Made by a program: the position numbers and the translations under genes. Below are positions 1 to 64,000 of a DNA stretch of 64,000 nt, in pieces. The notes below the pieces were generated by a model, which saw only the letters and a program-made list of their open reading frames with translations, had not been told where the DNA came from and searched no databases. The stretch is from Meiothermus cerbereus DSM 11376. GTDB taxonomy: Bacteria; Deinococcota; Deinococci; Deinococcales; Thermaceae. The stretch spans positions 1 through 64,000 of the forward strand of contig NZ_JHVI01000010.1 of assembly GCF_000620065.1 (NCBI RefSeq), in the 5' to 3' direction. Each line of letters begins with the position of its first letter. Position 1 is the first letter of the stretch.

Positions 1-303
1 TTGTTGCTCCTCCTGGTTCAGCAAGGCCCGCTTATCCCCTCCTGGGTTGTAGCGGTGCTTATCGATGAGCCCCTGGGGTCCCTCGGCGTTGTAGCGCCGG
101 ATGAGCTTGTAGACCCAGTTCTGGCTAAACCCGGTGGCCTGGCTCACTGCCCGGGTGCTGGGGCGGTTCTCCCGGGTCTGCTGGGCGTACAACCAGATCA
201 CCTGCCAGCGGGTCTTCTCCTTGGCATCCTTGCAGCTACGGTAGCGCTGTTCGAGTTCTTCCAGGCTCAGGTGGGCGTGTAGGGCTATGGCTTTGCTTGG
301 CAT
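1..303 (-). mobile_element. IS630-type transposase, N-terminal part (cut by window edge)
   Basis: An open frame on the minus strand starts at ATG 303 and runs out of the window; 101 codons are visible. The protein begins MPSKAIALHAHLSLEELEQ and carries a helix-turn-helix (around residues 45-70, TRAVSQATGFSQNWVYKLI) followed by a second DNA-binding segment (GLIDKHRYNPGG). This is the N-terminal layout of IS630/Tc1-mariner type transposases and of free-standing HTH halves of such elements. The DDE catalytic domain would lie outside the window, so intactness cannot be judged. No terminal inverted repeat was recognised in 304-440. Confidence 0.7.
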
Positions 304-441
304 GAGTTATTATCTACATAGATTTGGTATTAGGGCAAGTTTTTCAGCTAATCGCTTCCCTTTATGCCGACCTCGCCGACAAAGTAGCAAAACCCCCCTT
401 AACTGGCCCTGAACAGCGGATTAACGCCCAGGCAAAAACAC

Positions 442-470
442 AGCCCCCGGAGGGTCTTCCGCCGGGGGCT
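442..470 (-). terminator. Intrinsic terminator of the subtilase gene
   Basis: Arms AGCCCCCGG (442-450) and CCGGGGGCT (462-470) form a 9-bp GC stem with an 11-nt loop. On the minus strand the stem is followed by GTGTTTTTG. It lies 15 bp past the stop codon of the protease gene. Confidence 0.7.
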
Positions 471-484
471 TGGTAGGCAGGGCC

Positions 485-1786
485 TCAAGGCTTCTGGGAG
501 AGATCCAGCATCCCCTTCCCCACCTCCTGCGGGGGGAAGGGCAGGGGCTGGGCGTTCTCCTCCAGGCGCTGCTGGAGCTGGGCCGGGGTGAGGTTCGGCT
601 GGGCCGAAAGCCACAGGGCCATGGCCCCAGCCACCAGGGGGGTGGCGAAGGAGGTGCCGGTGCATTGGCCCTGCCCTCTCCCGGGGGTCACGCACTCCAG
701 GGCGGTGCCCGGGGCCGAGAGGTCCACGTAGGCCCCGCGGGTGCTGTAGGGGGCCGGGCTGAGGTTCCTATCCAGCGCCCCCACCGCCACCAGCCCCGGC
801 AGGTCAAAAGCAGCAGGATAGTGGGCTGGGCTTCCATAATTCCCCTGGTTGCCCGCAGCCGCGGCCACCGGGATGCCCTGGGAGAGGGCCGCCTCCAGGG
901 CCAGCTTCAGGGCCTCCACCGGGGTGTCGCCCCCCAGGCTCAGGTTGAGAACCGTGGGCCCCTGGCGGTTTTGCACCACCCAGCACACCCCCCGCACCAC
1001 CCGGCTCGCCCGGCAGAAGCCGTCCTCGTCGCAGACCCGCACCGGCAGAATATCGGCCTGGGGCGCCACCTCTTTCACCAAACCCGCGGCCCCGGTGCCA
1101 TGGCCGCCGGAGAAGGCGTCCTGGGGCTCGTCGTCCTCCTCCACGAAGTCGTAGCCAGGAAGCTGGGGGATGACGGTATCCACCCCGGTGTCGAGCACCG
1201 CCACCCGCACCCCCTGCCCACCCCAACCACGGTTGTGCGCCTGAAGGGCCCCGATGGCCTCACCGCCCCAGCTCCCCAGGCTCCCCAGGCTCCACAGGCT
1301 CTCGGGGTCGGCTTTGTAGGCGGGATCCTGGGCTTCCAGCTCCTCCAGCGCGCGCCCCAGAGTCTCCCCGGTATAGCCCAGCTCCGCCAGGGCGAAACCG
1401 CAGGCCTGGAGGTCGTCTTTGCGGACCCGGGTAAAGCCAGCGGGCAGGCGCGGGGTCTGGCCCAGTGGCAGCCGCAGCAACACCCTATCGCGGGCCACCT
1501 GCCCCAGCACGCTCAGGCTGGCCCGGGCCTCTTGTGTGCCCTTTACCACCCGCACGGTCTGGGGGCCGCCGGCAACATTGGGCACCCAAAAGCGTAGCGT
1601 GTTTCCTTCACGCATCGTCACTGTGGCGGGCTCCGTGCCCACAAAAACCTGGGCTCCCTCCGCACTCATCCCGCCCAGCCGGGCCTCCACTTCCTCCCCC
1701 AGCGCAGCGCGGCTGGGGGAAAGGCTCAGGCTGGGAGAAGGGGTACATGAGGATAGCAGCAGCAGCAACCAGAACCATTTGTGCAT
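485..1786 (-). CDS. Subtilisin-like (S8) serine protease, predicted lipoprotein
   Basis: Secreted protease of the S8 family, about 433 residues. ATG 1786 is chosen because GAGGTG lies 4 bases upstream and the product then starts with a classic lipoprotein signal, MHKWFWLLLLLSSC, whose lipobox cysteine is residue 14; in-frame upstream codons exist but lack this context. A beta-rich segment of about 90 residues resembling an IPT/TIG domain follows. The catalytic domain shows Asp199 in VLDTGVD, His229 in GGHGTG and Ser379 in GTSFATP, with AAAGNQGN as the oxyanion-hole region, so the triad is complete. Family and triad are seen; attachment to a membrane and the substrate are inferred. It sits downstream of an unrelated lipoprotein gene on the same strand. 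Confidence 0.9.
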   Translation of the reverse strand: MHKWFWLLLLLSSCTPSPSLSLSPSRAALGEEVEARLGGMSAEGAQVFVGTEPATVTMREGNTLRFWVPNVAGGPQTVRVVKGTQEARASLSVLGQVARDRVLLRLPLGQTPRLPAGFTRVRKDDLQACGFALAELGYTGETLGRALEELEAQDPAYKADPESLWSLGSLGSWGGEAIGALQAHNRGWGGQGVRVAVLDTGVDTVIPQLPGYDFVEEDDEPQDAFSGGHGTGAAGLVKEVAPQADILPVRVCDEDGFCRASRVVRGVCWVVQNRQGPTVLNLSLGGDTPVEALKLALEAALSQGIPVAAAAGNQGNYGSPAHYPAAFDLPGLVAVGALDRNLSPAPYSTRGAYVDLSAPGTALECVTPGRGQGQCTGTSFATPLVAGAMALWLSAQPNLTPAQLQQRLEENAQPLPFPPQEVGKGMLDLSQKP

Positions 1787-1850
1787 GGGGCACCTCATCG
1801 CCGTAAATAACACTATATCCACTCAAGTCCAGCACCCAGGCGGGCATGGC

Positions 1851-3074
1851 TTAGGGGAGGGTAAGGGTGCCACCACCTACGGTGTAACTGTTGGTTTGAG
1901 CGGTAGCCTCCTTGAGATAGTCACCGGCCTGGAAAGCGCTGGGGTTATTGGGGTCGAGGGCGAACAGGTTCTTGTTGCTCAGGATGGCAGAAACCTTAAA
2001 GCTGCCCGATCCCGCGGGAGGAGTGTATCCCAGCAAGCTGGAAGCTGAGAGGTCGGGCAGGGTGTAGCTGGTGGCGCTCCCCAGCCAGTTCTTGGTAAGG
2101 CTGGCGGTGTAGTAAATCTGGCCCGCAATCTGGAGGTAGATGCGGTAGCCTTGCAGGCCGCTATCGTTCGGGGAAAAGCCGCTTACGTTGGGGTGAGCTG
2201 TCTGGTCTACTGTCAAGCTACCCGAAGACCAAGGCGCGGGGAAGCTCAGGTTTGGGCTGCCGGAGCTAAAGATCTGTATGCTCTGGAGCGAGGCGTTGGT
2301 AGCATTGGCCTGAACCAGAGCCGCGTAGCGATCCCCGCCGCCAAACCCGCTCACGGGCCGGTAGCTGGTGGGCGAGGCGTTTACCAAACCATCGCCGGTG
2401 TTACTCGAGCTCAGGTAGAAAACAAGTGCACCTGAGGAACCCGTATAACCTGTGGGAGGCGTGGGCAGGGTCAGGCTGACCGGAGCAAGCTGGTCGCTGG
2501 AGGTTAGGCTGGCGTTGGTGCTGCCCCCGCTAATCACGTTTACGTTTTTGAGCACCTTAGCCACTTTGACGGAACCGCTGTTTTCTAACGTTACCAGAAG
2601 GTCCTGCGTAACAGGCTTCAGATTCAACCCGATAGGGACGTTGCCGCTTGCGGACAAACAGCCCGTGCCGTTCACACACACCGAATCCCCACTGGCGAGC
2701 AAGCTGGCATCTACGCTCACGTTCACCGTGAAGGAGACAGTAGTGGGAGTGCTGCTGCTACATTCAAGCTTGGGGTTCGGCAGTTCGCTGGCTGTAGCCT
2801 GGATCACCTTGACCACCAGGCTGCTGCACCGCACCGCTACGCCGTACTTGGTCTGACCCCCTAGGTTGAAAGTGCCAGTTTTGGAGGCGGTGCCGCTCAT
2901 GGGAAGAAACTGCCAGCTCCCAGAGTCCACCTGATAGGCAGCCGCGTTGAAGTTACCCATTGGGTCTTCCACGGTGAGGGTGATGCTGCTGGGGGGTGGG
3001 GGCGTACCTCCGCCACAGGCGGCCAGTACGAAAGTCAAACCAAGTGCGACAAGCGTCTTGTACTTCAACTTCAT
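1851..3074 (-). CDS. Lipoprotein of unknown function, Ser/Thr/Asn-rich
   Basis: A 407-residue protein with a textbook lipoprotein signal (MKLKYKTLVALGLTFVLAAC, lipobox LAAC, cysteine 20) and then a low-complexity GGGTPPPPSS linker. The rest is rich in Ser, Thr, Asn and Gly and looks like repeated beta-sandwich material; two cysteine-containing segments (residues about 83-105 and 128-144) could form disulfides. AAGGAGG eight bases before the ATG is a perfect ribosome binding site. I do not recognise a family with a known role. Its position upstream of the protease gene, 64 bp apart on the same strand, may mean co-expression of two cell-envelope lipoproteins; that is inference. Confidence 0.8.
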   Translation of the reverse strand: MKLKYKTLVALGLTFVLAACGGGTPPPPSSITLTVEDPMGNFNAAAYQVDSGSWQFLPMSGTASKTGTFNLGGQTKYGVAVRCSSLVVKVIQATASELPNPKLECSSSTPTTVSFTVNVSVDASLLASGDSVCVNGTGCLSASGNVPIGLNLKPVTQDLLVTLENSGSVKVAKVLKNVNVISGGSTNASLTSSDQLAPVSLTLPTPPTGYTGSSGALVFYLSSSNTGDGLVNASPTSYRPVSGFGGGDRYAALVQANATNASLQSIQIFSSGSPNLSFPAPWSSGSLTVDQTAHPNVSGFSPNDSGLQGYRIYLQIAGQIYYTASLTKNWLGSATSYTLPDLSASSLLGYTPPAGSGSFKVSAILSNKNLFALDPNNPSAFQAGDYLKEATAQTNSYTVGGGTLTLP

Positions 3075-3141
3075 TGCTAACCTCCTTATGGATTCCCACG
3101 ACAGGCAAAAGGCCCGGGAAGCAAAGCCTTGCTGTTTTTCA

Positions 3142-3159
3142 GGCAGGCTCTGGCCTGCC
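3142..3159. other. Perfect 7-bp hairpin between two leftward genes
   Basis: GGCAGGC (3142-3148) and GCCTGCC (3153-3159) can pair around a 4-nt loop. The hairpin lies between the stop of the BTAD/TPR regulator (3190) and the start of the lipoprotein gene (3074). No T-run follows on the minus strand, so it is not a textbook intrinsic terminator; it could still stop transcription or protect an RNA end. Confidence 0.35.
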
Positions 3160-3189
3160 GTGGGTGGCTGTAGGTTAGCAAAAGGGGTC

Positions 3190-4881
3190 TTAACGCAGCC
3201 TGAACGCCTCCAGGCGGCTGCGGTAACGCTCGGCCAGCACGGTGTAGCGGGCCTCCTCCAAAAGGGCGATGGCTTCCTCCAGGCCAGCCCGCTCCCCGGT
3301 CAGTTCGGCCAGGTTGGCCAGCACCGCCGCGGTCAACACCCACTCCTGACCTGCCTTGGCCAGTCGCAAGGCCTCCTGGTAGGCTGCCCTGGCCTCGGCG
3401 GGCTGCCCCTGCCGGTGGTAGAGGGCTCCCAGATTGTTCCAGGCCCGCCCCATGGCCTCGAAGTTCCCCACCCTTTCCGCCAGGGCCAGCGACTCCCGGT
3501 ACAACCGCTCGGCCTCGGCGGGCTGGCCCTGGCGCTCCTTGATTACCCCCAGGTTGAGGTAGAGCCTGGCCCGCAAGCCCTCGCGGGGCCCAATGGCCTC
3601 GAGCACCTCGGTAAAAACCTCCTCCCCCTGGCCCAGCTCCACCAGCGCCACCGCCCGGTTACCCAGCGCGCTCAGGTGGCGCACCTCCTCGCCAGCCAGC
3701 AAGAAGCGCACCGAGGCCCGGCTAAAAGCCTCGGCCGCTTCCTGGAAGCGGCCCTGACCCAAGAGCATCATGCCCTGTAGGTTGAGGGCCTCGGCCTGGG
3801 CGTACGCGCCTCCAGCCTTGGCCCGCTCCGCTTCGGCCTGAGCCTCGGCAAACTGCCCCAAGCGGAAGAGCACCCCAGCCCGCAGAGCGCTTTTGTCGGG
3901 GCTATCGGGCAGCTCATCCAGCAGATCGAGGGCTTCCCTGTAGCGGCCCAGCCGCTCCAAAGCCCGCGCCCGCAGCAGGCTGAGTTCAGGGTCGGGGGCC
4001 AGCTCGGCCAGCAGCGCCAGCGCTTCCCTGGGCTGCTCCTCCACCTGGGCGCGGGCCAGACGCAGCAGGGCGCTTCGCCCCCGGGAAAAATCGGCCTCCT
4101 CCCAGTGGGCTCGAGCCAGCCGGTATAGCGGCGCCGCCTCGGCTAGGGGAAGCTTGCGGGCCAGCTCGAGGGCCACCCTACGGCCTTCGATGGTAGGCGC
4201 CACCGTCAGCCGGGGCTGCCCCTGGCTATCCAGCAGTCTACGTCGAATAAGAAAATCCAGGGTTTCCGCACCCAGGCCCAGCAGCTCTACTGCGCGGGAG
4301 AGGCCCACCAACTGCACCGCAAAAAAAGCCCGCTGCACCTCGAGGTCAAACCTTTTTAGCTCGGGTTCAGCCTCAAGAACTTCCTCGACACCGGGCAGGG
4401 CCCGCGCTTCCTGCAAGAGTGCCAGGGCCTCCTCCTCCCAGCCCAGGCCGTACAGGGCCTCGGCCCGCTCGAGGTGGGCACGCCATAGGGCCAGGGCGAT
4501 GGCCTCCCGCCGGCTCCAAACCCACTCCTCGAGCTCAGGCGAAAGGCCATCATCCGCACCTTCCAAAAAACGCCCCCGATAAAGCCCCCGGGCTTCCTGC
4601 AGACGGCCCTCCTTCAGCAAAGATTCCAATTCCTTTGCGTCACAAGCCGCCTCCGCCCGCAGCACCTCCTCCCCTTCGACGCACACACCTGCCGCGCGAA
4701 GCTGGCTCAGGGCCACCGATAAGCTATTCAAGGCATCGCTGGCCCCCGGCCAGAACAGCTCGGTCAGGTGACGACGGGAACGCGGGCCCTCCAGCAGCAG
4801 ATAGCTCAACAACAGCAAGGGTTTTTTCTTACGCAAGGGCTTTTGCGTATCTAAAAATAGCTCACCCAGTGTTCGCAGCAT
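3190..4881 (-). CDS. SARP/BTAD-type transcriptional regulator with TPR repeats
   Basis: A 563-residue protein. Residues 1-70 (MLRTLGELFLDTQKPLRKKK, then a segment with LTELFWPG) match the OmpR-like winged helix of SARP-type activators. A bacterial transcriptional activation domain of helical repeats follows to about residue 140, and from about 230 to the end there are many tetratricopeptide repeats such as AMGRAWNNLGALYHRQGQPA. There is no ATPase module, unlike the larger AfsR proteins. TATAAT at 4893-4898 lies only 12 bases before the ATG, so the leader would be about 5 nt. Family assignment comes from the domain order; targets are unknown. The neighbouring lipoprotein and protease genes downstream are possible co-transcribed partners. 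Confidence 0.75.
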   Translation of the reverse strand: MLRTLGELFLDTQKPLRKKKPLLLLSYLLLEGPRSRRHLTELFWPGASDALNSLSVALSQLRAAGVCVEGEEVLRAEAACDAKELESLLKEGRLQEARGLYRGRFLEGADDGLSPELEEWVWSRREAIALALWRAHLERAEALYGLGWEEEALALLQEARALPGVEEVLEAEPELKRFDLEVQRAFFAVQLVGLSRAVELLGLGAETLDFLIRRRLLDSQGQPRLTVAPTIEGRRVALELARKLPLAEAAPLYRLARAHWEEADFSRGRSALLRLARAQVEEQPREALALLAELAPDPELSLLRARALERLGRYREALDLLDELPDSPDKSALRAGVLFRLGQFAEAQAEAERAKAGGAYAQAEALNLQGMMLLGQGRFQEAAEAFSRASVRFLLAGEEVRHLSALGNRAVALVELGQGEEVFTEVLEAIGPREGLRARLYLNLGVIKERQGQPAEAERLYRESLALAERVGNFEAMGRAWNNLGALYHRQGQPAEARAAYQEALRLAKAGQEWVLTAAVLANLAELTGERAGLEEAIALLEEARYTVLAERYRSRLEAFRLR

Positions 4882-4892
4882 GTCCTGGCAGG

Positions 4893-4898
4893 ATTATA
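4893..4898 (-). promoter_or_regulatory. -10 box (TATAAT) of the BTAD/TPR regulator gene
   Basis: A consensus TATAAT on the minus strand, 12 bases before the start codon at 4881. No clear -35 hexamer is seen because the spacer region overlaps the terminator of the upstream transport operon. The expected leader is about 5 nt, a common arrangement in the Deinococcus-Thermus phylum. Confidence 0.45.
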
Positions 4899-4904
4899 AA
4901 TGCA

Positions 4905-4935
4905 AATAAAAAAACCGGGGTGCACAAAGCACCCC
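4905..4935 (-). terminator. Intrinsic terminator of the xdh/BMP transporter operon
   Basis: GGGGTGC (4917-4923) and GCACCCC (4929-4935) form a 7-bp stem with a 5-nt loop. On the minus strand the stem is followed by CCGG and then a long T-run (complement of 4905-4914). It lies 16 bp past the stop of the BMP binding-protein gene and closes the seven-gene leftward unit. Confidence 0.85.
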
Positions 4936-4950
4936 AGCCAATTTTTGCCT

Positions 4951-6099
4951 TTACTTGGGCTCGTCCGGCACCGGGCCGACCACCCCAGGCGCCACCCACT
5001 GCATCTCGTTGAGCTCCTTCACCGTCATCTTGCGCCCAGCGGGCACCCGCAAAACCCCGTTGCGGTCGCGGATGGGGCCGGTGAAGGGGTCCCATTTGGG
5101 GTTGGGGCTTTGGATGTCTTTGTAGAGCTCCATCACCCGGTCGTAGACGCTAACCTTCTTGCCGTTCACGGTCATGGTGGCTTTCTTGAGGGCCGCCTCA
5201 AATTTGGGGTTGATGGGCATGCCCACCTGGGCCCCGAGCATTACCGCTTTCTCGCGGGCCAGCCACCAGTAGTCTACGTTCTGGAGGTTTTTGGGGGTGT
5301 AGGTACCGTTCTGAACCTTCTTCAGGATGTCGATGTAGATCACGCTCCAGTCTACGAGCTGGCCCGAGACCACGTAGTCGGGGGCGTACTTGTACATCGA
5401 GTTGTAGTGGCTGAAGCTGGGCACCTTGCGCCGGGCCGCGGTCTGAACGACCGTAGCGGTGTCCTCGGTAAAGGCCAGAACATCGTTGCCCTCGGCCATC
5501 AGGGCCTCGGCGGCCTCGCGGGCCTTCACGGGGTCAAACCAGGCGTTGATCCACTTGACATTCACGGTAGCCTTGGGGTTCACCGCCCGCACCCCCAGGG
5601 CAAAGGCCGAGATGTGACGCTTAAGCTCGGGGATGGGGAAAGCCGCCACGTAGCCCACCTTGCCGCTCTTGGTGAGGGCACCCGCCATCAGGCCGTTCAG
5701 GTAGTAAATCTGGTAGAAATCGGCCATGTAGGTAAGCATGTTGGGGGCCCGCTTGAAGCCGGAGGCATGGGCAAAAATCACCTCGGGATACTTCTTGGCG
5801 GCCTCGAGGGTGGGGTCCATGAAGTCGAAGGAGGTGGTGAAGATGACGTTACAACCCCCAGCCACCAGCCGGTCTACCGTAGCCAGGGTATCGGCTGGCT
5901 TGACCGACTCCACGTACTGGGTAGTGAGGCCGGGAATGGCCTTCTCGGCGGCCCGGCGAGCCTCGTCGTGTGCAAAGGTCCAGCCCACATCGCCAATAGG
6001 GCCTACGTAGATGAAGCAGGCTTTAAGGTTGGCCGGCTGGGCCATCCCAAAACCCAGGGCCAGAGCCATCAAAGCACCCATTAACCAGCTCTTTCTCAT
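4951..6099 (-). CDS. BMP-family ABC transporter substrate-binding protein (nucleoside/nucleobase)
   Basis: Extracytoplasmic binding protein of the basic membrane protein (BMP/Med/PnrA) family, 382 residues. Start ATG 6099 has GGAGGGG upstream and gives a signal peptide (MRKSWLMGALMALALGFG, cleavage near AQP). Unlike many family members it has no lipobox cysteine, so it is predicted to be a free periplasmic protein. Family features include VGDVGWT-like YVGPIGDVGWTFAHD near the N terminus and FTTSFDFMDPT. Known members bind nucleosides or purine bases. Here it is the last gene of a unit that also encodes xanthine dehydrogenase, which makes a purine base or nucleoside the likely ligand; that specificity is inference. 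Confidence 0.85.
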   Translation of the reverse strand: MRKSWLMGALMALALGFGMAQPANLKACFIYVGPIGDVGWTFAHDEARRAAEKAIPGLTTQYVESVKPADTLATVDRLVAGGCNVIFTTSFDFMDPTLEAAKKYPEVIFAHASGFKRAPNMLTYMADFYQIYYLNGLMAGALTKSGKVGYVAAFPIPELKRHISAFALGVRAVNPKATVNVKWINAWFDPVKAREAAEALMAEGNDVLAFTEDTATVVQTAARRKVPSFSHYNSMYKYAPDYVVSGQLVDWSVIYIDILKKVQNGTYTPKNLQNVDYWWLAREKAVMLGAQVGMPINPKFEAALKKATMTVNGKKVSVYDRVMELYKDIQSPNPKWDPFTGPIRDRNGVLRVPAGRKMTVKELNEMQWVAPGVVGPVPDEPK

Positions 6100-6163
6100 A
6101 CAAACCCCTCCATTTGACCAACCCAACATGCCCTTGTTGGGTTTACCAGCCGTAGCTAGGGCT

Positions 6164-7033
6164 TTAGCGCTCGCCCCGCCGATAAGGTTTGCCCAACGCT
6201 TCAGGGGCGTTGCCCTGCTGCCCACGCAGCCCCGACAAAGCCAGCACAAGTATAACCAGAAGATAGGGCAGGCTGGCAAATACTTCCGAAGGAATGGCCG
6301 CCTGGCCCTGGAGCCGGAACTGAAGGTAGTAGAGCAAGCCAAAAAAGATGGCCCCAAACACCGCCCGCACGGGACTCCAACCCACAAAGATTACCAGCGC
6401 CACCGCAATCCAGCCCAGCCCGGCGGTCATGCCATCGGTCCAGGAGGGGCGGTAGACCAGCGAGAGGTAGGCACCGGCCAGCCCGGCCAGGGCACCCCCC
6501 GCCGCAACCGCCGCATACCGCACCCCCAGCACATTAAGGCCCAGCAGATCGGCTGCTGCCGGGTTCTCCCCCACCGAGCGCAGCGAGAGGCCCAGCCGGG
6601 TCGCATAGAACACGAAACTCAGCAAAACTGCCAGCATGATAGCCCCCAGGGTGAAAGGCCACTCGGGGGGCTGGTTAAAGAGCGGCAGCCCCTCGAAGCG
6701 CTTACCCAACAGACCGGCCGTGCCCAGGCCCACCATGGTCAGGGCCAGACCCGAGACAAACTGGTTGGCTTGCAGGGTAATGGTTACGAAGCCGTGCAGC
6801 ATGGCGGCCAGGGCGCCCGCCAGCATGGCCGCCAGCACCGCCAGCCAGAGGTTGCCATCGCCCGCGCTGCCATAGGCCACCGCAAAACCGGCCAGCGCGC
6901 CCAGGGCCATCATGCCTTCCACCCCCAGGTTGACCACCCCGGCGCGCTCGTTCAGGATGGCCCCCAGGCAGGCCAGGAGCAAAGGGGTACCAAAGGAAAG
7001 GGCTCGAGCGAGGGCGTTGGCGATCTCTTCCAT
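6164..7033 (-). CDS. BMP-type ABC transporter permease (second permease subunit)
   Basis: Integral membrane protein of 289 residues with about eight hydrophobic helices, of the YufQ/NupQ-like branch of the BPD_transp_2 permeases. Typical segments are NERAGVVNLGVEGMMALGA near residues 28-46 and SVGENPAAADLLGLNV near 170-186. A ribosome binding site AAGGAGT precedes ATG 7033. The partner permease lies 1.58 kb upstream because an IS200/IS605-type element and vapBC remains separate the two. In related systems these permease genes are adjacent, so the gap looks like a later insertion. Transcription from the upstream operon promoter may therefore be weakened here. Confidence 0.88.
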   Translation of the reverse strand: MEEIANALARALSFGTPLLLACLGAILNERAGVVNLGVEGMMALGALAGFAVAYGSAGDGNLWLAVLAAMLAGALAAMLHGFVTITLQANQFVSGLALTMVGLGTAGLLGKRFEGLPLFNQPPEWPFTLGAIMLAVLLSFVFYATRLGLSLRSVGENPAAADLLGLNVLGVRYAAVAAGGALAGLAGAYLSLVYRPSWTDGMTAGLGWIAVALVIFVGWSPVRAVFGAIFFGLLYYLQFRLQGQAAIPSEVFASLPYLLVILVLALSGLRGQQGNAPEALGKPYRRGER

Positions 7034-7059
7034 ATCTCACAAGACTCCTTTCGTGGATG

Positions 7060-7079
7060 CTCCGCATTTCAATGCGGAG
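7060..7079. repeat. Left-end hairpin of the IS200/IS605-type element
   Basis: CTCCGCATT and AATGCGGAG form a perfect 9-bp stem closed by only two unpaired bases. It sits 65 bp before the tnpB start, where single-strand recognition hairpins of this transposon family lie. Confidence 0.6.
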
Positions 7080-7144
7080 AGGAAACGAAAGCCGAGCGAA
7101 GCTCGGTGCGGGGTCGCCAGCTCGGTGATATGATTCATGCAGGT

Positions 7145-8215
7145 ATGTCCCTCCTCTCCGTAAGGTGCAAACTGATACCGGATGCGAGTACGGCCGAGAA
7201 GCTTTCCCGCACGGTGGATCAGTTTGCAGGTGCTTGCAACCACGCCTTGCGGGTGGCGCGTCGGGAGAATGCCTGGGACAAGTTCGCCCTTCAGAAGTTG
7301 GTGTACCGCGAACTCCGCGAACGCTTCGGCCTCTCGGCCAACCTGGCGGTGCGGGCCATCGCTCGGGTTGGCAAGCGCAAGGGGCACAAGGCGGGCGGTT
7401 TCAAGGCCACCAGCGTTGACTACGACCGGCGCATCCTCTCGCTGAACATTGCGGACGAGGTGGTCAGCCTCTCCACGGTGGAGGGGCGGGTGAAGGTGCC
7501 GCTGCATATCGCTGGGTATCAGCGCCACCTGCTGCGAACCGCCAAAAGCATCCAGGGCGGTCAACTGGTCAGGGGGCGGGACTCCTGGTACGTCCACCTG
7601 TGGTGCGAGTACGAGGATCCGCCTGTCCTTGACCCGCAAGGCTTTTTGGGGGTCGACCTGGGTATCGTCAACATCGCCACCGACTCGGATGGCGAGACCT
7701 ACTCGGGCCAGCACCTGAACTCGGTCAGACACCGCCACCGAAGACTCAGGAAGAAGCTGCAAAAGAAGGGCACCAAGTCGGCCAAGCGTCGTCTGAAAAA
7801 GCTTTCGGGCAAAGAGCGGCGCTTCGCCAACGACCTGGGCCACCGCATCAGCAAACGCATCGTAGCCAAGGCTCAACGCACCGGGCGCGGCCTTGCCCTG
7901 GAAGACCTCCAGGGGATCCGCGAACGGGTACGGCTCAGGAAGCCCCAGAGGGCTGCGCTGCATAGCTGGGCGTTCCATGACCTGGGCCAGAAAATCCGGT
8001 ACAAAGCGGAGCGGGCCGGGGTTCCGCTGGTCTGGGTTGACCCAAAGAACACCTCCCGGCAGTGTCCTGCCTGCGGGCACACCGAGCGGGTCAACCGTCC
8101 GACGCAGGCGCTTTTTCGTTGCGTAGCCTGTGGGTGCTCTGGGCCTGCGGACTACTTCGCGGCTTGCAATATCGCAAGCCGGGCTGCCGTCATCCAGCCG
8201 AACGCGGGGGTATGA
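7145..8215 (+). CDS. tnpB: TnpB RNA-guided endonuclease of an IS200/IS605 element
   Basis: A 356-residue TnpB. From ATG 7145 the protein begins MSLLSVRCKLIPDAS; an in-frame ATG at 7130 would add five residues, and the longer upstream open frame belongs to no gene. The RuvC-like nuclease residues are all present: Asp171 in FLGVDLG, Glu253 in LALEDLQ and Asp336 in ADYFAACN. The zinc ribbon (CPACG about residue 308, CVACG about 327) lies between the last two. TnpB proteins cut DNA next to a short motif, guided by an RNA made from the element's right end, which favours retention of the element. All catalytic residues are intact, so it may be active. It runs against the flanking transport genes. 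Confidence 0.92.
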   Translation: MSLLSVRCKLIPDASTAEKLSRTVDQFAGACNHALRVARRENAWDKFALQKLVYRELRERFGLSANLAVRAIARVGKRKGHKAGGFKATSVDYDRRILSLNIADEVVSLSTVEGRVKVPLHIAGYQRHLLRTAKSIQGGQLVRGRDSWYVHLWCEYEDPPVLDPQGFLGVDLGIVNIATDSDGETYSGQHLNSVRHRHRRLRKKLQKKGTKSAKRRLKKLSGKERRFANDLGHRISKRIVAKAQRTGRGLALEDLQGIRERVRLRKPQRAALHSWAFHDLGQKIRYKAERAGVPLVWVDPKNTSRQCPACGHTERVNRPTQALFRCVACGCSGPADYFAACNIASRAAVIQPNAGV

Positions 8216-8283
8216 GATGCTGTTCATGGCTATCGTTCCACCTGCAAGCCTCGGACTTCAGTCCGGGGTAGATGACAACAGTA
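8090..8283 (+). ncRNA. Predicted omega/reRNA scaffold of the TnpB element
   Basis: In studied TnpB systems the guide RNA starts inside or just after the 3' end of tnpB and runs through the right end into flanking DNA, which becomes the guide. Here the right-end hairpin at 8249-8268 would be the 3'-most scaffold stem and the guide would start after about 8283-8323. The limits are estimates from family knowledge; only the hairpin is seen directly. Confidence 0.4.
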
Positions 8284-8338
8284 TGCAACTCAGGCCCTGG
8301 AAGCGCCTGAAGTCCTGAATGCTGTCAGGAAGCCACAT
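8258..8338 (-). pseudogene. Remnant of a vapC (PIN toxin) start, broken after five codons
   Basis: An ATG at 8338 overlaps the end of the antitoxin frame in another frame, as VapB-VapC pairs do. It reads MWLPD, the usual first residues of one class of PIN-domain toxins (MWLPDVNVW-like), and then departs into unrelated codons (SIQDFRRFQG...) that stop at 8258 inside the IS right end. The rest of the toxin is missing. The break falls near 8323. The MWLPD match is short, so the identity rests mainly on its position after a VapB-type gene. Confidence 0.45.
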
Positions 8339-8561
8339 GCTCATCCAAAAGACCCCATAGCTCCGCATGCGTGCAAGCCCTTATCCTGCGCCCTGCCACA
8401 GGCACGACGGGCAGGGTGGGTTGAGCTGTACTGGTGGCTTGACGGTTCAAACCCTCCTCCAAGCACCTCAGCACTATTTCCCGCAGGGGTTTTCCCTCCC
8501 GAACGGCCAACAGCTTGAGTCGCTTGTACAGGTCATCGGGCAAGTCCAGCTTGGTTCGCAT
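8325..8561 (-). CDS. VapB-like ribbon-helix-helix antitoxin, orphan
   Basis: A 78-residue protein. The N-terminal half (MRTKLDLPDDLYKRLKLLAV, then GKPLREIVLRCLEEGLNRQ) is a ribbon-helix-helix DNA-binding domain. The C-terminal half (LPVVPVAGRRIRACTHAELW, then GLLDEH) matches the toxin-binding tail of VapB antitoxins, which normally lead straight into a VapC gene. Here only a five-codon stub of such a gene follows, so the antitoxin appears to have lost its partner. It lies between an IS200/IS605-type element and a permease gene, in the orientation of the transport operon. Confidence 0.7.
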   Translation of the reverse strand: MRTKLDLPDDLYKRLKLLAVREGKPLREIVLRCLEEGLNRQATSTAQPTLPVVPVAGRRIRACTHAELWGLLDEHVAS

Positions 8562-8615
8562 AAGTTCGTACCAGCATAACCGCTTCCGGCAGCCATTGGG
8601 GTCGTCCAGTACTTT

Positions 8616-9671
8616 TTACCTTCCCCAGCGAAGACGGTAGCGCAAAAATAGCTCCGAGCCAATCAGGCAAAAAAGAATTACCCCGCTAAACACGTCCACA
8701 ATGCGAAAGGGCATGTTCAGGCTCACCTTCAACAGGTCGCCCCCCGCCAGCACCAGGCCCATCAGGGGAGCGGTGAGGAGCACCAGCGCAGGGTGCCCCC
8801 GGGCCAGCCAGGCCACGATGATGGCGGTAAAGCCATAGCCGGAAGAGAGCTGGCTGGGCTCAATCAGGCGGTGGTGGATGCCGGCGATCTCGCCCACCCC
8901 AGCCAGACCGGCCATACCCCCGGTGATGAGGGCCAAGAGCAAGAGCACCCGGCCCTGCGCGATGCCCAAATAGCGGGCCGCCCCGGGGTTCTCGCCCGCG
9001 ATGCGCATGCGGAAACCCAGGGTGGTGCGAAAGAGCAAAAACTGCAACAAAAGGGCCAGCAGCACGCCCAAAAGCAAGGTGGGCCAGTGGACGCTCGAGC
9101 CCGGCCAAAGCGGAATCTGCTGGTACTCGGCAAAACGGTCGGAGTAGATGTAGCCCCGCACGTCCTTGCCGCGCCAGGGGCCGTTAATCAGGAAGATCAC
9201 CAGCGACTGGGCCACGTAGTTGAGCATCAGGGTGGAGAGGATCTCGTTGACGCTGAAGCGCAGCCGCAGCCAGGCCGCCAGGCCGCACCACAGCGCCCCG
9301 CCCAAAGCCCCGGCCAGCGCCATCGCCGGCAGGCTCAGGGGAGCGGGCAGGGGCAGGAAGAGGGCCACCCCCGCCGCCAACACCGCCCCCAGCAAAAGCT
9401 GCCCCTCGGCCCCGATGTTGTAGAACTGGGTGCGAAAAGCCAGGGTGAGGCCCACCCCAATCAGGAGCAAGGGAATGCTGCGGCGCAGGATCTCCTGCCA
9501 GCCTCTGGCCTCCAGCAGGGTTCCGGTAAACATGAGCCGGTAGACCTCGAGCGGATTCTGCCCATAGGCCACAAACACCCCCCCCACCAGCACAAAGGCC
9601 AGCCCCAGCGCAGCCAGCGTAACCCCCAGCATCCGCCAGGGCGAGGCGTGGGCGAGGGGCTCGAGCCTCAT
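8616..9671 (-). CDS. BMP-type ABC transporter permease (first permease subunit)
   Basis: Membrane protein of 351 residues with nine or ten hydrophobic helices, of the NupP/YufP-like branch of BPD_transp_2 permeases. Family segments include LTLAFRTQFYNIGAEGQLLL around residues 78-97, NEILSTLMLNYVAQSLVIFL around 143-162 and MRIAGENPGAARYLG around 222-236. Its start overlaps the stop of the ATPase gene by 4 bp (ATGA), so the two are translationally coupled. The permease partner lies beyond the IS200/IS605-type insertion. Together they should form the channel of a purine nucleobase or nucleoside importer. Confidence 0.88.
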   Translation of the reverse strand: MRLEPLAHASPWRMLGVTLAALGLAFVLVGGVFVAYGQNPLEVYRLMFTGTLLEARGWQEILRRSIPLLLIGVGLTLAFRTQFYNIGAEGQLLLGAVLAAGVALFLPLPAPLSLPAMALAGALGGALWCGLAAWLRLRFSVNEILSTLMLNYVAQSLVIFLINGPWRGKDVRGYIYSDRFAEYQQIPLWPGSSVHWPTLLLGVLLALLLQFLLFRTTLGFRMRIAGENPGAARYLGIAQGRVLLLLALITGGMAGLAGVGEIAGIHHRLIEPSQLSSGYGFTAIIVAWLARGHPALVLLTAPLMGLVLAGGDLLKVSLNMPFRIVDVFSGVILFCLIGSELFLRYRLRWGR

Positions 9672-11164
9672 ACCTCACCTCCGGTCATCAGCAGGCCAAT
9701 CTCTTCGCGGGTGAGGCTACCGACCGCAAAAGGGCCCTTGAGCCATCCCCGGTAGAGCACCCCTATCCGGTCGCAGAGCGAAAGCAGTTCTTCCAGGTCT
9801 TCCGAGACCAAGAGCACCGCCGCCCCCTGCTGGGTTTTTTCCAGCAAGACCCGGTGCACCTGCTCGGTGGCCCCAATATCCAGGCCGTAGGTGGGGTGGA
9901 CGGCCAGAATGAGCTGGGGCTGCCCGGCCAGCTCGCGGGCCAGAATAACTTTTTGGATGTTGCCGCCGGAAAGGAGCCTCGAGGGGGTATGCAGGCTGGG
10001 CGTGGCGATGGCATAAGCCCGCACCCGGGCCTCGGCCTGGGCCAAAAAAGCCGCCGGGTCGAGCAAAGCCCCACGGGCCAGCGGGGGCCGGTCGAAGGTA
10101 CGCAGGGCCAGGTTTTCGGTCACGCTCATGCTGGGAACCGTGCCCATGTGAATGCGGTCTTCGGGGATGTGGGCCACACCCAGCTCAAACAGGCGGGCCG
10201 GATGGGCTGGCAGGGGCTGCCCCAGCAGACGCAAAGAACCCGCTGTGGGGTTGCGCAATCCTGCCAGCACCTCCACCAGCTCGCTCTGGCCATTGCCCGC
10301 CACCCCGGCGATGCCCAGAATCTCCCCGCGGTGCAGTGCAAAGGAGACCCCCCGCAAGGCCGGCAGGTTGCGGCTCGAGCGGGCCTCGAGTTGCTCGACC
10401 TCGAGTACCACATCGCCCACCTGCGCGGCTTGCCGTTTGCGCTCGAAGCTCACCGTGCGCCCTACCATCAGCTCGGCCAGCCTGGCCTTGCTGGCCTCTT
10501 CTTTAGGCAGGCTGCCCACCACCCGCCCCCGGCGCAGCACCGTGCAGCGGTCGGCAATGGACAGCACCTCCTCGAGCTTGTGGGAGATAAAAACGAGCGA
10601 CTTGCCCGCCGCCCGTAGCTCGCGCATGACCCTGAACAAGGCCTCGGCCTCCTGGGGGGTGAGCACGCTGGTGGGCTCGTCCAGGATCAGCACCTTAGCC
10701 CCCCGCAACAAGGCCCGCACAATCTCCACCCGTTGCTTCTCACCGGGTGAAAGCTGGTAAACCCGGGCCCTGGGGTCTATCTGCAAACCATAGCCCTGGG
10801 CCATCCGCTCCACCAGCGGCACAATGCGCTGGGCAGGCAGCAGGGGGCTGCCAATGCCCAATGCCAGGTTCTCCGCTACGGTGTGGCGGTTTACCAGCGT
10901 GGGGTGCTGGGGCACCAGCCCGATGCCCAGCCTTAGCGCGTCCATCGGCGAGCCAATCCTGGCCGGACGGCCCTCCACCAGAATCTCCCCCTCGTCGGGG
11001 CGATACAGCCCATAGAGGATGGAGACCAGGGTGGACTTACCCGCCCCATTTTCCCCCAGCAGGGCCAGCACCTCGCCGGGGTAGACCTCGAGGCTCACCC
11101 CGTCGTTGGCGACCACCCCCGGAAAGCGCTTGGTGATGTTTTTCAGCTCGAGCAGGGCCGGCAT
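9668..11164 (-). CDS. Nucleoside/nucleobase ABC transporter ATP-binding protein (two ABC cassettes)
   Basis: A 498-residue protein with two fused ATP-binding cassettes, like RbsA and the BMP-system ATPases. Cassette 1 has Walker A GENGAGKS (about residues 36-43), signature LSPGEKQR and Walker B VLILDEPTS. Cassette 2 has a degenerate Walker A (GVAGNGQSE), signature LSGGNIQK and an altered Walker B (LILAVHPTYGLD), as usual in this family, where the second site is catalytically weak. It energises import with the two permeases downstream and the BMP binding protein. xdhC ends 26 bp upstream, so uptake and oxidation of the purine are encoded in one transcription unit. Confidence 0.9.
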   Translation of the reverse strand: MPALLELKNITKRFPGVVANDGVSLEVYPGEVLALLGENGAGKSTLVSILYGLYRPDEGEILVEGRPARIGSPMDALRLGIGLVPQHPTLVNRHTVAENLALGIGSPLLPAQRIVPLVERMAQGYGLQIDPRARVYQLSPGEKQRVEIVRALLRGAKVLILDEPTSVLTPQEAEALFRVMRELRAAGKSLVFISHKLEEVLSIADRCTVLRRGRVVGSLPKEEASKARLAELMVGRTVSFERKRQAAQVGDVVLEVEQLEARSSRNLPALRGVSFALHRGEILGIAGVAGNGQSELVEVLAGLRNPTAGSLRLLGQPLPAHPARLFELGVAHIPEDRIHMGTVPSMSVTENLALRTFDRPPLARGALLDPAAFLAQAEARVRAYAIATPSLHTPSRLLSGGNIQKVILARELAGQPQLILAVHPTYGLDIGATEQVHRVLLEKTQQGAAVLLVSEDLEELLSLCDRIGVLYRGWLKGPFAVGSLTREEIGLLMTGGEV

Positions 11165-11190
11165 TGCCGCAAATCATACCTAAAACCGCG

Positions 11191-12027
11191 TTACTCGGCC
11201 ACCTTTTCCCGGGCCGGCCTAGCCTGGAGGGTGCCGAAAATATGCGGCAGCAGTTGGGCCGCCGTGGCAATGGCAATGGCCTCCGGCGCTTTGCTTTTGG
11301 CCCCCGGAAGACCAATGGGGGTGGTCACCCGCTTGAAATCGGCCTCGGAAAAGCCCTGCTGGCCCAGCTTCTGCCGGAAGCGGGCCCACTTGCTAGCGCT
11401 GCCGATCAGGCCGATATACCCCAGGTCGGCCCGGCGCAAAGCCCGCTCGAGCACGAACAAATCCTCGGCGTGGTCGTGGGTCAGGATGACCAGGTGCGCG
11501 CCCTCTGGCAGGTCGTTTACCACCCCGTCCAGGATGGGCGCGTGGAAAGTTTTGATCTCGGCCTGGCCCTGGCGCAGCGGTTCCAGTCGCTCAGGGGCGA
11601 GCATCTGGGCCCTCGAGTCGGCCAGCCAGAGCGCTATGGGACAGATGGAGAGGACCCTGGCCAGCGCCAGCCCCACGTGTCCCAGTCCGAAAATCGCCAC
11701 GGTGGGCTTGTGCGAGATAACCGGCTCGAGCAACAGGCTCACCTCACCCCCGCAGCACTGCACCCCATACTCGGCAAGGGCGTTTTCGGTGAGCCGGATG
11801 GTGTGCATCTGGGGGGCCAGGGCACGCTCGGCCAGCATCTGCCGGGCCAGATGGATGGCGGTGGCCTCGAGGTTCCCACCCCCAATGGTGCCGTAGGTCG
11901 CGCCCGCTGTGACCAGCATCTTGGCCCCGGCCTCCTGGGGGGCATGGCCCCGCACCGCCACCAACGTGACCATGACCAGCGGCTCCTGCCTGGCCACCAG
12001 CTCGCGGAAGTGCTCAAACCAGCGCAT
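11191..12027 (-). CDS. xdhC: XdhC-type molybdenum cofactor insertion protein
   Basis: A 278-residue protein of the XdhC/CoxI family, which binds the molybdenum cofactor, helps its sulfuration and inserts it into xanthine dehydrogenase. The N-terminal XdhC_CoxI domain has GAKMLVTAGATYGTIGGGNL around residues 34-53 and EYGVQCCGGEVSLLLEP around 86-102, including the paired cysteines. The C-terminal half is a Rossmann-like domain (VAIFGLGHVGLAL, then LIGSASKWARF). The gene follows xdhB after 6 bp and precedes the transporter ATPase. Confidence 0.92.
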   Translation of the reverse strand: MRWFEHFRELVARQEPLVMVTLVAVRGHAPQEAGAKMLVTAGATYGTIGGGNLEATAIHLARQMLAERALAPQMHTIRLTENALAEYGVQCCGGEVSLLLEPVISHKPTVAIFGLGHVGLALARVLSICPIALWLADSRAQMLAPERLEPLRQGQAEIKTFHAPILDGVVNDLPEGAHLVILTHDHAEDLFVLERALRRADLGYIGLIGSASKWARFRQKLGQQGFSEADFKRVTTPIGLPGAKSKAPEAIAIATAAQLLPHIFGTLQARPAREKVAE

Positions 12028-12033
12028 GGTCTC

Positions 12034-14357
<2,324 letters not shown>

Positions 14358-14361
<4 letters not shown>

Positions 14362-15755
14362 GCCCGCACCTCCGCAGTTTCGGCGTAGAACTTTTGCAGC
14401 AGGCTCGAGAGCATAGCGCTGCGGTAGGCCGCGCTGCCGCGGTGGTCGTCAATGGGCCTGAACTCGCTGCGGATCAGCTCGCTGGCGGCCCGCACGGTGC
14501 GCTCATCCCAGGGCTTGCCCTCCAGGAAAGCCTCGGTCTGGCTGGCCCGCACGGGGGTGGGGGCCACCCCGCCCAGGCCGATGCGGATGGACTGCACCCG
14601 GCCCCCCTCCAGCCGCAAGGCAAAGGCCGCGGCCACGGTGGAGATATCGTCCATACGGCGCTTGGACACCTTGTAGAAGCGGGCCTGGGGGGCCAGGGGC
14701 AGGGGGATTCGCACTGCCCGGATGACCTCGCCGGGCTCAAAGGCGGTCTGGCGGTAGCCGGTGAAGAAGCGCTCGAGCGGCAGCGCCCGCTCCCCCGCTG
14801 CGCCGGTAAGCACCACCTCGGCCCCCAGGGCCAAGAGCACCGGCGGCCCGTCGCCAATGGGTGAGGCCGTGCCCAGGTTGCCCCCTAGGGTAGCCCGGTT
14901 GCGGATCAGGCGGGAGGCAAACAGGGGAAACCACTGGGCCAAGAGGGGAATGCGCCCTTCCAGCCAGTGCTCGAGCTCGGAAAGGGTTACGCCCGCGCCA
15001 ATCTCGACATAGTTCTGGCCCCAAAAAAGGGTCTGAAGTTCTGGCACCTGGCTGATGTCCACCTGCACCTCCGCTCGAGCAAAGCGCTGGTTGACCTCCA
15101 CCACCCAGTCGGTTCCACCCGCTACCAGCTTGGCCGCAGGGTGCTCGGCCAGGATGCGAAAAAGCTCGGGCAGGGATAGGGGCCGGTAAAAGCGCGGAGA
15201 TGACCCGGTTTTGGGGCTGTACTCGAGCGACTTCACCGCCTCCACCGGGGTGTTTAGCCGCTGCGCCAGGGGGTCGTGGGGCGCAGGCTGGCCCAGCGAG
15301 AGGGCGGCATCCCGGATGGGCCGGTAGCCGGTGCAGCGGCAGAGGTTGCCGGAAAGGGCCTCGAGGTCGAAGTTGCTCCGATTTTTGCGGTAATATTCTG
15401 CCGCCATGCTCACCACAAAACCCGGCGTGCAGTAGCCGCACTGCGAGCCGCCCTGGAGCATGGCCTCCTGCACCGGGTGCAGCCTCTCCCCCTGCGCCAG
15501 CCCCTCCACCGTCCAGACCTCCTGGCCCGCCAGGCTGGGCAGCAGCAGCAGGCAGCCGTTTACGGCCTCGAGCCGCGCGCCCTGGCCCTCGGGCCGCAGC
15601 AAAAGCAGCGCGCAGGCCCCGCACTCCCCCTCGGCGCAGCCCTCTTTGCTGCCTATCCAACCTTGCTGACGCAACCAGGAGAGTGCCGTGGTGTGGGGGT
15701 CTACACCTGAAACCCCAACCGTTTGCCCGTTCAACTTAAAACTGATTTCGCCCAC
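14358..15755 (-). CDS. xdhA: Xanthine dehydrogenase, iron-sulfur and FAD subunit
   Basis: A small subunit of about 465 residues that passes electrons from the molybdenum site to NAD. Residues 1-80 form a plant-type 2Fe-2S domain (CAEGECGAC). Residues 80-160 form the helical 2Fe-2S domain (SQCGYCTPGF and NLCRCTGYRP). Residues 185-460 form the FAD domain (LVAGGTDW, RNRATLGGNLGTASPIGD, VSKRRMDDIS). GTG 15755 is chosen because GGGGAGGG lies five bases upstream; a TTG at 15758 is the alternative. First gene of the leftward purine unit. No convincing -35 box was found in the 290 bp upstream. Confidence 0.9.
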
Positions 15756-16048
15756 CAAAGCCCTCCCCGTGCGCTCAGGCTATAAAACCGGTCCGTGATG
15801 CCTCTGCTCGAATTGCATTGCCTGCCAGGGTCTGCCTATAGCTTTTTATTGTACAACCGAGCGGCCCAGGAACCGCAGTCTGCCGGTGCGTGAACCACCC
15901 CCCCTGCCGTGCAGGCAACTAAAGCACCTGGCAGCCACAGCGCTACCGCAGGACAACCTCGAGCAGTGCCGTATGGCCGTCTTGAAGCAATCTAGACCGG
16001 GTTTGCTCAGCCGCTATCCAGGGGTAAGCGGCATTTTCACTGTGGGAA
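15756..16048. other. Intergenic region upstream of xdhA
   Basis: A 293-bp stretch between xdhA and vapC with no credible gene; the frames here lack ribosome sites and coding character. An 8-bp palindrome TTGTACAA lies at 15849-15856, in the region where an xdh promoter or operator would be expected, and AT-rich TATAG-like hexamers occur on the minus strand, but none has a matching -35 box. Confidence 0.3.
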
Positions 16049-16441
16049 TTACGAACCGCGGATCACTTCCACGCCGACCCCCGACACCTGCTCCCAGGTG
16101 CGATCAGCCGTAAGGGCTACCATTCCGTGGGCCATTGCCGTGGACAAACAAGCCCGATCCCCCAGGGAAAGGCCCAGGGTACGGGTGGCTGGGTCCAGCT
16201 CCCCAGCGATGCGGGCCGTTTCAATGGTAAATGGCAGAACCTGCAAGCCCAGGGCCAGCAGCCTGGTCAGGATACGCCCAGGCTCTTTTCCCTTCCCCTT
16301 TAGCTTCCCCAACACCTCAGCCAGGTTCACCGCGCTTATGGCTGCCCCGTCCCTAAGGGCGTCCTGCACCCGTTCCCAGCCCATTTCCTGTTGGAGGTAG
16401 GCCAGAACAGCGGAGGCATCCAGGCAGTACCGCTCAGGCAT
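16049..16441 (-). CDS. vapC: VapC-type PIN-domain toxin
   Basis: A 130-residue PIN-domain ribonuclease. The acidic residues expected for metal-dependent RNA cleavage are present: Asp8 in CLDASAVLAYL, Glu42 in NLAEVLGKL, Asp96 in LGDRACLS and a C-terminal Asp in ALTADRTW. It overlaps the upstream antitoxin gene by 8 bp, the usual order for a type II toxin-antitoxin pair. Target RNA is unknown. It separates the xanthine dehydrogenase unit from clpA. Confidence 0.9.
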   Translation of the reverse strand: MPERYCLDASAVLAYLQQEMGWERVQDALRDGAAISAVNLAEVLGKLKGKGKEPGRILTRLLALGLQVLPFTIETARIAGELDPATRTLGLSLGDRACLSTAMAHGMVALTADRTWEQVSGVGVEVIRGS

Positions 16442-16688
16442 CCTTGACCGCTTCCCTACGGCGTTCTTCTAAAAGCTCCTCTGTCAGACTTTCCTCAATA
16501 TCGGCCACCTCCGCCCAAAGCTCGGCTTCCACCTTCTCCCAGGGCTCGAGGATGAGGCGGCCCCCCTCCACCAGGACCACCAACCGGCTCCCCGGCTTCA
16601 CCCCCAGGCTCTGGCGGATGTGTTTGGGGAGAAGCAGCCGGCCCTGGTAATCTAGGGTAAGTGTGGCAAATTCTGCTTCTTTCACCAT
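16434..16688 (-). CDS. vapB: AbrB/MazE-type antitoxin of the vapBC pair
   Basis: An 84-residue antitoxin. Residues 8-50 form an AbrB/SpoVT swapped-hairpin DNA-binding domain (LTLDYQGRLLLPKHIRQSLG, then VKPGSRLVVLVEGGRL). The acidic tail (ADIEESLTEELLEE) would bind the toxin. A TATACT box 6 bases before the ATG suggests a leaderless transcript. It should neutralise the VapC made from the overlapping gene downstream and repress the pair. Confidence 0.88.
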   Translation of the reverse strand: MVKEAEFATLTLDYQGRLLLPKHIRQSLGVKPGSRLVVLVEGGRLILEPWEKVEAELWAEVADIEESLTEELLEERRREAVKDA

Positions 16689-16694
16689 AAAGGT

Positions 16695-16700
16695 AGTATA
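16695..16700 (-). promoter_or_regulatory. -10 box (TATACT) of vapBC
   Basis: TATACT on the minus strand ends 6 bases before the vapB ATG, so transcription would start at or next to the start codon. No good -35 match is visible. Confidence 0.4.
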
Positions 16701-16732
16701 CAGCCGGGAATGTCGGCAAAGCGTCCGATCAT

Positions 16733-16748
16733 GCCCTGGGGCCAGGGC
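16733..16748 (-). terminator. Possible hairpin at the 3' end of clpA
   Basis: GCCCTGG (16733-16739) and CCAGGGC (16742-16748) are a perfect inverted repeat with a 2-nt centre, 3 bp past the clpA stop. A T-run is lacking, so termination is not certain. Confidence 0.3.
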
Positions 16749-16751
16749 TGG

Positions 16752-19019
16752 TCAGGCAGGCTGGGCCTGGAGCAGAATCTCCTCACCCTGACGCACAATC
16801 TGCAAGCGGCCCCCGTGCTTGAGCGGGCCAAAGAGCAGCAGGTCGGCCAGGGGCTTCTTGATTTTCTCCTGGATCAGCCGGGCCAGCGGGCGGGCGCCCA
16901 TCAAGCGGTCGTAGCCCTTCTCGGCCAGCCAGGCCAGGGCCTCGGGGTGAACCTCCAGGGCCACCTTGCGCTCTTTTAGTTGGGCCTCGAGCTGGCCCAG
17001 AAACTTGCCCACAATTTGCTGCATGACCACCGGGGAAAGCGGGTCGAAGTGTACGATGGCGTCCAGGCGGTTGCGGAACTCCGGGGTAAACATGCGCCTT
17101 AGGGCCTCTTCGCTGGCCTCCGAGCGGGTGCCGCCCAAAAAGCCCACCCGCAGCTCGCTGGCCTCGGCGGCCCCGGCGTTGGTGGTCATGATCAGGATGG
17201 TGCTGCGGAAGTCCACATTTTTACCGTTGTGGTCGGTCAGCTTGCCGTAGTCCATCACCTGCAGCAGGATGGCGTAGAGGTCGGGGTGGGCCTTTTCGAT
17301 CTCGTCGAGCAAAAGCACCGCGTGGGGGTTCTGCAGCACTGCGTCGGTCAGCAGGCCGCCCTGGTCGAAGCCCACGTAGCCCGGCGGGGCACCGATGAGC
17401 CGCGAGACCGAGTGCTTCTCCATGTACTCCGACATGTCGAAGCGCAGCAGTGGAACCCCCAGCGAGGCTGCGAGCTGGCGGGCCAGCTCGGTTTTGCCCA
17501 CCCCGGTAGGGCCTGCAAACAGATACGAGCCCATCGGTTTTTGTGGGTCGCGCAGACCGGCCCGCGCCAGCTTGATGGCGCTGGCCACCTCCTCCACCGC
17601 TTTGTCCTGCCCAAAAACCGCGGCCTTGAGCTCCTGCTCGAGGTTCGCCAGCACCGCTTCGTCGTCGCGGGAGAGGTTCTTGGCGGGAATGCGGGCCATG
17701 CGGGCCACGGTGGCCTCCACCTCGGCCACCCCGATGCGGTTCTTGCGCTTGCCCGGCGGCAGCAGGGCCTGGGCCGCCCCGGCCTCGTCCAGCACGTCCA
17801 GGGCCGAGTCGGGCAGGCGGCGCTCGGAAAGGTGCCGGGCGGCCAGCTCCACCGCCCGCTCGAGGGCCTGCCTGGTGTAGGTGAGCTGGTGATGGGCCTC
17901 CAGGCGCGGTTTGAGTCCCTCCAGAATTTTGACTGCGTCGGCCTGAGAGGGCTCGCCCACGTCGATCTTCTGGAAGCGCCGGGCGATGGCCCGGTCCTTC
18001 TCGAAGTGCTTGTACTCGGCAAAGGTGGTGGCCCCGATGCACTTGAGCTTGCCGGTCAGGGCCGGTTTGAGCAGGTTGCTGGCGTCCACCACAGAGCCGG
18101 TGGTGGAGCCCGCCCCCACGATGGTATGAATCTCGTCAATGAAGAGAATGGCGTTGGGGTGGGCCTCGAGGGCCTTCATCACCGCCTTCACGCGCTCCTC
18201 GAAGTCGCCCCGGTAGCGCGTACCGGCCAGCAGGCTGCCCATATCCAGGGCAAAGACCTCGGCCCCCACCAGCTTGCTGGGCAGCGGAACCCCCGGGGTG
18301 CGGTTCTTTGCCGCAGGTGTCTTCTCCTGTTCCACAATGAGCTGGGCCAGCCCCTCCACGATGGCGGTCTTGCCCACCCCAGGGTCGCCCACCAGGAGGG
18401 GATTGTTCTTCTGGCGGCGGGAGAGGACGGTCAGGATGCGCTCGAGCTCCTTCTCCCGGCCAATGAGCGGGTCGAGCTGGCCCTTGCGGGCCTGTTCGGT
18501 CAGGTTGGTGCAGTAGGCCTCCAGCGGGTTCTGCGCCACCCCCGCCCCATCTTCCCCCACCTGCACGGGTTCGATGCTCGGGCTGGCACCCCTGGGCAAA
18601 GCCCCCCGCGAGAGGGCCGCGGTCAGGTCGAGCCGGGTTACGCCAAGCTGCTCCAGCAAGGCATAGGCCGCCGACTGACGCTCATCCATGATGGCCACCA
18701 GCACGTTGGCGCCGTTGGCCTGGTCGCGTCCGGCCGAGCGCATTTGCAGCACGGCCCGCTGGATGACCCGCTGAAAGGCGGTGGTGGGCTCGGGCTCGAC
18801 ACCCGGAATGCGCTCGAACTGCCGCAGCGACTCCTCCAGCAAAGCCCGCAAGTGCCCCAGATCCACTTTGCACGATTGCAAGACCCGGCTGGCGTCGGGG
18901 TCGTCGAGCAGGGCCAGCAGCAGGTGCTCGAGGCCGGCGTACTCGTGCCCCCGCTCGAGGGCAATTTCCAGCGCACGGCGAATAGAACGTTCGAGGGTGG
19001 GGGTCAAAGGAGTCTCCAT
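16752..19019 (-). CDS. clpA: ClpA, ATP-dependent unfoldase of the ClpAP protease
   Basis: A 755-residue Hsp100 protein: Clp N-terminal repeats (residues 1-145), AAA module 1 with Walker [10 protein letters not shown] and Walker B ILFIDEIH, and AAA module 2 with GPTGVGKTE and [13 protein letters not shown]. There is no long middle coiled coil, which separates it from ClpB and ClpC. The C-terminal loop ELRVGFLGG matches the position of the ClpP-binding IGL/IGF loop of ClpA and ClpX. The adaptor gene clpS lies about 0.8 kb upstream on the same strand, which supports ClpA over ClpC. It unfolds tagged and N-degron proteins for ClpP, which is not encoded here. Confidence 0.93.
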
Positions 19020-19103
19020 ACCTGCATCCTCGAGTCTAGCAGGATGATGGGTTCAGATTGTGCAGTAAGGGATTCCAAAAGCTGCCCAGAAGCATCTGCA
19101 CGG

Positions 19104-19748
19104 CTAGTTTCCGGTATGACAACCGCATTCAGCGCCGTTGGCCTTGGCAAAGGCCTCGCGCCCTTCGGTAAAAGACAGGTAGGCCAGCCCCAAGGCGCCC
19201 AGGCTGTCCACAAACCAGATGCCGCTAAGGCTATAAATCAGGCTCGAGGCCAGCAGCAAGCCTGACATATACATGCAGACCCGCGCACACTTGGCATCGG
19301 CCAGCATGGCCTCCGAGCCCAGGGCTACACCTGCTTGGGTTTTATAGTGAATGAGCGCCCACATCAACGAGATGGAAATAACCGCAATCACCACGCCGGC
19401 CAGGGTGGTCTCGGGCCGGTGCCCGGTAGCCAGGTTGTACAGAGCCATCGCCGAGAGAATCCCCACCAGTCCATAAAACCCGGTTCCGGTAATCTGCAGG
19501 GCGGTTTTCTCGAAGCGTCCCTTGGGCTGGCCCGGATGCCGCCAGATGCGCAGCACCATAGCCAGAATCCCCAGCCCCGAAATCATCTCGATAAAGCTGT
19601 CCAGGCCAAAGCCAAATAGCGTCAGCGACTCATCGGCCAGGCCAAACCAGACCGAAACCAGTCCCTCGAGCAAGTTGTAGACCACGGTCAGAATCGCCAG
19701 AGCAAAGGCCAATCGGTACCAGCGTTGATCCTGGGAGGAAAGATACAT
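19104..19748 (-). CDS. CDF-like multi-pass membrane protein (cation efflux fold)
   Basis: About 214 residues with five or six predicted membrane helices, related to the membrane part of cation diffusion facilitators (FGFGLDSFIEMISGLGILAM around residues 45-64). The cytoplasmic C-terminal domain of full CDF transporters is missing, and the protein ends in a cysteine/histidine tail (ECGCHTGN) that could bind metal. ATG 19748 is preferred over a TTG two codons upstream. It sits between clpS and clpA on the same strand, although no link to proteolysis is known. A transport role is inferred from fold only. Confidence 0.6.
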   Translation of the reverse strand: MYLSSQDQRWYRLAFALAILTVVYNLLEGLVSVWFGLADESLTLFGFGLDSFIEMISGLGILAMVLRIWRHPGQPKGRFEKTALQITGTGFYGLVGILSAMALYNLATGHRPETTLAGVVIAVISISLMWALIHYKTQAGVALGSEAMLADAKCARVCMYMSGLLLASSLIYSLSGIWFVDSLGALGLAYLSFTEGREAFAKANGAECGCHTGN

Positions 19749-19830
19749 ACCCAAACCCTACCCCAAGCACCAGCGCTCTTTTGTACGTTTGGCACCTTGG
19801 ATATTGCAATTCCGGCATCAAAAACCGGCT

Positions 19831-20133
19831 TTACTCGGGTTCCATGGTGCATTGCAGCGGATGCCCCTCGGCGCTGGCTGCGGCCATCACCTGGTTGACC
19901 TTGGTCTCGGCAATCTCAAAAGGATAGACCCCCGCCACCCCCACCCCCGCATGGTGTACCTGGAGCATGATGCGGGTGGCCTCGAGCTCGCTCTTCTTGA
20001 AAAACCGCATCAGCACCTCGACCACGAAGTCCATGGGGGTGTAGTCGTCGTTGAGCAGCAAAACCTTGTACCGCGGTGGGGTACGGGTGGCCGTTTGGGA
20101 CTGGCTGCGGGTCTTGGTGGCGCTATCACTCAC
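19831..20133 (-). CDS. clpS: ClpS, adaptor for N-degron substrates of ClpAP
   Basis: A 100-residue adaptor. After a flexible N-terminal tail of about 20 residues comes the ClpS core: [20 protein letters not shown] (residues 22-41), then [20 protein letters not shown], with the loop residues that hold the N-terminal side chain of the substrate. It docks on the ClpA N domain. The start codon is GTG; a TATAAA lies just upstream but too close to serve clearly as a -10 box. Confidence 0.95.
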
Positions 20134-20246
20134 GTTTTATAAGTGTAGCAAATAGCCGCAGGGCCACACCCTGCTCAGCTCACACAGCCCACCCCGTCGC
20201 GGCGCTAGACGGATTGATGGGAAATGTCTTTGATTTGGTCTTTTTG

Positions 20247-20335
20247 TGGGGCCCCCGCCTGAAGCGCGGGTAGCAAGAGTTCGAAAAACCAGGGTGTTCT
20301 GACAATCCCTAGCGGAACGGTTCAGGCGGGGTTCA
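20247..20335 (+). repeat. Dispersed hairpin repeat, copy 1 (overlaps the pyrG stop)
   Basis: An 89-bp unit starting GGGGCCCCCGCCTGAAGCGC and ending TTCAGGCGGGGTTCAT. The ends pair (CCCCGCCTGAA with TTCAGGCGGGG). Related copies are at 23704-23793 and, inverted, 46208-46303. The right end supplies the last codons and stop of pyrG (minus strand, HMNPA then stop). Confidence 0.7.
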
Positions 20336-21962
20336 TATGAAACAAGGCCTGGCGGCGCTCGAGGGCCGCCGAAATAAAGCCGAAAAAGGGCGGCGAGACC
20401 CGCATAGGCCGGCTGGAAAGCTCGGGGTGGGCTTGCAAACCGATGAAGAAGGGGTGGTCGGGCAGCTCGATGGCCTCGACCAGCCCCTCACCCCGGCCCT
20501 GCACCCCGGGCGTGACCGCCGAAACCGTCAGGCCGCTTTCAATGAGGCGCTGGACGTAGGCCGGGTTGACCTCGTAGCGGTGGCGGTGCCGCTCGTAGAC
20601 CAGTTCTTTGCCATAAAGCTTATAAAGCAGGGTTTCGGGATGGATGCGCATGGGCCAGCTGCCCAGCCGCATGGTGCCGCCCATCCCCTCGACCTCGAGC
20701 TGCTCGGGCATCAGGTCAATTACCGGGTGGGGGGTGTAGGGGTCAAACTCGGTGCTGTTGGCCCCCTCGAGGCCCAGCACATTCCGGGCATACTCAATGA
20801 CCGCGATCTGCAACCCCAGGCAGATACCAAAATAGGGTAGCCGACTCTCGCGGGCATACCGGGCCGCCAGAATTTTGCCCTCCACCCCCCGGATGCCAAA
20901 CCCAGGCCCCACCAGCACGCCATCCACACCGCCCAGCAGCTCGGCGGCTTTAGCCAGGTCGGTGATGTCTTCGGCGTTGACCCACTTCACATTGACCCGT
21001 GCATCGTGGGCAATTCCAGCGTGGCGAAAGCCCTCCAGAATGCTCAAGTAGGCATCGGGCATTTTCACATACTTGCCCACAAAGGCCACCGTAACCTCGT
21101 GTGCGGGCTGCTTGAGCTTGCGCACGGCGTTTTGCCAGAAGCTCAGGTTGGGCTGAATGGGCTCCAGGCCCAGCTTCTTCTCCACCACCCGCCCCAGGCC
21201 CTGCTCCTCCAGCACCAGCGGCATCTCGTAGAGGTGCTGTACGGTGGGGCTGCTGAACACCTCGCCGGCGTGCACGTTGGTAAACAACGCCACTTTTTTA
21301 CGCACATCCTCCGGCACCATCTTCTCCGAGCGCAGCACCAGCACATCCGGCTGGATACCCACCCCGCGCAGGGTCGAGACCGAGTGTTGGGTGGGTTTGG
21401 TTTTGAACTCTTCGGACGCAGCAAAGTAGGGCACCAGGGTTAGGTGCAGGTACATGATGTCCTGGTCTTCTTCGTCGAACTGAAACTGGCGGATGGCCTC
21501 CAGGAAGGGCAGGCTCTCGATGTCGCCTACCGTGCCCCCTACCTCCACCACCACAATCTCGGCGTTTTGTTCGTGGGCGGTACGGCGAATGCGGTCTTTG
21601 ATCTCGTCGGTAATGTGGGGAATGACCTGCACGGTCTGGGAGAGGTACTCGCCACGCCGCTCTTTTTGAATCACCGACAGATAAACCTGCCCGGTGGTGA
21701 TGTTGTTGGCGCGCGACAGGTCTATGTCCAGAAAGCGCTCGTAATGCCCGATGTCCAGGTCGGTCTCGGCCCCATCGCTGGTCACGAATACTTCCCCGTG
21801 TTCGTAGGGGCGCATGGTGCCGGCGTCCAGGTTGATGTAGGGGTCAATCTTGATTGCGGTTACGCGGTAACCCCGGCTGCGCAAAATGGCGCCCAGACTG
21901 GATGTGAGGATACCCTTGCCCAAACTGCTCACCACACCGCCGGTAACGAAAATGTATTTCAT
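20322..21962 (-). CDS. pyrG: CTP synthase
   Basis: A 546-residue enzyme that makes CTP from UTP, ATP and glutamine. ATG 21962 is chosen because it gives the canonical start MKYIFVTGGVVSSLGKG. The synthetase domain covers residues 1-265 (DAGTMRPYEHGEVFV, HYERFLDIDL). The glutamine amidotransferase domain follows, with the nucleophile in FGICLGLQIAV and the catalytic His in HRHRYEVNPAY. Both halves are complete. The gene is divergent from the MBL-fold hydrolase, with about 186 bp between starts. A 7-bp hairpin lies just before the start region. The last codons lie in a dispersed repeat. Confidence 0.96.
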   Translation of the reverse strand: MKYIFVTGGVVSSLGKGILTSSLGAILRSRGYRVTAIKIDPYINLDAGTMRPYEHGEVFVTSDGAETDLDIGHYERFLDIDLSRANNITTGQVYLSVIQKERRGEYLSQTVQVIPHITDEIKDRIRRTAHEQNAEIVVVEVGGTVGDIESLPFLEAIRQFQFDEEDQDIMYLHLTLVPYFAASEEFKTKPTQHSVSTLRGVGIQPDVLVLRSEKMVPEDVRKKVALFTNVHAGEVFSSPTVQHLYEMPLVLEEQGLGRVVEKKLGLEPIQPNLSFWQNAVRKLKQPAHEVTVAFVGKYVKMPDAYLSILEGFRHAGIAHDARVNVKWVNAEDITDLAKAAELLGGVDGVLVGPGFGIRGVEGKILAARYARESRLPYFGICLGLQIAVIEYARNVLGLEGANSTEFDPYTPHPVIDLMPEQLEVEGMGGTMRLGSWPMRIHPETLLYKLYGKELVYERHRHRYEVNPAYVQRLIESGLTVSAVTPGVQGRGEGLVEAIELPDHPFFIGLQAHPELSSRPMRVSPPFFGFISAALERRQALFHMNPA

Positions 21963-21979
21963 AACAAACCCCCGTGCTA

Positions 21980-21996
21980 CGCTGAACCCTTCAGCG
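21980..21996 (-). promoter_or_regulatory. Leader hairpin just upstream of pyrG
   Basis: CGCTGAA and TTCAGCG pair perfectly around a 3-nt loop, 18-34 bases before the pyrG start codon and next to its G-rich ribosome site. It could affect translation or RNA stability. No T-run follows, so it is not an attenuator of the known Bacillus pyrG type. Confidence 0.35.
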
Positions 21997-22136
21997 CCCA
22001 AAAAACCTTTGCCTGCAAACGCTCAACCAGCGCGGTAGAGCAGCCTAACTATCACGGGATTTGATCGTACCACGTTTGACCCCTGGTGTGTCCAGATGGC
22101 GGCCCCCTATGGTCTGACCGCGAAAGTTTGACTTGG

Positions 22137-22142
22137 TACAAT
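22137..22142 (+). promoter_or_regulatory. Extended -10 (TGGTACAAT) of the MBL-fold hydrolase gene
   Basis: TACAAT preceded by TGG ends 6 bases before ATG 22149, so the transcript would start at the start codon. The extended -10 would make a -35 box less needed; TGACCG lies 17 bp upstream. Confidence 0.45.
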
Positions 22143-22148
22143 CTGCCT

Positions 22149-23141
22149 ATGGCGCACGTCACCGGCTTGTCTTCCGAGGTCGCACCCAACATATTCGCCA
22201 TTCCCGTTCCCATTCCGTACCCCTTCAAGTACGTGAACTGTTATCTGCTAAAACCCGGCCCCGGGGTAAGCGGTGGACCCGTGCTGGTGGACTGTGCCCT
22301 CGAGACCTCCGAGGCCAAGCGCGTGCTCGAGGCGGCCCTGCACGAGCACGGGCTGGGGTATGGCGACCTCGAGCACCTGGTGGTCACCCACCACCACCCC
22401 GACCACTACGGCCTGGCCGGCCTGATTGAACTGCACGGCCCCCAGGTCTGGATGCTGGACGTGGAGAAAGAGCGAGGGCACATCTTCTGGACCCAGCCCG
22501 AGCACATGACCCAGATGGGTCAGGAGCTTTTCCGACAGCACGGCATCGGCGACGCGTACCTGACCGACCTGGCAGGGGAAATGCAAAAAACCCGCAGCCG
22601 GGTGCATCCGGCCCAAAACCCGCAGACCTTCGCCGATGGCCAGCAGCTATGCCTGGCGGGCATGAACTTTCGGGTGGTCTGGACACCCGGCCACGCCGAC
22701 GGCCACGCCATGCTGCTGCGTGAGTCGGATGGTGTGCTGCTGGCCGGGGACAACATCCTCGAGCGTATATCCCCTAATATTGGCCTCTGGGCCTACTCCT
22801 ACCCCAACCCCCTGCAGCACTACTTCGAGTCGCTGAAAAAAACCGCTACGCTTGGGGCCACGGTGGCGCTGCCGGGGCATTACCGCCCCATCAAAGATAT
22901 TGCCGGGCGGGTAGCCGAACTCGAGGCCCACCACCTGGAGCGGCTGGAGTACCTGCTTCGGCTTCTGAACCATCAGCCCCAAACCTGCTGGCAGTTGTCG
23001 CTGGGGCTGTTTCCCGGCAACCTCAACCTGGCCCAGCGGCGCTTTGCCTGGTCGGAGACGCTGGCCCACCTGGAGTACCTGGTCGCCCAGGGCAAGATAC
23101 GGCGGCTCGAGCTGGACGGCGTTATCCACTACAGCCGCTAA
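22149..23141 (+). CDS. MBL-fold metallo-hydrolase
   Basis: A 330-residue protein of the metallo-beta-lactamase superfamily. The metal ligands are in place: THHHPDHYG (around residues 82-90), HADGH around 181-185, AGDNIL around 200 and GHYRP around 244. A C-terminal winged-helix-like region of about 70 residues (residues 255-330) matches the lactamase_B_2/LACTB2 arrangement, so it is likely a hydrolase of thioesters or other small molecules. The exact substrate cannot be read from sequence. The gene is divergent from pyrG and appears leaderless. Confidence 0.8.
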   Translation: MAHVTGLSSEVAPNIFAIPVPIPYPFKYVNCYLLKPGPGVSGGPVLVDCALETSEAKRVLEAALHEHGLGYGDLEHLVVTHHHPDHYGLAGLIELHGPQVWMLDVEKERGHIFWTQPEHMTQMGQELFRQHGIGDAYLTDLAGEMQKTRSRVHPAQNPQTFADGQQLCLAGMNFRVVWTPGHADGHAMLLRESDGVLLAGDNILERISPNIGLWAYSYPNPLQHYFESLKKTATLGATVALPGHYRPIKDIAGRVAELEAHHLERLEYLLRLLNHQPQTCWQLSLGLFPGNLNLAQRRFAWSETLAHLEYLVAQGKIRRLELDGVIHYSR

Positions 23142-23476
23142 AACGGAGCCATTGCGAGGGTTTGCCGCTGCTGGCCCCACCGCCTGGACTGCCCCCCAGC
23201 AGCCACACCCCTGCATTTGATACCGGATTCAAAAAGATACTCTTCAAACAAAAAACATCAAGGGGCTATCTTTTTGAATCCTAGAGCACTCCCTTCGGTC
23301 GGGTTAGTTCGTCACCGTTCGGTGACGAACTAACCGAATCTGGTATGAGTGGTATCATAGGAGTTATACAAGCAGCCAACAGGACTTGAACCGGCCTGAG
23401 CGCGACACCTGGGTGAGGTCAAAAAGGGCGATTTATCAATATTCCAACGCAATACCTTGAGTCAAGGAGGGAACAC
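23142..23476. other. Intergenic region holding a 131-bp palindromic element
   Basis: This 335-bp gap contains the repeat at 23218-23348 and, to its right, AT-rich DNA leading to the dodecin gene. No further open frame has a plausible start and coding character. AAGGAGG at 23464-23470 is the dodecin ribosome site. Confidence 0.6.
23218..23348 (+). repeat. Palindromic MITE-like element, copy 1
   Basis: The ends TGATACCGGATTC (23218-23230) and GAATCTGGTATGA (23336-23348) are near-perfect inverted repeats. Inside are two further palindromes: a 15-bp pair at 23225-23239 and 23267-23281 (GGATTCAAAAAGATA type), and a 16-bp pair at 23302-23317 and 23320-23335 (GGTTAGTTCGTCACCG type). A second copy of the right part follows hemL at 43885-43983. 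Confidence 0.7.
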
Positions 23477-23686
23477 ATGAGCAAGGTCTACAAGAAGGTG
23501 GAGCTGGTGGGCAGCAGCAGCGAGAGCCTCGAGGACGCCATCAAGGTGGCCCTGACCCGGGCCCGCCGAACCTTGCGGAACCTGGACTGGTTCGAGGTCA
23601 AGGAGATTCGCGGCAGCCTGACCGACGGCTACGTGAACACCTACCAGGTCACGCTGTTGGTCGGCTTCCGCCTCGACGAAGAATAG
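23477..23686 (+). CDS. Dodecin, flavin-storage protein
   Basis: A 69-residue protein of the dodecin family, which forms 12-mers that bind FMN or riboflavin. It has the expected size and pattern: MSKVYKKVELVGSSSESLED, a helix, then TLRNLDWFEVKEIRG with the flavin-stacking tryptophan (residue 38) and a final beta strand. An AAGGAGG ribosome site lies 7 bases upstream. Convergent with the gamma-glutamyltransferase gene. Confidence 0.93.
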   Translation: MSKVYKKVELVGSSSESLEDAIKVALTRARRTLRNLDWFEVKEIRGSLTDGYVNTYQVTLLVGFRLDEE

Positions 23687-23703
23687 CTCCGTAGGAAATC
23701 CGC

Positions 23704-23793
23704 TTTTTGGGGCCCCCGCCCGAAGCGCTGCAACTTGCAGCGGTCAACAAATGTGCTTTTGCCAGCACCGGGCGGAACGCTTGGGGTGGGGTT
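23704..23793 (+). repeat. Dispersed hairpin repeat, copy 2
   Basis: Starts GGGGCCCCCGCCCGAAGCGC and ends GCGGAACGCTTGGGGTGGGG. It lies between the convergent dodecin and gamma-glutamyltransferase genes, 17 bp past the dodecin stop and 4 bp from the end of the other gene. The stem is less perfect than in the other two copies. Confidence 0.65.
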
Positions 23794-23797
23794 GGTG

Positions 23798-25387
23798 TCA
23801 CCAGGCCAGGGCCAGGCCGTCGGCCCGCGGCTCGGTGGCGGCCAGGAAGGCTTCTTTTGGCTTCAAAATCATCTGACCCCGGCCAAAGGAGGCCCACTCG
23901 CTCTGCAAGACCACCTCGTGGCCCCGCTCCTTGAGGCCAAAGACCACGTGGGGGGGCAGGCTCTGCTCGAGCTCCACCTGCCGGCCCTGTATCCACTGCC
24001 AGCGGGGGGCGTCCAGGGCGGCCTGGGGGTTTAGCCCGTAGTCCTCCAGGTTGACCACCATCTGCAGGTGCCCCTGGGGCTGCATGTGCCCGCCCATCAC
24101 CCCAAACGGCCCCAGGGGCTTGCCATCGCGGGTGAGGAAGCCGGGGATGATGGTGTGGAAGGGCTTTTTAGCCGGGGCGTACTGGTTGGGGTGTCCTTCT
24201 TCCAGCACAAAGCAAGCCCCCCGGTTTTGCAACGAGATGCCGGTGCCGTCTGCTACGATACCGGCCCCAAAGCCCATGTAGTTGGACTGGATGAAGGAGA
24301 CCTGCAGCTCGCCATCGGCAGCGCACAGATACACCGTACCCCCTTTGGGCGCACCGGCCTGCACCGCCAGCGCCCGTTCACCGATGAGTCGGCGGCGCTT
24401 TTCCAGGTAGTCCGGGTTCAGCAGGTCGGCGGGCGAGACGGTCATGAAGCGGGGGTCGGCCACGTACTTTTGCACGTCGGCAAAGGCCAGTTTCATGGCC
24501 TCAATTTGCAGGTGCAAGCCCTCCGCCGAGTCGCGCGGATAGCGCTCGAGGCCCAGGCCCTCCAGGATTTTCAGGGCCATCAGGGCGGCAAGGCCCTGCC
24601 CGGCGGGGGGTATCTCGTGCAGCTCGAGGCCTTTGTAGCGCACCGAGAGGGGCTCCACCCACTCCGAGCGGTGGGCGGCCAGGTCGGCCCGGGTCAGGTA
24701 GCCCCCGGTGGCTGCGGCAAAATCGGCCATCTGGGCAGCCAGCTTGCCGTGGTAAAAACTCTCGGCATGGGTGCGGGCCAGCTCGCGCAGGGTCTCGGCG
24801 TGGCGCGGGCTGCGCCAGATCTCGCCGGGGCGGGGGGCTTTGCCTCCAGGCATAAAGACTTCCTTGAAGGGCTTGTAGCAAGGGTCTTGCAGGGGGCCAT
24901 AGACCGCCTCGAGGCGCCGCCAGTTGCGCCCGGTCTCGGGGCTGACGGCAAAGCCCTCCTCGGCATAGCGGATGGATGGTTCAAAAAGCTGTTCAAAGGG
25001 CAGCCTGCCGAACTTCTGGTGAAGCTCTCGCCAGGCGTCGGGTGCCCCCGGAACTGTTACAGGAAGCCAGCCCCGGGTGGGCACCTGCCCGCTGGCAGCA
25101 AAGGTGGCGAAATCCAGACCGGCGGGGCTCATCCCGTTCCCGTTCAGTCCATGTAGCTTTTGCCCGTCGTGCACCAGGGCAAAGGCATCCGAGCCGATGC
25201 CGTTAGAGGTGGGCTCGAGTACGGTCAGGGCCATGGCCATGGCAAGGGCCGCATCCACCGCGTTGCCCCCGGCCAGCATCATCTCCATGCCGGCCAGCGC
25301 GGCCTGGGGCTGGCTGGTGGCGACAGCCCCCCGCTTGCCGGTGACCACGTTGCGGCGGGAGGGATAGGGATACTGGTTGAGGTTCAT
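23798..25387 (-). CDS. Gamma-glutamyltransferase family protein
   Basis: A 529-residue Ntn-hydrolase. ATG 25387 is chosen; a longer frame upstream would run into the preceding gene. Family features are GAVATSQPQAALAGMEMML (residues 20-38), GGNAVDAALAMA, the self-cleavage site with its probable Thr nucleophile in APKGGTVYL, and QSNYMGFGAGIVADGTGISL. There is no signal peptide, so it should be cytoplasmic, unlike classic periplasmic enzymes. Related proteins act on glutathione, gamma-glutamyl amides or acylated antibiotics; the substrate here is unknown. It starts 26 bp after the YmdB-like gene and is probably co-transcribed with it. Confidence 0.88.
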   Translation of the reverse strand: MNLNQYPYPSRRNVVTGKRGAVATSQPQAALAGMEMMLAGGNAVDAALAMAMALTVLEPTSNGIGSDAFALVHDGQKLHGLNGNGMSPAGLDFATFAASGQVPTRGWLPVTVPGAPDAWRELHQKFGRLPFEQLFEPSIRYAEEGFAVSPETGRNWRRLEAVYGPLQDPCYKPFKEVFMPGGKAPRPGEIWRSPRHAETLRELARTHAESFYHGKLAAQMADFAAATGGYLTRADLAAHRSEWVEPLSVRYKGLELHEIPPAGQGLAALMALKILEGLGLERYPRDSAEGLHLQIEAMKLAFADVQKYVADPRFMTVSPADLLNPDYLEKRRRLIGERALAVQAGAPKGGTVYLCAADGELQVSFIQSNYMGFGAGIVADGTGISLQNRGACFVLEEGHPNQYAPAKKPFHTIIPGFLTRDGKPLGPFGVMGGHMQPQGHLQMVVNLEDYGLNPQAALDAPRWQWIQGRQVELEQSLPPHVVFGLKERGHEVVLQSEWASFGRGQMILKPKEAFLAATEPRADGLALAW

Positions 25388-25412
25388 ATCTGGAACTATA
25401 GCCGATGCTGCC

Positions 25413-26177
25413 CTACTCCGGCTCATCCCAACGCATGGGCCGAATCTGAACGCAGCGGCCCCCCTCCAGCACCAGCTCGGTCGCACAGAACATGGCCCGC
25501 CCCGAGGCGGCCTTGAAGGGGGTGGGCCGCTGGGTGATGAAGCGCCCCAAAAAGCTCTCGATCTCGCCGCCAATAATGGAGTGGATGGGGCCAGTCATGC
25601 CCACATCGGCCTGGATGGCGGTGCCGTTGGCTAGAAAGCCGGCGTCGGCAGTCTGGACGTGGGTATGGGTGCCCAGCAGGGCCGCCACTTTGCCGCCCAG
25701 GTAATAGCCCAGGGCGTATTTTTCGCTGGTGGCCTCGGCGTGTACCTCGAGCAGGGCATACTCGTGTTCCACTTCGGCCAGCAAGGCCTCGCTGATGCGG
25801 AAAGGGTCGTAGAGGTTTAGGCCCATATTGACCTGCCCCATCACCTGCATCACCAGCAGGCGCTCCCCACCGGCCTCGAGCACCCAGTGACCCTGGCCCG
25901 GGGTGCCGGGGGGGTAGTTGAGGGCGCGGATGATGGGCTCGGTCTCGATAAGTTCGTAAATGTCTTTGTGGTCCCAGGCGTGGTTGCCCAGGGTGATCAG
26001 GTCGGCCCCGGCCTGGCGCAGTTTGCGGTAGGCCGGCTTGGACAGGCCCTTACCGTGGTGGGCGTTTTCACCATTAACGATAACCAGGTCGTACTGGGGC
26101 CGCAGGTCGGGAAGGTGCATGGCCACGGCCCGCAGGCCCGGTTCACCAAAGACATCGCCGACGAATAGAACGCGCAT
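25413..26177 (-). CDS. YmdB-family metallophosphoesterase
   Basis: A 254-residue calcineurin-like phosphoesterase of the TIGR00282/YmdB type. Metal and catalytic motifs are MRVLFVGDVFGEPG (start), NGENAHHGKGLS (residues 36-47), TLGNHAWDH (62-70) and GTHTHVQTAD (169-178). Characterised members hydrolyse 2',3'-cyclic nucleotides, and in Bacillus affect RNA turnover and biofilm decisions. It lies between the yyaL-like gene and the gamma-glutamyltransferase gene in the same direction. Confidence 0.9.
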   Translation of the reverse strand: MRVLFVGDVFGEPGLRAVAMHLPDLRPQYDLVIVNGENAHHGKGLSKPAYRKLRQAGADLITLGNHAWDHKDIYELIETEPIIRALNYPPGTPGQGHWVLEAGGERLLVMQVMGQVNMGLNLYDPFRISEALLAEVEHEYALLEVHAEATSEKYALGYYLGGKVAALLGTHTHVQTADAGFLANGTAIQADVGMTGPIHSIIGGEIESFLGRFITQRPTPFKAASGRAMFCATELVLEGGRCVQIRPMRWDEPE

Positions 26178-26230
26178 AGGCCCAGCTTACAGGGGCGGCC
26201 TGAAGGCCAGGGTGCAAAAGACCACCTGCT

Positions 26231-28249
26231 CTAGCTTGGGGTCATTAGGCCTGGGTAGATGGCCTCGAGTTCCCCCCGAAGCTTTTCCGGGCTGTCCACC
26301 GGAAGGCGGCAGGTGCCCTGCTGGCATAGGTAGGCCAGCCCCGGCTGCCGGTTGTGCAAGACCGGCAGGGCATCGGGGGGGCCATAGGCCAGGGTGGTGA
26401 GGGGCAAAAACCACCTGCGAATCGGGTGAATCAGCTCCGCTGGCGCCACCACGGCCAGCTCGCTGCCGCGGCTGCCCACCAGGTGGGCCTGCAACAGGGC
26501 CGGAAAGCCAAAGGCATTGCGCGATAGGCTCTGGGCATAGAACTCCACCGTCGACAAGGCGGCCTGGTGCCAGTCGGGGCGCTCGTACAACGCCGCCAGA
26601 CGGAACAACAACTCGGCAGCCGAAGCACTTCCCGAGGGGTAAGGCCCATCGTAGGCATCGCGGGCCATGACCGGCAGGCGGGAGTCCAGCGCGTCGCGGA
26701 AGGCCCCATCGGGCGCCTTGAACCGGGTCAGGATGGCCTCGGTCAGCTGCCGGGCGGCCTCGAGCCACCTTGCCTCCCCGGTAGCCTCAAAGAGCGCCAG
26801 CAGCCCCAGCCCGTACTGGGCCTGGTCGCTCAGGTAGGCCTGGGGCTTGAGCAGACCATTGCGCCAGGTATGCCGCAGCAAACCGTCCCGGTACATCTCC
26901 TGCATCACAAACGAGGCATTTTTGCGGGCAGCCTCGATATATTGGGGCTGCCCCAGCCATCGCCCCACATCGGCCAGGGCCCGCAGCATCAGGCCGTTCC
27001 AGTCGGCCAGCACTTTATCATCGGTTAGGGGTGGAATGCGCTTTTTCCGCGCCTCGTACAGGCGTTGCCGTACGCTTTCGACCCAGTTCTGATATGCTTC
27101 CGGTTCCAAGCCCAGGTGTTGCATCAGCACGGCGTCGGGGGTGCGGCGCTCCAAAACGTTGGTGTGTTCCCAGTTTCCAGCCTCCGAGACCCCAAAGAGC
27201 TTAGCGGCGGCGTCGGCTTCCGCGCCCAGAATTTGGCGGAACTCGGCAGCCTGCCAGACATAAAACTTGCCCTCCACCCCCTCCGAGTCGGCATCCTGCG
27301 CCGACCAGAACCCCCCTTCGGGGCCGGTCATCTCCCGCAGCACATAGTCCAGGGTCTCGCTGGCAATGCGCCGATACCGCTGGGCCTGTTCTCCTGTGCT
27401 CAGCAGGCTGGCCGCCGCGTAGACTCGAGCCAACTGGGCGTTGTCGTACAGCATCTTCTCGAAGTGCGGCACCCGCCAGATGTGGTCCACCGCATAGCGG
27501 TGAAAACCGCCCCCGACCTGGTCGTAGATGCCGCCTTCGGCCATGCGGTCGAGCGTGAGTTGCAGATGCTTCCAGGCGGTCTCGTCCCCCAACCAGGCGT
27601 GCGAGAGCAAATACAAGAGGCCCGGCGACTGGGGAAACTTGGGTGCGCCACCAAAGCCGCCGTACACCGGGTCGAAGGCCCGGGAAAGCCCGGCCAGGGC
27701 AGCGCTATGCAGGTCGGCGGGCAAGGTTCCAGACCGCGGTTTGAGCTGGTCTTGCAGGTGGGTGGTGAGTTGCTCAGCGTTCTCCAGAACCTCTTTTTGC
27801 TGGTGGAGCCAGGCATTGTGTACGCCCAGGAGCACCCGCCGGAAGCTGGGAAAACCCTGACGGTCTTCTGGGGGCCAGTAGGTTCCACCAAAAAAGGGCC
27901 GCAGGTCGGGCATCAGGAACATGTTCATGGGCCAGCCGCCCGAGCCGGTCATGGCTTGCAGGGCCGCCATATAGACCTGGTCTACGTCGGGCAGCTCCTC
28001 GCGGTCTACCTTGACGGGCACGAAATGGGTATTCAGGAACTGGGCCACCTCAAGGTCTTCGAAGCTCTCCCGCTCCATCACATGGCACCAGTGACAGGTG
28101 GCATACCCCACCGACAAAAAGATGGGCTTGTTCTCGGCCCTGGCCTTGGCAAAAGCCTCCTCGCCCCAGGGGTACCAGTCCACCGGGTTGTGGGCATGCT
28201 GCAAAAGATAAGGGCTACTTTCCTGGGCAAGTCGGTTTGGCACATCCAC
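26231..28249 (-). CDS. YyaL/DUF255 thioredoxin-domain protein
   Basis: A 672-residue protein of the YyaL/SSP411 family. Residues 1-165 form a thioredoxin-like domain ([31 protein letters not shown] with a CxxC pair near residue 51, [12 protein letters not shown]). The remainder is an alpha/alpha-barrel resembling N-acylglucosamine 2-epimerases and glycosidases ([20 protein letters not shown] around residues 255-275; [13 protein letters not shown]). The biochemical role of the family is not settled. It is the first of three leftward genes, with YmdB and gamma-glutamyltransferase following. Confidence 0.9.
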
Positions 28250-28279
28250 AGCCTAGCGAGACCGCGCTAAAGTAAAAGT

Positions 28280-28747
28280 GTGGTGAAGCGCTTGCGCAAC
28301 CGCGCAACCCTGCGTTACCTGGCCCGGCGGCTGCTGGCCGGTCTGATTGACCTGGGGGTGCTGGCAGGCTTGCAGCTAGGCATCGTCCGGGCCGCCACCG
28401 CTTTGTTTCCGCCCACCCATCCGGGCCACTATTTCTCGATCGAGGGCCTGATTCTTTTTGGCCTGTGCGCTCCCCTGGCCTGGTTTACCTATGCGGTTTT
28501 GCCCCTGGCCCGCAAGGGTCAGACCCTGGGCAAGGAGCTGATGGGGCTGCGGGTGGTCAACCGAGAAGGAAGGCCCCCCACCCTGCTACAGGCCTTTTTG
28601 CGCGAAAGCGCCGGGCGCTGGCTCAATGCCATGGTGTTGAACCTGGGTTTGTTGCTGGTGCTCTGGGACCAGGACCACCAGGCCTTGCACGACATGGTGG
28701 CGGAGACCTTTGTGGTATTCCAGCGCATGGGCAGGGCTGGCATCTGA
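28280..28747 (+). CDS. RDD-family membrane protein
   Basis: A 155-residue integral membrane protein with three or four helices. The RDD hallmark Arg and Asp appear in RRLLAGLIDLGVLAG (residues 16-30), and the conserved GQTLGKELMGLRVVN lies around 79-93. Function of the family is unclear; some members aid ion transport. Start GTG 28280 (a second GTG follows at 28283). A TAAAGT box at 28268-28273 places the transcript start at the GTG. Divergent from the yyaL-like gene. Confidence 0.85.
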   Translation: MVKRLRNRATLRYLARRLLAGLIDLGVLAGLQLGIVRAATALFPPTHPGHYFSIEGLILFGLCAPLAWFTYAVLPLARKGQTLGKELMGLRVVNREGRPPTLLQAFLRESAGRWLNAMVLNLGLLLVLWDQDHQALHDMVAETFVVFQRMGRAGI

Positions 28748-28848
28748 GGGCACACCTCTGCAATGGACGTTCGATGAGTAACGGGGGCATGCCGGTATGG
28801 GGCTCAAGGACTTCCCGATTTTTTGCAGGTTTGAACAGCCCGACCAGA

Positions 28849-29913
28849 CTACTGCTGATTGGCAAAATGACGTGCTGTACGGCCCGAAAAACCCCTTCCC
28901 TCGAGGGCAAACTTCAGCGCGGCTGCGCGGGTCTCGGGGTCTAGGGCCCTTCCGAGCAGGTGGGCCACAGCCTCCAGGTAGAGCTGTTGGTCGAAGGGTG
29001 GAAAGGTGATCACCAGCCCGAAGCGGTCGGCCAGGGCCAGTTTATCCTGCAAAGTGTCCCAGGAAGCGGGGTCGCTGGCATTGGGGTCGGGGCGCTCCGA
29101 CCAGTGCTGGGACACCAGGTTGCGGCGGTTAGAGGTAGCCACCACCAGCACATTAGCAGGCCGCTCATAGACAGCACCCTCGAGCAGCACCTTGAGCCGG
29201 TGAAATCGCTCATCGCCTTCGGAAAAGGCCAGGTCGTCCAGGTAAAGCACGAAGCGAAAAGGCAGCGGGGCCAGCGTCTCCATCAGGGTAGGCAGTTGAT
29301 CCAACCCTTCCGACAAGACCTCCACCAGCCGCAGGCCGTGCTGGGCGTAGTGGGTGCGCAAGGCCTTCACCGAGGTTGATTTGCCAGAACCTCGAGCCCC
29401 GTACAACAGCATTGGAACCGCCGGCTTACCTGCCACAAAGCGCTCAACATTTGCACGCAGTGTGCTAATTTGCCGGGTATAGCCCACCAGATCATCGAAA
29501 CAAGCTGGGTCGGGCCGCTCCACCGCCCCAATCTGGCCGTCGAAAACAAAAGCGCTATGGTAGACATAGATACCATATCCATGCTTACGGTAGAGCGCTT
29601 GTACGTCTGCAGAACAACCCCTCTGCAGCACATCTAAGGCCGCGGCCTCGGCCGGGCTGGGCTCGAGGTGCCCAAACTCGGAAAAGGGGTACTGCTTTCT
29701 GAGGTGCCCCAGCTCCCGTCGCAGACGCATAAGCTCCTGGTCAATCCAGTCGGCCAGTCCAGGGCTCAGTGGCTCGCACAAGAGCCGTCGGGCCAGGGTT
29801 TCATCAGCCAGTATGCGTCTGCAAAGCACCCAGGCCCAGGGCTCGCCCCGGGGTACTCGAGCATGAAAAAGTTCAGCCAGCGGGGTTTGGTGTAAAGGGG
29901 GGAAAAGCTGCAT
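28849..29913 (-). CDS. DUF815-family AAA ATPase
   Basis: A 354-residue P-loop protein of the DUF815 family. Walker A is GARGSGKST (around residue 170), Walker B is FVLYLDDLAF (around 223), and VLVVATSNRRNLV (around 254) matches a sensor 1 region. An N-terminal segment of about 130 residues has no clear assignment. DUF815 proteins are AAA-like ATPases without an established job. Its nearest same-strand neighbour is the HD-GYP gene, 204 bp upstream, separated by a dispersed repeat, so it is probably transcribed by itself. Confidence 0.85.
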   Translation of the reverse strand: MQLFPPLHQTPLAELFHARVPRGEPWAWVLCRRILADETLARRLLCEPLSPGLADWIDQELMRLRRELGHLRKQYPFSEFGHLEPSPAEAAALDVLQRGCSADVQALYRKHGYGIYVYHSAFVFDGQIGAVERPDPACFDDLVGYTRQISTLRANVERFVAGKPAVPMLLYGARGSGKSTSVKALRTHYAQHGLRLVEVLSEGLDQLPTLMETLAPLPFRFVLYLDDLAFSEGDERFHRLKVLLEGAVYERPANVLVVATSNRRNLVSQHWSERPDPNASDPASWDTLQDKLALADRFGLVITFPPFDQQLYLEAVAHLLGRALDPETRAAALKFALEGRGFSGRTARHFANQQ

Positions 29914-29999
29914 TGCTGGCTATTTTATCCCAGTGGTTCAGTAAGCCTCACCAGGGGGCAGTTACCCAAAACCTTTCCTGACCCGATTGGACACGCCCA

Positions 30000-30069
30000 G
30001 CTTATCGCACTCGTCGCAGACCTTGCCTCCTATCCGGGAGGCCTGTGCAGAACACAGCAATTCAAGTTG
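30000..30069 (-). repeat. Dispersed repeat with CxxCDK reading, copy 1
   Basis: About 70 bp that matches 32288-32363 at roughly 84 percent over the first 45 bases (from CTTATCGCAC to GGGAGGCC). On the minus strand both copies can be read as a short peptide ASR-I/M-GG-x-VC-D/E-x-CDK, but neither has a clear start codon. It contains CCTCC...GGAGG pairing. It lies between the HD-GYP and DUF815 genes. Confidence 0.5.
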
Positions 30070-30117
30070 TGAGCGGCTCAGTAATTGTGCGGGCTGTCTT
30101 ACCCCTCGAGCTCACCG

Positions 30118-31542
30118 CTATGCCCTAACATTGGACTTACTGGGGTTGGCAGCCTCCATGGCTTCCTTGCCGGAGGGGGAGGTAATGCGCTTGACGAAAA
30201 TATCCACCAGATTGGGGTCGAGCTTTTTACCTTTGAGGCGGTTCAACTCTTCGATAATTTCGGCAGGTTTCCAGGCCCGTTTGTAGGGGCGGGCGCTATA
30301 GAGCGCATCGAAGGTATCTACTACTGCAAAAATGCGAGCCAGGATGGGAATATCCTGCCCCTTCAGGCCATCGGGATAACCGCTGCCATCCCAGTTTTCG
30401 TGGTGATGGCGCACCACTTCCAGGGTTTCCTGGGGCAGAAAAGGTACCCGTGAAAGCATCTCCCAACCCTTCAACACGTGGCTTTTCATAATCTCCCACT
30501 CTTCTTCATCGAGCTTGCCGGGCTTACGCAGGATGTTATCGGAAATAGAAAGCTTACCAATATCGTGCAAATAAGCCCCCCAGCGCAGAAATTTACGCAT
30601 GGAAGCGTCGAGTCCCATGTCCTGAGCAAGCTGGTCGGCCCAGGCCACCACCCGTTTGGTATGGCCCTGGGTCTCATGGTCGCGGAATTCCAGCGCCAGG
30701 CCCAGGGCACGCAGCGTGCCGTCGTAGGCATCCTCGAGCTGCTTGAGAGCTTCCATCTGCCCCAGTTGTGCCCCCATGACCCGAGTCAGCGAGTTGGCGA
30801 TAGCTTTTTCGTCGGACTGAAAGGGCTTATTCCCCTCACGGGCCAAAATCACCACCCCCAGGGGGCGCTTTTGTCGCGCTGATACTGGAACCGCCGCGGT
30901 AGACCAGCCCGCACTCTCGGGGATACCCTCGAGGTAGTTGCCCACCGTAAAACTGTCGGTTAGCGAGGCGTGGGTGCTCAGCTTTTGCTGGGGCAGATGC
31001 CGCCCGCGGTAGCGCTCGAGGGCACCCCTTGCGCTAACCACCACCGGCTTACCCTCACGGAAGCGCACGAAGGCCAGGTGGGGTGCAATGTTGAGGTTGT
31101 ACAGCGAGGACATCGCACTCTCAGTGAGCTCCAAGGGGTCGTTGGCAGTGCTTATGTTCAGACTCCCCTCCTCGAGTAGTTGCATGAGGCGAAGAGAATC
31201 CTCGAGTTCTCTTTGCGAGCGCCGATCTCGTTCGCGCAACCAAGCCACTAAGCCCAGGGTAACCAGCCCGGGAAGCGTGGTCACCAGCATGCTGTCTACA
31301 CTCAGGTTTGGCTTTGGGTAAAGGTGCTGTACCAGGTTATAGGCAAACAGCAGCGGCGCCACCCAGGGTAGGCTTCGCGGCCCATCTTTCCAGACCCAGG
31401 GCATCAAGAACAAGAAGCTGAAGGCCTGATAGGTATCTGGTAGGTACACCAGCGAAGTAGCACCCCAGCCCAGCAAGGCCAATACGCTCAGGAGAATCTG
31501 ATACCGCGATGTTTTCTTGTTGAAAATCGCCATAGCACGCAC
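30118..31542 (-). CDS. HD-GYP domain protein with membrane anchor and GAF-like sensor
   Basis: A 474-residue predicted cyclic-di-GMP phosphodiesterase. Residues 10-100 hold three or four membrane helices, 105-255 a GAF-like domain (NSLTRVMGAQLGQMEALKQL at its end), and 270-450 the HD-GYP domain with YLHDIGKL and HHHENWDGSGYPDG, so the catalytic residues are intact. Start GTG 31542 follows a TAGATT box; ATG 31533 is an alternative. No GGDEF protein is nearby. The domain identification is firm; cyclic-di-GMP as substrate is family knowledge. Confidence 0.88.
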   Translation of the reverse strand: MRAMAIFNKKTSRYQILLSVLALLGWGATSLVYLPDTYQAFSFLFLMPWVWKDGPRSLPWVAPLLFAYNLVQHLYPKPNLSVDSMLVTTLPGLVTLGLVAWLRERDRRSQRELEDSLRLMQLLEEGSLNISTANDPLELTESAMSSLYNLNIAPHLAFVRFREGKPVVVSARGALERYRGRHLPQQKLSTHASLTDSFTVGNYLEGIPESAGWSTAAVPVSARQKRPLGVVILAREGNKPFQSDEKAIANSLTRVMGAQLGQMEALKQLEDAYDGTLRALGLALEFRDHETQGHTKRVVAWADQLAQDMGLDASMRKFLRWGAYLHDIGKLSISDNILRKPGKLDEEEWEIMKSHVLKGWEMLSRVPFLPQETLEVVRHHHENWDGSGYPDGLKGQDIPILARIFAVVDTFDALYSARPYKRAWKPAEIIEELNRLKGKKLDPNLVDIFVKRITSPSGKEAMEAANPSKSNVRA

Positions 31543-31660
31543 GCTGCACTAAATCTAGCACCGGCGACAAACACACTTGGGTTATTTGCCGCCTTACAGC
31601 TCATAGGTAGTGCCTGGGGCGTTACGGGCGTTTGTGAAATGTTTCTGGCTCAAAAATACG

Positions 31661-31685
31661 TAAAAACCAGGGCTATTTGCCCTGG
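31661..31685 (-). terminator. Intrinsic terminator of tRNA-Lys
   Basis: CCAGGGC (31667-31673) and GCCCTGG (31679-31685) form a 7-bp stem with a 5-nt loop, followed on the minus strand by TTTTTA. It lies 14 bp past the tRNA 3' end. Confidence 0.85.
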
Positions 31686-31699
31686 CTTCCCGCTTTGCC

Positions 31700-31775
<76 letters not shown>

Positions 31776-31787
31776 AAGCAACACATA

Positions 31788-31816
31788 AATATAGTGGCGA
31801 AATCGCTTTTTGTCAA
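31788..31816 (-). promoter_or_regulatory. Promoter of tRNA-Lys
   Basis: A perfect -35 TTGACA (31811-31816) and TATATT -10 (31788-31793) with a 17-bp spacer on the minus strand, 12 bp before the tRNA. Confidence 0.85.
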
Positions 31817-31829
31817 TATCTCGCTGTGT

Positions 31830-31859
31830 TTGACCGACCTTGCCCGGACATGTTATCTT
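31830..31859 (+). promoter_or_regulatory. Promoter of the tRNA-Pro/tRNA-Gly unit
   Basis: TTGACC (31830-31835) and TATCTT (31854-31859) with an 18-bp spacer, 36 bp before tRNA-Pro. Confidence 0.7.
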
Positions 31860-31895
31860 TATCTTCGCGTTCTGGCGAGATGGTCAGGCGCACAA

Positions 31896-31972
<77 letters not shown>

Positions 31973-32005
31973 GGCGCTCCAGGAACCCCCTGGAAGTGCA
32001 CTCGC

Positions 32006-32081
32006 GCGGGAGTAGCTCAGTTGGTAGAGCGTCAGCCTTCCAAGCTGAATGTCGCGGGTTCGAATCCCGTCTCCCGCTCCA
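32006..32081 (+). tRNA. tRNA-Gly (anticodon TCC)
   Basis: A 76-nt cloverleaf with encoded CCA. Acceptor GCGGGAG pairs with CTCCCGC. The anticodon stem TCAGC with GCTGA encloses CTTCCAA, giving anticodon TCC. It lies 33 bp after tRNA-Pro and a terminator follows directly. Confidence 0.97.
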
Positions 32082-32082
32082 A

Positions 32083-32111
32083 AAAGCCGTCCAGAGGGGC
32101 GGCTTTATTTT
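32083..32111 (+). terminator. Intrinsic terminator after tRNA-Gly
   Basis: AAAGCCG (32083-32089) and CGGCTTT (32100-32106) pair, followed by ATTTT. It ends the tRNA-Pro/tRNA-Gly transcript. Confidence 0.75.
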
Positions 32112-32127
32112 GCAGGCCAGCGCCGGT

Positions 32128-32156
32128 TTTTACGATTTTGATAAGTCTGCTAAACT
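32128..32156 (+). promoter_or_regulatory. Probable promoter of tRNA-Arg
   Basis: A weak -35 (TTTTAC, 32128-32133), 17-bp spacer and TAAACT -10 (32151-32156), 26 bp before tRNA-Arg and just after the preceding terminator. Confidence 0.4.
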
Positions 32157-32182
32157 ATCGCTGGCCCGACCTGGGCCTGCAT

Positions 32183-32258
32183 GCGCCCGTAGCTCAGTGG
32201 ATAGAGCAGCCGCCTTCTAAGCGGTAGGTCAGGGGTTCGAGTCCTCTCGGGCGCGCCA
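32183..32258 (+). tRNA. tRNA-Arg (anticodon TCT)
   Basis: A 76-nt cloverleaf with encoded CCA. Acceptor GCGCCCG pairs with CGGGCGC. The anticodon stem CCGC with GCGG encloses CTTCTAA, giving anticodon TCT. A run of seven Ts follows two bases after CCA and may end transcription. Confidence 0.97.
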
Positions 32259-32548
32259 TGTTTTTTTAGCGGTCTAAAGAAAGAATGGCTTATCGCACCC
32301 TTCACAGACGTGGCCTCCCATCCGGGAGGCCACTGTGCTGTGCAGTACACAGCCGTCAAGTTGGTAAAAAGCTCAATGATTATGAAGAGTGCTCTAAGTG
32401 TCTCCATAAGCGAAATGCGAGATGTCGTACCAAAAGTTCGCTTTAGGAATTGCGCCAGGTATGCATTGACTCATTCCGCTGGTCTTGCCAATTTGCCCTG
32501 GCGCAACTTAATCCCCACCAGGAGAAGCGCGTTACCGCTCTGGCTTCA
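32259..32548. other. Intergenic region between tRNA-Arg and hemY
   Basis: A 290-bp gap with no credible gene. It contains a dispersed repeat (32288-32363) and a perfect 10-bp inverted repeat, TTGCGCCAGG (32450-32459) with CCTGGCGCAA (32497-32506), separated by 37 bases. The latter lies about 40 bp past the hemY stop and might mark the 3' end of the heme operon transcript. Confidence 0.4.
32288..32363 (-). repeat. Dispersed repeat with CxxCDK reading, copy 2
   Basis: Second copy of the repeat at 30000-30069, after tRNA-Arg. GGCCTCCC and GGGAGGCC make a perfect 8-bp hairpin here. Most differences between the copies within the shared core fall at third positions if read as ASR-x-GG-x-VC-x-x-CDK on the minus strand. 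No start codon supports a gene. Confidence 0.5.
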
Positions 32549-33928
32549 CTAGATCAAGGCAGCCTCTGTAGCAGCAGGCTTGCCTACATAGACCAGCACA
32601 CGCTCGGCCACTGCCTGCCCCATCCGGATCACCTCAGGCAACCCTACGCCGTGGTAGGCAGCGCCAGCCAGAAATAAACCAGGCAAGGCTTCGGCCCGGA
32701 GTGCTCTGGACACCCGCTCCTGGTGGCCCAGGGTGTAGCGAGGAAGGCCCTCTGACCAGTGGAATACCCAGGTATGTACGGGCTGTGGCACCTGGCCCCA
32801 CAGACGGGCCAGGTCGCGCAGAGCCAGCTGGGCAAGCTCGGTCTGGCTGGCTTCCAGGCCAGAGAAATAGGCGCGCACCAGGCTGTAGCCTTCGGGGGCT
32901 CGCCCCTGCCATTTTTGGTCGGTCCAGGTAAAACCGCGTACGCTAAAGCCCCGCTGCGCGGCCATGAGCATGCCATGGCCCACCCTTGGGGGCAGTTTTT
33001 CCCGAGCAAAGGCAAACGTAACAGTTGAAGAAGCGCCGTAAGGAATCTGCCGCAAGGCGGCGGCAGCCTCTGGGTGTAGGGGCTCCAGCAGGCGTCCGCT
33101 CACGCCTGCAGGCGTAGCCAGCACCAGCGCGTCGGCTTTGAGCGTGCCCTGGGTGGTGTGAATTCGCCACTCGTTGGTGCGCTCGAGGGCCTCCACCGTG
33201 GTGTTGAGTTGAATTTCCACCTCACTCAGCCGTACCCGTAATGCCTCCACCAGGCTACCCAGGCCTCCTTTGAGCGAAGCAAAAAGTTGTCCTTTTTCAC
33301 GACTGCCGCGCTCTTTACGCTGCCTCATGGCCCCCCGGATCAGGCTGCCGCACTGCTGTTCGAGGGCCTTAAGTTGAGGAAAGGCCGCCAGGGTAGAGAG
33401 TTCATAGGGGTCGCCCCCATAGATGCCACCCGAAAGCGGGGCCACCAGCCGCTCCCAGACCTGCCGACCCAGCCTGCGCTCGATGAAGGCGCCAAAAGGC
33501 TCGTCCTCCGCTGTGCCTTTGGGGATAAGGAGCTCGAGGGCCGCTCGAACCTTACCCAAAGGGCTCAGCAATGGGCTTTTGGCCAGGGCCCCCAGATCGC
33601 TGGGTATCACCATCTGCAAGCCCGCGGGTATCGGCAAGGCCCGGTACCCATCGTGAATCAGGGCCGAAGGATGGGCGGGTAGGGTTCCCACCACCTCGCT
33701 TTGCAGCCCGAGCTGGTGCACAAGCTCTAAAGCCCAGGGTTTGTAGCGCACTACCGCGTCCGGGCCGCCCTCGAGCAGAAAGCCGTTCTCGGCCACGGTG
33801 GTAATTTTCCCACCCAGGCGCGCATCGGCCTCCAGCAAGGTAATGCGTAGATGGGGTGCGGCTTGATGCAGGTAATAGGCCACCGAAAGCCCCGCGGCCC
33901 CACCCCCCACCACCACCACGCTAGCCAT
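32549..33928 (-). CDS. hemY: HemY/CgoX, coproporphyrinogen III oxidase (protoporphyrinogen oxidase family)
   Basis: A 459-residue FAD enzyme. ATG 33928 is chosen because the dinucleotide-binding motif VVVVGGGAAGLSVAYYL begins at residue 4; it overlaps hemH by 8 bp. Further family motifs are LEADARLGGKITT, ENGFLLEGGPDAV and the C-terminal LFLAGAAYHGVGLPEVIRMG. Proteins of this family accept coproporphyrinogen III in organisms that also have HemQ, as here, so the likely reaction is coproporphyrinogen III to coproporphyrin III with oxygen. It is the last gene of the operon. Confidence 0.92.
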   Translation of the reverse strand: MASVVVVGGGAAGLSVAYYLHQAAPHLRITLLEADARLGGKITTVAENGFLLEGGPDAVVRYKPWALELVHQLGLQSEVVGTLPAHPSALIHDGYRALPIPAGLQMVIPSDLGALAKSPLLSPLGKVRAALELLIPKGTAEDEPFGAFIERRLGRQVWERLVAPLSGGIYGGDPYELSTLAAFPQLKALEQQCGSLIRGAMRQRKERGSREKGQLFASLKGGLGSLVEALRVRLSEVEIQLNTTVEALERTNEWRIHTTQGTLKADALVLATPAGVSGRLLEPLHPEAAAALRQIPYGASSTVTFAFAREKLPPRVGHGMLMAAQRGFSVRGFTWTDQKWQGRAPEGYSLVRAYFSGLEASQTELAQLALRDLARLWGQVPQPVHTWVFHWSEGLPRYTLGHQERVSRALRAEALPGLFLAGAAYHGVGLPEVIRMGQAVAERVLVYVGKPAATEAALI

Positions 33929-34898
33929 GCTGGCCCACCGGATTGGCCGAAAAACGGGCCCACTCGCGCACCACCAGGTTACGCAGCACCTCGATGTAGT
34001 CGGGGTCGGCATTGAGGTTGCGGGTACGCAGCAGGCGCAGGCCTAGCCGGGCCGCGGTGTTTTGCGCTTCGTAGTCGAGGTCGTAGAAGACCTCGAGGTG
34101 ATCCGAAGGAAAGCCCACCGCCGTCACCACCACCTCGCGGTAGCCCTGGGCGGCTGCTTGCTCGAGCTTTTCGTTCACATCGGGCCCAATCCAGGGCTCC
34201 GGGGTACGGCCCGCCGACTGCCAGGCGGTGTCCCAGTGGGCCAGGCCCAGCTTTTGCACCACAAGCTCGGCTGTAGTACGCACCTGAGTCTGATAAACCC
34301 CGTCCTGGGCCGATTTTTCTGGAATCGAGTGGGCTGTGAAGAGGAAGAGGGCCCGCTCCGGCTCGCGCAGCCGCCAGAGCTGCTCGAGCACCCGCCCCGC
34401 CAGGGCTTGGATGTAGCCCGGATGGTCGGGGTAGGCCTCCACAAGCCTGAACTGGAAAGGGTGGCCTAGCTCGGCCAGGGCCTTTTCCACCTTCTCGCGG
34501 TACTCGGCGATGCTGCGGGAAGAAAAGTGCGGAGCTGCCACAATGCCTACCGCTTGCTCGACCCCATCCAAAGCCATGGCCTGTACCGCCTCGGCGATGA
34601 AGGGGTGCCAGTGCTTGGTGCCCAGATAGACCCGCGCCGGGCCTTTTACGCGAGGGCCGGGGGAGCTTTGCAAAGGCTGGGCATACAGGGGCAAAGTAGC
34701 GTTGAGGGCCGCCTCGAGGCGCACCGCCTGAGCAAAGGTAATCTCGTTCAGGGGGCTGCGCCCAATCAGGTGGTAGCGCTCGGCCAGCTCGGCCAGCAGT
34801 TCCGGGCTAGGGGGCCGCCCGCGCCGGATGTCGGTGTAGTAGGGCTCGATCTCTTCCTGTCGATAGGGGGTGCCGTAGGCCATTAGAAGTACGTTCAT
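33921..34898 (-). CDS. hemH: Ferrochelatase (CpfC type)
   Basis: A 325-residue ferrochelatase. Family features are MNVLLMAYGTPYRQEEIEPY at the start, the metal-site histidine in GIVAAPHFSSRSIAEY (around residue 122), LFTAHSIPEK (around 190) and the acidic helix near the C terminus. There are no four-cysteine iron-sulfur ligands of the animal type. With HemQ in the operon it likely inserts iron into coproporphyrin III rather than protoporphyrin IX. Starts 19 bp after hemQ. Confidence 0.94.
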   Translation of the reverse strand: MNVLLMAYGTPYRQEEIEPYYTDIRRGRPPSPELLAELAERYHLIGRSPLNEITFAQAVRLEAALNATLPLYAQPLQSSPGPRVKGPARVYLGTKHWHPFIAEAVQAMALDGVEQAVGIVAAPHFSSRSIAEYREKVEKALAELGHPFQFRLVEAYPDHPGYIQALAGRVLEQLWRLREPERALFLFTAHSIPEKSAQDGVYQTQVRTTAELVVQKLGLAHWDTAWQSAGRTPEPWIGPDVNEKLEQAAAQGYREVVVTAVGFPSDHLEVFYDLDYEAQNTAARLGLRLLRTRNLNADPDYIEVLRNLVVREWARFSANPVGQHG

Positions 34899-34917
34899 AG
34901 GCTTGTCTCGTCGCTGG

Positions 34918-35700
34918 CTAGGCCAGATCCTCCAGTACCTCGCGGATGTCCTTCTTTACGCAGGTAAACATGGGGGTATCGCGCAGGGTGTAGAGGCTGG
35001 CCTCGGTGAAGCGCAGGCGCTGAACCAGGTCTACAAACTCCTGCGGGTAGTTCGAGTCGAAGGCCACCACAAACTCCTGGTCGTCTATGCCATAGGAATA
35101 GGAGGTGTTGAGCGTAACCCCGGTAAAGGGAGCCGAAACGTAAATGTGTTCATCCATCATGCCCTGACGGGCCTGGGGCGAAAGATTGTACCAGGCTCTG
35201 GTCTTTACAAATGGATAAACAAACAGATACTGGCCCTGCCCCGGCAAAAGGTGTACCCCTTCGCCTTCGGGATTGAAGCGATCTACGTAGATAGAGCGCT
35301 TTTGCATGGATACGAACGAGTAAGGCTGGCTTAAGTACCCGGCCAGGGCGGTGCGGTTGAGCTCGCGTTGCATGGCCTGGAAGTCGGGTACGTTGAAACT
35401 GATGCGCCAGAGCATGAAGTCTACGTCGGCCCTGATGCCGACCAGGCTGTAGCTGCGCAGGATAAAACCTTCCCCCCGGTTGGCCCAGCGCTCGCACACT
35501 TCGGCAAACTCTGCCTTGGCCGCCTCCACGAACTCGGGGCTTTGCCTTCTGAACTCGGGGTCTAGCTTGAAAAAGGCATAGTTCATGAACTGCCGCTTGG
35601 CCTGGTCGGGGGCCTTGCGGCTAATCAGGCCAGCCGGATCCAGCTCGACCATGCGCCGGGTTTCCTTCTCTTTGTATTCGCGGGTTTCTTTCTCGTTCAT
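34918..35700 (-). CDS. hemQ: HemQ/ChdC, coproheme decarboxylase
   Basis: A 260-residue member of the chlorite-dismutase-like family, the last enzyme of the coproporphyrin-dependent heme route, which decarboxylates coproheme to heme b. The region YPFVKTRAWYNLSPQARQGM (around residues 157-176) followed by MDEH matches the HemQ segment with the proximal heme histidine. It overlaps hemE by 4 bp. Its presence among the hem genes marks which terminal pathway is used; no protoporphyrin-route oxygen-independent enzyme is in the window. Confidence 0.93.
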   Translation of the reverse strand: MNEKETREYKEKETRRMVELDPAGLISRKAPDQAKRQFMNYAFFKLDPEFRRQSPEFVEAAKAEFAEVCERWANRGEGFILRSYSLVGIRADVDFMLWRISFNVPDFQAMQRELNRTALAGYLSQPYSFVSMQKRSIYVDRFNPEGEGVHLLPGQGQYLFVYPFVKTRAWYNLSPQARQGMMDEHIYVSAPFTGVTLNTSYSYGIDDQEFVVAFDSNYPQEFVDLVQRLRFTEASLYTLRDTPMFTCVKKDIREVLEDLA

Positions 35701-36761
35701 GCAGACTCCTTGTTGTGCTTGTTGTGTCGGTTGAACTGATGAACCACCTCAACCAGGTGGGCTACGTGCTCTGGGGGCGTGGTTCGGATTACCCCGTGGC
35801 CCAGGTTGAAGATATGGGCGCCTCCCAGACCCGACTTGAGCACCTTTTGCGCCTCCTGGGTGATGACCGCTGGAGGGGCCAGCAAGACCGCCGGGTCGAG
35901 GTTGCCTTGCAGGGTGTGCGGCAAAAACTGGCGCACCTGGTCTAGGGGCGTGCGCCAGTCCACGCTCACCACCTCGCAAGGCAGTTCGGCCAGCAAGGGG
36001 TAGAGGTGCGAGGCCCCCACCGCCAGGTAAATGCGCGGTACACCCAGGCCTGCCAGGGCCGAAAAAACGGCCTGGTTGTAGGGTAGGCCAAAGCTACGGT
36101 AGACCTCCTGGTCGTGCAGGCCCGCCCAAGAGTCGAACAACTGAATGGCCTCGGCCCCGGCTTCGATCTGCATTCGCAGGTAGCGAATGGTTAGCTCGGT
36201 GAGCTTGTGCAGCAGCCGGTGGGCCAGGGCAGGTTCCTGGCGGAGAAAAGCGCGGAAGTCTTCGTAGTCCTTGGAGCCACTGCCCTGCACCAGGTAGGTG
36301 GCCAGGGTCAGGGGGGCCCCGGCAAAGCCAATGAGGGCCACAGGTTTTCCCGCCAGTTCACGCCGCACCAGCCGGATGGCCTCGGCCACGTAGGGGGCAA
36401 TTTCCCGGGTTTCGGGTAGGCGCAGGGCCTCGATCTGGGCTGCCCTGCGCAGCGGCTCGGCCACCACCGGCCCGGGATTGAACTCGATCTGCACCCCCAT
36501 GGCCGGCAGGGGGGTCATGATGTCGCTGAAGAGAATGGCTGCATCCAGGGGAAAGCGGCGCAAGGGTTGCAGGGTAATCTCGGCGGCCAGGTCGGGGGTA
36601 CGCACCATCTCCCAAAAGCTAGAACGGGCCTTGATGGCAAGGTACTCGGGCAGGTAGCGCCCGGCCTGGCGCATCAGCCAGAGCGGGGCTTGGGGGGTGT
36701 TTTCCCCCCAGGCAGCCCGCAGGAAAAGCGAGGTGGCGGTTCGGGTACTCGAGGTATTCAC
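35697..36761 (-). CDS. hemE: Uroporphyrinogen decarboxylase
   Basis: A 354-residue enzyme that converts uroporphyrinogen III to coproporphyrinogen III, the last step shared by the two heme routes. It has the N-terminal signature LWLMRQAGRYLPEYLAIK (around 23-40), LFSDIMTPLPAMG with its catalytic aspartate, FAGAPLTLATYLVQG, and NLGHGV near the C terminus. It overlaps the response-regulator gene by 4 bp upstream and hemQ by 4 bp downstream. Confidence 0.96.
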   Translation of the reverse strand: MNTSSTRTATSLFLRAAWGENTPQAPLWLMRQAGRYLPEYLAIKARSSFWEMVRTPDLAAEITLQPLRRFPLDAAILFSDIMTPLPAMGVQIEFNPGPVVAEPLRRAAQIEALRLPETREIAPYVAEAIRLVRRELAGKPVALIGFAGAPLTLATYLVQGSGSKDYEDFRAFLRQEPALAHRLLHKLTELTIRYLRMQIEAGAEAIQLFDSWAGLHDQEVYRSFGLPYNQAVFSALAGLGVPRIYLAVGASHLYPLLAELPCEVVSVDWRTPLDQVRQFLPHTLQGNLDPAVLLAPPAVITQEAQKVLKSGLGGAHIFNLGHGVIRTTPPEHVAHLVEVVHQFNRHNKHNKESA

Positions 36762-37513
36762 GTTGGCTCCTTAGTAGGCGAGGCTTCGGGTCGGGGTTCG
36801 GGATTGGGCGTAAAGCGGTAGCCCACCCCCCAGACGGTGTGAAAATGCACCGGGTGGGCTGGGTTGGGTTCAAACAGGCGGCGCAGGCGCAGCACAAAGT
36901 TGTCGATGGTGCGACTGCTGGGAAAAACCTCCTGGCCCCAGACCCGGTCGAGAATTTCATCGCGGCTGACCACCTCACCCGACCGCTCCACCAGCAGGCG
37001 CAAGATGGCCATCTCGCGCTCGCCCAGGGCTTCCTTGCGACCATCCTTCAGGTAGGCCGTCCAGGCCCTGAAGTCGATGCGGTGTCCGGCAAACTCGTAG
37101 AGCGCAGAAGGGGTCTCGGCCCGGCGGCGCAGCAGATTTCCAACCCGCAGCAGAAACTCGGGCAGGTGGAAGGGCTTGGCCAGGTAGTCGTCGCCACCTA
37201 CCTTTAGCCCCTCTACCCGCTCCTCGGGGGCCCCTTTGGCCGAGAGGAAAAGCACGGGGGTGGTGTGGCCCAGAGCGCGCATCTGCCGGCAGACCTGAAG
37301 GCCATCTAGCCCCGGTAGCATTACGTCGAGCACCACCAGATCGGGGTCCCAGGAAGCCCAGCGCTTTAGGGCCGTGCTGCCGTCGGGTGCAATTTCTACC
37401 TGGTAACCCTCGTCCTCGAGGTTGTCGGCCAGGGCGGCAGCCAGGGCGGGTTCGTCCTCCACCAGCAGTACCCTAATAGCCCGTCCCGCTAGTGGCGTGT
37501 CCAGGGGCTTCAT
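36758..37513 (-). CDS. OmpR-family response regulator embedded in the heme operon
   Basis: A 251-residue two-component regulator. Receiver domain (residues 13-125): acidic pocket VEDEP, phosphoacceptor in LVVLDVMLPGLDG and Lys in DYLAKPF. A winged-helix DNA-binding domain of the OmpR/PhoB type covers 145-240 (EVVSRDEILDRVWG, SSRTIDNFVLRLRRLF). The gene overlaps the kinase gene by 4 bp and hemE by 4 bp, so it is made with the heme enzymes. A role in heme or redox control is suggested by context only. Confidence 0.93.
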   Translation of the reverse strand: MKPLDTPLAGRAIRVLLVEDEPALAAALADNLEDEGYQVEIAPDGSTALKRWASWDPDLVVLDVMLPGLDGLQVCRQMRALGHTTPVLFLSAKGAPEERVEGLKVGGDDYLAKPFHLPEFLLRVGNLLRRRAETPSALYEFAGHRIDFRAWTAYLKDGRKEALGEREMAILRLLVERSGEVVSRDEILDRVWGQEVFPSSRTIDNFVLRLRRLFEPNPAHPVHFHTVWGVGYRFTPNPEPRPEASPTKEPT

Positions 37514-38649
37514 GCCAGGCTCCTTTCAGGGGCCAGGCCCTGGGCTTCGAGCAGAGGAAGGCTGAGCACAAATCGGCTGCCCTGGGGCAAGGCCTCGGCC
37601 CAGACCCGGCCCCCCATCAGCTCGGTGATGCTTTTGACCAGGTAAAGCCCCAGGCCAAGCCCCCGGGTGCTACGGGTCTGTTCGTCCCCCACGCGGTAGA
37701 AGGGTTCGAAAATCTGTTGCAGCTCACCCCTGGAAAGCCCCACCCCCCGGTCTTCGACCTCGAGCACAGCCTGGCTGCCTTCGCGGCGCAGGCGCACCCA
37801 AACCGGCTTCTGGGGCCCTGGGCTATATTTGACTGCGTTGTCCAGCAGGTTGGAGAGCACCAGACTAAAAGCCTCGGGGTCGAGGTCTACCGGAAGCGGG
37901 GTGGGGGCGGGCTCGAGGTGCAAAGTGACCCCCCGCGCGACCAGGGTGTTTTGTTGACGGGCCAGGCAGCGGCTGACCGCCTGGTTCAAATCGTGGCGTT
38001 CAGGTTTGATCTGGCCCAGGCCCTGGGCGAGTCTCGAGGTCGCCAGCAGCCGCTCCGAGAGGTCTTCCAGACGGTCTATCTCGTGGGACATGTGGGTCAG
38101 GTAGGCAAGTTGTTTTTCCCGGGAAAGCTCACGCATCTGCAAGGTCTGGGCCAGTAGCCGCAGGGTGCTGATGGGGGTGCGAAACTCGTGCGAGGCGGCC
38201 ATCAGGAAGTTTTGCTGACGGCGCTTGAGCTCCTGCTCGCTTTTGAGGCTGCGCCCGATGATGTACAGTCCCAAAAGCATCACCAGCAAGAAAAAAGGGC
38301 CTTCGTAGGCAAACATACGCAAATGGCGCATCTGCTCGGTGCGGTAGGCCTTTAGCCGCTCGGGGTTGACATAAACCCGGTCGTCCTCGACCTCGAGGTG
38401 GGGGAAAGCCTGGCGCAGCTCGGACAGGAGGGCCTGGCGATTTTCCGGGGCCGTGGCCGCCCAGAGCTGCTGTACCAGCGCGGCTTCCTGCAGCCAGGCG
38501 GTTTCGGCGTATTCGATGTTCTGCTGGATGGTGTTGCGCTGAAAGATAAGCCACCAGGCCACCTGGGCCAGCAAGAACACCACCACCAGGCCAAAGGCCA
38601 GCCAGACCCGAGCCCGAGAAGAACGCAGTTTGTGTAACCAGTGTGGCAA
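37510..38649 (-). CDS. Membrane sensor histidine kinase embedded in the heme operon
   Basis: A kinase of about 379 residues with two membrane helices (residues about 14-36 and 118-136) flanking an extracytoplasmic sensor of about 80 residues. The phosphoacceptor is in AASHEFRTPIS. The ATPase domain has NLLDNAVKYSPG (N box), VEDRGVGLS (G1) and TRGLGLGLYLVKS (G2). TTG 38649 is preferred because GAGGAGG lies five bases upstream; GTG 38655, inside that ribosome site, is the alternative. It follows hemB closely. The short sensor shows no named domain, so the signal is unknown; heme or iron is a context-based guess. Confidence 0.9.
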   Translation of the reverse strand: MPHWLHKLRSSRARVWLAFGLVVVFLLAQVAWWLIFQRNTIQQNIEYAETAWLQEAALVQQLWAATAPENRQALLSELRQAFPHLEVEDDRVYVNPERLKAYRTEQMRHLRMFAYEGPFFLLVMLLGLYIIGRSLKSEQELKRRQQNFLMAASHEFRTPISTLRLLAQTLQMRELSREKQLAYLTHMSHEIDRLEDLSERLLATSRLAQGLGQIKPERHDLNQAVSRCLARQQNTLVARGVTLHLEPAPTPLPVDLDPEAFSLVLSNLLDNAVKYSPGPQKPVWVRLRREGSQAVLEVEDRGVGLSRGELQQIFEPFYRVGDEQTRSTRGLGLGLYLVKSITELMGGRVWAEALPQGSRFVLSLPLLEAQGLAPERSLA

Positions 38650-38659
38650 GCCCACCTCC

Positions 38660-39688
38660 TCAAATCCAGCCCTGAGCCAGTGCCTCCAGAGCGTGGTAGC
38701 TGATAATCAGGTCGGCTCCGGCTCGCTTGATGGCCATCAGGGTCTCGCGTACCGCCCGGGCCTCCTCCAGCGCACCCGCCATCGCTGCTGCCTTGAGCAT
38801 GGCATACTCGCCGCTCACGTTGTAGGCCACCAGGGGCAACTGGGTTTGTGGGCGCAGTCGGGCCAGGATGTCCAGGTAGGCCAGGGCAGGCTTCACCATG
38901 AGCATATCGGCCCCTTCGGCCTCGTCGAGCGCGGCCTCCCGCAGGGCCTCGCGGGCGTTGCGGAGATCCATCTGGTAGCTGGCCCGGTCGCCAAAGCTGG
39001 GGGCGCTTTTGGCGGCATCACGGAAGGGGCCGTAAAAAGCGCTGGCATACTTGACGGCATAGGAGAGGATGCCCACCTCGGTATGGCCGGCCTGGTCCAG
39101 GGCCCGGCGCAGGTAGCCCACCCGCCCGTCCATCATGTCCGAAGGGGCTACGAAATCGGCCCCGGCCTCGGCATGGGTCAGGGCCATGGCAGCGAGCTGA
39201 CGCAGCGAGCTATCGTTATCAATCCGCACCCCTCGAGGCGTCTCTTTGAGCACCCCGCAGTGGCCGTGGGTGGTATGGGCACACAAGCAGACGTCGGTGT
39301 AAATCACCACGTCCTCGCCAAAAGCTTTTCGGGCGGCCCGAATGGCCGTGGGCACCGGGCCATCGGGTTCGGCGGCGCTCGCACCGTGGGGGTCTTTCCA
39401 GGTATCGGGCAAAACCCCAAACAAAAGCAGGGAGCTCACACCCAGCTTCAAGGCACGCTCAGCCTCGAGCAAGAACGTATCCACACTGTAGCGGTTTATC
39501 CCCGGAAGTGCAGCAATGGGTTCGCTCAGGCCTCTGCCCGGCATCACAAAAAACGGGGCCAGGAAGTCGGAAGGGCGCAGGTGGGTTTCGGCCACGCTCT
39601 CGCGCAAAGCAGCGCTGGCGCGCAGCCGTCGGGGTCGCTCAAGAAGTTCAGGGGCCTTTAGAAGTTGGGGGTTTTTCAGGCTGGACAT
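38660..39688 (-). CDS. hemB: Porphobilinogen synthase (5-aminolevulinate dehydratase)
   Basis: A 342-residue enzyme that joins two 5-aminolevulinate molecules to porphobilinogen. The catalytic zinc site of the cysteine-rich type is visible (DVCLCAHTTHGHCG, around residues 132-145). The two active-site lysines are in YAVKYASAFYGPF and LMVKPALAYLD. ATG 39688 has GAGGTGA upstream and overlaps hemD by 13 bp. Confidence 0.96.
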   Translation of the reverse strand: MSSLKNPQLLKAPELLERPRRLRASAALRESVAETHLRPSDFLAPFFVMPGRGLSEPIAALPGINRYSVDTFLLEAERALKLGVSSLLLFGVLPDTWKDPHGASAAEPDGPVPTAIRAARKAFGEDVVIYTDVCLCAHTTHGHCGVLKETPRGVRIDNDSSLRQLAAMALTHAEAGADFVAPSDMMDGRVGYLRRALDQAGHTEVGILSYAVKYASAFYGPFRDAAKSAPSFGDRASYQMDLRNAREALREAALDEAEGADMLMVKPALAYLDILARLRPQTQLPLVAYNVSGEYAMLKAAAMAGALEEARAVRETLMAIKRAGADLIISYHALEALAQGWI

Positions 39689-40356
39689 CGCTCACCTCGA
39701 ATGCGCTCTATGGTCTCCAAAACCGCCTCCACGCTGGGCCTTGGCACCAGGGTGTACGGCAAGACTCGCTCGGACAAAGCCATAGCGGTGGTAGGGCCCA
39801 GGGCCAGCAGATGGGCCTGGCGTCCCACAGTCTCCGGCAGGGCTTCGACCCCGGAGGGGCTGGTCAGAAGCACCAGGTCGGGGGCCGGGAGGTCTGTTGG
39901 CCAGGGCCGGGTCTGGGTCTGGTAGACCACCGCGCTCTGCACCACGTAGCCGGCTTCGCGCAAGCGCTGGGCCAGCACCGGTCGGGCGCGGTTGCCTTGC
40001 GGCAGCCCCACATAGCCAAAGGGCCTGAGGGCCAGGAAGGCTTCCGCCAGGCTCTCGGCGGTCTCCTCCGGGGCGACCAGCTCGACCTTCCCCCCGGCTT
40101 CTTCCAAGACTTGCCGGGTGGCCTGACCCACTGCTCCCAAAGCCCGGCCCTTCAAGCATCCCCCCAGCTCGAGCACCGCCCGCACCGCTGCCACGCTGGT
40201 AAAAAGCCACCAGCGGCAGTCGGATAAGGGGGTCAGGTCGGCTTGTAGGGTTCGGGTCTGGATAAGGGGCTGGCGCACGACCTCGAGGCCCATCGCCTCG
40301 AGGCGTTCTTGCAAGCCCGCCAAACGGCCTTCCGACTGGGTCAGGGCGATTCGCAT
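39676..40356 (-). CDS. hemD: Uroporphyrinogen-III synthase
   Basis: A 226-residue protein with the two-domain HemD fold and the family's low sequence conservation: MRIALTQSEGRLAGLQERLE at the start, LFTSVAAVRAVLELG around residue 52, AVVYQTQTRP around 138 and LLTSPSGVEAL around 158. It closes and inverts ring D of hydroxymethylbilane. It overlaps hemC by 16 bp and hemB by 13 bp. Confidence 0.9.
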   Translation of the reverse strand: MRIALTQSEGRLAGLQERLEAMGLEVVRQPLIQTRTLQADLTPLSDCRWWLFTSVAAVRAVLELGGCLKGRALGAVGQATRQVLEEAGGKVELVAPEETAESLAEAFLALRPFGYVGLPQGNRARPVLAQRLREAGYVVQSAVVYQTQTRPWPTDLPAPDLVLLTSPSGVEALPETVGRQAHLLALGPTTAMALSERVLPYTLVPRPSVEAVLETIERIRGERCPA

Positions 40357-41243
40357 ACCACCTCCGGGCTATCGGCCTTGATCTGCTGGAAAACCGCCTG
40401 GGCTACAGCCTCAGGCGTGGGAGCCTGGGCCTGGTAGCCTTTGCCTCCATACCAGGCCAGCAGGTGCAGGCCCTGCGGGGTTTCCTGGGCCAGTGCGCCC
40501 AGGGCCAGCTGGCAGCCTCCGGCCAGCTTTTGCATCAGCCCCCGTTCGGCGGCCACGGTGCGGCGGGCCTGGGGGTCGTCCAGGTGCTCTAGCAGGGCTT
40601 TGAGGTGGTGGTCGTCCTGGCGGCACTCCAGGGCCAGGGCCCCCTGGGCTGGAGCAGGCACCAGCAGGGTGGGCGGTAGCACCTGGAGGTATAGCCCGCT
40701 CAAGTCCAGGGCCAGCCGCTTGAGACCTGCCTGGGCCAGCAGGATGGCGTCGTAATCGCCACGCCGGAGCTTATCTACCCGGGTGGGCACGTTGCCGCGC
40801 AGTTCCTTAAGCTCTAGGTCGGGCCGAAGCTGCTTTAGCTGGGCCTGGCGCCGTACAGCGCTGGTGCCCACCTGTACCCCAGCACGCAGGGGCAGCCCCG
40901 GGGCCTGTTCATCCAGGGCGTGCAATCGAGCCAAGAGAACCTCGCTGGGGTCTTCTCGTGGAGGCACGGCTGCGATCTGCAAACCCTCTGGACGGGCGCT
41001 GGGCAGGTCTTTGTAGGAGTGCACGGCCAGGTCGGCCTCGCCGCGCAAAAGGGCTTCCTGTACGGCCTTGGTAAAAAAGCCCTGGCCCTGCATCTGGGCG
41101 AAGGGCAGGCCCTCGCGGTCGCCCTGGGTTTCCACCACCACCAGTTCGACCTGGGCGCCTTGCCGAAGAAGCTTCTGCTTTACCCAGTCGGCCTGCCATA
41201 AAGCCAGCCGGCTGCCACGGGTGGCAATACGCACCTTAACCAT
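40341..41243 (-). CDS. hemC: Porphobilinogen deaminase (hydroxymethylbilane synthase)
   Basis: A 300-residue enzyme that assembles four porphobilinogens. ATG 41243 gives the canonical start VKVRIATRGSRLALWQADWV and overlaps hemA by 8 bp. Conserved segments are AVHSYKDLPS, VGTSAVRRQAQL and RGNVPTRVDKL. The cysteine that carries the dipyrromethane cofactor is Cys244 in LAGGCQLALGAL. Confidence 0.96.
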   Translation of the reverse strand: MVKVRIATRGSRLALWQADWVKQKLLRQGAQVELVVVETQGDREGLPFAQMQGQGFFTKAVQEALLRGEADLAVHSYKDLPSARPEGLQIAAVPPREDPSEVLLARLHALDEQAPGLPLRAGVQVGTSAVRRQAQLKQLRPDLELKELRGNVPTRVDKLRRGDYDAILLAQAGLKRLALDLSGLYLQVLPPTLLVPAPAQGALALECRQDDHHLKALLEHLDDPQARRTVAAERGLMQKLAGGCQLALGALAQETPQGLHLLAWYGGKGYQAQAPTPEAVAQAVFQQIKADSPEVVCESP

Positions 41244-42405
41244 GCTCCACCTCCCAAAGACCCGCTTCCCGTAAAAAAGCCTCGGCGGCTTCGGGGCCAT
41301 GTCGCCGGGCCAGCCCACGCAGGCCTTTAACTGGGAAGTGGGCAAAACGGTGGGCCAGTCGTTCGATCAGTTCGGGTTCCACCCGCTCCCCCACCAGCTC
41401 GGTAAGGGTGCGGTGGTAGACCTGGCGCATCTGGGTGATGGCGGGTGCGATGGCGCGCTCGGCCCAGTCCACCATGACCTGCTCCAACTCTTGAGCCACA
41501 ATCCGCTCGGCCTGGGCCAGGTCGGCCCGCAAGCGTGCGCGGCGCTCTTGGCCCAGGCGTTCCAGCAGGTTCAGGTCGAACAGCACTACCCCCTTAACTA
41601 CCTCAGGGGCTATGTTTCTGGGCATACCCAGATCTACCGCCGCTTTGAGCCAGGGCTGTTTTTGAAAAAAGCCAGTACCCAAAAGCCCCTCTACCGGGGT
41701 GGCCGTCACCAGGGCGTCTAGCTGCGGAGGGTGCTTCAGGAAGTCGTGCAACGGCATAAACCGGGCCCCCAGCGACCCAGCCAGAGCCTGGGCTTTTTCG
41801 GGGGTGCGGTTCACCAGCCAGAGCTCAATTCCGGGCAAGGCTGCCAGGCTGCGGGCCGCCAGGCTACCCATCTCGCCGGTGCCCACCACCGCCACCCGCG
41901 CGGGCTGGGGCAAAAGCGCCTCCAGGGCAGGCCGGGCCAGGCTAAACAGCGAGGTGTTGGCCGGGGCCAGGGCCACCTCCCGACGCACCCGCCTGGCTAC
42001 TTTGAGCGCATTTTGAAAGGCAAAGCGGGTCAGGGGGCCCACGCTTCCGGCGTTTTGCGCGGCTTCAAAGGCCTGGCGCACCTGCCGCATGATCTGGTCT
42101 TCGCCCGGGTTCACCGAGTCGAGCGAGGCTGCCACCCGGGCCAGGTGCTCGAGCGCGGCCTCGCCCAGGTAGGCGTAGCCCCTGGGGAGCTGGGGTGGAA
42201 TCAAGGCCTGACGCACCTGCTCGAGCGATAGCCCTTCCTTCAGGGCCAGCACCACCTCACAGCGGTTACAGGTGAGGATGGGCACCCATTCCTCAGCCAG
42301 GGTGGAAATGGCCGGGGCATGGTTCTGCCACCAGGTGCTCCACAGGGTCAGGGCCTCCACGCCCCCCCGCCGCTGTGAAACCCCAATCAGGGCTAGCCGC
42401 TCCAT
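41236..42405 (-). CDS. hemA: Glutamyl-tRNA reductase
   Basis: A 389-residue enzyme for the first committed step of C5 tetrapyrrole synthesis. The catalytic cysteine is Cys46 in PILTCNRCE. The NADP domain has VAVVGTGEMGSLAARSLAAL (around residues 168-187), and the C-terminal dimerisation helix is present. ATG 42405 is chosen over a TTG two codons upstream. A GATAAT box overlapping a Fur-box-like sequence lies just upstream. First gene of a ten-gene operon and divergent from hemL. Confidence 0.95.
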   Translation of the reverse strand: MERLALIGVSQRRGGVEALTLWSTWWQNHAPAISTLAEEWVPILTCNRCEVVLALKEGLSLEQVRQALIPPQLPRGYAYLGEAALEHLARVAASLDSVNPGEDQIMRQVRQAFEAAQNAGSVGPLTRFAFQNALKVARRVRREVALAPANTSLFSLARPALEALLPQPARVAVVGTGEMGSLAARSLAALPGIELWLVNRTPEKAQALAGSLGARFMPLHDFLKHPPQLDALVTATPVEGLLGTGFFQKQPWLKAAVDLGMPRNIAPEVVKGVVLFDLNLLERLGQERRARLRADLAQAERIVAQELEQVMVDWAERAIAPAITQMRQVYHRTLTELVGERVEPELIERLAHRFAHFPVKGLRGLARRHGPEAAEAFLREAGLWEVEHG

Positions 42406-42407
42406 AC

Positions 42408-42426
42408 GCAAATGATTATCAGTAGT
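42408..42426 (-). promoter_or_regulatory. Fur-box-like operator overlapping the hemA -10 box
   Basis: On the minus strand the 19-mer ACTACTGATAATCATTTGC matches 14 of 19 positions of the classic Fur box, with the central 10 bases GATAATCATT identical. It ends 2 bases before ATG 42405, and GATAAT within it would serve as the -10 box. This arrangement suggests iron-dependent repression of the heme operon. The match is seen; the regulator is inferred. Confidence 0.45.
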
Positions 42427-42538
42427 AAAACGCTTAGAAAAGTGTCATGAAATTGTCACTGGCCCCACCCTAAAGGCTCTACGGTAAGCCGTCAGGCTTG
42501 AAAACATCAGGCCCGACCAGCCCAGCCAGGGCATTGGC

Positions 42539-42567
42539 TTGTACTTGGGGGCCTGCGGTGCTAAGTT
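42539..42567 (+). promoter_or_regulatory. Promoter of hemL
   Basis: TTGTAC (42539-42544), a 17-bp spacer and TAAGTT (42562-42567). The -10 box ends 6 bases before ATG 42574, so the transcript should be leaderless. Confidence 0.6.
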
Positions 42568-42573
42568 CTGCAC

Positions 42574-43887
42574 ATGGGTCATTCCACCGCACGCTCTTTG
42601 GAGCTTTTTCGCCAAGCCCAGCAAGTGATACCCGGCGGGGTGAACTCGCCGGTGCGCGCTTTCAAGGCCGTGGGGGGCACGCCTCGTTTTATCGCGCGGG
42701 CCCAGGGGGCCTACCTGTGGGACGCCGATAGCAACGCGCTGCTCGATTACATCGGCTCCTGGGGGCCCATGATTCTGGGGCACAACCACCCGGCGGTGGT
42801 GGCCGCCCTGCGGGAAGCCCTGGCGGAAGGCCTGAGCTACGGAGCCCCCACCGAGCGGGAGGTGCGCCTGGCCGAACGGGTGCGGGAGGCCTACCCCAGT
42901 GCCGACCTGGTGCGCTTTGTGAGCAGCGGCACCGAGGCCACCATGAGTGCTTTGAGGCTGGCCAGGGGCTATACCGGGCGCGACCTGATCGTAAAGTTTC
43001 GCGGCAACTACCACGGCCACGCCGATAGCCTCCTGGTGCAGGCCGGCTCGGGGCTGCTCACCGGCGGCGGGGGCAGCGCCAAAAGTGCACCCTCGAGCGC
43101 CGGGGTGCCCCAGGCTTTTGCCGAACTCACCCTGGTGGCCGACTACAACGAGCCCCAGGCCCTCAAAGACCTGTTCGAGCAGTACGGTGAGCAGATCGCC
43201 GCGATCATCTTCGAGCCGGTGGTGGGGAATGCCGGGGTGCTGGTACCCACGCCCGAGTTCCTCGAGGCCCTGCACCAGCTCACCCAGCAGTACGGGGCCT
43301 TGCTCATTGCCGATGAGGTGATGACCGGCTTCCGCCTGGCCAAAGGGGGCGCGGTGGAACTTCTGGGCCTGAAGCCCGACCTGATCTGCTGGGGCAAGAT
43401 TATTGGAGGGGGGCTGCCGGTGGGGGCTTATGGGGGCCGGGCCGAAATCATGCAGCAGGTAGCGCCGCTGGGCCCGGTCTACCAGGCCGGCACCCTGAGC
43501 GGGAACCCCCTATCTATGGCGGCTGGGCTGGCCACCCTGGAAACCCTATTCCAGGACCCACCCTACGCCCGCCTCGAGGCCTACGGAAAGGCCCTGGAAG
43601 AGGGCTTGCTGGCCCTTTTTACCGCCGCCGGGGTTCCGGTAGCCATCAACCGCGTGGGCTCTATGATTACGGTCTTCTTCCGCGAAGGGCCTGTGCAGAC
43701 TTACTCCGACGCGGTGGCCTCCGATACCGAGCGCTTCAAGGTGTTTTTCCACGGTCTTTTGCAACGGGGCGTTTACTGGCCCCCCAGCCAGTTCGAAGCG
43801 GCCTTCTTCTCCGTAGCACACGGTGAGGATGAGCTTGCCAAAACCCTGGAAGCCGCAGAACAGGCCCTAAAGCTGTTTACTGCTTGA
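42574..43887 (+). CDS. hemL: Glutamate-1-semialdehyde 2,1-aminomutase
   Basis: A 437-residue PLP enzyme that makes 5-aminolevulinate. It starts SLELFRQAQQVIPGGVNSPV after a short head. The PLP aspartate is in LLIADEVMTGFR and the Schiff-base Lys275 in LICWGKIIGGGLPVGAYGG. It is divergent from hemA, which supplies its substrate. Its stop codon TGA is the first part of a palindromic repeat element. Confidence 0.96.
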   Translation: MGHSTARSLELFRQAQQVIPGGVNSPVRAFKAVGGTPRFIARAQGAYLWDADSNALLDYIGSWGPMILGHNHPAVVAALREALAEGLSYGAPTEREVRLAERVREAYPSADLVRFVSSGTEATMSALRLARGYTGRDLIVKFRGNYHGHADSLLVQAGSGLLTGGGGSAKSAPSSAGVPQAFAELTLVADYNEPQALKDLFEQYGEQIAAIIFEPVVGNAGVLVPTPEFLEALHQLTQQYGALLIADEVMTGFRLAKGGAVELLGLKPDLICWGKIIGGGLPVGAYGGRAEIMQQVAPLGPVYQAGTLSGNPLSMAAGLATLETLFQDPPYARLEAYGKALEEGLLALFTAAGVPVAINRVGSMITVFFREGPVQTYSDAVASDTERFKVFFHGLLQRGVYWPPSQFEAAFFSVAHGEDELAKTLEAAEQALKLFTA

Positions 43888-43983
43888 ATCCTAGAGCACA
43901 CCCCTCGCTTCGCTCGGCGAAAAAGCGTATCCCGTTGGTCGGGTTAGTTCGCCACTATTCTGTGAGGAACTAACCGAATCTGG
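43885..43983 (+). repeat. Palindromic MITE-like element, copy 2 (starts in the hemL stop)
   Basis: Begins TGAATCCTAGAGCAC, where TGA is the hemL stop codon, and ends GAACTAACCGAATCTGG. GGTTAGTTC (43942-43950) pairs with GAACTAACC (43967-43975). The block at 43901-43940 has an inverted relative at 63915-63968. Copy 1 is at 23218-23348. Confidence 0.65.
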
Positions 43984-44007
43984 ATATTACAGGCATAATG
44001 CATAAAC

Positions 44008-44505
44008 ATGAACCTTGCAGCGATTAACCACCTTTCCAGGGAGGCTTTTGTTGAGCAACTGGGCTGGGTCTTTGAACACTCTCCCTGGGTGGCCGAAAAA
44101 GCCTGGGAACACCGCCCCTGGGCCAGCCTCGAGGCCCTGCACCACTCGCTGGTGCAGGCAGTGCAAGAAGCCCCCAAGGAGGCCCGGCTGGCCCTGATCC
44201 GGGCCCACCCCGACCTGGGCAGCCGCGCCCGCATGGCCCAGGCCTCGGTCGCGGAGCAAAAGGGCGCCGGCCTCGACGCCCTTACGCCCGCCGAGTTCGA
44301 GCGCATCCAGACCCTAAACCGGGCCTATACCGACAGGTTTGGCTTCCCCTTCATTCTGGCGGTGCGGGGCAAAAGCAAAGCCGAGGTCTTTAAGGCTATG
44401 GAGGAAAGGCTCCCCAACCCCCCCGAGCTCGAGTTCGAGACCGCCCTGGAGGAGATTTACAAGATCGCACGCTTTCGCCTTGCCGACCTGCTGGGCCAAG
44501 ATTAG
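44008..44505 (+). CDS. OHCU decarboxylase (2-oxo-4-hydroxy-4-carboxy-5-ureidoimidazoline decarboxylase)
   Basis: A 165-residue helical enzyme that converts OHCU to S-allantoin. Family residues are visible: FVEQLGWVFEHSPWVAEKAW at residues 14-33, IRAHPDLGSRARMA with the catalytic histidine (His71), and RFGFPFILAVRGKSK around 110-125. A CATAAT box ends 8 bases before the ATG. First gene of the rightward urate cluster, with puuD 18 bp downstream and hiuH next; the three genes cover urate to allantoin. Confidence 0.93.
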   Translation: MNLAAINHLSREAFVEQLGWVFEHSPWVAEKAWEHRPWASLEALHHSLVQAVQEAPKEARLALIRAHPDLGSRARMAQASVAEQKGAGLDALTPAEFERIQTLNRAYTDRFGFPFILAVRGKSKAEVFKAMEERLPNPPELEFETALEEIYKIARFRLADLLGQD

Positions 44506-44523
44506 ACTCTATCTGAATCAGCC

Positions 44524-45840
44524 ATGAACCCCCTCGACCAAGACCGCCTCCGCATCGTCAAATGGCCCTGGATTTTAGCCATCCTGGCCCTATTTGCTGT
44601 GGCTTTAGCCCTCACCCTGGCGGGCGGCTGGCAGGCCCACGCCCGCGAATGGCTCAACCTGATCGTGCGCTGGCTGCACATTATCTACGGCATCGCCTGG
44701 ATTGGGGCCAGCTTCTACTTCATCTTCTTAGAGAACGCCCTCGAGCGCCAGGGCGTGCGGGCCGAGCTCTCCGGCAACCTCTGGGCCATCCACGGCGGGG
44801 GCATCTACTACCTGGAAAAATACAAAACCGCCCCCAAAGAGCTACCCAGATACCTGCACTGGTTCAAGTGGGACGCCTACCTGACCTGGGTCACGGGGTT
44901 CTTGCTGCTCGTCATCGTCTACTACGCCGACCCCAGAACCATTCTGCTGGCCCCCGGCAGCACCCTGCCGGGCTGGGCCGCCATTTTAGTAGCGGTAGGA
45001 AGCCTCATCGCAGGCTGGCTGATTTATGTAGGACTGTCCAGCACCCAGCTCTTATACCGCCCTGCGCTGTTTCTGCTGGTGGGGGGGGTGCTGGTTACGC
45101 TGGCGGCTTACCTGCTGGGGCAGGTCTTTAGCGGGCGCGGCACCTTCATGCACATTGGGGCCATGCTGGGGACCATCATGGCGGCCAACGTCTTTTTCGT
45201 GATTATCCCCTCGCAAAAGAAGCTGGTGCGGGCCGCGCAGAACGGCAAAACCCTCGACCCCGATTTTGTGGCCTGGGTGCAGCTTCGCTCGCGCCACAAC
45301 AACTACCTCACCCTGCCGGTGCTCTTCACCATGATCGCCCACCACTTCCCCATGACCTACAGCGGCGGGGCCCACTGGCTCATCCTGATTCTGCTCTTTG
45401 GGGCCGGAGTAGCGGTGCGGCACTTTATCAACGTGACCGAAAAAGAGCACCACACAACCCTGGTAGAAGGCGGGGCCATGCCCTATCTGCTGGTGCTGGC
45501 GGCGGCCTTGCTGCTGGGAGCTTTCTACCTGACCGCGCCCCGCCAGAGCCCAGAAGCGCTCAAAGAGCCCCCGGTGGCTTTTGCCGAGGTGCAGGACATT
45601 ATCGTGCAGCACTGCCAGATGTGCCACGCCGCCCGCCCCACCCAGCCCGGCTTCGCCTCGGCGCCGGGCGGGGTGATGCTGGACACCCCCGAGCATATTG
45701 TGGCGCAGGCGCAGAAGATCAAGCAGGTTGCGGTGGACACCCAGTACATGCCCCTGCTGGTGCCGGGGGTTCCGGCCATGACCCCCGAGCAGCGGGCCAG
45801 GCTGGGGGCCTGGGTAGCCCAGGGCGCACCGGGGCCGTAG
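44524..45840 (+). CDS. puuD: PuuD-type membrane urate hydroxylase with cytochrome c domain
   Basis: A 438-residue protein. The first 345 residues form a membrane domain of about eight helices (WLHIIYGIAWIGASFYFIFL near 48-67), and the C-terminal 90 residues form a cytochrome c domain with heme motif CQMCH at residues 364-368 and a distal VDTQYMPLL region with a likely Met ligand. PuuD proteins oxidise urate to 5-hydroxyisourate and pass electrons to cytochrome c, in place of oxygen-using uricase. No cofactor-free uricase or FAD urate oxidase is in the window, and hiuH and OHCU decarboxylase flank it, which supports the call. Confidence 0.9.
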   Translation: MNPLDQDRLRIVKWPWILAILALFAVALALTLAGGWQAHAREWLNLIVRWLHIIYGIAWIGASFYFIFLENALERQGVRAELSGNLWAIHGGGIYYLEKYKTAPKELPRYLHWFKWDAYLTWVTGFLLLVIVYYADPRTILLAPGSTLPGWAAILVAVGSLIAGWLIYVGLSSTQLLYRPALFLLVGGVLVTLAAYLLGQVFSGRGTFMHIGAMLGTIMAANVFFVIIPSQKKLVRAAQNGKTLDPDFVAWVQLRSRHNNYLTLPVLFTMIAHHFPMTYSGGAHWLILILLFGAGVAVRHFINVTEKEHHTTLVEGGAMPYLLVLAAALLLGAFYLTAPRQSPEALKEPPVAFAEVQDIIVQHCQMCHAARPTQPGFASAPGGVMLDTPEHIVAQAQKIKQVAVDTQYMPLLVPGVPAMTPEQRARLGAWVAQGAPGP

Positions 45841-45849
45841 GATTAAGGC

Positions 45850-46206
45850 ATGGCTCGGCTTTCGACCCACGTTCTGGATACCGCCCACGGGCGCCCGGCG
45901 GCGGGGCTCGACCTCGAGCTCTACCGCATCGGCCCTGCAGGTGAGCGCACCTTCATCACCGCCGCCAGCACCAACGCCGATGGCCGCACCGACCAGCCCC
46001 TGCTCGCAGGCGAAACCATCGCGGTGGGCCTTTACGAGTTGGTCTTCCACGTGGCCGCCTACTTCAAAGCCCAGGGGGTGCCCCTGCCCGACCCGCCTTT
46101 TCTGGACGAGGTGCCCATCCGCTTCGGCATCGCCGACGAAAAGGGGCATTACCACGTGCCGCTGCTCCTCTCACCCTACGGCTACAGCACCTACCGGGGT
46201 AGCTAG
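45850..46206 (+). CDS. hiuH: 5-Hydroxyisourate hydrolase
   Basis: A 118-residue transthyretin-like enzyme. It shows the N-terminal motif [20 protein letters not shown] with the first catalytic histidine, and the C-terminal signature [19 protein letters not shown], ending in the family hallmark YRGS. It hydrolyses 5-hydroxyisourate made by PuuD to OHCU. The gene starts 9 bp after puuD. Confidence 0.96.
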
Positions 46207-46207
46207 T

Positions 46208-46303
46208 ATGAACCCCACCCGAAGCGTTCCGCTGAGCGCAAGTAAAAGCTTGTTGATTACGACCGCCTCGAGTTCCAGCGCTTCGGGCGGGGGCCCCAAA
46301 AAA
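46208..46303 (-). repeat. Dispersed hairpin repeat, copy 3
   Basis: Inverted copy, directly after the hiuH stop. On the minus strand it reads GGGGCCCCCGCCCGAAGCGC at one end and CGCTTCGGGTGGGGTTCAT at the other. The arms CCCGCCCGAAGCG and CGCTTCGGGTGGG pair with one G-T wobble. Confidence 0.7.
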
Positions 46304-46443
46304 AGAACAACTCAAGCAGATTTCTTACTGGTGCCCCTTCCTGCCCGGTTACCTATTTTTTGCGCTTTCCACGGCACAACACTCAGGCCCTCCACGCAAA
46401 CCATGTGAGCTGCGACCAAGGCTCCACCTTACCCGACCCGACC

Positions 46444-47688
46444 ATGAGTCTTTCCGACGTAAACTTCTCCAAACTGGCCCTAGAAGCCCTCGAGCGCTGC
46501 CGTGTGCTGGCGCGTTTCTCGGAAGAGCCGGGCCGCCTGACCCGCACCTTTCTCTCACCCCCCATGCGGGCCGTACACGAATCCCTGACCGGCTGGATGA
46601 GGGAGCTGGGCATGGCGGTACGCACCGATGCAGTGGGCAACCTGATTGGGCACTACCCCGGCCACTCCCCCGATGCCCCGCTGTTTCTGCTGGGCTCGCA
46701 CGTGGACACCGTGCGCGATGCGGGCCGCTACGACGGCCTTCTGGGGGTCACGCTGTCGCTGGCTTTGGTGAAGGCCTTGGAAGGCCGAAGATTGCCTTTT
46801 GCCATTGAGGTGATTGCCTTCTCGGAGGAGGAGGGCGTGCGCTTTGGGATGCCTTTTCTGGGCAGCAAAGCGGTAACCGGTCAGTTTACGCCCGAGCTGC
46901 TGAAGCTGCAAGATGCCCAGGGGCAGACCGTAGAGGAAGCCATTCGGGCCTTTGGCCTCGAGCCCGCCCATATACCGCAGGCCGCCTACAACCCGGCTCA
47001 GGTTAAGGGCTTTTTGGAGTTTCACATCGAGCAGGGGCCGGTGCTGGAGGCCCTGGGGTATCCGCTGGGCCTGGTGGAGGGCATCGTGGGGCAGAGTCGG
47101 CTCGAGGTGGCCTTCCGCGGCCAGGCCGGCCACGCCGGCACCACCCCCATGCACCTGCGCAAAGATGCCCTGGCCGGGGCTGCCGAATGGATGGTTCTGG
47201 TTGAACGCGAAGCCCGCGAGGAGCAAGGCCTGGTGGCCACGGTGGGCATGATTACGGCCCTGCCGGGGGCGGCCAATGTGATTCCGGGGGAGGTGCAGAT
47301 GAGCCTGGATGTGCGCCACCCCTACGACGAGGTGCGCAGCCTGGCGGTAGCCAACCTGGTGACCCGGGCCCAGCAGGTGGCCCAGCGCCGGGGGCTCGAG
47401 CTCGATTACCGCACCCTATACGAGCAGGCTGCGGTTCCCTGCGACCCTGAGCTGAACGAGCGGCTGGCCCTGTCGGCCCAGGCCCAGGGCTACCCGGTGC
47501 ACCGGATGGTCTCGGGGGCCGGCCACGACGCCATGATTATGAGCGCGCTGTGCCCCTCCACCCTGCTGTTTCTGCGAAGTCCGGGCGGCCTTTCGCACCA
47601 CCCGGAAGAGTCGGTCTGGCCCCAGGACGCAGAAGCCGCCCTGCGGGTGGGGCTGGATTTCTTGCACCGGCTAGCCGCCGAGGCTTGA
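46444..47688 (+). CDS. allC: Allantoate amidohydrolase
   Basis: A 414-residue M20-type metal amidohydrolase. ATG 46444 is chosen because the family sequence starts there (FSKLALEALERCRVLARFSE). Metal ligands are in GSHVDTVRDAGRYDGLLG (around residues 80-97), FSEEEGVRFG (around 124), FHIEQGPVLE (around 195) and GAGHDAMIMS near the C terminus. The motif set fits enzymes that cleave allantoate to ureidoglycine, CO2 and ammonia. allB follows after 13 bp. A second amidohydrolase at 49999 is closer to ureidoglycolate amidohydrolases, so the assignment of this one to allantoate is by similarity and exclusion. Confidence 0.85.
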   Translation: MSLSDVNFSKLALEALERCRVLARFSEEPGRLTRTFLSPPMRAVHESLTGWMRELGMAVRTDAVGNLIGHYPGHSPDAPLFLLGSHVDTVRDAGRYDGLLGVTLSLALVKALEGRRLPFAIEVIAFSEEEGVRFGMPFLGSKAVTGQFTPELLKLQDAQGQTVEEAIRAFGLEPAHIPQAAYNPAQVKGFLEFHIEQGPVLEALGYPLGLVEGIVGQSRLEVAFRGQAGHAGTTPMHLRKDALAGAAEWMVLVEREAREEQGLVATVGMITALPGAANVIPGEVQMSLDVRHPYDEVRSLAVANLVTRAQQVAQRRGLELDYRTLYEQAAVPCDPELNERLALSAQAQGYPVHRMVSGAGHDAMIMSALCPSTLLFLRSPGGLSHHPEESVWPQDAEAALRVGLDFLHRLAAEA

Positions 47689-47701
47689 TAGGGGAGTTAC
47701 G

Positions 47702-49066
47702 ATGCTCGAGCTAATTGTGCGTGGTGGAAAGCTGGTAATCCCGGAAGGGGTGCGGCAGGCCGATCTGGGCATCTCGGGGAGGCAGATCGTGCAGGTGGCC
47801 CCGGAGATTGCCGAACCGGCCCGGCAGGAGATCAATGCCTCGGGCTTGTACGTTTTTCCGGGCCTGATTGACGTGCACGTGCACTTCAACGAGCCGGGAC
47901 AGGCCCACTGGGAGGGCATCGCCTCGGGCAGCGCGGCCCTGGCAGCAGGCGGCGGCACGGCCTTCTTCGATATGCCCCTCAACTCGTTGCCCTGCACCCT
48001 GGATGGCCCCTCCTTCGACCAGAAGCTCTCGGCCATGCAGGCCCACTCCCACACCGATTTTGCGCTATGGGGTGGCCTGACCCCAAACAACCTGCAGCAT
48101 ATGCCCGATCTGGCCGAACGCGGCGTAATCGGTTTCAAGGCCTTCATGTGCAACTCCGGCCTGCCCCAGTTTCCCGCCTGCGACGACGCCACTTTGTATG
48201 TGGGCATGCGCCTGGCCGCCCAGCTTGGGCTGCCGGTGGCGGTACACGCCGAGTCGGAAGCCCTGACTGCCTACCTGGCCCAGCAGAAGCGCCAGCAGGG
48301 CCAGACCACCTGGCGCGACTACCTGGACTCGAGGCCGGTCTACACCGAGCTCGAGGCCATCCAGCGGGCCTTGCTGTTTGCCCGCGAGACCGGCTGCCGG
48401 CTGCACATCGTACATATCAGTTCGGGCGCTGGGGTGGTCATGGCCGCCGAGGCCAGGGCCAAGGGGGTGGACGTGAGCCTCGAGACCTGCCCCCACTACC
48501 TGGCCTTTACCGCAGAAGACCTGGAGCGGCTGGGAGCGCTGGGCAAGTGCGCCCCGCCCTTCCGCTCCGAGCTGCAACGAACTCTGTTGTGGGTGCAGGT
48601 GCTGCAAGGGCAGGTAGATATCATTGGCTCCGACCACTCCCCCAGCCCACCCGAGATGAAGCAGGGCCATGACTTCTTCAGCCTGTGGGGCGGCATCGCG
48701 GGGGTGCAGTCTACCCTGGGGGTGCTGCTGAGCGAGGGTTGGCGCCAGCGCGGCCTGGCCTTAGAGCGGCTGGCCGCCCTGCTGGCAGCCAACCCCGCCA
48801 AGCGCTTTGGCCTGGCCCAGAAAGGCCGCCTGGCCGAAGGCTACGATGCCGACTTCGCCCTGGTAGACCTGGGCCAAACCTACACCTTGAGACAGGAAGA
48901 CCTGTACTACCGTCACCCCATCTCCCCCTATCTGGGCCGTACCTTTGTTGGGGTGGTGCAGGAGACCTGGTTGCGTGGGCAGCGGGTGTATGCCGGGGGT
49001 AAGATAGAAAAGCCCCGTGGGGTTCGTTTACTCAAGGGGACGATCCCCTTCGGGACAGAGCCCTGA
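47702..49066 (+). CDS. allB: Allantoinase
   Basis: A 454-residue amidohydrolase that opens the allantoin ring to allantoate. Metal ligands: His59 and His61 in DVHVHFNEPG, carboxylated Lys146 in GFKAFMCNSG, then AVHAESEAL, HIVHISSGAG and IGSDHSPSPPEMK. These match allantoinases better than dihydropyrimidinases or dihydroorotases. The last codons (GTIPFGTEP) and the stop are encoded by the first unit of a 46-bp tandem repeat, so the C terminus has probably been rewritten by it. Confidence 0.93.
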   Translation: MLELIVRGGKLVIPEGVRQADLGISGRQIVQVAPEIAEPARQEINASGLYVFPGLIDVHVHFNEPGQAHWEGIASGSAALAAGGGTAFFDMPLNSLPCTLDGPSFDQKLSAMQAHSHTDFALWGGLTPNNLQHMPDLAERGVIGFKAFMCNSGLPQFPACDDATLYVGMRLAAQLGLPVAVHAESEALTAYLAQQKRQQGQTTWRDYLDSRPVYTELEAIQRALLFARETGCRLHIVHISSGAGVVMAAEARAKGVDVSLETCPHYLAFTAEDLERLGALGKCAPPFRSELQRTLLWVQVLQGQVDIIGSDHSPSPPEMKQGHDFFSLWGGIAGVQSTLGVLLSEGWRQRGLALERLAALLAANPAKRFGLAQKGRLAEGYDADFALVDLGQTYTLRQEDLYYRHPISPYLGRTFVGVVQETWLRGQRVYAGGKIEKPRGVRLLKGTIPFGTEP

Positions 49067-49126
49067 TGGGCCTGTTCACCAGGGGACGATCCCCTTCGGG
49101 ACAGAGCCCTGATGGGCCTGTTCATC
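49035..49126 (+). repeat. Tandem 46-bp repeat across the allB stop
   Basis: Two units, 49035-49080 and 49081-49126, identical at 45 of 46 positions. Each begins with AGGGGACGATCCCCTTCGGG, where GGGG and CCCC can pair. The stop of allB lies in unit 1. A third occurrence of the hairpin core is at 63876-63892. Confidence 0.85.
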
Positions 49127-49137
49127 TAGAGGAATTT

Positions 49138-49887
49138 ATGAGTCTGACCGGTTTTACCCGAACCCGCGTAACCCCCGACCACGCCCTCTTGACCCCCGAT
49201 ACCTTTGTGCGCTCGAGCCTGCCCGGCTGGAGCCAGGCTGCCTGCATCGTGCATATCTCCCCCGAGATGGGGGCCCGCTTCATGATGTACACCGTAGAGA
49301 TGCAGTCCGGCAGTACCGGCCAGATGAGCCTGCTGGACATCCAGCGCTTTGCCTATGTGCTCGAGGGCGAAGTGGCGCTCGAGGTAGGGGGAGCCCGGCA
49401 TACCCTATGGGCCAACAACTACGTGTACCTGCCTGCCAACACCCCACACCATTTTGCAGCGGCATCCGGCTGCCGGATGGTGGTTTTCGACAAACCCTAC
49501 CAGGCCTTGGCCGGCATGGACGTACCCCAGGTGGTGCTCGGACACGAACCAGATACCCCCAGTAGCCCGCTGATGGGCGATGAAGCCCTGCAGGTGCGCC
49601 TGCTCCTGCCCGACAATTTCTCCTTCGATATGGCCGTTAATACCATGACCTTTGCTCCCGGAGCCCACCTCTCCCTGGTAGAAACCCATGTCATGGAGCA
49701 TGGCCTGTTGTTTTTGCAAGGCGGCGGGGTATACCGCCTGGGTGACCACTGGTACACCGTGCAGGCTGGCGATGTGATCTGGATGGCCTCCTACTGCCCG
49801 CAGTGGTTTGGGGCGCTGGGCAAAACACCCAGCAAGTACCTGATTTACAAAGACGTCAACCGGCACTCGCTCGAGCTGCTCTCCTGA
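49138..49887 (+). CDS. allE: (S)-Ureidoglycine aminohydrolase
   Basis: A 249-residue bicupin. ATG 49138 is chosen because AGAGGA precedes it and family similarity begins at FTRTRVTPDHALLTPDTFV; an ATG at 49066, overlapping the allB stop, would add 24 repeat-encoded residues. The C-terminal cupin has the manganese site (ETHVMEHGLLFL around residues 182-193, then a His/Gln near QWFG). It releases ammonia from ureidoglycine to give S-ureidoglycolate. It lies between allB and the ureidoglycolate amidohydrolase gene. Confidence 0.93.
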   Translation: MSLTGFTRTRVTPDHALLTPDTFVRSSLPGWSQAACIVHISPEMGARFMMYTVEMQSGSTGQMSLLDIQRFAYVLEGEVALEVGGARHTLWANNYVYLPANTPHHFAAASGCRMVVFDKPYQALAGMDVPQVVLGHEPDTPSSPLMGDEALQVRLLLPDNFSFDMAVNTMTFAPGAHLSLVETHVMEHGLLFLQGGGVYRLGDHWYTVQAGDVIWMASYCPQWFGALGKTPSKYLIYKDVNRHSLELLS

Positions 49888-49921
49888 TGCAGGCCGCACA
49901 GGGGCGGTAGAGGCTGGTGGG

Positions 49922-49957
49922 CTGACTGGGGTAAACTGCTCGTGCTAGATTTACCCC
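49922..49957 (+). promoter_or_regulatory. Promoter with overlapping operator-like palindrome
   Basis: CTGACT (49922-49927), an 18-bp spacer and TAGATT (49946-49951) form a plausible promoter. A perfect inverted repeat, GGGGTAAA (49928-49935) and TTTACCCC (49950-49957), overlaps the spacer and -10 box. Such a site could bind a regulator of the last ureide gene; alternatively it is a hairpin in the read-through RNA. Confidence 0.4.
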
Positions 49958-49998
49958 GAGCCTTAGGCATAGCCTGCAAAATTTTTTCGGAGTAGCCC

Positions 49999-51291
49999 AT
50001 GATTGTCCGACCCCTGGTAGACCAAGAACGCATTATCCGCGAACTCGAGGCCCTGGCGGAGTTTTCCGACACCCCCAAGCCAGCCATTACCCGCATTCTC
50101 TTTACCAAGCCCGACCTCGAGGCCCGCGCTTACCTCAAGAGCTTGTGTGAAGAGGCTGGATTAAGCCTACGCGAAGATGGGCTGGGCAACATCTTTGCCC
50201 GCTGGGAGGGTTCCGCCCCTGATCTACCGGCTGTTGGCACGGGCTCCCACTTCGACGCCATCCCCTACGCCGGCATGTACGACGGCACCGTGGGCGTGCT
50301 GGGGGGTCTGGAGGCCATCCGTTCACTCCAGCGCAGTGGTTTTAAGCCCTACCGCTCCATCGAACTGCTCATCTTCACCGCCGAAGAGCCCACCCGTTTT
50401 GGCGTGGGTTGCCTGGGAAGCCGGGCCCTGGCCGGGGTTTTGAGCCCCGACTCGCTGCGCCAGCTTAAGGATCAGGAAGGGCGCAGCCTGGAGGAAGTCC
50501 GCTGGGAAGCCGGTTATATGGGCCGCCTGGAGGATGTGCAGCTTCCCCAGGGCTACTACTCGGCTTTCGTGGAACTGCACATCGAGCAAGGCCCCTTGCT
50601 CGAGCAAGAACGGGTGCCCCTGGGCATCGTCACGGCCATCGCGGCTCCGGCTGCCCTGCGGGTAAACCTGGAAGGTGAGGGCGGGCATGCCGGAACCGTG
50701 CTGATGCCCGACCGCCGCGATGCGCTGTGCGCCGCTGCCGAAATTATCCTGGGCGTGGAAGCCTTTGCCAAAAACAGTGGCAGCATCAATACCGTAGCCA
50801 CCACCGGCTTTTGTGAGGTCTATCCCAACGCGGTCAATAGCGTGCCCAGCCGGGTCAAGCTCGAGATAGACATTCGCGATGTTGACCAGTCTCGCCGGGA
50901 TCAGGTGATTCGCAACGTGATTCAGGGAGTGGAGCAGGTCTGCACCCGGCGCGAAATAAAATACAGCGTAGACATCATCAACGTAGACCCCCCGGCCAAA
51001 GCGGGCTCTGAAGTGCTAAAAGCGCTGGTGGCCTCTTGTGGCGAGGCCGGGGTCAAGTTCAAGCTGATGGTGAGCCGGGCCTACCACGACTCTTTATTCA
51101 TGGCCCGGATTGCCCCTACCGCCATGCTCTTTATCCCCTGCCGGGGAGGGGTTAGCCACCGTCCGGACGAGTACGCCTCCCCCGAGGATATCGCCAGAGG
51201 CACCTACGTGCTGGCCCTGACGCTGGCCAAGCTCTCGCTGGCCGAAGATAAAACAGTCTCCAAGGAAGACCCGGTTCTACTGGATGACTAG
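49999..51291 (+). CDS. Ureidoglycolate amidohydrolase (M20 family)
   Basis: A 430-residue amidohydrolase. GSHFDAIPYAGMYDGTVGVL (around residues 79-98), FTAEEPTRFGVGCLGSRALA (around 131-150), ELHIEQGPLLEQ (around 192) and SRAYHDSLFMA (around 360) carry the metal ligands. The EEPTRFG and SHxDAIPY patterns resemble plant ureidoglycolate amidohydrolases more than allantoate amidohydrolases. It would release glyoxylate, CO2 and ammonia, the last step of ureide breakdown. It follows allE by 111 bp that hold a possible own promoter. Assignment among M20 ureidases is by motif memory and pathway logic, so an allantoate or carbamoyl-amino-acid role is possible. Confidence 0.8.
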   Translation: MIVRPLVDQERIIRELEALAEFSDTPKPAITRILFTKPDLEARAYLKSLCEEAGLSLREDGLGNIFARWEGSAPDLPAVGTGSHFDAIPYAGMYDGTVGVLGGLEAIRSLQRSGFKPYRSIELLIFTAEEPTRFGVGCLGSRALAGVLSPDSLRQLKDQEGRSLEEVRWEAGYMGRLEDVQLPQGYYSAFVELHIEQGPLLEQERVPLGIVTAIAAPAALRVNLEGEGGHAGTVLMPDRRDALCAAAEIILGVEAFAKNSGSINTVATTGFCEVYPNAVNSVPSRVKLEIDIRDVDQSRRDQVIRNVIQGVEQVCTRREIKYSVDIINVDPPAKAGSEVLKALVASCGEAGVKFKLMVSRAYHDSLFMARIAPTAMLFIPCRGGVSHRPDEYASPEDIARGTYVLALTLAKLSLAEDKTVSKEDPVLLDD

Positions 51292-51321
51292 GGCTGTTCT
51301 CGTTGTGCAACTGGAAAAAGT

Positions 51322-51350
51322 AAAACACCCACCAGGCGGTGGGTGTTTTT
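51322..51350. terminator. Bidirectional terminator between the ureide cluster and rplT
   Basis: AAAACACCCACC (51322-51333) and GGTGGGTGTTTT (51338-51349) form a 12-bp stem with loop AGGC. Ts follow on the plus strand, and TTTTACTTTTTCC follows on the minus strand, so it can stop both convergent transcripts. Confidence 0.88.
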
Positions 51351-51365
51351 GAAGGCGCAGTTCCC

Positions 51366-51713
51366 CTACGCCCTGGCTTTGCTGACCAGCTCGGCGAAGG
51401 CCTCGGGCTGGCGCACAGCGATATCGGCCAGAATCTTGCGGTCGAGTTCGATTCCGGCTTTCTTGAGGCCGTGCATGAACACGCTGTAGCTCAGGCCATG
51501 CTGGCGAGCGGCAGCGTTGATACGCACAATCCACAAGCGGCGCATATCGCCCTTGCGCTTGCGGCGGTCGTTGAAGGAACGCATGGCGCCGCTAAGCAGG
51601 GTTTCGCGGGCCTTACGAACGCTCTTCGAGCGCAGCGCATAGAAGCCCTTGGCTCGTTTAAGAATTGCTTTGTGTTTGCGGCGACGAACTACACCGGTCT
51701 TTGCGCGTGGCAT
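51366..51713 (-). CDS. rplT: Ribosomal protein bL20
   Basis: A 115-residue basic protein with the full L20 sequence pattern: [33 protein letters not shown]-like [20 protein letters not shown], then [20 protein letters not shown]. Needed early in 50S assembly by binding 23S rRNA. It follows rpmI after 17 bp. The usual partner infC is not next to the pair. Confidence 0.98.
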
Positions 51714-51730
51714 TCTAAATCACCTCTCCT

Positions 51731-51931
51731 TTATACGTCGTAGGGCATCAGCTGGTGGACACGGCGCTCTTCACCTTTGGCAAAGGTAAAGTCACGCCCT
51801 TTCTGACGACGGCTCTTGCCCGACTTGTGCCAGTTGAGGTGGCGCTTTCCCGGCTTTTTGCCTACCACTTTGCCTGTAGCCGTAATCTTGACACGGCTTT
51901 TGGCGCCCTTATGGGTCTTCATCTTGGCCAT
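51731..51931 (-). CDS. rpmI: Ribosomal protein bL35
   Basis: A 66-residue protein with the L35 pattern MAKMKTHKGAKSRVKITATG, GKRHLNWHKSGKSRRQKGRD and a final HQLMPYDV. Upstream there is a 57-63 nt leader and a promoter at 51995-52024; no infC precedes it. The divergent neighbour is a small cupin gene. Confidence 0.97.
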   Translation of the reverse strand: MAKMKTHKGAKSRVKITATGKVVGKKPGKRHLNWHKSGKSRRQKGRDFTFAKGEERRVHQLMPYDV

Positions 51932-51994
51932 TGTCTGCTCCTGTATGCGGCTCGAGTGCCCCGCGCTGGGGTCTTTAAACTCGGCAGCCTAGGA

Positions 51995-52024
51995 AGTATA
52001 GCATCCCGAAGGGCTAGCTGCCAA
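51995..52024 (-). promoter_or_regulatory. Promoter of rpmI-rplT
   Basis: TTGGCA (52019-52024), an 18-bp spacer and TATACT (51995-52000) on the minus strand, about 64 bp before the rpmI start. Confidence 0.65.
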
Positions 52025-52161
52025 CACAATTGTGGGGCCTTCAGCATCTCCTTTTGGCACAGCCACCGGTCGGTGTTTGGGCGGGAAAACTGGGGAAAGC
52101 CCCCCCGGACATGCTACCCGCACCAGGCCAGAGGCGATAAGCTACTAGCTGAGGTCAAAAT

Positions 52162-52494
52162 ATGAACGTCTTTCCCGAGTGGTTTAAGGCCTTCAAACAG
52201 GTTGAAATCTGGCCCGGTATGGACATGGCGGTGCTGTCCGGCCATAAGGGTCAGGTGGGGTTTGCCCAGGTAGCCGAGGAAACCTTGGTGCCCGAACACG
52301 CCCACCAGGGCCAGTGGGGGGTGGTGCTCGAGGGTGAGGTGGTGTTCGTGATGGGGGGCGAGACCAAGGTGTTTCGCAAAGGCGACTACTACCACATTCC
52401 TGCGGGCGTTCCGCACAGCGCGAAGCTGGCCGCCGGAACGGCCTTTATTGACGTGTGGGAAAACGAGCGCTTTCCGGCCAGCCGGCTCAAATAG
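52162..52494 (+). CDS. Small single-domain cupin protein
   Basis: A 110-residue cupin. Conserved motif 1 (PEHAHQGQWGVVLEGEVVFV) and motif 2 (YYHIPAGVPHSAKL) hold the His and Glu/Gln residues that bind a metal in this fold. GAGGT lies upstream of ATG 52162. The ligand or reaction cannot be read from sequence. The next gene, a crotonase, begins 12 bp downstream, so it may be the first of a short operon with the two enoyl-CoA hydratase-like genes and ruvA. Confidence 0.8.
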   Translation: MNVFPEWFKAFKQVEIWPGMDMAVLSGHKGQVGFAQVAEETLVPEHAHQGQWGVVLEGEVVFVMGGETKVFRKGDYYHIPAGVPHSAKLAAGTAFIDVWENERFPASRLK

Positions 52495-52506
52495 CAAGAG
52501 GTTGTT

Positions 52507-53277
52507 ATGTACGAGAACATTCTGGTCGAAACCCACGGGCAGGTAGGGCTGGTTCGGCTCAACCGACCCAAGCAGCTCAACGCCCTCAACACCGCCACCC
52601 TGGGCGAGCTGGCCCAGGCCATCGGCGCATTTGAGCAAGACGGGGGCATCGGGGCCATGGTCATCACCGGCAACGAGCGGGTTTTTGCCGCCGGGGCCGA
52701 CATTGCCGAGTTTCAACAAACCAGCCTGGCCGAGCTTATGCGGGGCCTGCGCGCCGACCAGTACGAGGTTTTGCGTAAGGTTCGCAAGCCCCTAATAGCG
52801 GCGGTGTCGGGGTATGCGTATGGGGGGGGTTGCGAGCTGGCCATGCTTTGCGACCTGATTGTGGCTTCCGATACGGCCCGGTTTGCCCAGCCCGAGATCA
52901 ACCTGGGCATCATTCCGGGCGGCGGGGGAACCCAGCGCCTAACGCGGCAGGTGGGCAAGTACCTGGCCATGGAGGTAATTCTGGCCGGACGGGTGCTTTC
53001 GGCCTGGGAGGCCCTGCAACACGGACTGGTGAACCGGGTGGTTCCGGTAGAGCTTTACCTGGAAGAAGCCCTCGAGCTCGCCCAAACCATCGCCGAACGG
53101 GCCCCCTTAGCGGCACGGCTGGCTAAGGATGCCATCAACCGGGCCCAGGATATGAGCCTGGAGCATGGGCTGGGCCTCGAGCGAAGCAACTTCCTGATTG
53201 CCTTTGGCAGCGAGGATAAACAAGAAGGCACCACCGCTTTTCTGGAAAAACGCAAGCCCCAGTGGAAAGGGCGTTAA
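52507..53277 (+). CDS. Enoyl-CoA hydratase (crotonase family)
   Basis: A 256-residue crotonase. The oxyanion-hole segments are FAAGADIAEFQQ (around 62-73) and AYGGGCELAMLCD (around 104-116). Both catalytic glutamates of true hydratases are in place: Glu110 in GGGCELA and a second in FAQPEINLGIIPGGGGTQRL. It would hydrate trans-2-enoyl-CoA in beta-oxidation or phenylacetate breakdown (PaaF-like). Next to a second crotonase, 10 bp downstream. Confidence 0.88.
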   Translation: MYENILVETHGQVGLVRLNRPKQLNALNTATLGELAQAIGAFEQDGGIGAMVITGNERVFAAGADIAEFQQTSLAELMRGLRADQYEVLRKVRKPLIAAVSGYAYGGGCELAMLCDLIVASDTARFAQPEINLGIIPGGGGTQRLTRQVGKYLAMEVILAGRVLSAWEALQHGLVNRVVPVELYLEEALELAQTIAERAPLAARLAKDAINRAQDMSLEHGLGLERSNFLIAFGSEDKQEGTTAFLEKRKPQWKGR

Positions 53278-53286
53278 GGAGGAACC

Positions 53287-54054
53287 ATGGACGTACTTCT
53301 ACGCGAGGTCAAAGACGGCATCCTGACCCTCACCATGAATCGGCCCGAGGCCATCAACGCCCTGACCACCGAGATGCTGCGAGAGCTGGGCCAGGCCATC
53401 AAAGAGGCCAGCGCACCGGAGGTACGGGTGGTGGTGCTGCAGGGTGCGGGCCGTGGCTTTTGTTCCGGCCAGGATTTGCGTGAGTTTGAAGGGCAGCGCA
53501 TCTCCTACAAAAACCACCTACGCAACTACCGCTCGGTGGTGGAAGGCCTGGCCGGTCTGGAAAAACCGGTGATTGCCGCGATTCATGGGGCGGCGGCGGG
53601 CGCGGGTTTGTCGCTGGCCCTGGCCTGTGACCTGCGCATCGCTTCTGCCGACGCAGTGCTGACCACCGGCTTCAGCAAAATTGGCCTGATTCCCGATGCA
53701 GGCATGAACTATCACCTGCCGCGCATGGTGGGGTACGCCAGGGCCTTCGAGCTGGAGGTGCTCTCCGGTCGAATAAAAGCCGAGGAGGCCCTGGGCCTGG
53801 GTCTGGTAAACAAGGTGGTAGCGGTAGAGAGCTTTGCCGAAGAGGTGGCCCGCCTGGCCAGCGAACTGGCCCAGGGCCCCACCAAAACCTACGGCCTGAT
53901 CAAACGGGCTTTGCGGCGTAGCGCCAGTGCCAGCCTGGAGGAGATGCTCGAGTACGAGGCGTTGCTGCAAGAAGTGGCAGGACGCAGCGAGGACCACCAG
54001 GAGGGCGTGCGGGCTTTTTACGAGAAGCGCTCCCCGCGCTTTCAGGGAAAGTAG
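53287..54054 (+). CDS. Enoyl-CoA hydratase/isomerase family protein (PaaG-like)
   Basis: A 255-residue crotonase. The first oxyanion segment is FCSGQDLREFEG (around 58-69) and the second HGAAAGAGLSLALACDLRIA. The position of the first catalytic glutamate is not acidic (AGAGLSLA), as in PaaG-type isomerases, while LTTGFSKIGLIPDAGMNYHL carries Asp at the second region. This pattern fits 1,2-epoxyphenylacetyl-CoA isomerase (PaaG), and the pairing with a PaaF-like hydratase supports it, but no other paa gene is in the window. Confidence 0.8.
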   Translation: MDVLLREVKDGILTLTMNRPEAINALTTEMLRELGQAIKEASAPEVRVVVLQGAGRGFCSGQDLREFEGQRISYKNHLRNYRSVVEGLAGLEKPVIAAIHGAAAGAGLSLALACDLRIASADAVLTTGFSKIGLIPDAGMNYHLPRMVGYARAFELEVLSGRIKAEEALGLGLVNKVVAVESFAEEVARLASELAQGPTKTYGLIKRALRRSASASLEEMLEYEALLQEVAGRSEDHQEGVRAFYEKRSPRFQGK

Positions 54055-54063
54055 ACTTTTCTC

Positions 54064-54645
54064 GTGGTTCGTTATTTGAGAGGAACAGTACTCAAAAAAG
54101 GCCCCAGCAGCGCAGTCTTGCTGGTGGGGGGCCTCGGCCTCGAGGTCGGCTGCCCAGCTTCCACCCTGGCCCAGCTTACCGAGGGCCAGGAAGCCGCCCT
54201 GCACACCCGGCTGATCGTGCGCGAGGACGATCTGTCGCTTTTTGGTTTTGCCGAAGAACGCAGCCTCGAGCTTTTCGAGCTTCTGCTCTCGGTGTCCGGG
54301 GTGGGGCCCAGGGTGGCCCTCAACCTGCTTTCCTCCCAGACCCCCGCCCTGCTGGCTCGAGCCCTGGCCGAGGGCGACCTGCGCCTGCTCACCGCAGCCC
54401 AGGGCGTGGGCAAAAAACTGGCCGAGCGGATTGCCCTCGAGCTGCGCGGCAAGGTTCCGGTCCACCTGCTGGGCGAGGGGGGGAGCCTGGTTCGCACCAG
54501 CCACACCGAGGAGGCCGAGCTAGCCCTCATCACCCTGGGCTTCCGGGAAGGCCAGGTAAAAAGCGCAGTGGCCGAAATTGCCCAGAAAAACCCCGAGGCC
54601 ACCACCCAGGAGCTCATCAAACTGGCGCTGAAGGCTCTGCGGTAA
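54064..54645 (+). CDS. ruvA: Holliday junction DNA helicase subunit RuvA
   Basis: A 193-residue RuvA: OB-fold domain I (MVRYLRGTVLKKGPSSAVLL), helix-hairpin-helix domain II (LFELLLSVSGVGPRVALNLL and AQGVGKKLAERIALELRGK) and a C-terminal domain III that binds RuvB (EEAELALITLGFREGQVKSA). Start codon GTG, 9 bp after the crotonase stop. Convergent with coaBC, with 6 bp between stops. ruvB is not in the window. Confidence 0.96.
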   Translation: MVRYLRGTVLKKGPSSAVLLVGGLGLEVGCPASTLAQLTEGQEAALHTRLIVREDDLSLFGFAEERSLELFELLLSVSGVGPRVALNLLSSQTPALLARALAEGDLRLLTAAQGVGKKLAERIALELRGKVPVHLLGEGGSLVRTSHTEEAELALITLGFREGQVKSAVAEIAQKNPEATTQELIKLALKALR

Positions 54646-54651
54646 GTCCGA

Positions 54652-55866
54652 TCAACCCTCGGCCAGGAGGGCCACCACCCGCCGCAGAACTTCTTCCGCG
54701 ACCTCGCTTTTGCTCAGAAGCGGTAGGTGCTCCACCGCACCCCCTGGCCAGAGCAGGCTGACCCGGTTGGTATCCACCGCAAACCCCGCATCGGGAACGC
54801 CGACCTGGTTGGCAACAATCATAGAAAGCCCTTTGCGCGCTAGCTTGTCCTGGGCGTTTTCCAGCAGGTTCTGGCTTTCGGCAGCAAAGCCCACCACCAC
54901 CGCAGGCCACCCTATCCGTCGGCGCTGCTCGGCCACGGCCAGCAGAATATCTGGGGTGGGCTCGAGTTCAACCTGGGGCAGCAGGTTCTTCTTGATTTTG
55001 TGCGGCTGAACCTGGCGAGGGCGAAAATCGGCCACCGCTGCGGCCATAATCAGCACATCGGCGCTGCCAGCCCGCTGCAGTATGGCCTCGGCCATCTGGG
55101 CCGCGGTATCCACATCGATACGCTCAGCCCCATAGGGCGTGGGCAGGGATGCCGCCGTGGCCCCCGCTACCAGGCTCACCTGCGCCCCCAGGTCCAGCGC
55201 CGCCTGGGCCAGGGCGAAACCCTGCTTGCCAGAGGAGCGGTTGGTCAGATAGCGCACCGGGTCCAGCGGCTCCTGGGTGCCCCCTGCGCTGACCAGGACA
55301 TGCCTGCCAGCCAGGGGGCCACCCCGGCTTAGAACCAGGCGCAGCTGCCCCAGAATTTCGGCTGGCTCCAGCATCCGCCCCCACCCTAGCAGTCCCGAGG
55401 CCATCCGACCCTGGGCCGGGCCCAAGACCTGTACGCCCCGCTGGCGCAGGGTCTGAATGTTGGCCTGGGTAGCCGGGTGTTCAAACATACCCCCATCCAT
55501 GGCAGGCGCCACCAGCACCGGGCAGCGGGCAGCCAGCACGGTCAGGGTGAGCAGGTTATCGGCCTGGCCCGTGGCCAGTTTAGCCAGGGTATTGGCGCTG
55601 CAAGGAGCTATCACCAACAGGTCGGCGGCCTCCCCCAGACCCACGTGCACCACGTGCGCATCGCTGTCCCACAGGCTGCTGTAGGCCTTGCGGCCGGTAA
55701 GCGAGGCGAAGGTCAGGGGCGAAATAAAGCGCTCGGCCCCCTCACTCAAAACCACATCCACCTGGGCTTTGGCCTGGGTCAGCTTGCTGGCCAGCTCAGC
55801 CGCTTTGTAGGCCGCTACCGAGCCGCTAACCCCCAGCACGATGCGCTTGTCCTGCAGAGGGTTCAC
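54652..55866 (-). CDS. coaBC: Bifunctional phosphopantothenoylcysteine decarboxylase/synthetase
   Basis: A 404-residue fusion for two steps of coenzyme A synthesis. CoaC half (residues 1-180): GVSGSVAAYKAAELASKL, the His in HVVHVGLGEAADLLVIAPCS, and PAMDGGMFEHPATQANI. CoaB half (190-400): VSAGGTQEPLDPVRYLTNRS with the nucleotide site, AAVADFRP and KIKKNLL. It overlaps coaX by 4 bp. Confidence 0.96.
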   Translation of the reverse strand: MNPLQDKRIVLGVSGSVAAYKAAELASKLTQAKAQVDVVLSEGAERFISPLTFASLTGRKAYSSLWDSDAHVVHVGLGEAADLLVIAPCSANTLAKLATGQADNLLTLTVLAARCPVLVAPAMDGGMFEHPATQANIQTLRQRGVQVLGPAQGRMASGLLGWGRMLEPAEILGQLRLVLSRGGPLAGRHVLVSAGGTQEPLDPVRYLTNRSSGKQGFALAQAALDLGAQVSLVAGATAASLPTPYGAERIDVDTAAQMAEAILQRAGSADVLIMAAAVADFRPRQVQPHKIKKNLLPQVELEPTPDILLAVAEQRRRIGWPAVVVGFAAESQNLLENAQDKLARKGLSMIVANQVGVPDAGFAVDTNRVSLLWPGGAVEHLPLLSKSEVAEEVLRRVVALLAEG

Positions 55867-56633
55867 TGGTTCATCTCCCAGATAATGCGCAAACCATCCA
55901 GGGTTAGCCAGGGGGCAATAATCTCGATGACCGGTGTTTCCCGCGCGATGAGTTCGGCCAGACCACCGGTAGCAATGACCTTCATCTGGGGGCCCAGCTC
56001 TCTGCGAAAGCGGGCCACCATACCCTCCACCAGGCCCACATAGCCAAACAGCAGCCCCGACTGCATCGAATGCACGGTGTTGCGCCCAATGGCCGTCGGC
56101 GGGGCCTTTAGCTCCACCTTTGGCAGTTTTGCCGCCCTTTGAAACAAAGCCTCGGCAGCAATTCCAATTCCTGGGGCAATAGCGCCCCCAAGGTAATCCC
56201 CTTCAGCGGTAATGGCATCGAAAGTGGTCGCGGTGCCAAAATCCACCACACAAGCAGGGCCGCCATAGAGCCGGTGTACGGCTGCAGCGTCCACAATCCG
56301 ATCCGCGCCTACCTGCGAAGGGTCGTCGTAGCGTACCCGCACCCCGGTCTGAACGCTGGCATCCACCACCAGCGGCTTGTGACCCAGGTAATCCTGCACA
56401 GCCTGCACCAGGGTGCTGGTCAGGGGTGGAACCACCGAGGCCATGACCACCGCCTTGACCTCGGCGGCTGAGTGGCCGCGGTAGGCCAGCAGGCTGAGAA
56501 TTCCGACGCCGTACTCGTCGGGCATCCGTTGCAGGTCGGTGGAAATGCGCCAGCTCGAGCTCAAGGTCTCTCCCCGGTACAACCCCAGGGTGATGTTGGT
56601 GTTGCCAATGTCAATCGCTAGAAGCATGGTCAC
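55863..56633 (-). CDS. coaX: Type III pantothenate kinase
   Basis: A 256-residue ASKHA-fold kinase for the first step of coenzyme A synthesis. Phosphate 1 motif LLAIDIGNTNITLGLY (residues 3-18), the pantothenate region VGADRIVDAAAVHRLYGG (around 104-121), VVDFGTATTFDAIT (around 125) and the C-terminal VIATGGLAELIA are all present. Type III enzymes are not inhibited by coenzyme A. It is co-transcribed with coaBC. Confidence 0.96.
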   Translation of the reverse strand: MTMLLAIDIGNTNITLGLYRGETLSSSWRISTDLQRMPDEYGVGILSLLAYRGHSAAEVKAVVMASVVPPLTSTLVQAVQDYLGHKPLVVDASVQTGVRVRYDDPSQVGADRIVDAAAVHRLYGGPACVVDFGTATTFDAITAEGDYLGGAIAPGIGIAAEALFQRAAKLPKVELKAPPTAIGRNTVHSMQSGLLFGYVGLVEGMVARFRRELGPQMKVIATGGLAELIARETPVIEIIAPWLTLDGLRIIWEMNQ

Positions 56634-56683
56634 CCTTTAGTTTATCCTGACCCGATAACCCCACCACAGGCCTTCTGGCAGCA

Positions 56684-57397
56684 CTACGGTCGAAAACGCG
56701 CGATAAGCTCTTGCAGTGCAGCATCGGTAGGCTGGCCCACCGGCAGCAGGCCGACGCCGGTTCCAGCCAGCAGCAGATGGCCTGTAAGCTCATCTGGCCT
56801 CAGGCGCACCTTTCCCACCCGAAAGCCCATGCCAGCCGCACATTCAAGCACTTTCTGGCGGGTGATCCCCTCGAGCCCACCTAAAAGCGCGCTCAACTCC
56901 CCCTCGCGGTACAGCAGCAAGCTGGTACGGCTGCCATCGGCCAGGTACCCGTCCTTATCGAGCAGCAGCCCTTCAAAGCAGCCATGGCGCTCGGCCTCGA
57001 GGCGGGCCAGGCGGTACGCAAGGTAGCTGCCAGTCTTATACATACCCAGATCGGGATGAATCTGTCGGGCCGTCAGCCAGACCCGAACCCCAGAGCTATA
57101 GGCCGCCGCCGGGGGTGGAACGAATGGGCGAGCGCTCGAGGCATACCCCTCGGGAAATACCACCAGCCGCAGCAGCAGGTCGGCTTTTGCCAGGCTATAG
57201 TGCATGACTTCCTGCTCGAGCGCAGCAAACCCAGGAAAAGCCAGGCCCAAAGCCGCTGCATGCCGGCGTAAGCGCTCCAGGTGCGCTGGCAGCCAGAGCG
57301 GCTGCCCCTGCAGCAGACGCAGGGTGGTATACACAAAAAAACCGTGCCAGAAAGCCTCGGGCAGTGGGTGGGTAGGCCTGCCGTTAATGCGCAACAT
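56684..57397 (-). CDS. pabC: Aminodeoxychorismate lyase (class IV PLP enzyme)
   Basis: A 237-residue fold-type IV PLP protein. The Schiff-base lysine is in MYKTGSYLAYRLARLEA (around residue 122). The substrate side shows AFWHGFFVYTTLRLLQGQPL at the N terminus, and LLYREGELSALLGGLEGITR before the C-terminal TGHLLLAGTGVGLLPVGQ. It releases pyruvate from aminodeoxychorismate to give 4-aminobenzoate. Branched-chain or D-amino acid aminotransferases share the fold, but the 14-bp overlap with the PabB-PabA fusion gene makes the lyase role likely. Confidence 0.85.
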   Translation of the reverse strand: MLRINGRPTHPLPEAFWHGFFVYTTLRLLQGQPLWLPAHLERLRRHAAALGLAFPGFAALEQEVMHYSLAKADLLLRLVVFPEGYASSARPFVPPPAAAYSSGVRVWLTARQIHPDLGMYKTGSYLAYRLARLEAERHGCFEGLLLDKDGYLADGSRTSLLLYREGELSALLGGLEGITRQKVLECAAGMGFRVGKVRLRPDELTGHLLLAGTGVGLLPVGQPTDAALQELIARFRP

Positions 57398-59294
57398 GGT
57401 CGGTTTCCACGGCTTTCACCCGGGGTTCGCCCAAGGAAAGAAAGTTGCTGAGCAGGACCATGCCATACTCCGAGAGCATGCTTTCGGGATGAAACTGCAC
57501 CCCCCAGGCCGGGCAGTCCCGGTGGGAGACCGCCATGCACAACTCCGAAGCAGTCCAGGCTTCCAGGCGAAGGGAAGAAGGCAGGTTATCGATGAGCAAG
57601 GAGTGGTAGCGGGTGAAACGGGCGGGGCTGGGCAGGCCCCTAAAAATCCCCTCCTGCAGGTGATTAACCGGACATGCCTCGCCGTGCACCGGTTCAGGGG
57701 CCCGCTTCAGGCGGGCGCCCAGGGCCATCCCAAGGGCCTGGTGACCCAGACAGATTCCCAGGAAGGGCAGCCCGACTGCCAGCGCTGCCCGCGTCCACTC
57801 GAGGCAGCGTCCTGCGCTGCTCGGATCACCCGGCCCCGGCCCCACCACCAGGTGCGTCGGCCAGGAGAGGTCGGGGGGTTCTTGGTGGTCCACCACCCGC
57901 ACCTCCGCCCCCAGGGCACGGAGGTAATCAACAAGGTTGTAGCTAAAGGAGTCGTGGTTTTCCAGAAAAACCACCCGGGCCGCCTGGCGCTTGGCGGGTC
58001 TGGGGGGTCTCCAGGCGCTATCCAGGCGCGGTAAAGCTGGAGGCCTCCCCTGCTGGCCCTGCCCCAGGGCAAAAAGCAAGGCCTCTGCTTTGGCCTGGGT
58101 CTCGAGATACTCCCGCTCAGGATCGCTGGCAATCACCACACCAGCCCCCGCCGAAAAATAACCGGTGCCCTTGGCAAAGCCAAAACTTCGGATGAGGATG
58201 TTGAAATCACAGCCTTTACCCGACACATAGCCCATTGAACCGGTGTAAACCCCGCGAGGCACCGGCTCCAGTTCGGCAATGGTGCGCATCACGCTTTCCT
58301 TGGGGGCACCGGTGATGGTTCCGCCGGGAAAAATGCTGGCGAAAACCTCCTGCAAAGGGGCACGGCTTAGGCCGCGCACCTCCGAGACCAGGTGCATCAC
58401 ATGGGAGTAGCGCTCGAGGGTAAAAGCTTCGCTTACCTCCACGCTACCTGGCGCACAGACCCTTGCCAGGTCGTTGCGCAAAAGATCGACCAGCATGACG
58501 TGCTCGGCCCGCTCCTTGCTGCTATTGCGCAGCTCTTCCTCCCGGGCTAGATCCTCGGCTTCGCTCAGACCTCGAGGCCGGGTTCCGGCGATGGGCCGGG
58601 CTGTAATAATTCCTTCTCGGTAGCTAAAAAGCCGCTCAGGGCTGCCCGAGAGCACCGCGTAGGTCTCCCGCTCGAGCAAGCCCATAAAAGGGCTGGGGTT
58701 GTGGTCGCGCAAGGCCTGGTACAGTTGCAGGGGATCTACCCCTTGGGCGCTGAAGCGGAAGCGACGGGACAGGTTAACCTGATAAACCCAGCCCGCCCGA
58801 ATACGTTCTTTTACCTCTGCCACGCTTTGCAAAAAAGCCTCTTGGGAATAGTCGCTTTCCAGCTTTAAGCCGGTTAGCGTCTTTCGCGGCAACCTCTCCA
58901 GCGGGCCCATCACCGGGCCCTCCAGCAAAACCCCCTCGAGCCAGGCATAGCCCCGGGGGTAAAAGAAAAAAGCTGCTTCTGGCAGGCCAGGCAGGGCGGC
59001 TCGCACAGGTAACCCCAGGTAGCGGGCATACTCGTAGGTAAAAAAACCTATCCAGGCTGGAAAGTAACCCTCCCCAAGCCCCTCCTCTAAGAAACTGAAC
59101 ACCTTTAGCGCATCACCTACCGGCCTTCCATCCAGGTAGGTACGACCCTCCCAGACCTCCAGCCGTCGCGTGGCCCCCATCCCCAACAGGGTCAGGCGTC
59201 CGAAAGGGGTAGTTTCCCCCGCCGACTCGAGCAAGGCCGGGTACAGCCCCTGGGCCCGGGCGCTGGCATAAAGGGCAGTAGCACCCTCAAACAT
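57384..59294 (-). CDS. PabB-PabA fusion, aminodeoxychorismate synthase (anthranilate synthase-like variant)
   Basis: A 636-residue fusion. Residues 1-400 are a chorismate-utilising domain (MLVDLLRNDLARVC, GGTITGAPKESVMRTIAELE, YTGSMGYVSGKGCDFNILIR). Residues about 430-625 are a class I glutamine amidotransferase with the nucleophile in FLGICLGHQALG and FHPESMLSEYG. Most fused aminodeoxychorismate synthases carry the amidotransferase first; here it is last, as in TrpE-G fusions. The motif RPIAGTRPRG (near residue 234) has Ala where typical PabB has a catalytic Lys. Overlap with pabC and the folate genes favours 4-aminobenzoate synthesis, but anthranilate synthesis cannot be excluded. Confidence 0.8.
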   Translation of the reverse strand: MFEGATALYASARAQGLYPALLESAGETTPFGRLTLLGMGATRRLEVWEGRTYLDGRPVGDALKVFSFLEEGLGEGYFPAWIGFFTYEYARYLGLPVRAALPGLPEAAFFFYPRGYAWLEGVLLEGPVMGPLERLPRKTLTGLKLESDYSQEAFLQSVAEVKERIRAGWVYQVNLSRRFRFSAQGVDPLQLYQALRDHNPSPFMGLLERETYAVLSGSPERLFSYREGIITARPIAGTRPRGLSEAEDLAREEELRNSSKERAEHVMLVDLLRNDLARVCAPGSVEVSEAFTLERYSHVMHLVSEVRGLSRAPLQEVFASIFPGGTITGAPKESVMRTIAELEPVPRGVYTGSMGYVSGKGCDFNILIRSFGFAKGTGYFSAGAGVVIASDPEREYLETQAKAEALLFALGQGQQGRPPALPRLDSAWRPPRPAKRQAARVVFLENHDSFSYNLVDYLRALGAEVRVVDHQEPPDLSWPTHLVVGPGPGDPSSAGRCLEWTRAALAVGLPFLGICLGHQALGMALGARLKRAPEPVHGEACPVNHLQEGIFRGLPSPARFTRYHSLLIDNLPSSLRLEAWTASELCMAVSHRDCPAWGVQFHPESMLSEYGMVLLSNFLSLGEPRVKAVETDHVAH

Positions 59295-59322
59295 CGCCCA
59301 CCAATACTACCAGCCGCGGGTG

Positions 59323-59328
59323 GTACCT
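59323..59328 (+). promoter_or_regulatory. Extended -10 (TGGTACCTT) of folK
   Basis: TACCTT preceded by TGG ends 7 bases before GTG 59336, so the mRNA would begin at or near the start codon. It resembles the box of the MBL-fold gene at 22137. Confidence 0.35.
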
Positions 59329-59335
59329 TGTTGGC

Positions 59336-59827
59336 GTGTATCGTTACGCAGTGGCTTTAGGCTCCAATCTGGGTGACCGCCTCCAACACCTGCGGCGGGG
59401 TGTAGCCCGCCTGAGGCATGGCGCTAATGTACAGGGGCTGGTTTTGAGCCGTATATACGAGACCGAACCGGTGGGTGGCCCCCTCGAGCAGGAAGCCTAC
59501 CTCAACGCCGCAGCAGTGTTCTTTTGCTCGCTCGAGCCCGCCGCACTGCTGGCGCTTCTGCTACACATCGAACAGCAGGAAGGGCGGGTACGGCTCTACC
59601 CCAACAGCCCCCGCACCCTGGACCTCGATCTGCTTCTGTGCGATGGGCTAGAGCTAGAGCTGCCTGGCCTGACCCTTCCGCATCCCCGCATGCACCTGCG
59701 GGCTTTCGTGCTGGCCCCCCTGGCCGAAATCGCCCCCGACTGGGTAGTTCCAGGACGAGGGCCTGTGGCGGATTTGCTGGCTAGGGTTGGCCGCGCAGGG
59801 GTACGCCCAACAGATCTGCGTTGGTAA
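59336..59827 (+). CDS. folK: 6-Hydroxymethyl-7,8-dihydropterin pyrophosphokinase
   Basis: A 163-residue HPPK. YAVALGSNLGDRLQHLRRGV (residues 4-23), YETEPVGGPLEQEAYLNAAA and the metal-site RLYPNSPRTLDLDLLLCDG are canonical, followed by LTLPHPRMHLRAFVLAPLAE. It activates the pterin for FolP. Start GTG. The only rightward gene of the folate block; it is convergent with folC with 3 bp between stops. Confidence 0.96.
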   Translation: MYRYAVALGSNLGDRLQHLRRGVARLRHGANVQGLVLSRIYETEPVGGPLEQEAYLNAAAVFFCSLEPAALLALLLHIEQQEGRVRLYPNSPRTLDLDLLLCDGLELELPGLTLPHPRMHLRAFVLAPLAEIAPDWVVPGRGPVADLLARVGRAGVRPTDLRW

Positions 59828-59830
59828 TCC

Positions 59831-61144
59831 CTAACCAGCCATCGCCAGGCTGCGGTAAGGCTCGGGAAGCTCCCCCACCGTTAGCAGCGAGCCGGTCAGC
59901 ACAACCGGCTGTTCTGGCTCAGCCTGGGCCAGGGCCCGGGCCAAGGCCTGAGGGATATCCGGCAGCGCCTCGACCTCGAGCCCCAGACCACGCGCTACTG
60001 CCAGCAGTTCCTCAACCGGACGGGGGCTGTGGCGCGGCTGACTTACCCATAGGCGGTCTATCCGGTCGCGCAAGGGCGGTAGGAACTCCACGGGGTCGTG
60101 GTTGGCTTTCATCCCCACCACAAAAAGACCCTTCCGCTCGGGAAAGGTGGCCTTTAGCGCCTCAGCCAGGGCCCGGGCTCCATCCTGGTTGTGGGCCACA
60201 TCGAGCACCAGCACACGGGGGGGAGGCCCAAGGCGCAGCACCTGAAAACGGCCCGGCAGACGGGCCTGCTCCAGACCCCGGCGCAAGACCTCCTCAGGAA
60301 TCGCCAACCCCTGCTCCGCCAGTATCCGCAGGGCTGTGGCGGCCACGGCCGCGTTGGCCTGCTGGAAAGGGCCCCGCAGGGCCAGGCGCAGCCCGCGTAG
60401 TGGCCGCCCCGGCCACCAGAGTGAAAGCCCGCTGGCATCGGTGGTGTATCGCGCATAGGCAGGGGCTGCCTTTGCGACGGTGTGCAGGGTACAGCCCAGG
60501 CCATGGGCGGTCTCCTCGATGGCCTGCAGGGCCTCCGGCTGGGTCACACCGGTCACCACCGGCACACCCGGCTTCAGGATGCCGGCTTTCTCCCGGGCAA
60601 TCTGGCGCAGGCTGTGGCCCAGCACCTCCTGATGATCGAAGCCGATGCTGGTGATGACTGCGACCAAGGGCGGTGGAATGACGTTGGTCGCATCCAGCCG
60701 CCCCCCCAGACCCACCTCGAGCACCGCCACATCCACCTTTTGTTCGGCAAAGTAGCCAAAGGCGGCTGCGGTAATCAGCTCAAACTCGGTGGTCTGGCCA
60801 TAGCGCGGGTCCTGGGCCAGCGCCTCTATCTCGGGCTTGAGCCTGGCAACCTGTCGGGCAAAAGCCTCAGGGGGAATGGGCACACCATCGATCTGGATGC
60901 GCTCACGAAAGTCGAAAAGGTGCGGAGAAAGGTAACAAGCGGTGCGGTAACCCGCCTCACGCAGCACCGCTGCGATAAGGGTGGTGGTAGAACCTTTGCC
61001 GTTGGTTCCCGCCACATGCACCGCACGGAAGGCAGTGTGGGGACTGCCCACCCGCCGCAAAAGCTCTTGGAAGCGCTCCAGACCAAGCTGGATGCCAAAT
61101 TTGACCAGCGAGGTGGTATAGCCCAGCGCCTCGGTGTAGTTCAT
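59831..61144 (-). CDS. folC: Folylpolyglutamate/dihydrofolate synthase
   Basis: A 437-residue Mur-ligase-like enzyme. The P-loop is HVAGTNGKGSTTTLIAAVL (around residues 43-61). Further motifs are YLSPHLFDFRERIQIDG, AVLEVGLGGRLDATNVI with the metal glutamate, and LDVAHNQDGARALAEAL in the C-terminal domain. It adds glutamate to dihydropteroate or folates. ATG 61144 overlaps folB by 4 bp. Confidence 0.95.
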   Translation of the reverse strand: MNYTEALGYTTSLVKFGIQLGLERFQELLRRVGSPHTAFRAVHVAGTNGKGSTTTLIAAVLREAGYRTACYLSPHLFDFRERIQIDGVPIPPEAFARQVARLKPEIEALAQDPRYGQTTEFELITAAAFGYFAEQKVDVAVLEVGLGGRLDATNVIPPPLVAVITSIGFDHQEVLGHSLRQIAREKAGILKPGVPVVTGVTQPEALQAIEETAHGLGCTLHTVAKAAPAYARYTTDASGLSLWWPGRPLRGLRLALRGPFQQANAAVAATALRILAEQGLAIPEEVLRRGLEQARLPGRFQVLRLGPPPRVLVLDVAHNQDGARALAEALKATFPERKGLFVVGMKANHDPVEFLPPLRDRIDRLWVSQPRHSPRPVEELLAVARGLGLEVEALPDIPQALARALAQAEPEQPVVLTGSLLTVGELPEPYRSLAMAG

Positions 61145-61494
61145 CGCTGCCTCGAGGTTTGCACAAACACATCCCGAACCACCCCCGGCAACGGTGCATG
61201 GGGCTTGTGTACCCGCAACAACAACTCACGCACCTCGGGGAAGTTTCTCATGATCTCCTCGGCCAGATGCTCGGCCAGGGCCTCTATCAAGTAAAAGCGT
61301 TGCTCGGTCGCCTCCTTATGGATGAGGCGAAAAACTGCGCTGTAGTCCACGGTAGAGCCAAGGGCATCGGGCTTTCCCTCGAAGGCCACCTCCATCTCCA
61401 CATCTACCACAAACCGCGCACCCAGCTTTTCTTCTTCAGCATGTAGGCCGTGACGGGCGTACAGCTCGATACCAGCAAGCACAACCTTGCCCAT
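61141..61494 (-). CDS. folB: Dihydroneopterin aldolase
   Basis: A 117-residue FolB. ATG 61494, one base after the folP stop, is chosen because the family sequence begins there: GKVVLAGIELYARHGLHAEE with the conserved Tyr and Glu, then TVDYSAVFRLIHKEATEQRF, LIEALAEHLAEEIM and LLLRVHKPHAPLPG with the catalytic-site lysine. A longer frame upstream lies inside folP. It makes the 6-hydroxymethyl pterin used by FolK. Confidence 0.94.
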   Translation of the reverse strand: MGKVVLAGIELYARHGLHAEEEKLGARFVVDVEMEVAFEGKPDALGSTVDYSAVFRLIHKEATEQRFYLIEALAEHLAEEIMRNFPEVRELLLRVHKPHAPLPGVVRDVFVQTSRQR

Positions 61495-61495
61495 T

Positions 61496-62353
61496 CTAAG
61501 CTTCTCCAGAAAGCCTGTTTTGGTGGGCCTCAATGGCGTTCCAGACCGCAAGCGCCTCCCGGTGGGCCCGCACATCGTGTACCCGCAGAATACAGGCCCC
61601 CTGGCTTACCCCAAAGAGGTGCGCCGCCAGCGTGCCCATGATTCGCCCTTCCGCCTGCTCCACCCCGCTTAGCATCCCGATAAAGCGCTTACGGCTAGCC
61701 CCCAGCAGCACCGGATGACCCAGGGCGACCAGCCTGTCCAGCCGGGCAATAAGCTGCAGGTTGTGCTCCAGGGTCTTACCAAAACCAATGCCGGGGTCGA
61801 GCACCACCTGAGGCACCCCGGCCATAAGGGCTTTGTGGGCTTGCGTCTGCAAAAAGGCCCGCACCTCCCCTACCACGTCCGCATAGCAGGCGTGTTGCTG
61901 CATGGTAGCGGGGTCGGGATGGGGCATGTGCATGATCACGGCAGGCACCCCGTAGCGGGCTGCCAGGGCTACCATTCGTTCATCGCGCAAACCGCTTACA
62001 TCGTTCAGCAGGTGTACCCCCAAGGCCAGCGCCTCGGCAGCCACCTCCGGTTTACGGGTATCTATGCTGATGGGCACCTCGAGCGAGAGGAGCGCCTCCA
62101 GCACCGGCAGCACCCGGCGTTTTTCCTCCTCTACGCTTACGGGCGCTGCACCGGGACGGGTAGACTCACCCCCCACATCGATGAGGTCTGCCCCCTCAGC
62201 GACCATCTGGCGCGCACGCTTTAGGGCTGCTTCAGGTTGTTGATACCGCCCCCCATCGGAGAATGAGTCTGGGGTTAGGTTAAGCACCCCCATCAGGCGG
62301 GGGCGCGAGAGGTCTAAGGTGTACCCACGAAGCCACAACTTCACAGACCCCAT
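61496..62353 (-). CDS. folP: Dihydropteroate synthase
   Basis: A 285-residue TIM-barrel enzyme that joins the activated pterin and 4-aminobenzoate. Signatures are LMGVLNLTPDSFSDGG (around residues 20-35), GADLIDVGGESTRPGA (around 54-69), VLDPGIGFGKTLEHNLQLIA (around 181-200) and LLGASRKRFIGML. It follows the HAD gene after 8 bp and is followed by folB after 1 bp. Confidence 0.96.
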   Translation of the reverse strand: MGSVKLWLRGYTLDLSRPRLMGVLNLTPDSFSDGGRYQQPEAALKRARQMVAEGADLIDVGGESTRPGAAPVSVEEEKRRVLPVLEALLSLEVPISIDTRKPEVAAEALALGVHLLNDVSGLRDERMVALAARYGVPAVIMHMPHPDPATMQQHACYADVVGEVRAFLQTQAHKALMAGVPQVVLDPGIGFGKTLEHNLQLIARLDRLVALGHPVLLGASRKRFIGMLSGVEQAEGRIMGTLAAHLFGVSQGACILRVHDVRAHREALAVWNAIEAHQNRLSGEA

Positions 62354-62361
62354 GCTACCGC

Positions 62362-63147
62362 TTAGGAGCCCAAAGCCTCCAGCCAGGGTAGCATCTGCAA
62401 AAGGTTGGTGACCTCGAGGTCAGCGGGGTGTGCGGGGTTTTTGTCCTTGAAGCCCCGCGCCACCCAGACCGATTTCATACCTGCGTTTGCTGCACCCGCA
62501 ATATCGCGCTCGGGGTTGTCCCCCACCATCACACAGACCTGGGGCTCTACGCCCAGCGTCTGGCAGATGTACTCGAAGATGCCACGCTCAGGCTTGCCCA
62601 CGTCAAGTTCGCCCGACACCACCACAGCCTGAAAACGGTCTTGCAGTCCAAAGCCCTCGAGCTTCTCGCGCTGCAAATCGGGCACCCCGTTGGTCACGAT
62701 GCCCAGCTTGTAGCCCGCAAGGGCCTGTAGCAGTGCGTCTATCTCGGGGTAGCGGGGGTATAGCCGCCGCTCAGCAAAGTAGCGGTGCGCCAGGGCCTCG
62801 CAGAGGGCGTCGTCGTGTATGCCCTGCTGGGCCAGGGCCTCGCCCCAGACGGCCACCCGAAAGGCAGGGGCCCAGTCGTAGAGCGTCTTCAGAGCAGGAT
62901 GGGTCTGGGTTTCGTAGCGGGCCCACAGCCCCTCCCCTGCACTGTGGCCGATGCGCTGGGCATAGTCAAACACCGGCGAAGCCTTCCACAGCCGCACCGC
63001 GCTTTCCTCGGCATCCTGGATCAAACGGGGAATGTCCAGGCTGTACCAGGAAGCCGCATAAAACGCACAACTGCGCAGGGCGTGGAGCGATACTGGATGG
63101 TCTAGGATTAGGGTTTCGTCTAGGTCGAACAAAATCGCTTGAATCAC
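62362..63147 (-). CDS. HAD-superfamily phosphatase at the head of the folate operon
   Basis: A 261-residue haloacid-dehalogenase-like hydrolase of the YjjG/subfamily IA type. Motif I is ILFDLDETLIL (nucleophile Asp8), motif II is GIVTNGV (around 150), and motifs III/IV are GKPERGIFEYI and VMVGDNPERDIAGAANAG. Relatives hydrolyse nucleotide or sugar phosphates. As the first gene before folP-folB-folC it could supply the missing dihydroneopterin phosphate phosphatase; that is an inference from position. Confidence 0.85.
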   Translation of the reverse strand: MIQAILFDLDETLILDHPVSLHALRSCAFYAASWYSLDIPRLIQDAEESAVRLWKASPVFDYAQRIGHSAGEGLWARYETQTHPALKTLYDWAPAFRVAVWGEALAQQGIHDDALCEALAHRYFAERRLYPRYPEIDALLQALAGYKLGIVTNGVPDLQREKLEGFGLQDRFQAVVVSGELDVGKPERGIFEYICQTLGVEPQVCVMVGDNPERDIAGAANAGMKSVWVARGFKDKNPAHPADLEVTNLLQMLPWLEALGS

Positions 63148-63237
63148 CCCACAATCTTATTACCCCGTCAGCACATGAGGGGCACTGAAAACACCCCACG
63201 CTTGTTTGTTGTACAAGCGCTGCCCTTATTCATATGT

Positions 63238-63825
63238 TTAGCGGGCTTTTTCCAACAACACCCGCGCCCCCTCGACCAGGGCTTTTTGCTCGTCGCGGGT
63301 ATATTTCAGCCCCTCCCACAGCGCGCTAAAGTAACTCTCTTGCATGAGGGCAATCTCGATGGCCATTATCTTTTCGAAAGCAGAAATGGCAGCCAGGATG
63401 TCGGGCCCGCGCAGGGCGTTGCGGAGGTGCTCGAGGGTCAACTCCTGCACAATCCCTGCCGCCGGAATGTAGTGAGCAGGACGCACCCCCACCCGGGCAT
63501 GAACCAGCCCGATATACATCCGCCGCCTGGCGTATTGGGCATCGTACTGGCCGGAAAAAAGCTCACGGTACCAGGCCGCAAACGACTGGTACAGCCGCTC
63601 CACCCGGCCCGGCACGCTCCATAGAATTTCATGCATCTCGGGGTCGCGCCCCAGGTAGTCGTAAAAAGCCAGGGCCACCTCGGGTGCCAGCGGGCCTGCG
63701 ATGGGCTCGAGGCTCCGCAAGGTGTGGGCATGCTGCTCGGTCAGGCCGGTGCGGTGCATAAGGGTTTGCAGCAGCTCTCCAGCCTTCATCCCTGCGATTG
63801 TACTGTACGCATCCGAGTGGCTCAT
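63238..63825 (-). CDS. Protoglobin-family heme protein (single-domain globin sensor fold)
   Basis: A 195-residue protein matching the protoglobin/globin-coupled-sensor globin domain: LTEQHAHTLRSLEPIAGPLA, YDYLGRDPEMHEILWSVPGR, and the proximal heme histidine in YIGLVHARVGVRPAHYIPAA (around residues 109-128). No signalling domain is fused, so it may bind oxygen, NO or CO by itself or act with a partner. It stands alone between the HAD gene and a repeat-rich region. Confidence 0.85.
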   Translation of the reverse strand: MSHSDAYSTIAGMKAGELLQTLMHRTGLTEQHAHTLRSLEPIAGPLAPEVALAFYDYLGRDPEMHEILWSVPGRVERLYQSFAAWYRELFSGQYDAQYARRRMYIGLVHARVGVRPAHYIPAAGIVQELTLEHLRNALRGPDILAAISAFEKIMAIEIALMQESYFSALWEGLKYTRDEQKALVEGARVLLEKAR

Positions 63826-63875
63826 ACCAGGTTTGGGTGAGCAGTCTCCTACAGCGGTGGTTGTTCACCCTGACC

Positions 63876-63892
63876 AAGGGGACGATCCCCTT
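63876..63892. repeat. Third occurrence of the GGGGACGATCCCC hairpin core
   Basis: AAGGGGACGATCCCCTT pairs AAGGGG with CCCCTT. The flanking TGTTCACC to the left also matches the units at 49035-49126. To the right GGAGT (63900-63904 region) and ACTCC form another short hairpin. Confidence 0.55.
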
Positions 63893-63914
63893 CGGTACGG
63901 AGTGTACTCCGCAT

Positions 63915-63968
63915 ACCAACGGGCGACGCGCTTTTCGCCGAACGGAGTGAGGGGTGCGTACTGAGCTT
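63915..63968 (-). repeat. Partial copy of the palindromic element at the right edge
   Basis: From ACCAACGGG through CTTTTCGCCGAACGGAGTG to GAGGGGTGCG it matches the inverted complement of 43890-43940 (CGCTTTTTCGCCGAGCGAAG side) with scattered changes. It links the hairpin family of 49 kb with the element family of 23 and 44 kb. Confidence 0.5.
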
Positions 63969-64000
63969 CACAAAGGCATGCCTCAGCGGTGAGTATCTCT

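Follow-up and report, generated by a model that had tools for sequence, protein, structure and literature searches.

The membrane protein PuuD has been characterised genetically in Agrobacterium, where deletion of puuD abolished growth on urate; its overexpression failed (PMC4562309). The copy of the PDB that we searched contains no relative of PuuD. On Thermaceae proteins of the urate-to-glyoxylate pathway, our literature search found no experiment at all. Here, we analyse a stretch of 64,000 nt from Meiothermus cerbereus DSM 11376 (the window), for which a preliminary description had proposed seven genes in one direction covering every step after urate. Seven co-directional open reading frames are indeed present at 44008-51291, all on the plus strand and all matching families of the expected kind, with activities that are predicted:

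44008..44505, plus strand: uraD, OHCU decarboxylase, 165 aa; TIGR03164 206 bits against a cut-off of 96
44524..45840, plus strand: puuD, predicted membrane urate oxidase/hydroxylase with a C-terminal cytochrome c, 438 aa; PF06181 357 bits
45613..45627, plus strand: stretch encoding the haem c motif CQMCH (residues 364-368 of PuuD), read from the sequence
45850..46206, plus strand: hiuH/uraH, 5-hydroxyisourate (HIU) hydrolase, 118 aa; TIGR02962 135 bits against a cut-off of 87
46444..47688, plus strand: M20a, predicted allantoate amidohydrolase (AAH), 414 aa; NF006775 597 bits against a cut-off of 479
47702..49066, plus strand: allB, allantoinase, 454 aa; TIGR03178 561 against 358 bits, NF004839 691 against 631
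49141..49887, plus strand: UGlyAH (allE-like), (S)-ureidoglycine aminohydrolase, 248 aa; equivalog TIGR03214 312 bits against a cut-off of 200
49999..51291, plus strand: M20b, predicted (S)-ureidoglycolate amidohydrolase (UAH), 430 aa; best PDB relative 4PXE, 469 bits

Family calls were made at the curated cut-offs of NCBIfam (TIGR and NF models) and Pfam; the HIU hydrolase passes its equivalog and also ends in the C-terminal YRGS (last residues TYRGS). Spacing is short between uraD and puuD (18 nt), puuD and hiuH (9 nt) and M20a and allB (13 nt), and wider between hiuH and M20a (237 nt), allB and UGlyAH (74 nt) and UGlyAH and UAH (111 nt). The widest gap, 46207-46443, was considered as a gene remnant, an idea dropped because it shows no similarity to the relatives; two relatives carry a small unrelated open reading frame at the matching place.

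The cluster is not peculiar to the source strain. Its gene order, which the preliminary description had suggested looking for in other Thermaceae, is conserved in named Meiothermus and Calidithermus genomes and is thus not a product of chance. PuuD itself occurs in all 18 genomes of the source genus examined, in two neighbouring genera and in four genomes of another family, but is missing from each of the 20 genomes listed for a sister genus (probably Thermus); the Deinococcota proteins form one clade (support 98/96). With such a set standing in Meiothermus and its neighbours, and with public records routinely giving PuuD the automatic name 'urate hydroxylase PuuD', the surprise first attached to the full set turns out smaller than claimed, the set itself being real. 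These are known kinds of enzymes and a modest variation on them: the enzyme families are familiar, and what seems to be undescribed is the combination of genes and a lineage-specific extra helix in PuuD.

PuuD matches Pfam Urate_ox_N (PF06181, DUF989) with 357 bits against a cut-off of 26.9, over positions 2-291 of the model's 295, and is the only Urate_ox_N gene in the source genome. The cytochrome c domain with CQMCH, part of the original claim, is borne out by the motif at residues 364-368: C364, C367, H368, M409 and R424 align with those described for PuuD, the sixth-ligand methionine lying 41 residues past the haem-binding histidine, even if the domain falls slightly under the Pfam cut-off (Cytochrom_C 20.0 against 21.3). 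The stretch from this methionine to the arginine is 15 residues in most Meiothermus, against 13. Histidines 52, 90, 258 and 274 are invariant, and 210 and 300 are nearly always kept. The extra hydrophobic helix, at approximately residues 15-33 behind a positively charged N-terminus, is found in every Deinococcota PuuD compared and in none of the 11 proteobacterial ones. As to the topology expected of PuuD, eight transmembrane helices with both termini outside, hydropathy and a model of low confidence point to the usual helices together with this additional one, and counts of lysine and arginine favour loops I-II and V-VI on the inside. The model, built with AlphaFold2 from 13 sequences, reached a mean pLDDT of 64 and matched no PDB fold at E <=0.001, so we draw no structural claim from it. 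A haem-b domain of the HemJ/CopD type, an idea prompted by the motif LHIIxxIxWxxxxFY, was also dropped, as the profile similarity was not significant: hhalign gave P of 0.007-0.03, with 2/150 and 6/150 locally shuffled controls scoring equally high, and for the full-length protein a reversed control did so too. One relative's PuuD (L027) apparently ended before the cytochrome domain; its contig has a gap of Ns there, and the domain was found further along.

By analogy with Agrobacterium PuuD, we infer that urate electrons enter the respiratory chain instead of forming hydrogen peroxide. They might, however, pass straight from PuuD to oxygen, or the cytochrome c might do nothing but scavenge superoxide, with no respiratory coupling in either case; the discoverers of PuuD themselves proposed superoxide scavenging as an alternative, and the respiratory inhibitor azide had no specific effect in their hands (PMC4562309). 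We consider this rather unlikely, since haem c and its ligands are present in every complete PuuD compared, wild-type Agrobacterium shows no rise in catalase on urate, and ccmC mutants of Sinorhizobium have a purine phenotype (PMC4562309). Going beyond respiratory coupling as such, one may tentatively picture the Deinococcota PuuD as a distinct, nine-helix membrane urate dehydrogenase that opens a purine pathway yielding ammonia only; its conserved histidines would make up an additional site within the membrane domain, for redox chemistry or for the substrate, and lead electrons out of the cytoplasm to the periplasmic haem c and on to the respiratory chain. This is a possibility that we rate below even. 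A thermophilic PuuD may be a form that can be purified and, with its extra helix resembling a signal anchor, makes a practical target for the question of transmembrane electron transfer.

The proposal of a plant-like end with two M20 enzymes and no ureidoglycolate lyase holds up, most clearly for M20b. In a tree with few references and some long branches, M20b and Arabidopsis UAH (4PXE) form a 100/100 clade apart from AAH and the carbamoylases, and among solved structures the match to Arabidopsis UAH reaches 469 bits, the next kind 279. The two proteins share the motifs EEPTRF, HAGxVLM and SRAYHDS, and the active-site residues are of the UAH type: EEP and not EEG, SRAYHD and not SGAGHD or SGAAHD, and HAGxVLM. 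NCBIfam nevertheless labels M20b 'allantoate amidohydrolase', if barely (399.3 against a cut-off of 399), and a margin of 0.3 bits thus conceals a pathway end that would release ammonia; a bacterial UAH misnamed by a standard model is worth flagging. M20a keeps the metal-ligand motifs and SGAGHDA and joins M20 proteins linked to PuuD in alphaproteobacteria (98/99 support), separate from E. coli AllC, itself a long branch. Since M20a stays apart from AllC, and since phmmer ranks the Geobacillus-type L-carbamoylase 3N5F first among its solved relatives (286 bits; AllC 193), we base the AAH call on the NCBIfam equivalog and on context. Such a relative, in a family of mixed function, raises the question of whether both M20s are N-carbamoyl amino-acid hydrolases, the second half of the cluster serving hydantoin or pyrimidine catabolism and not ureides. 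That is highly improbable: the tree places neither protein among the carbamoylases, an outcome that the preliminary description had named as refuting, M20b has its UAH clade and motifs, and M20a lies above the allantoate amidohydrolase cut-off, between hiuH and allB and with UGlyAH downstream; a third and more distant M20 paralogue is encoded at another place in the genome, next to an NMT1-type ABC transporter. M20a is predicted to be the allantoate and M20b the ureidoglycolate amidohydrolase.

The pathway had been described from urate onward. Those steps stand, but its start lies earlier in the same window, on the minus strand at 4951-15758, where xdhA, xdhB and xdhC are found with a BMP-type ABC transporter, a candidate purine importer:

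14358..15758, minus strand: xdhA, xanthine dehydrogenase (XDH) small subunit (2Fe-2S/FAD), 466 aa; TIGR02963 463.5 bits, below the cut-off of 467
12034..14361, minus strand: xdhB, xanthine dehydrogenase molybdopterin subunit, 775 aa; TIGR02965 978 bits against a cut-off of 849.5
11191..12027, minus strand: xdhC, XDH accessory protein, 278 aa; TIGR02964 244 bits against a cut-off of 162
9668..11164, minus strand: double-ATPase of the BMP-type ABC transporter, candidate purine importer; best NCBIfam model NF047930 503 bits, below the cut-off of 670
8616..9671, minus strand: ABC transporter permease 2; homologue in the alphaproteobacterium L015
6164..7033, minus strand: ABC transporter permease 1; homologue in L015
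4951..6099, minus strand: substrate-binding protein (BMP family) belonging to this transporter; NF047927 below cut-off at 41 bits, L015 homologue 36%

The transporter genes match their nearest NCBIfam models below cut-off only. The company that these genes keep elsewhere is informative: in four relatives (L005, L010, L013, L061), xdhAB lies directly downstream of the UAH gene, with the xdhA orthologue adjoining it; in L015, the homologous transporter set lies between xdhAB and puuD; and in Aminobacter, a BMP-type set stands directly upstream of puuD.

The layout in the source strain could also be taken as that of a cluster decaying or unused. A different ABC transporter, found upstream of uraD in five relatives (L002, L005, L006, L008, L012), is missing, and the junction carries a REP-like element; the two importer permeases are separated by a TnpB gene, and the xdh genes are located away from the cluster. 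Against this, the reading frames of XdhABC and of the seven enzymes are all intact, active-site motifs are conserved where checked, and M. taiwanensis, in which the upstream operon is missing at the same place, retains the enzymes; we regard decay as improbable. A search of the source genome for the sister species' upstream transporter gave distant homologues only (<=31%). A palindrome upstream of uraD, GTTAGTTC-N16-GAACTAAC, was considered as an operator; with approximately 88 genomic sites and none in the loci of 11 relatives scanned, it is a dispersed repeat, not an operator of the pathway.

Taken together, the two gene groups very probably constitute a purine-nitrogen scavenging pathway, from purine through urate to glyoxylate and ammonia, in which each catalytic activity, the substrate of the transporter and the route of the electrons are predicted ones. 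The BMP-type transporter would probably import purines or nucleosides, and XdhABC would convert hypoxanthine and xanthine to urate. On the cytoplasmic side of the membrane, PuuD would then turn urate into 5-hydroxyisourate by oxidation, the electrons passing to its own periplasmic haem c and from there, probably, to the respiratory chain. HiuH and UraD would yield (S)-allantoin, AllB allantoate, M20a ureidoglycine, UGlyAH ureidoglycolate and finally M20b glyoxylate along with two ammonia and CO2, which would make four ammonia per allantoin and no urea. Searches of the genome, 99.99% complete, found no ureidoglycolate lyase, urease or NCS2 permease; nor was there a separate uricase, a possibility raised at the outset, in a search with PF01014. 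These absences fit PuuD and an ammonia-only branch, and an end without urea accords with the negative search for urease.

Set beside known systems, the cluster combines parts of several. The PuuD of Agrobacterium fabrum (COG3748, Urate_ox_N; PMC4562309) likewise has a full-length membrane domain, CXXCH, the conserved arginine and a methionine 41 residues after the haem histidine (His344/Met385), is linked to uraH and uraD and comes from a genome without a PF01014 uricase; the proteobacterial proteins differ in lacking the N-terminal helix (11 compared) and are approximately 34-46% identical to that of Meiothermus. Clusters with puuD in Pseudomonas aeruginosa, rhizobia and roseobacters share PuuD and uraH, often with uraD and xdhABC, but where annotated they combine a PuuE allantoinase with allantoicase, ureidoglycolate lyase or both, and are therefore urea-releasing. 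The E. coli allantoin system (allB, allC, allE) has AllB, a UGlyAH of the AllE type and an M20 enzyme for the allantoate step in common with our locus, but it ends in allA/allD (ureidoglycolate lyase or dehydrogenase) in a region without urate oxidation genes, whereas Meiothermus has PuuD at the start and a predicted UAH at the end. Arabidopsis UAH (4PXB/4PXE), finally, matches M20b over its whole length and shares EEPTRF, HAGxVLM and SRAYHDSLFMARI, the difference being that the predicted Meiothermus UAH is bacterial and encoded alongside the preceding steps of the pathway in an operon-like cluster.

The preliminary description's reading of the seven-gene cluster as a urate-degradation pathway is upheld, and XdhABC together with a candidate importer can be added to it. 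All seven co-directional frames (44008-51291, + strand) are intact; UraD, HIU hydrolase, the predicted allantoate amidohydrolase M20a, AllB and ureidoglycine aminohydrolase exceed curated NCBIfam cut-offs, and the PuuD match covers the Pfam Urate_ox_N model almost end to end. Judged by sequence, the enzymes fall into known families and have predicted functions. Genes for haem biosynthesis, hemL among them, border the cluster on one side and an L20-like ribosomal-protein gene on the other (names by eye). A perfect 44-nt direct repeat with 46-nt spacing (49035-49124) lies across the allB stop codon, and both copies map to a single site in the related loci L002 and L003. A phosphoesterase-like gene separates puuD from hiuH in Calidithermus, as does a LysE-like gene in L010 and L014 (names by eye; L007 11321-12070 and L010 11095-11943).

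The pathway had been described from urate onwards; its missing first half is found on the window's minus strand as xdhABC and a BMP-type ABC transporter:

14358-15758, minus strand: xdhA
12034-14361, minus strand: xdhB
11191-12027, minus strand: xdhC
9668-11164, minus strand: BMP-type ABC transporter, double-ATPase gene
8616-9671, minus strand: BMP-type ABC transporter, permease
6164-7033, minus strand: BMP-type ABC transporter, permease
4951-6099, minus strand: BMP-type binding protein

The window's xdhB is 75% identical to the one adjoining the ureidoglycolate amidohydrolase (UAH) gene in L010, and xdhAB directly follow UAH in L005, L010, L013 and L061, so that the window's two gene groups correspond to a single block in these relatives. 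Because xdhAB and puuD share the alphaproteobacterial locus L015 with a homologous BMP-type transporter, and Aminobacter carries such a transporter set upstream of puuD, we propose the window's transporter as a candidate purine importer; a search of the genome for an NCS2 permease found none. A TnpB-family RNA-guided nuclease gene (~7037-8215, +) lies between the two permease genes, and a PIN-domain/AbrB-type toxin-antitoxin-like pair (~16060-16690, -; by eye) just upstream of xdhA.

PuuD's haem ligands (C364, C367, H368, M409) and its conserved R424 align in register with the residues that PMC4562309 gives for the family: Cys340, Cys343, His344, Met385 and Arg398. Among 32 PuuDs compared, H52, H90, H258 and H274 are invariant, and H210 and H300 have one exception each; the otherwise invariant His210 is Gln in L043 (genome G023), a natural variant usable for testing that residue. 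Every Deinococcota PuuD compared has an N-terminal extension, L007, L009 and L010 included, and part of it is strongly hydrophobic (Kyte-Doolittle 19-residue mean ~2.0-2.5, start placed at the full-length Met), while 11 proteobacterial PuuDs start only 6-8 residues ahead of the first family helix. The N-terminus and loops I-II and V-VI carry positive charges, in agreement with a cytoplasmic location of these loops and an external cytochrome. Sequence search against solved structures gave no match, nor did fold comparison with a weak predicted model.

PuuD occurs in 26 of 111 Deinococcota genomes: all 18 of the window's genus, four of two neighbouring genera in the same family and four of one other family; none of the 20 genomes listed for genus g4 (probably Thermus) has it. 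The named puuD loci belong to Meiothermus and Calidithermus species. Since the Deinococcota proteins form a single clade (98/96), puuD appears to be a long-standing gene of the phylum and not a recent acquisition here; P. aeruginosa PuuD comes next (94/90), several long proteobacterial branches leaving the outer order unsure.

Two ureide M20 enzymes had been claimed, and the case is stronger for M20b, the predicted UAH: it scores 469 bits against Arabidopsis UAH (next kind 279), joins it at 100/100 in the M20 tree and carries UAH-type residues at the motifs separating UAH from allantoate amidohydrolase (AAH) and carbamoylases. The nearest passing NCBIfam equivalog-like model names it allantoate amidohydrolase, by a margin of 0.3 bits. 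M20a is less certain; it clears the AAH model NF006775 comfortably, the nearest solved structure to it is that of an L-carbamoylase, and the tree places it with M20s adjoining puuD in alphaproteobacteria. AAH is the best assignment because M20a is clustered with ureidoglycine aminohydrolase, which needs the AAH product. A third, more distant M20 paralogue adjoins an NMT1-type ABC transporter on another contig.

A separate uricase, which would have spoken against the proposed route, was not found in the 99.99% complete genome, nor were the two other proteins searched for, ureidoglycolate lyase and the urease alpha subunit. This result fits ammonia-only release by the pathway.

Between hemL and uraD, five relatives have genes for the binding protein, ATPase and permease of a different ABC transporter, missing at that place in the window and in M. 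taiwanensis. At the window's junction lies a diverged copy of a 32-nt palindrome, GTTAGTTCGTCACCGTTCGGTGACGAACTAAC, dispersed over ~88 genome sites (window copies 43943-43974 and 23303-23334, with similar flanks); its backward-read control gave 0 matches. The palindrome is REP- or MITE-like, and its position where the transporter is missing suggests a rearrangement at a repeat.

PubMed Central listings on Meiothermus and urate or allantoin showed no paper about this pathway, which is weak evidence of absence, limited to the open-access literature. Among the few non-Deinococcota loci examined, none had PuuD and the UAH branch in one gene run. What is new here is the predicted lineage-specific extra PuuD helix, the occurrence of PuuD in one cluster with the predicted UAH, and a correction to the name of the bacterial UAH. 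In annotated proteobacterial puuD clusters the allantoinase is PuuE; P. aeruginosa and Phyllobacterium combine it with allantoicase and ureidoglycolate lyase, Leisingera with a lyase; E. coli has allB, allC and allE, but its pathway ends in allA or allD.
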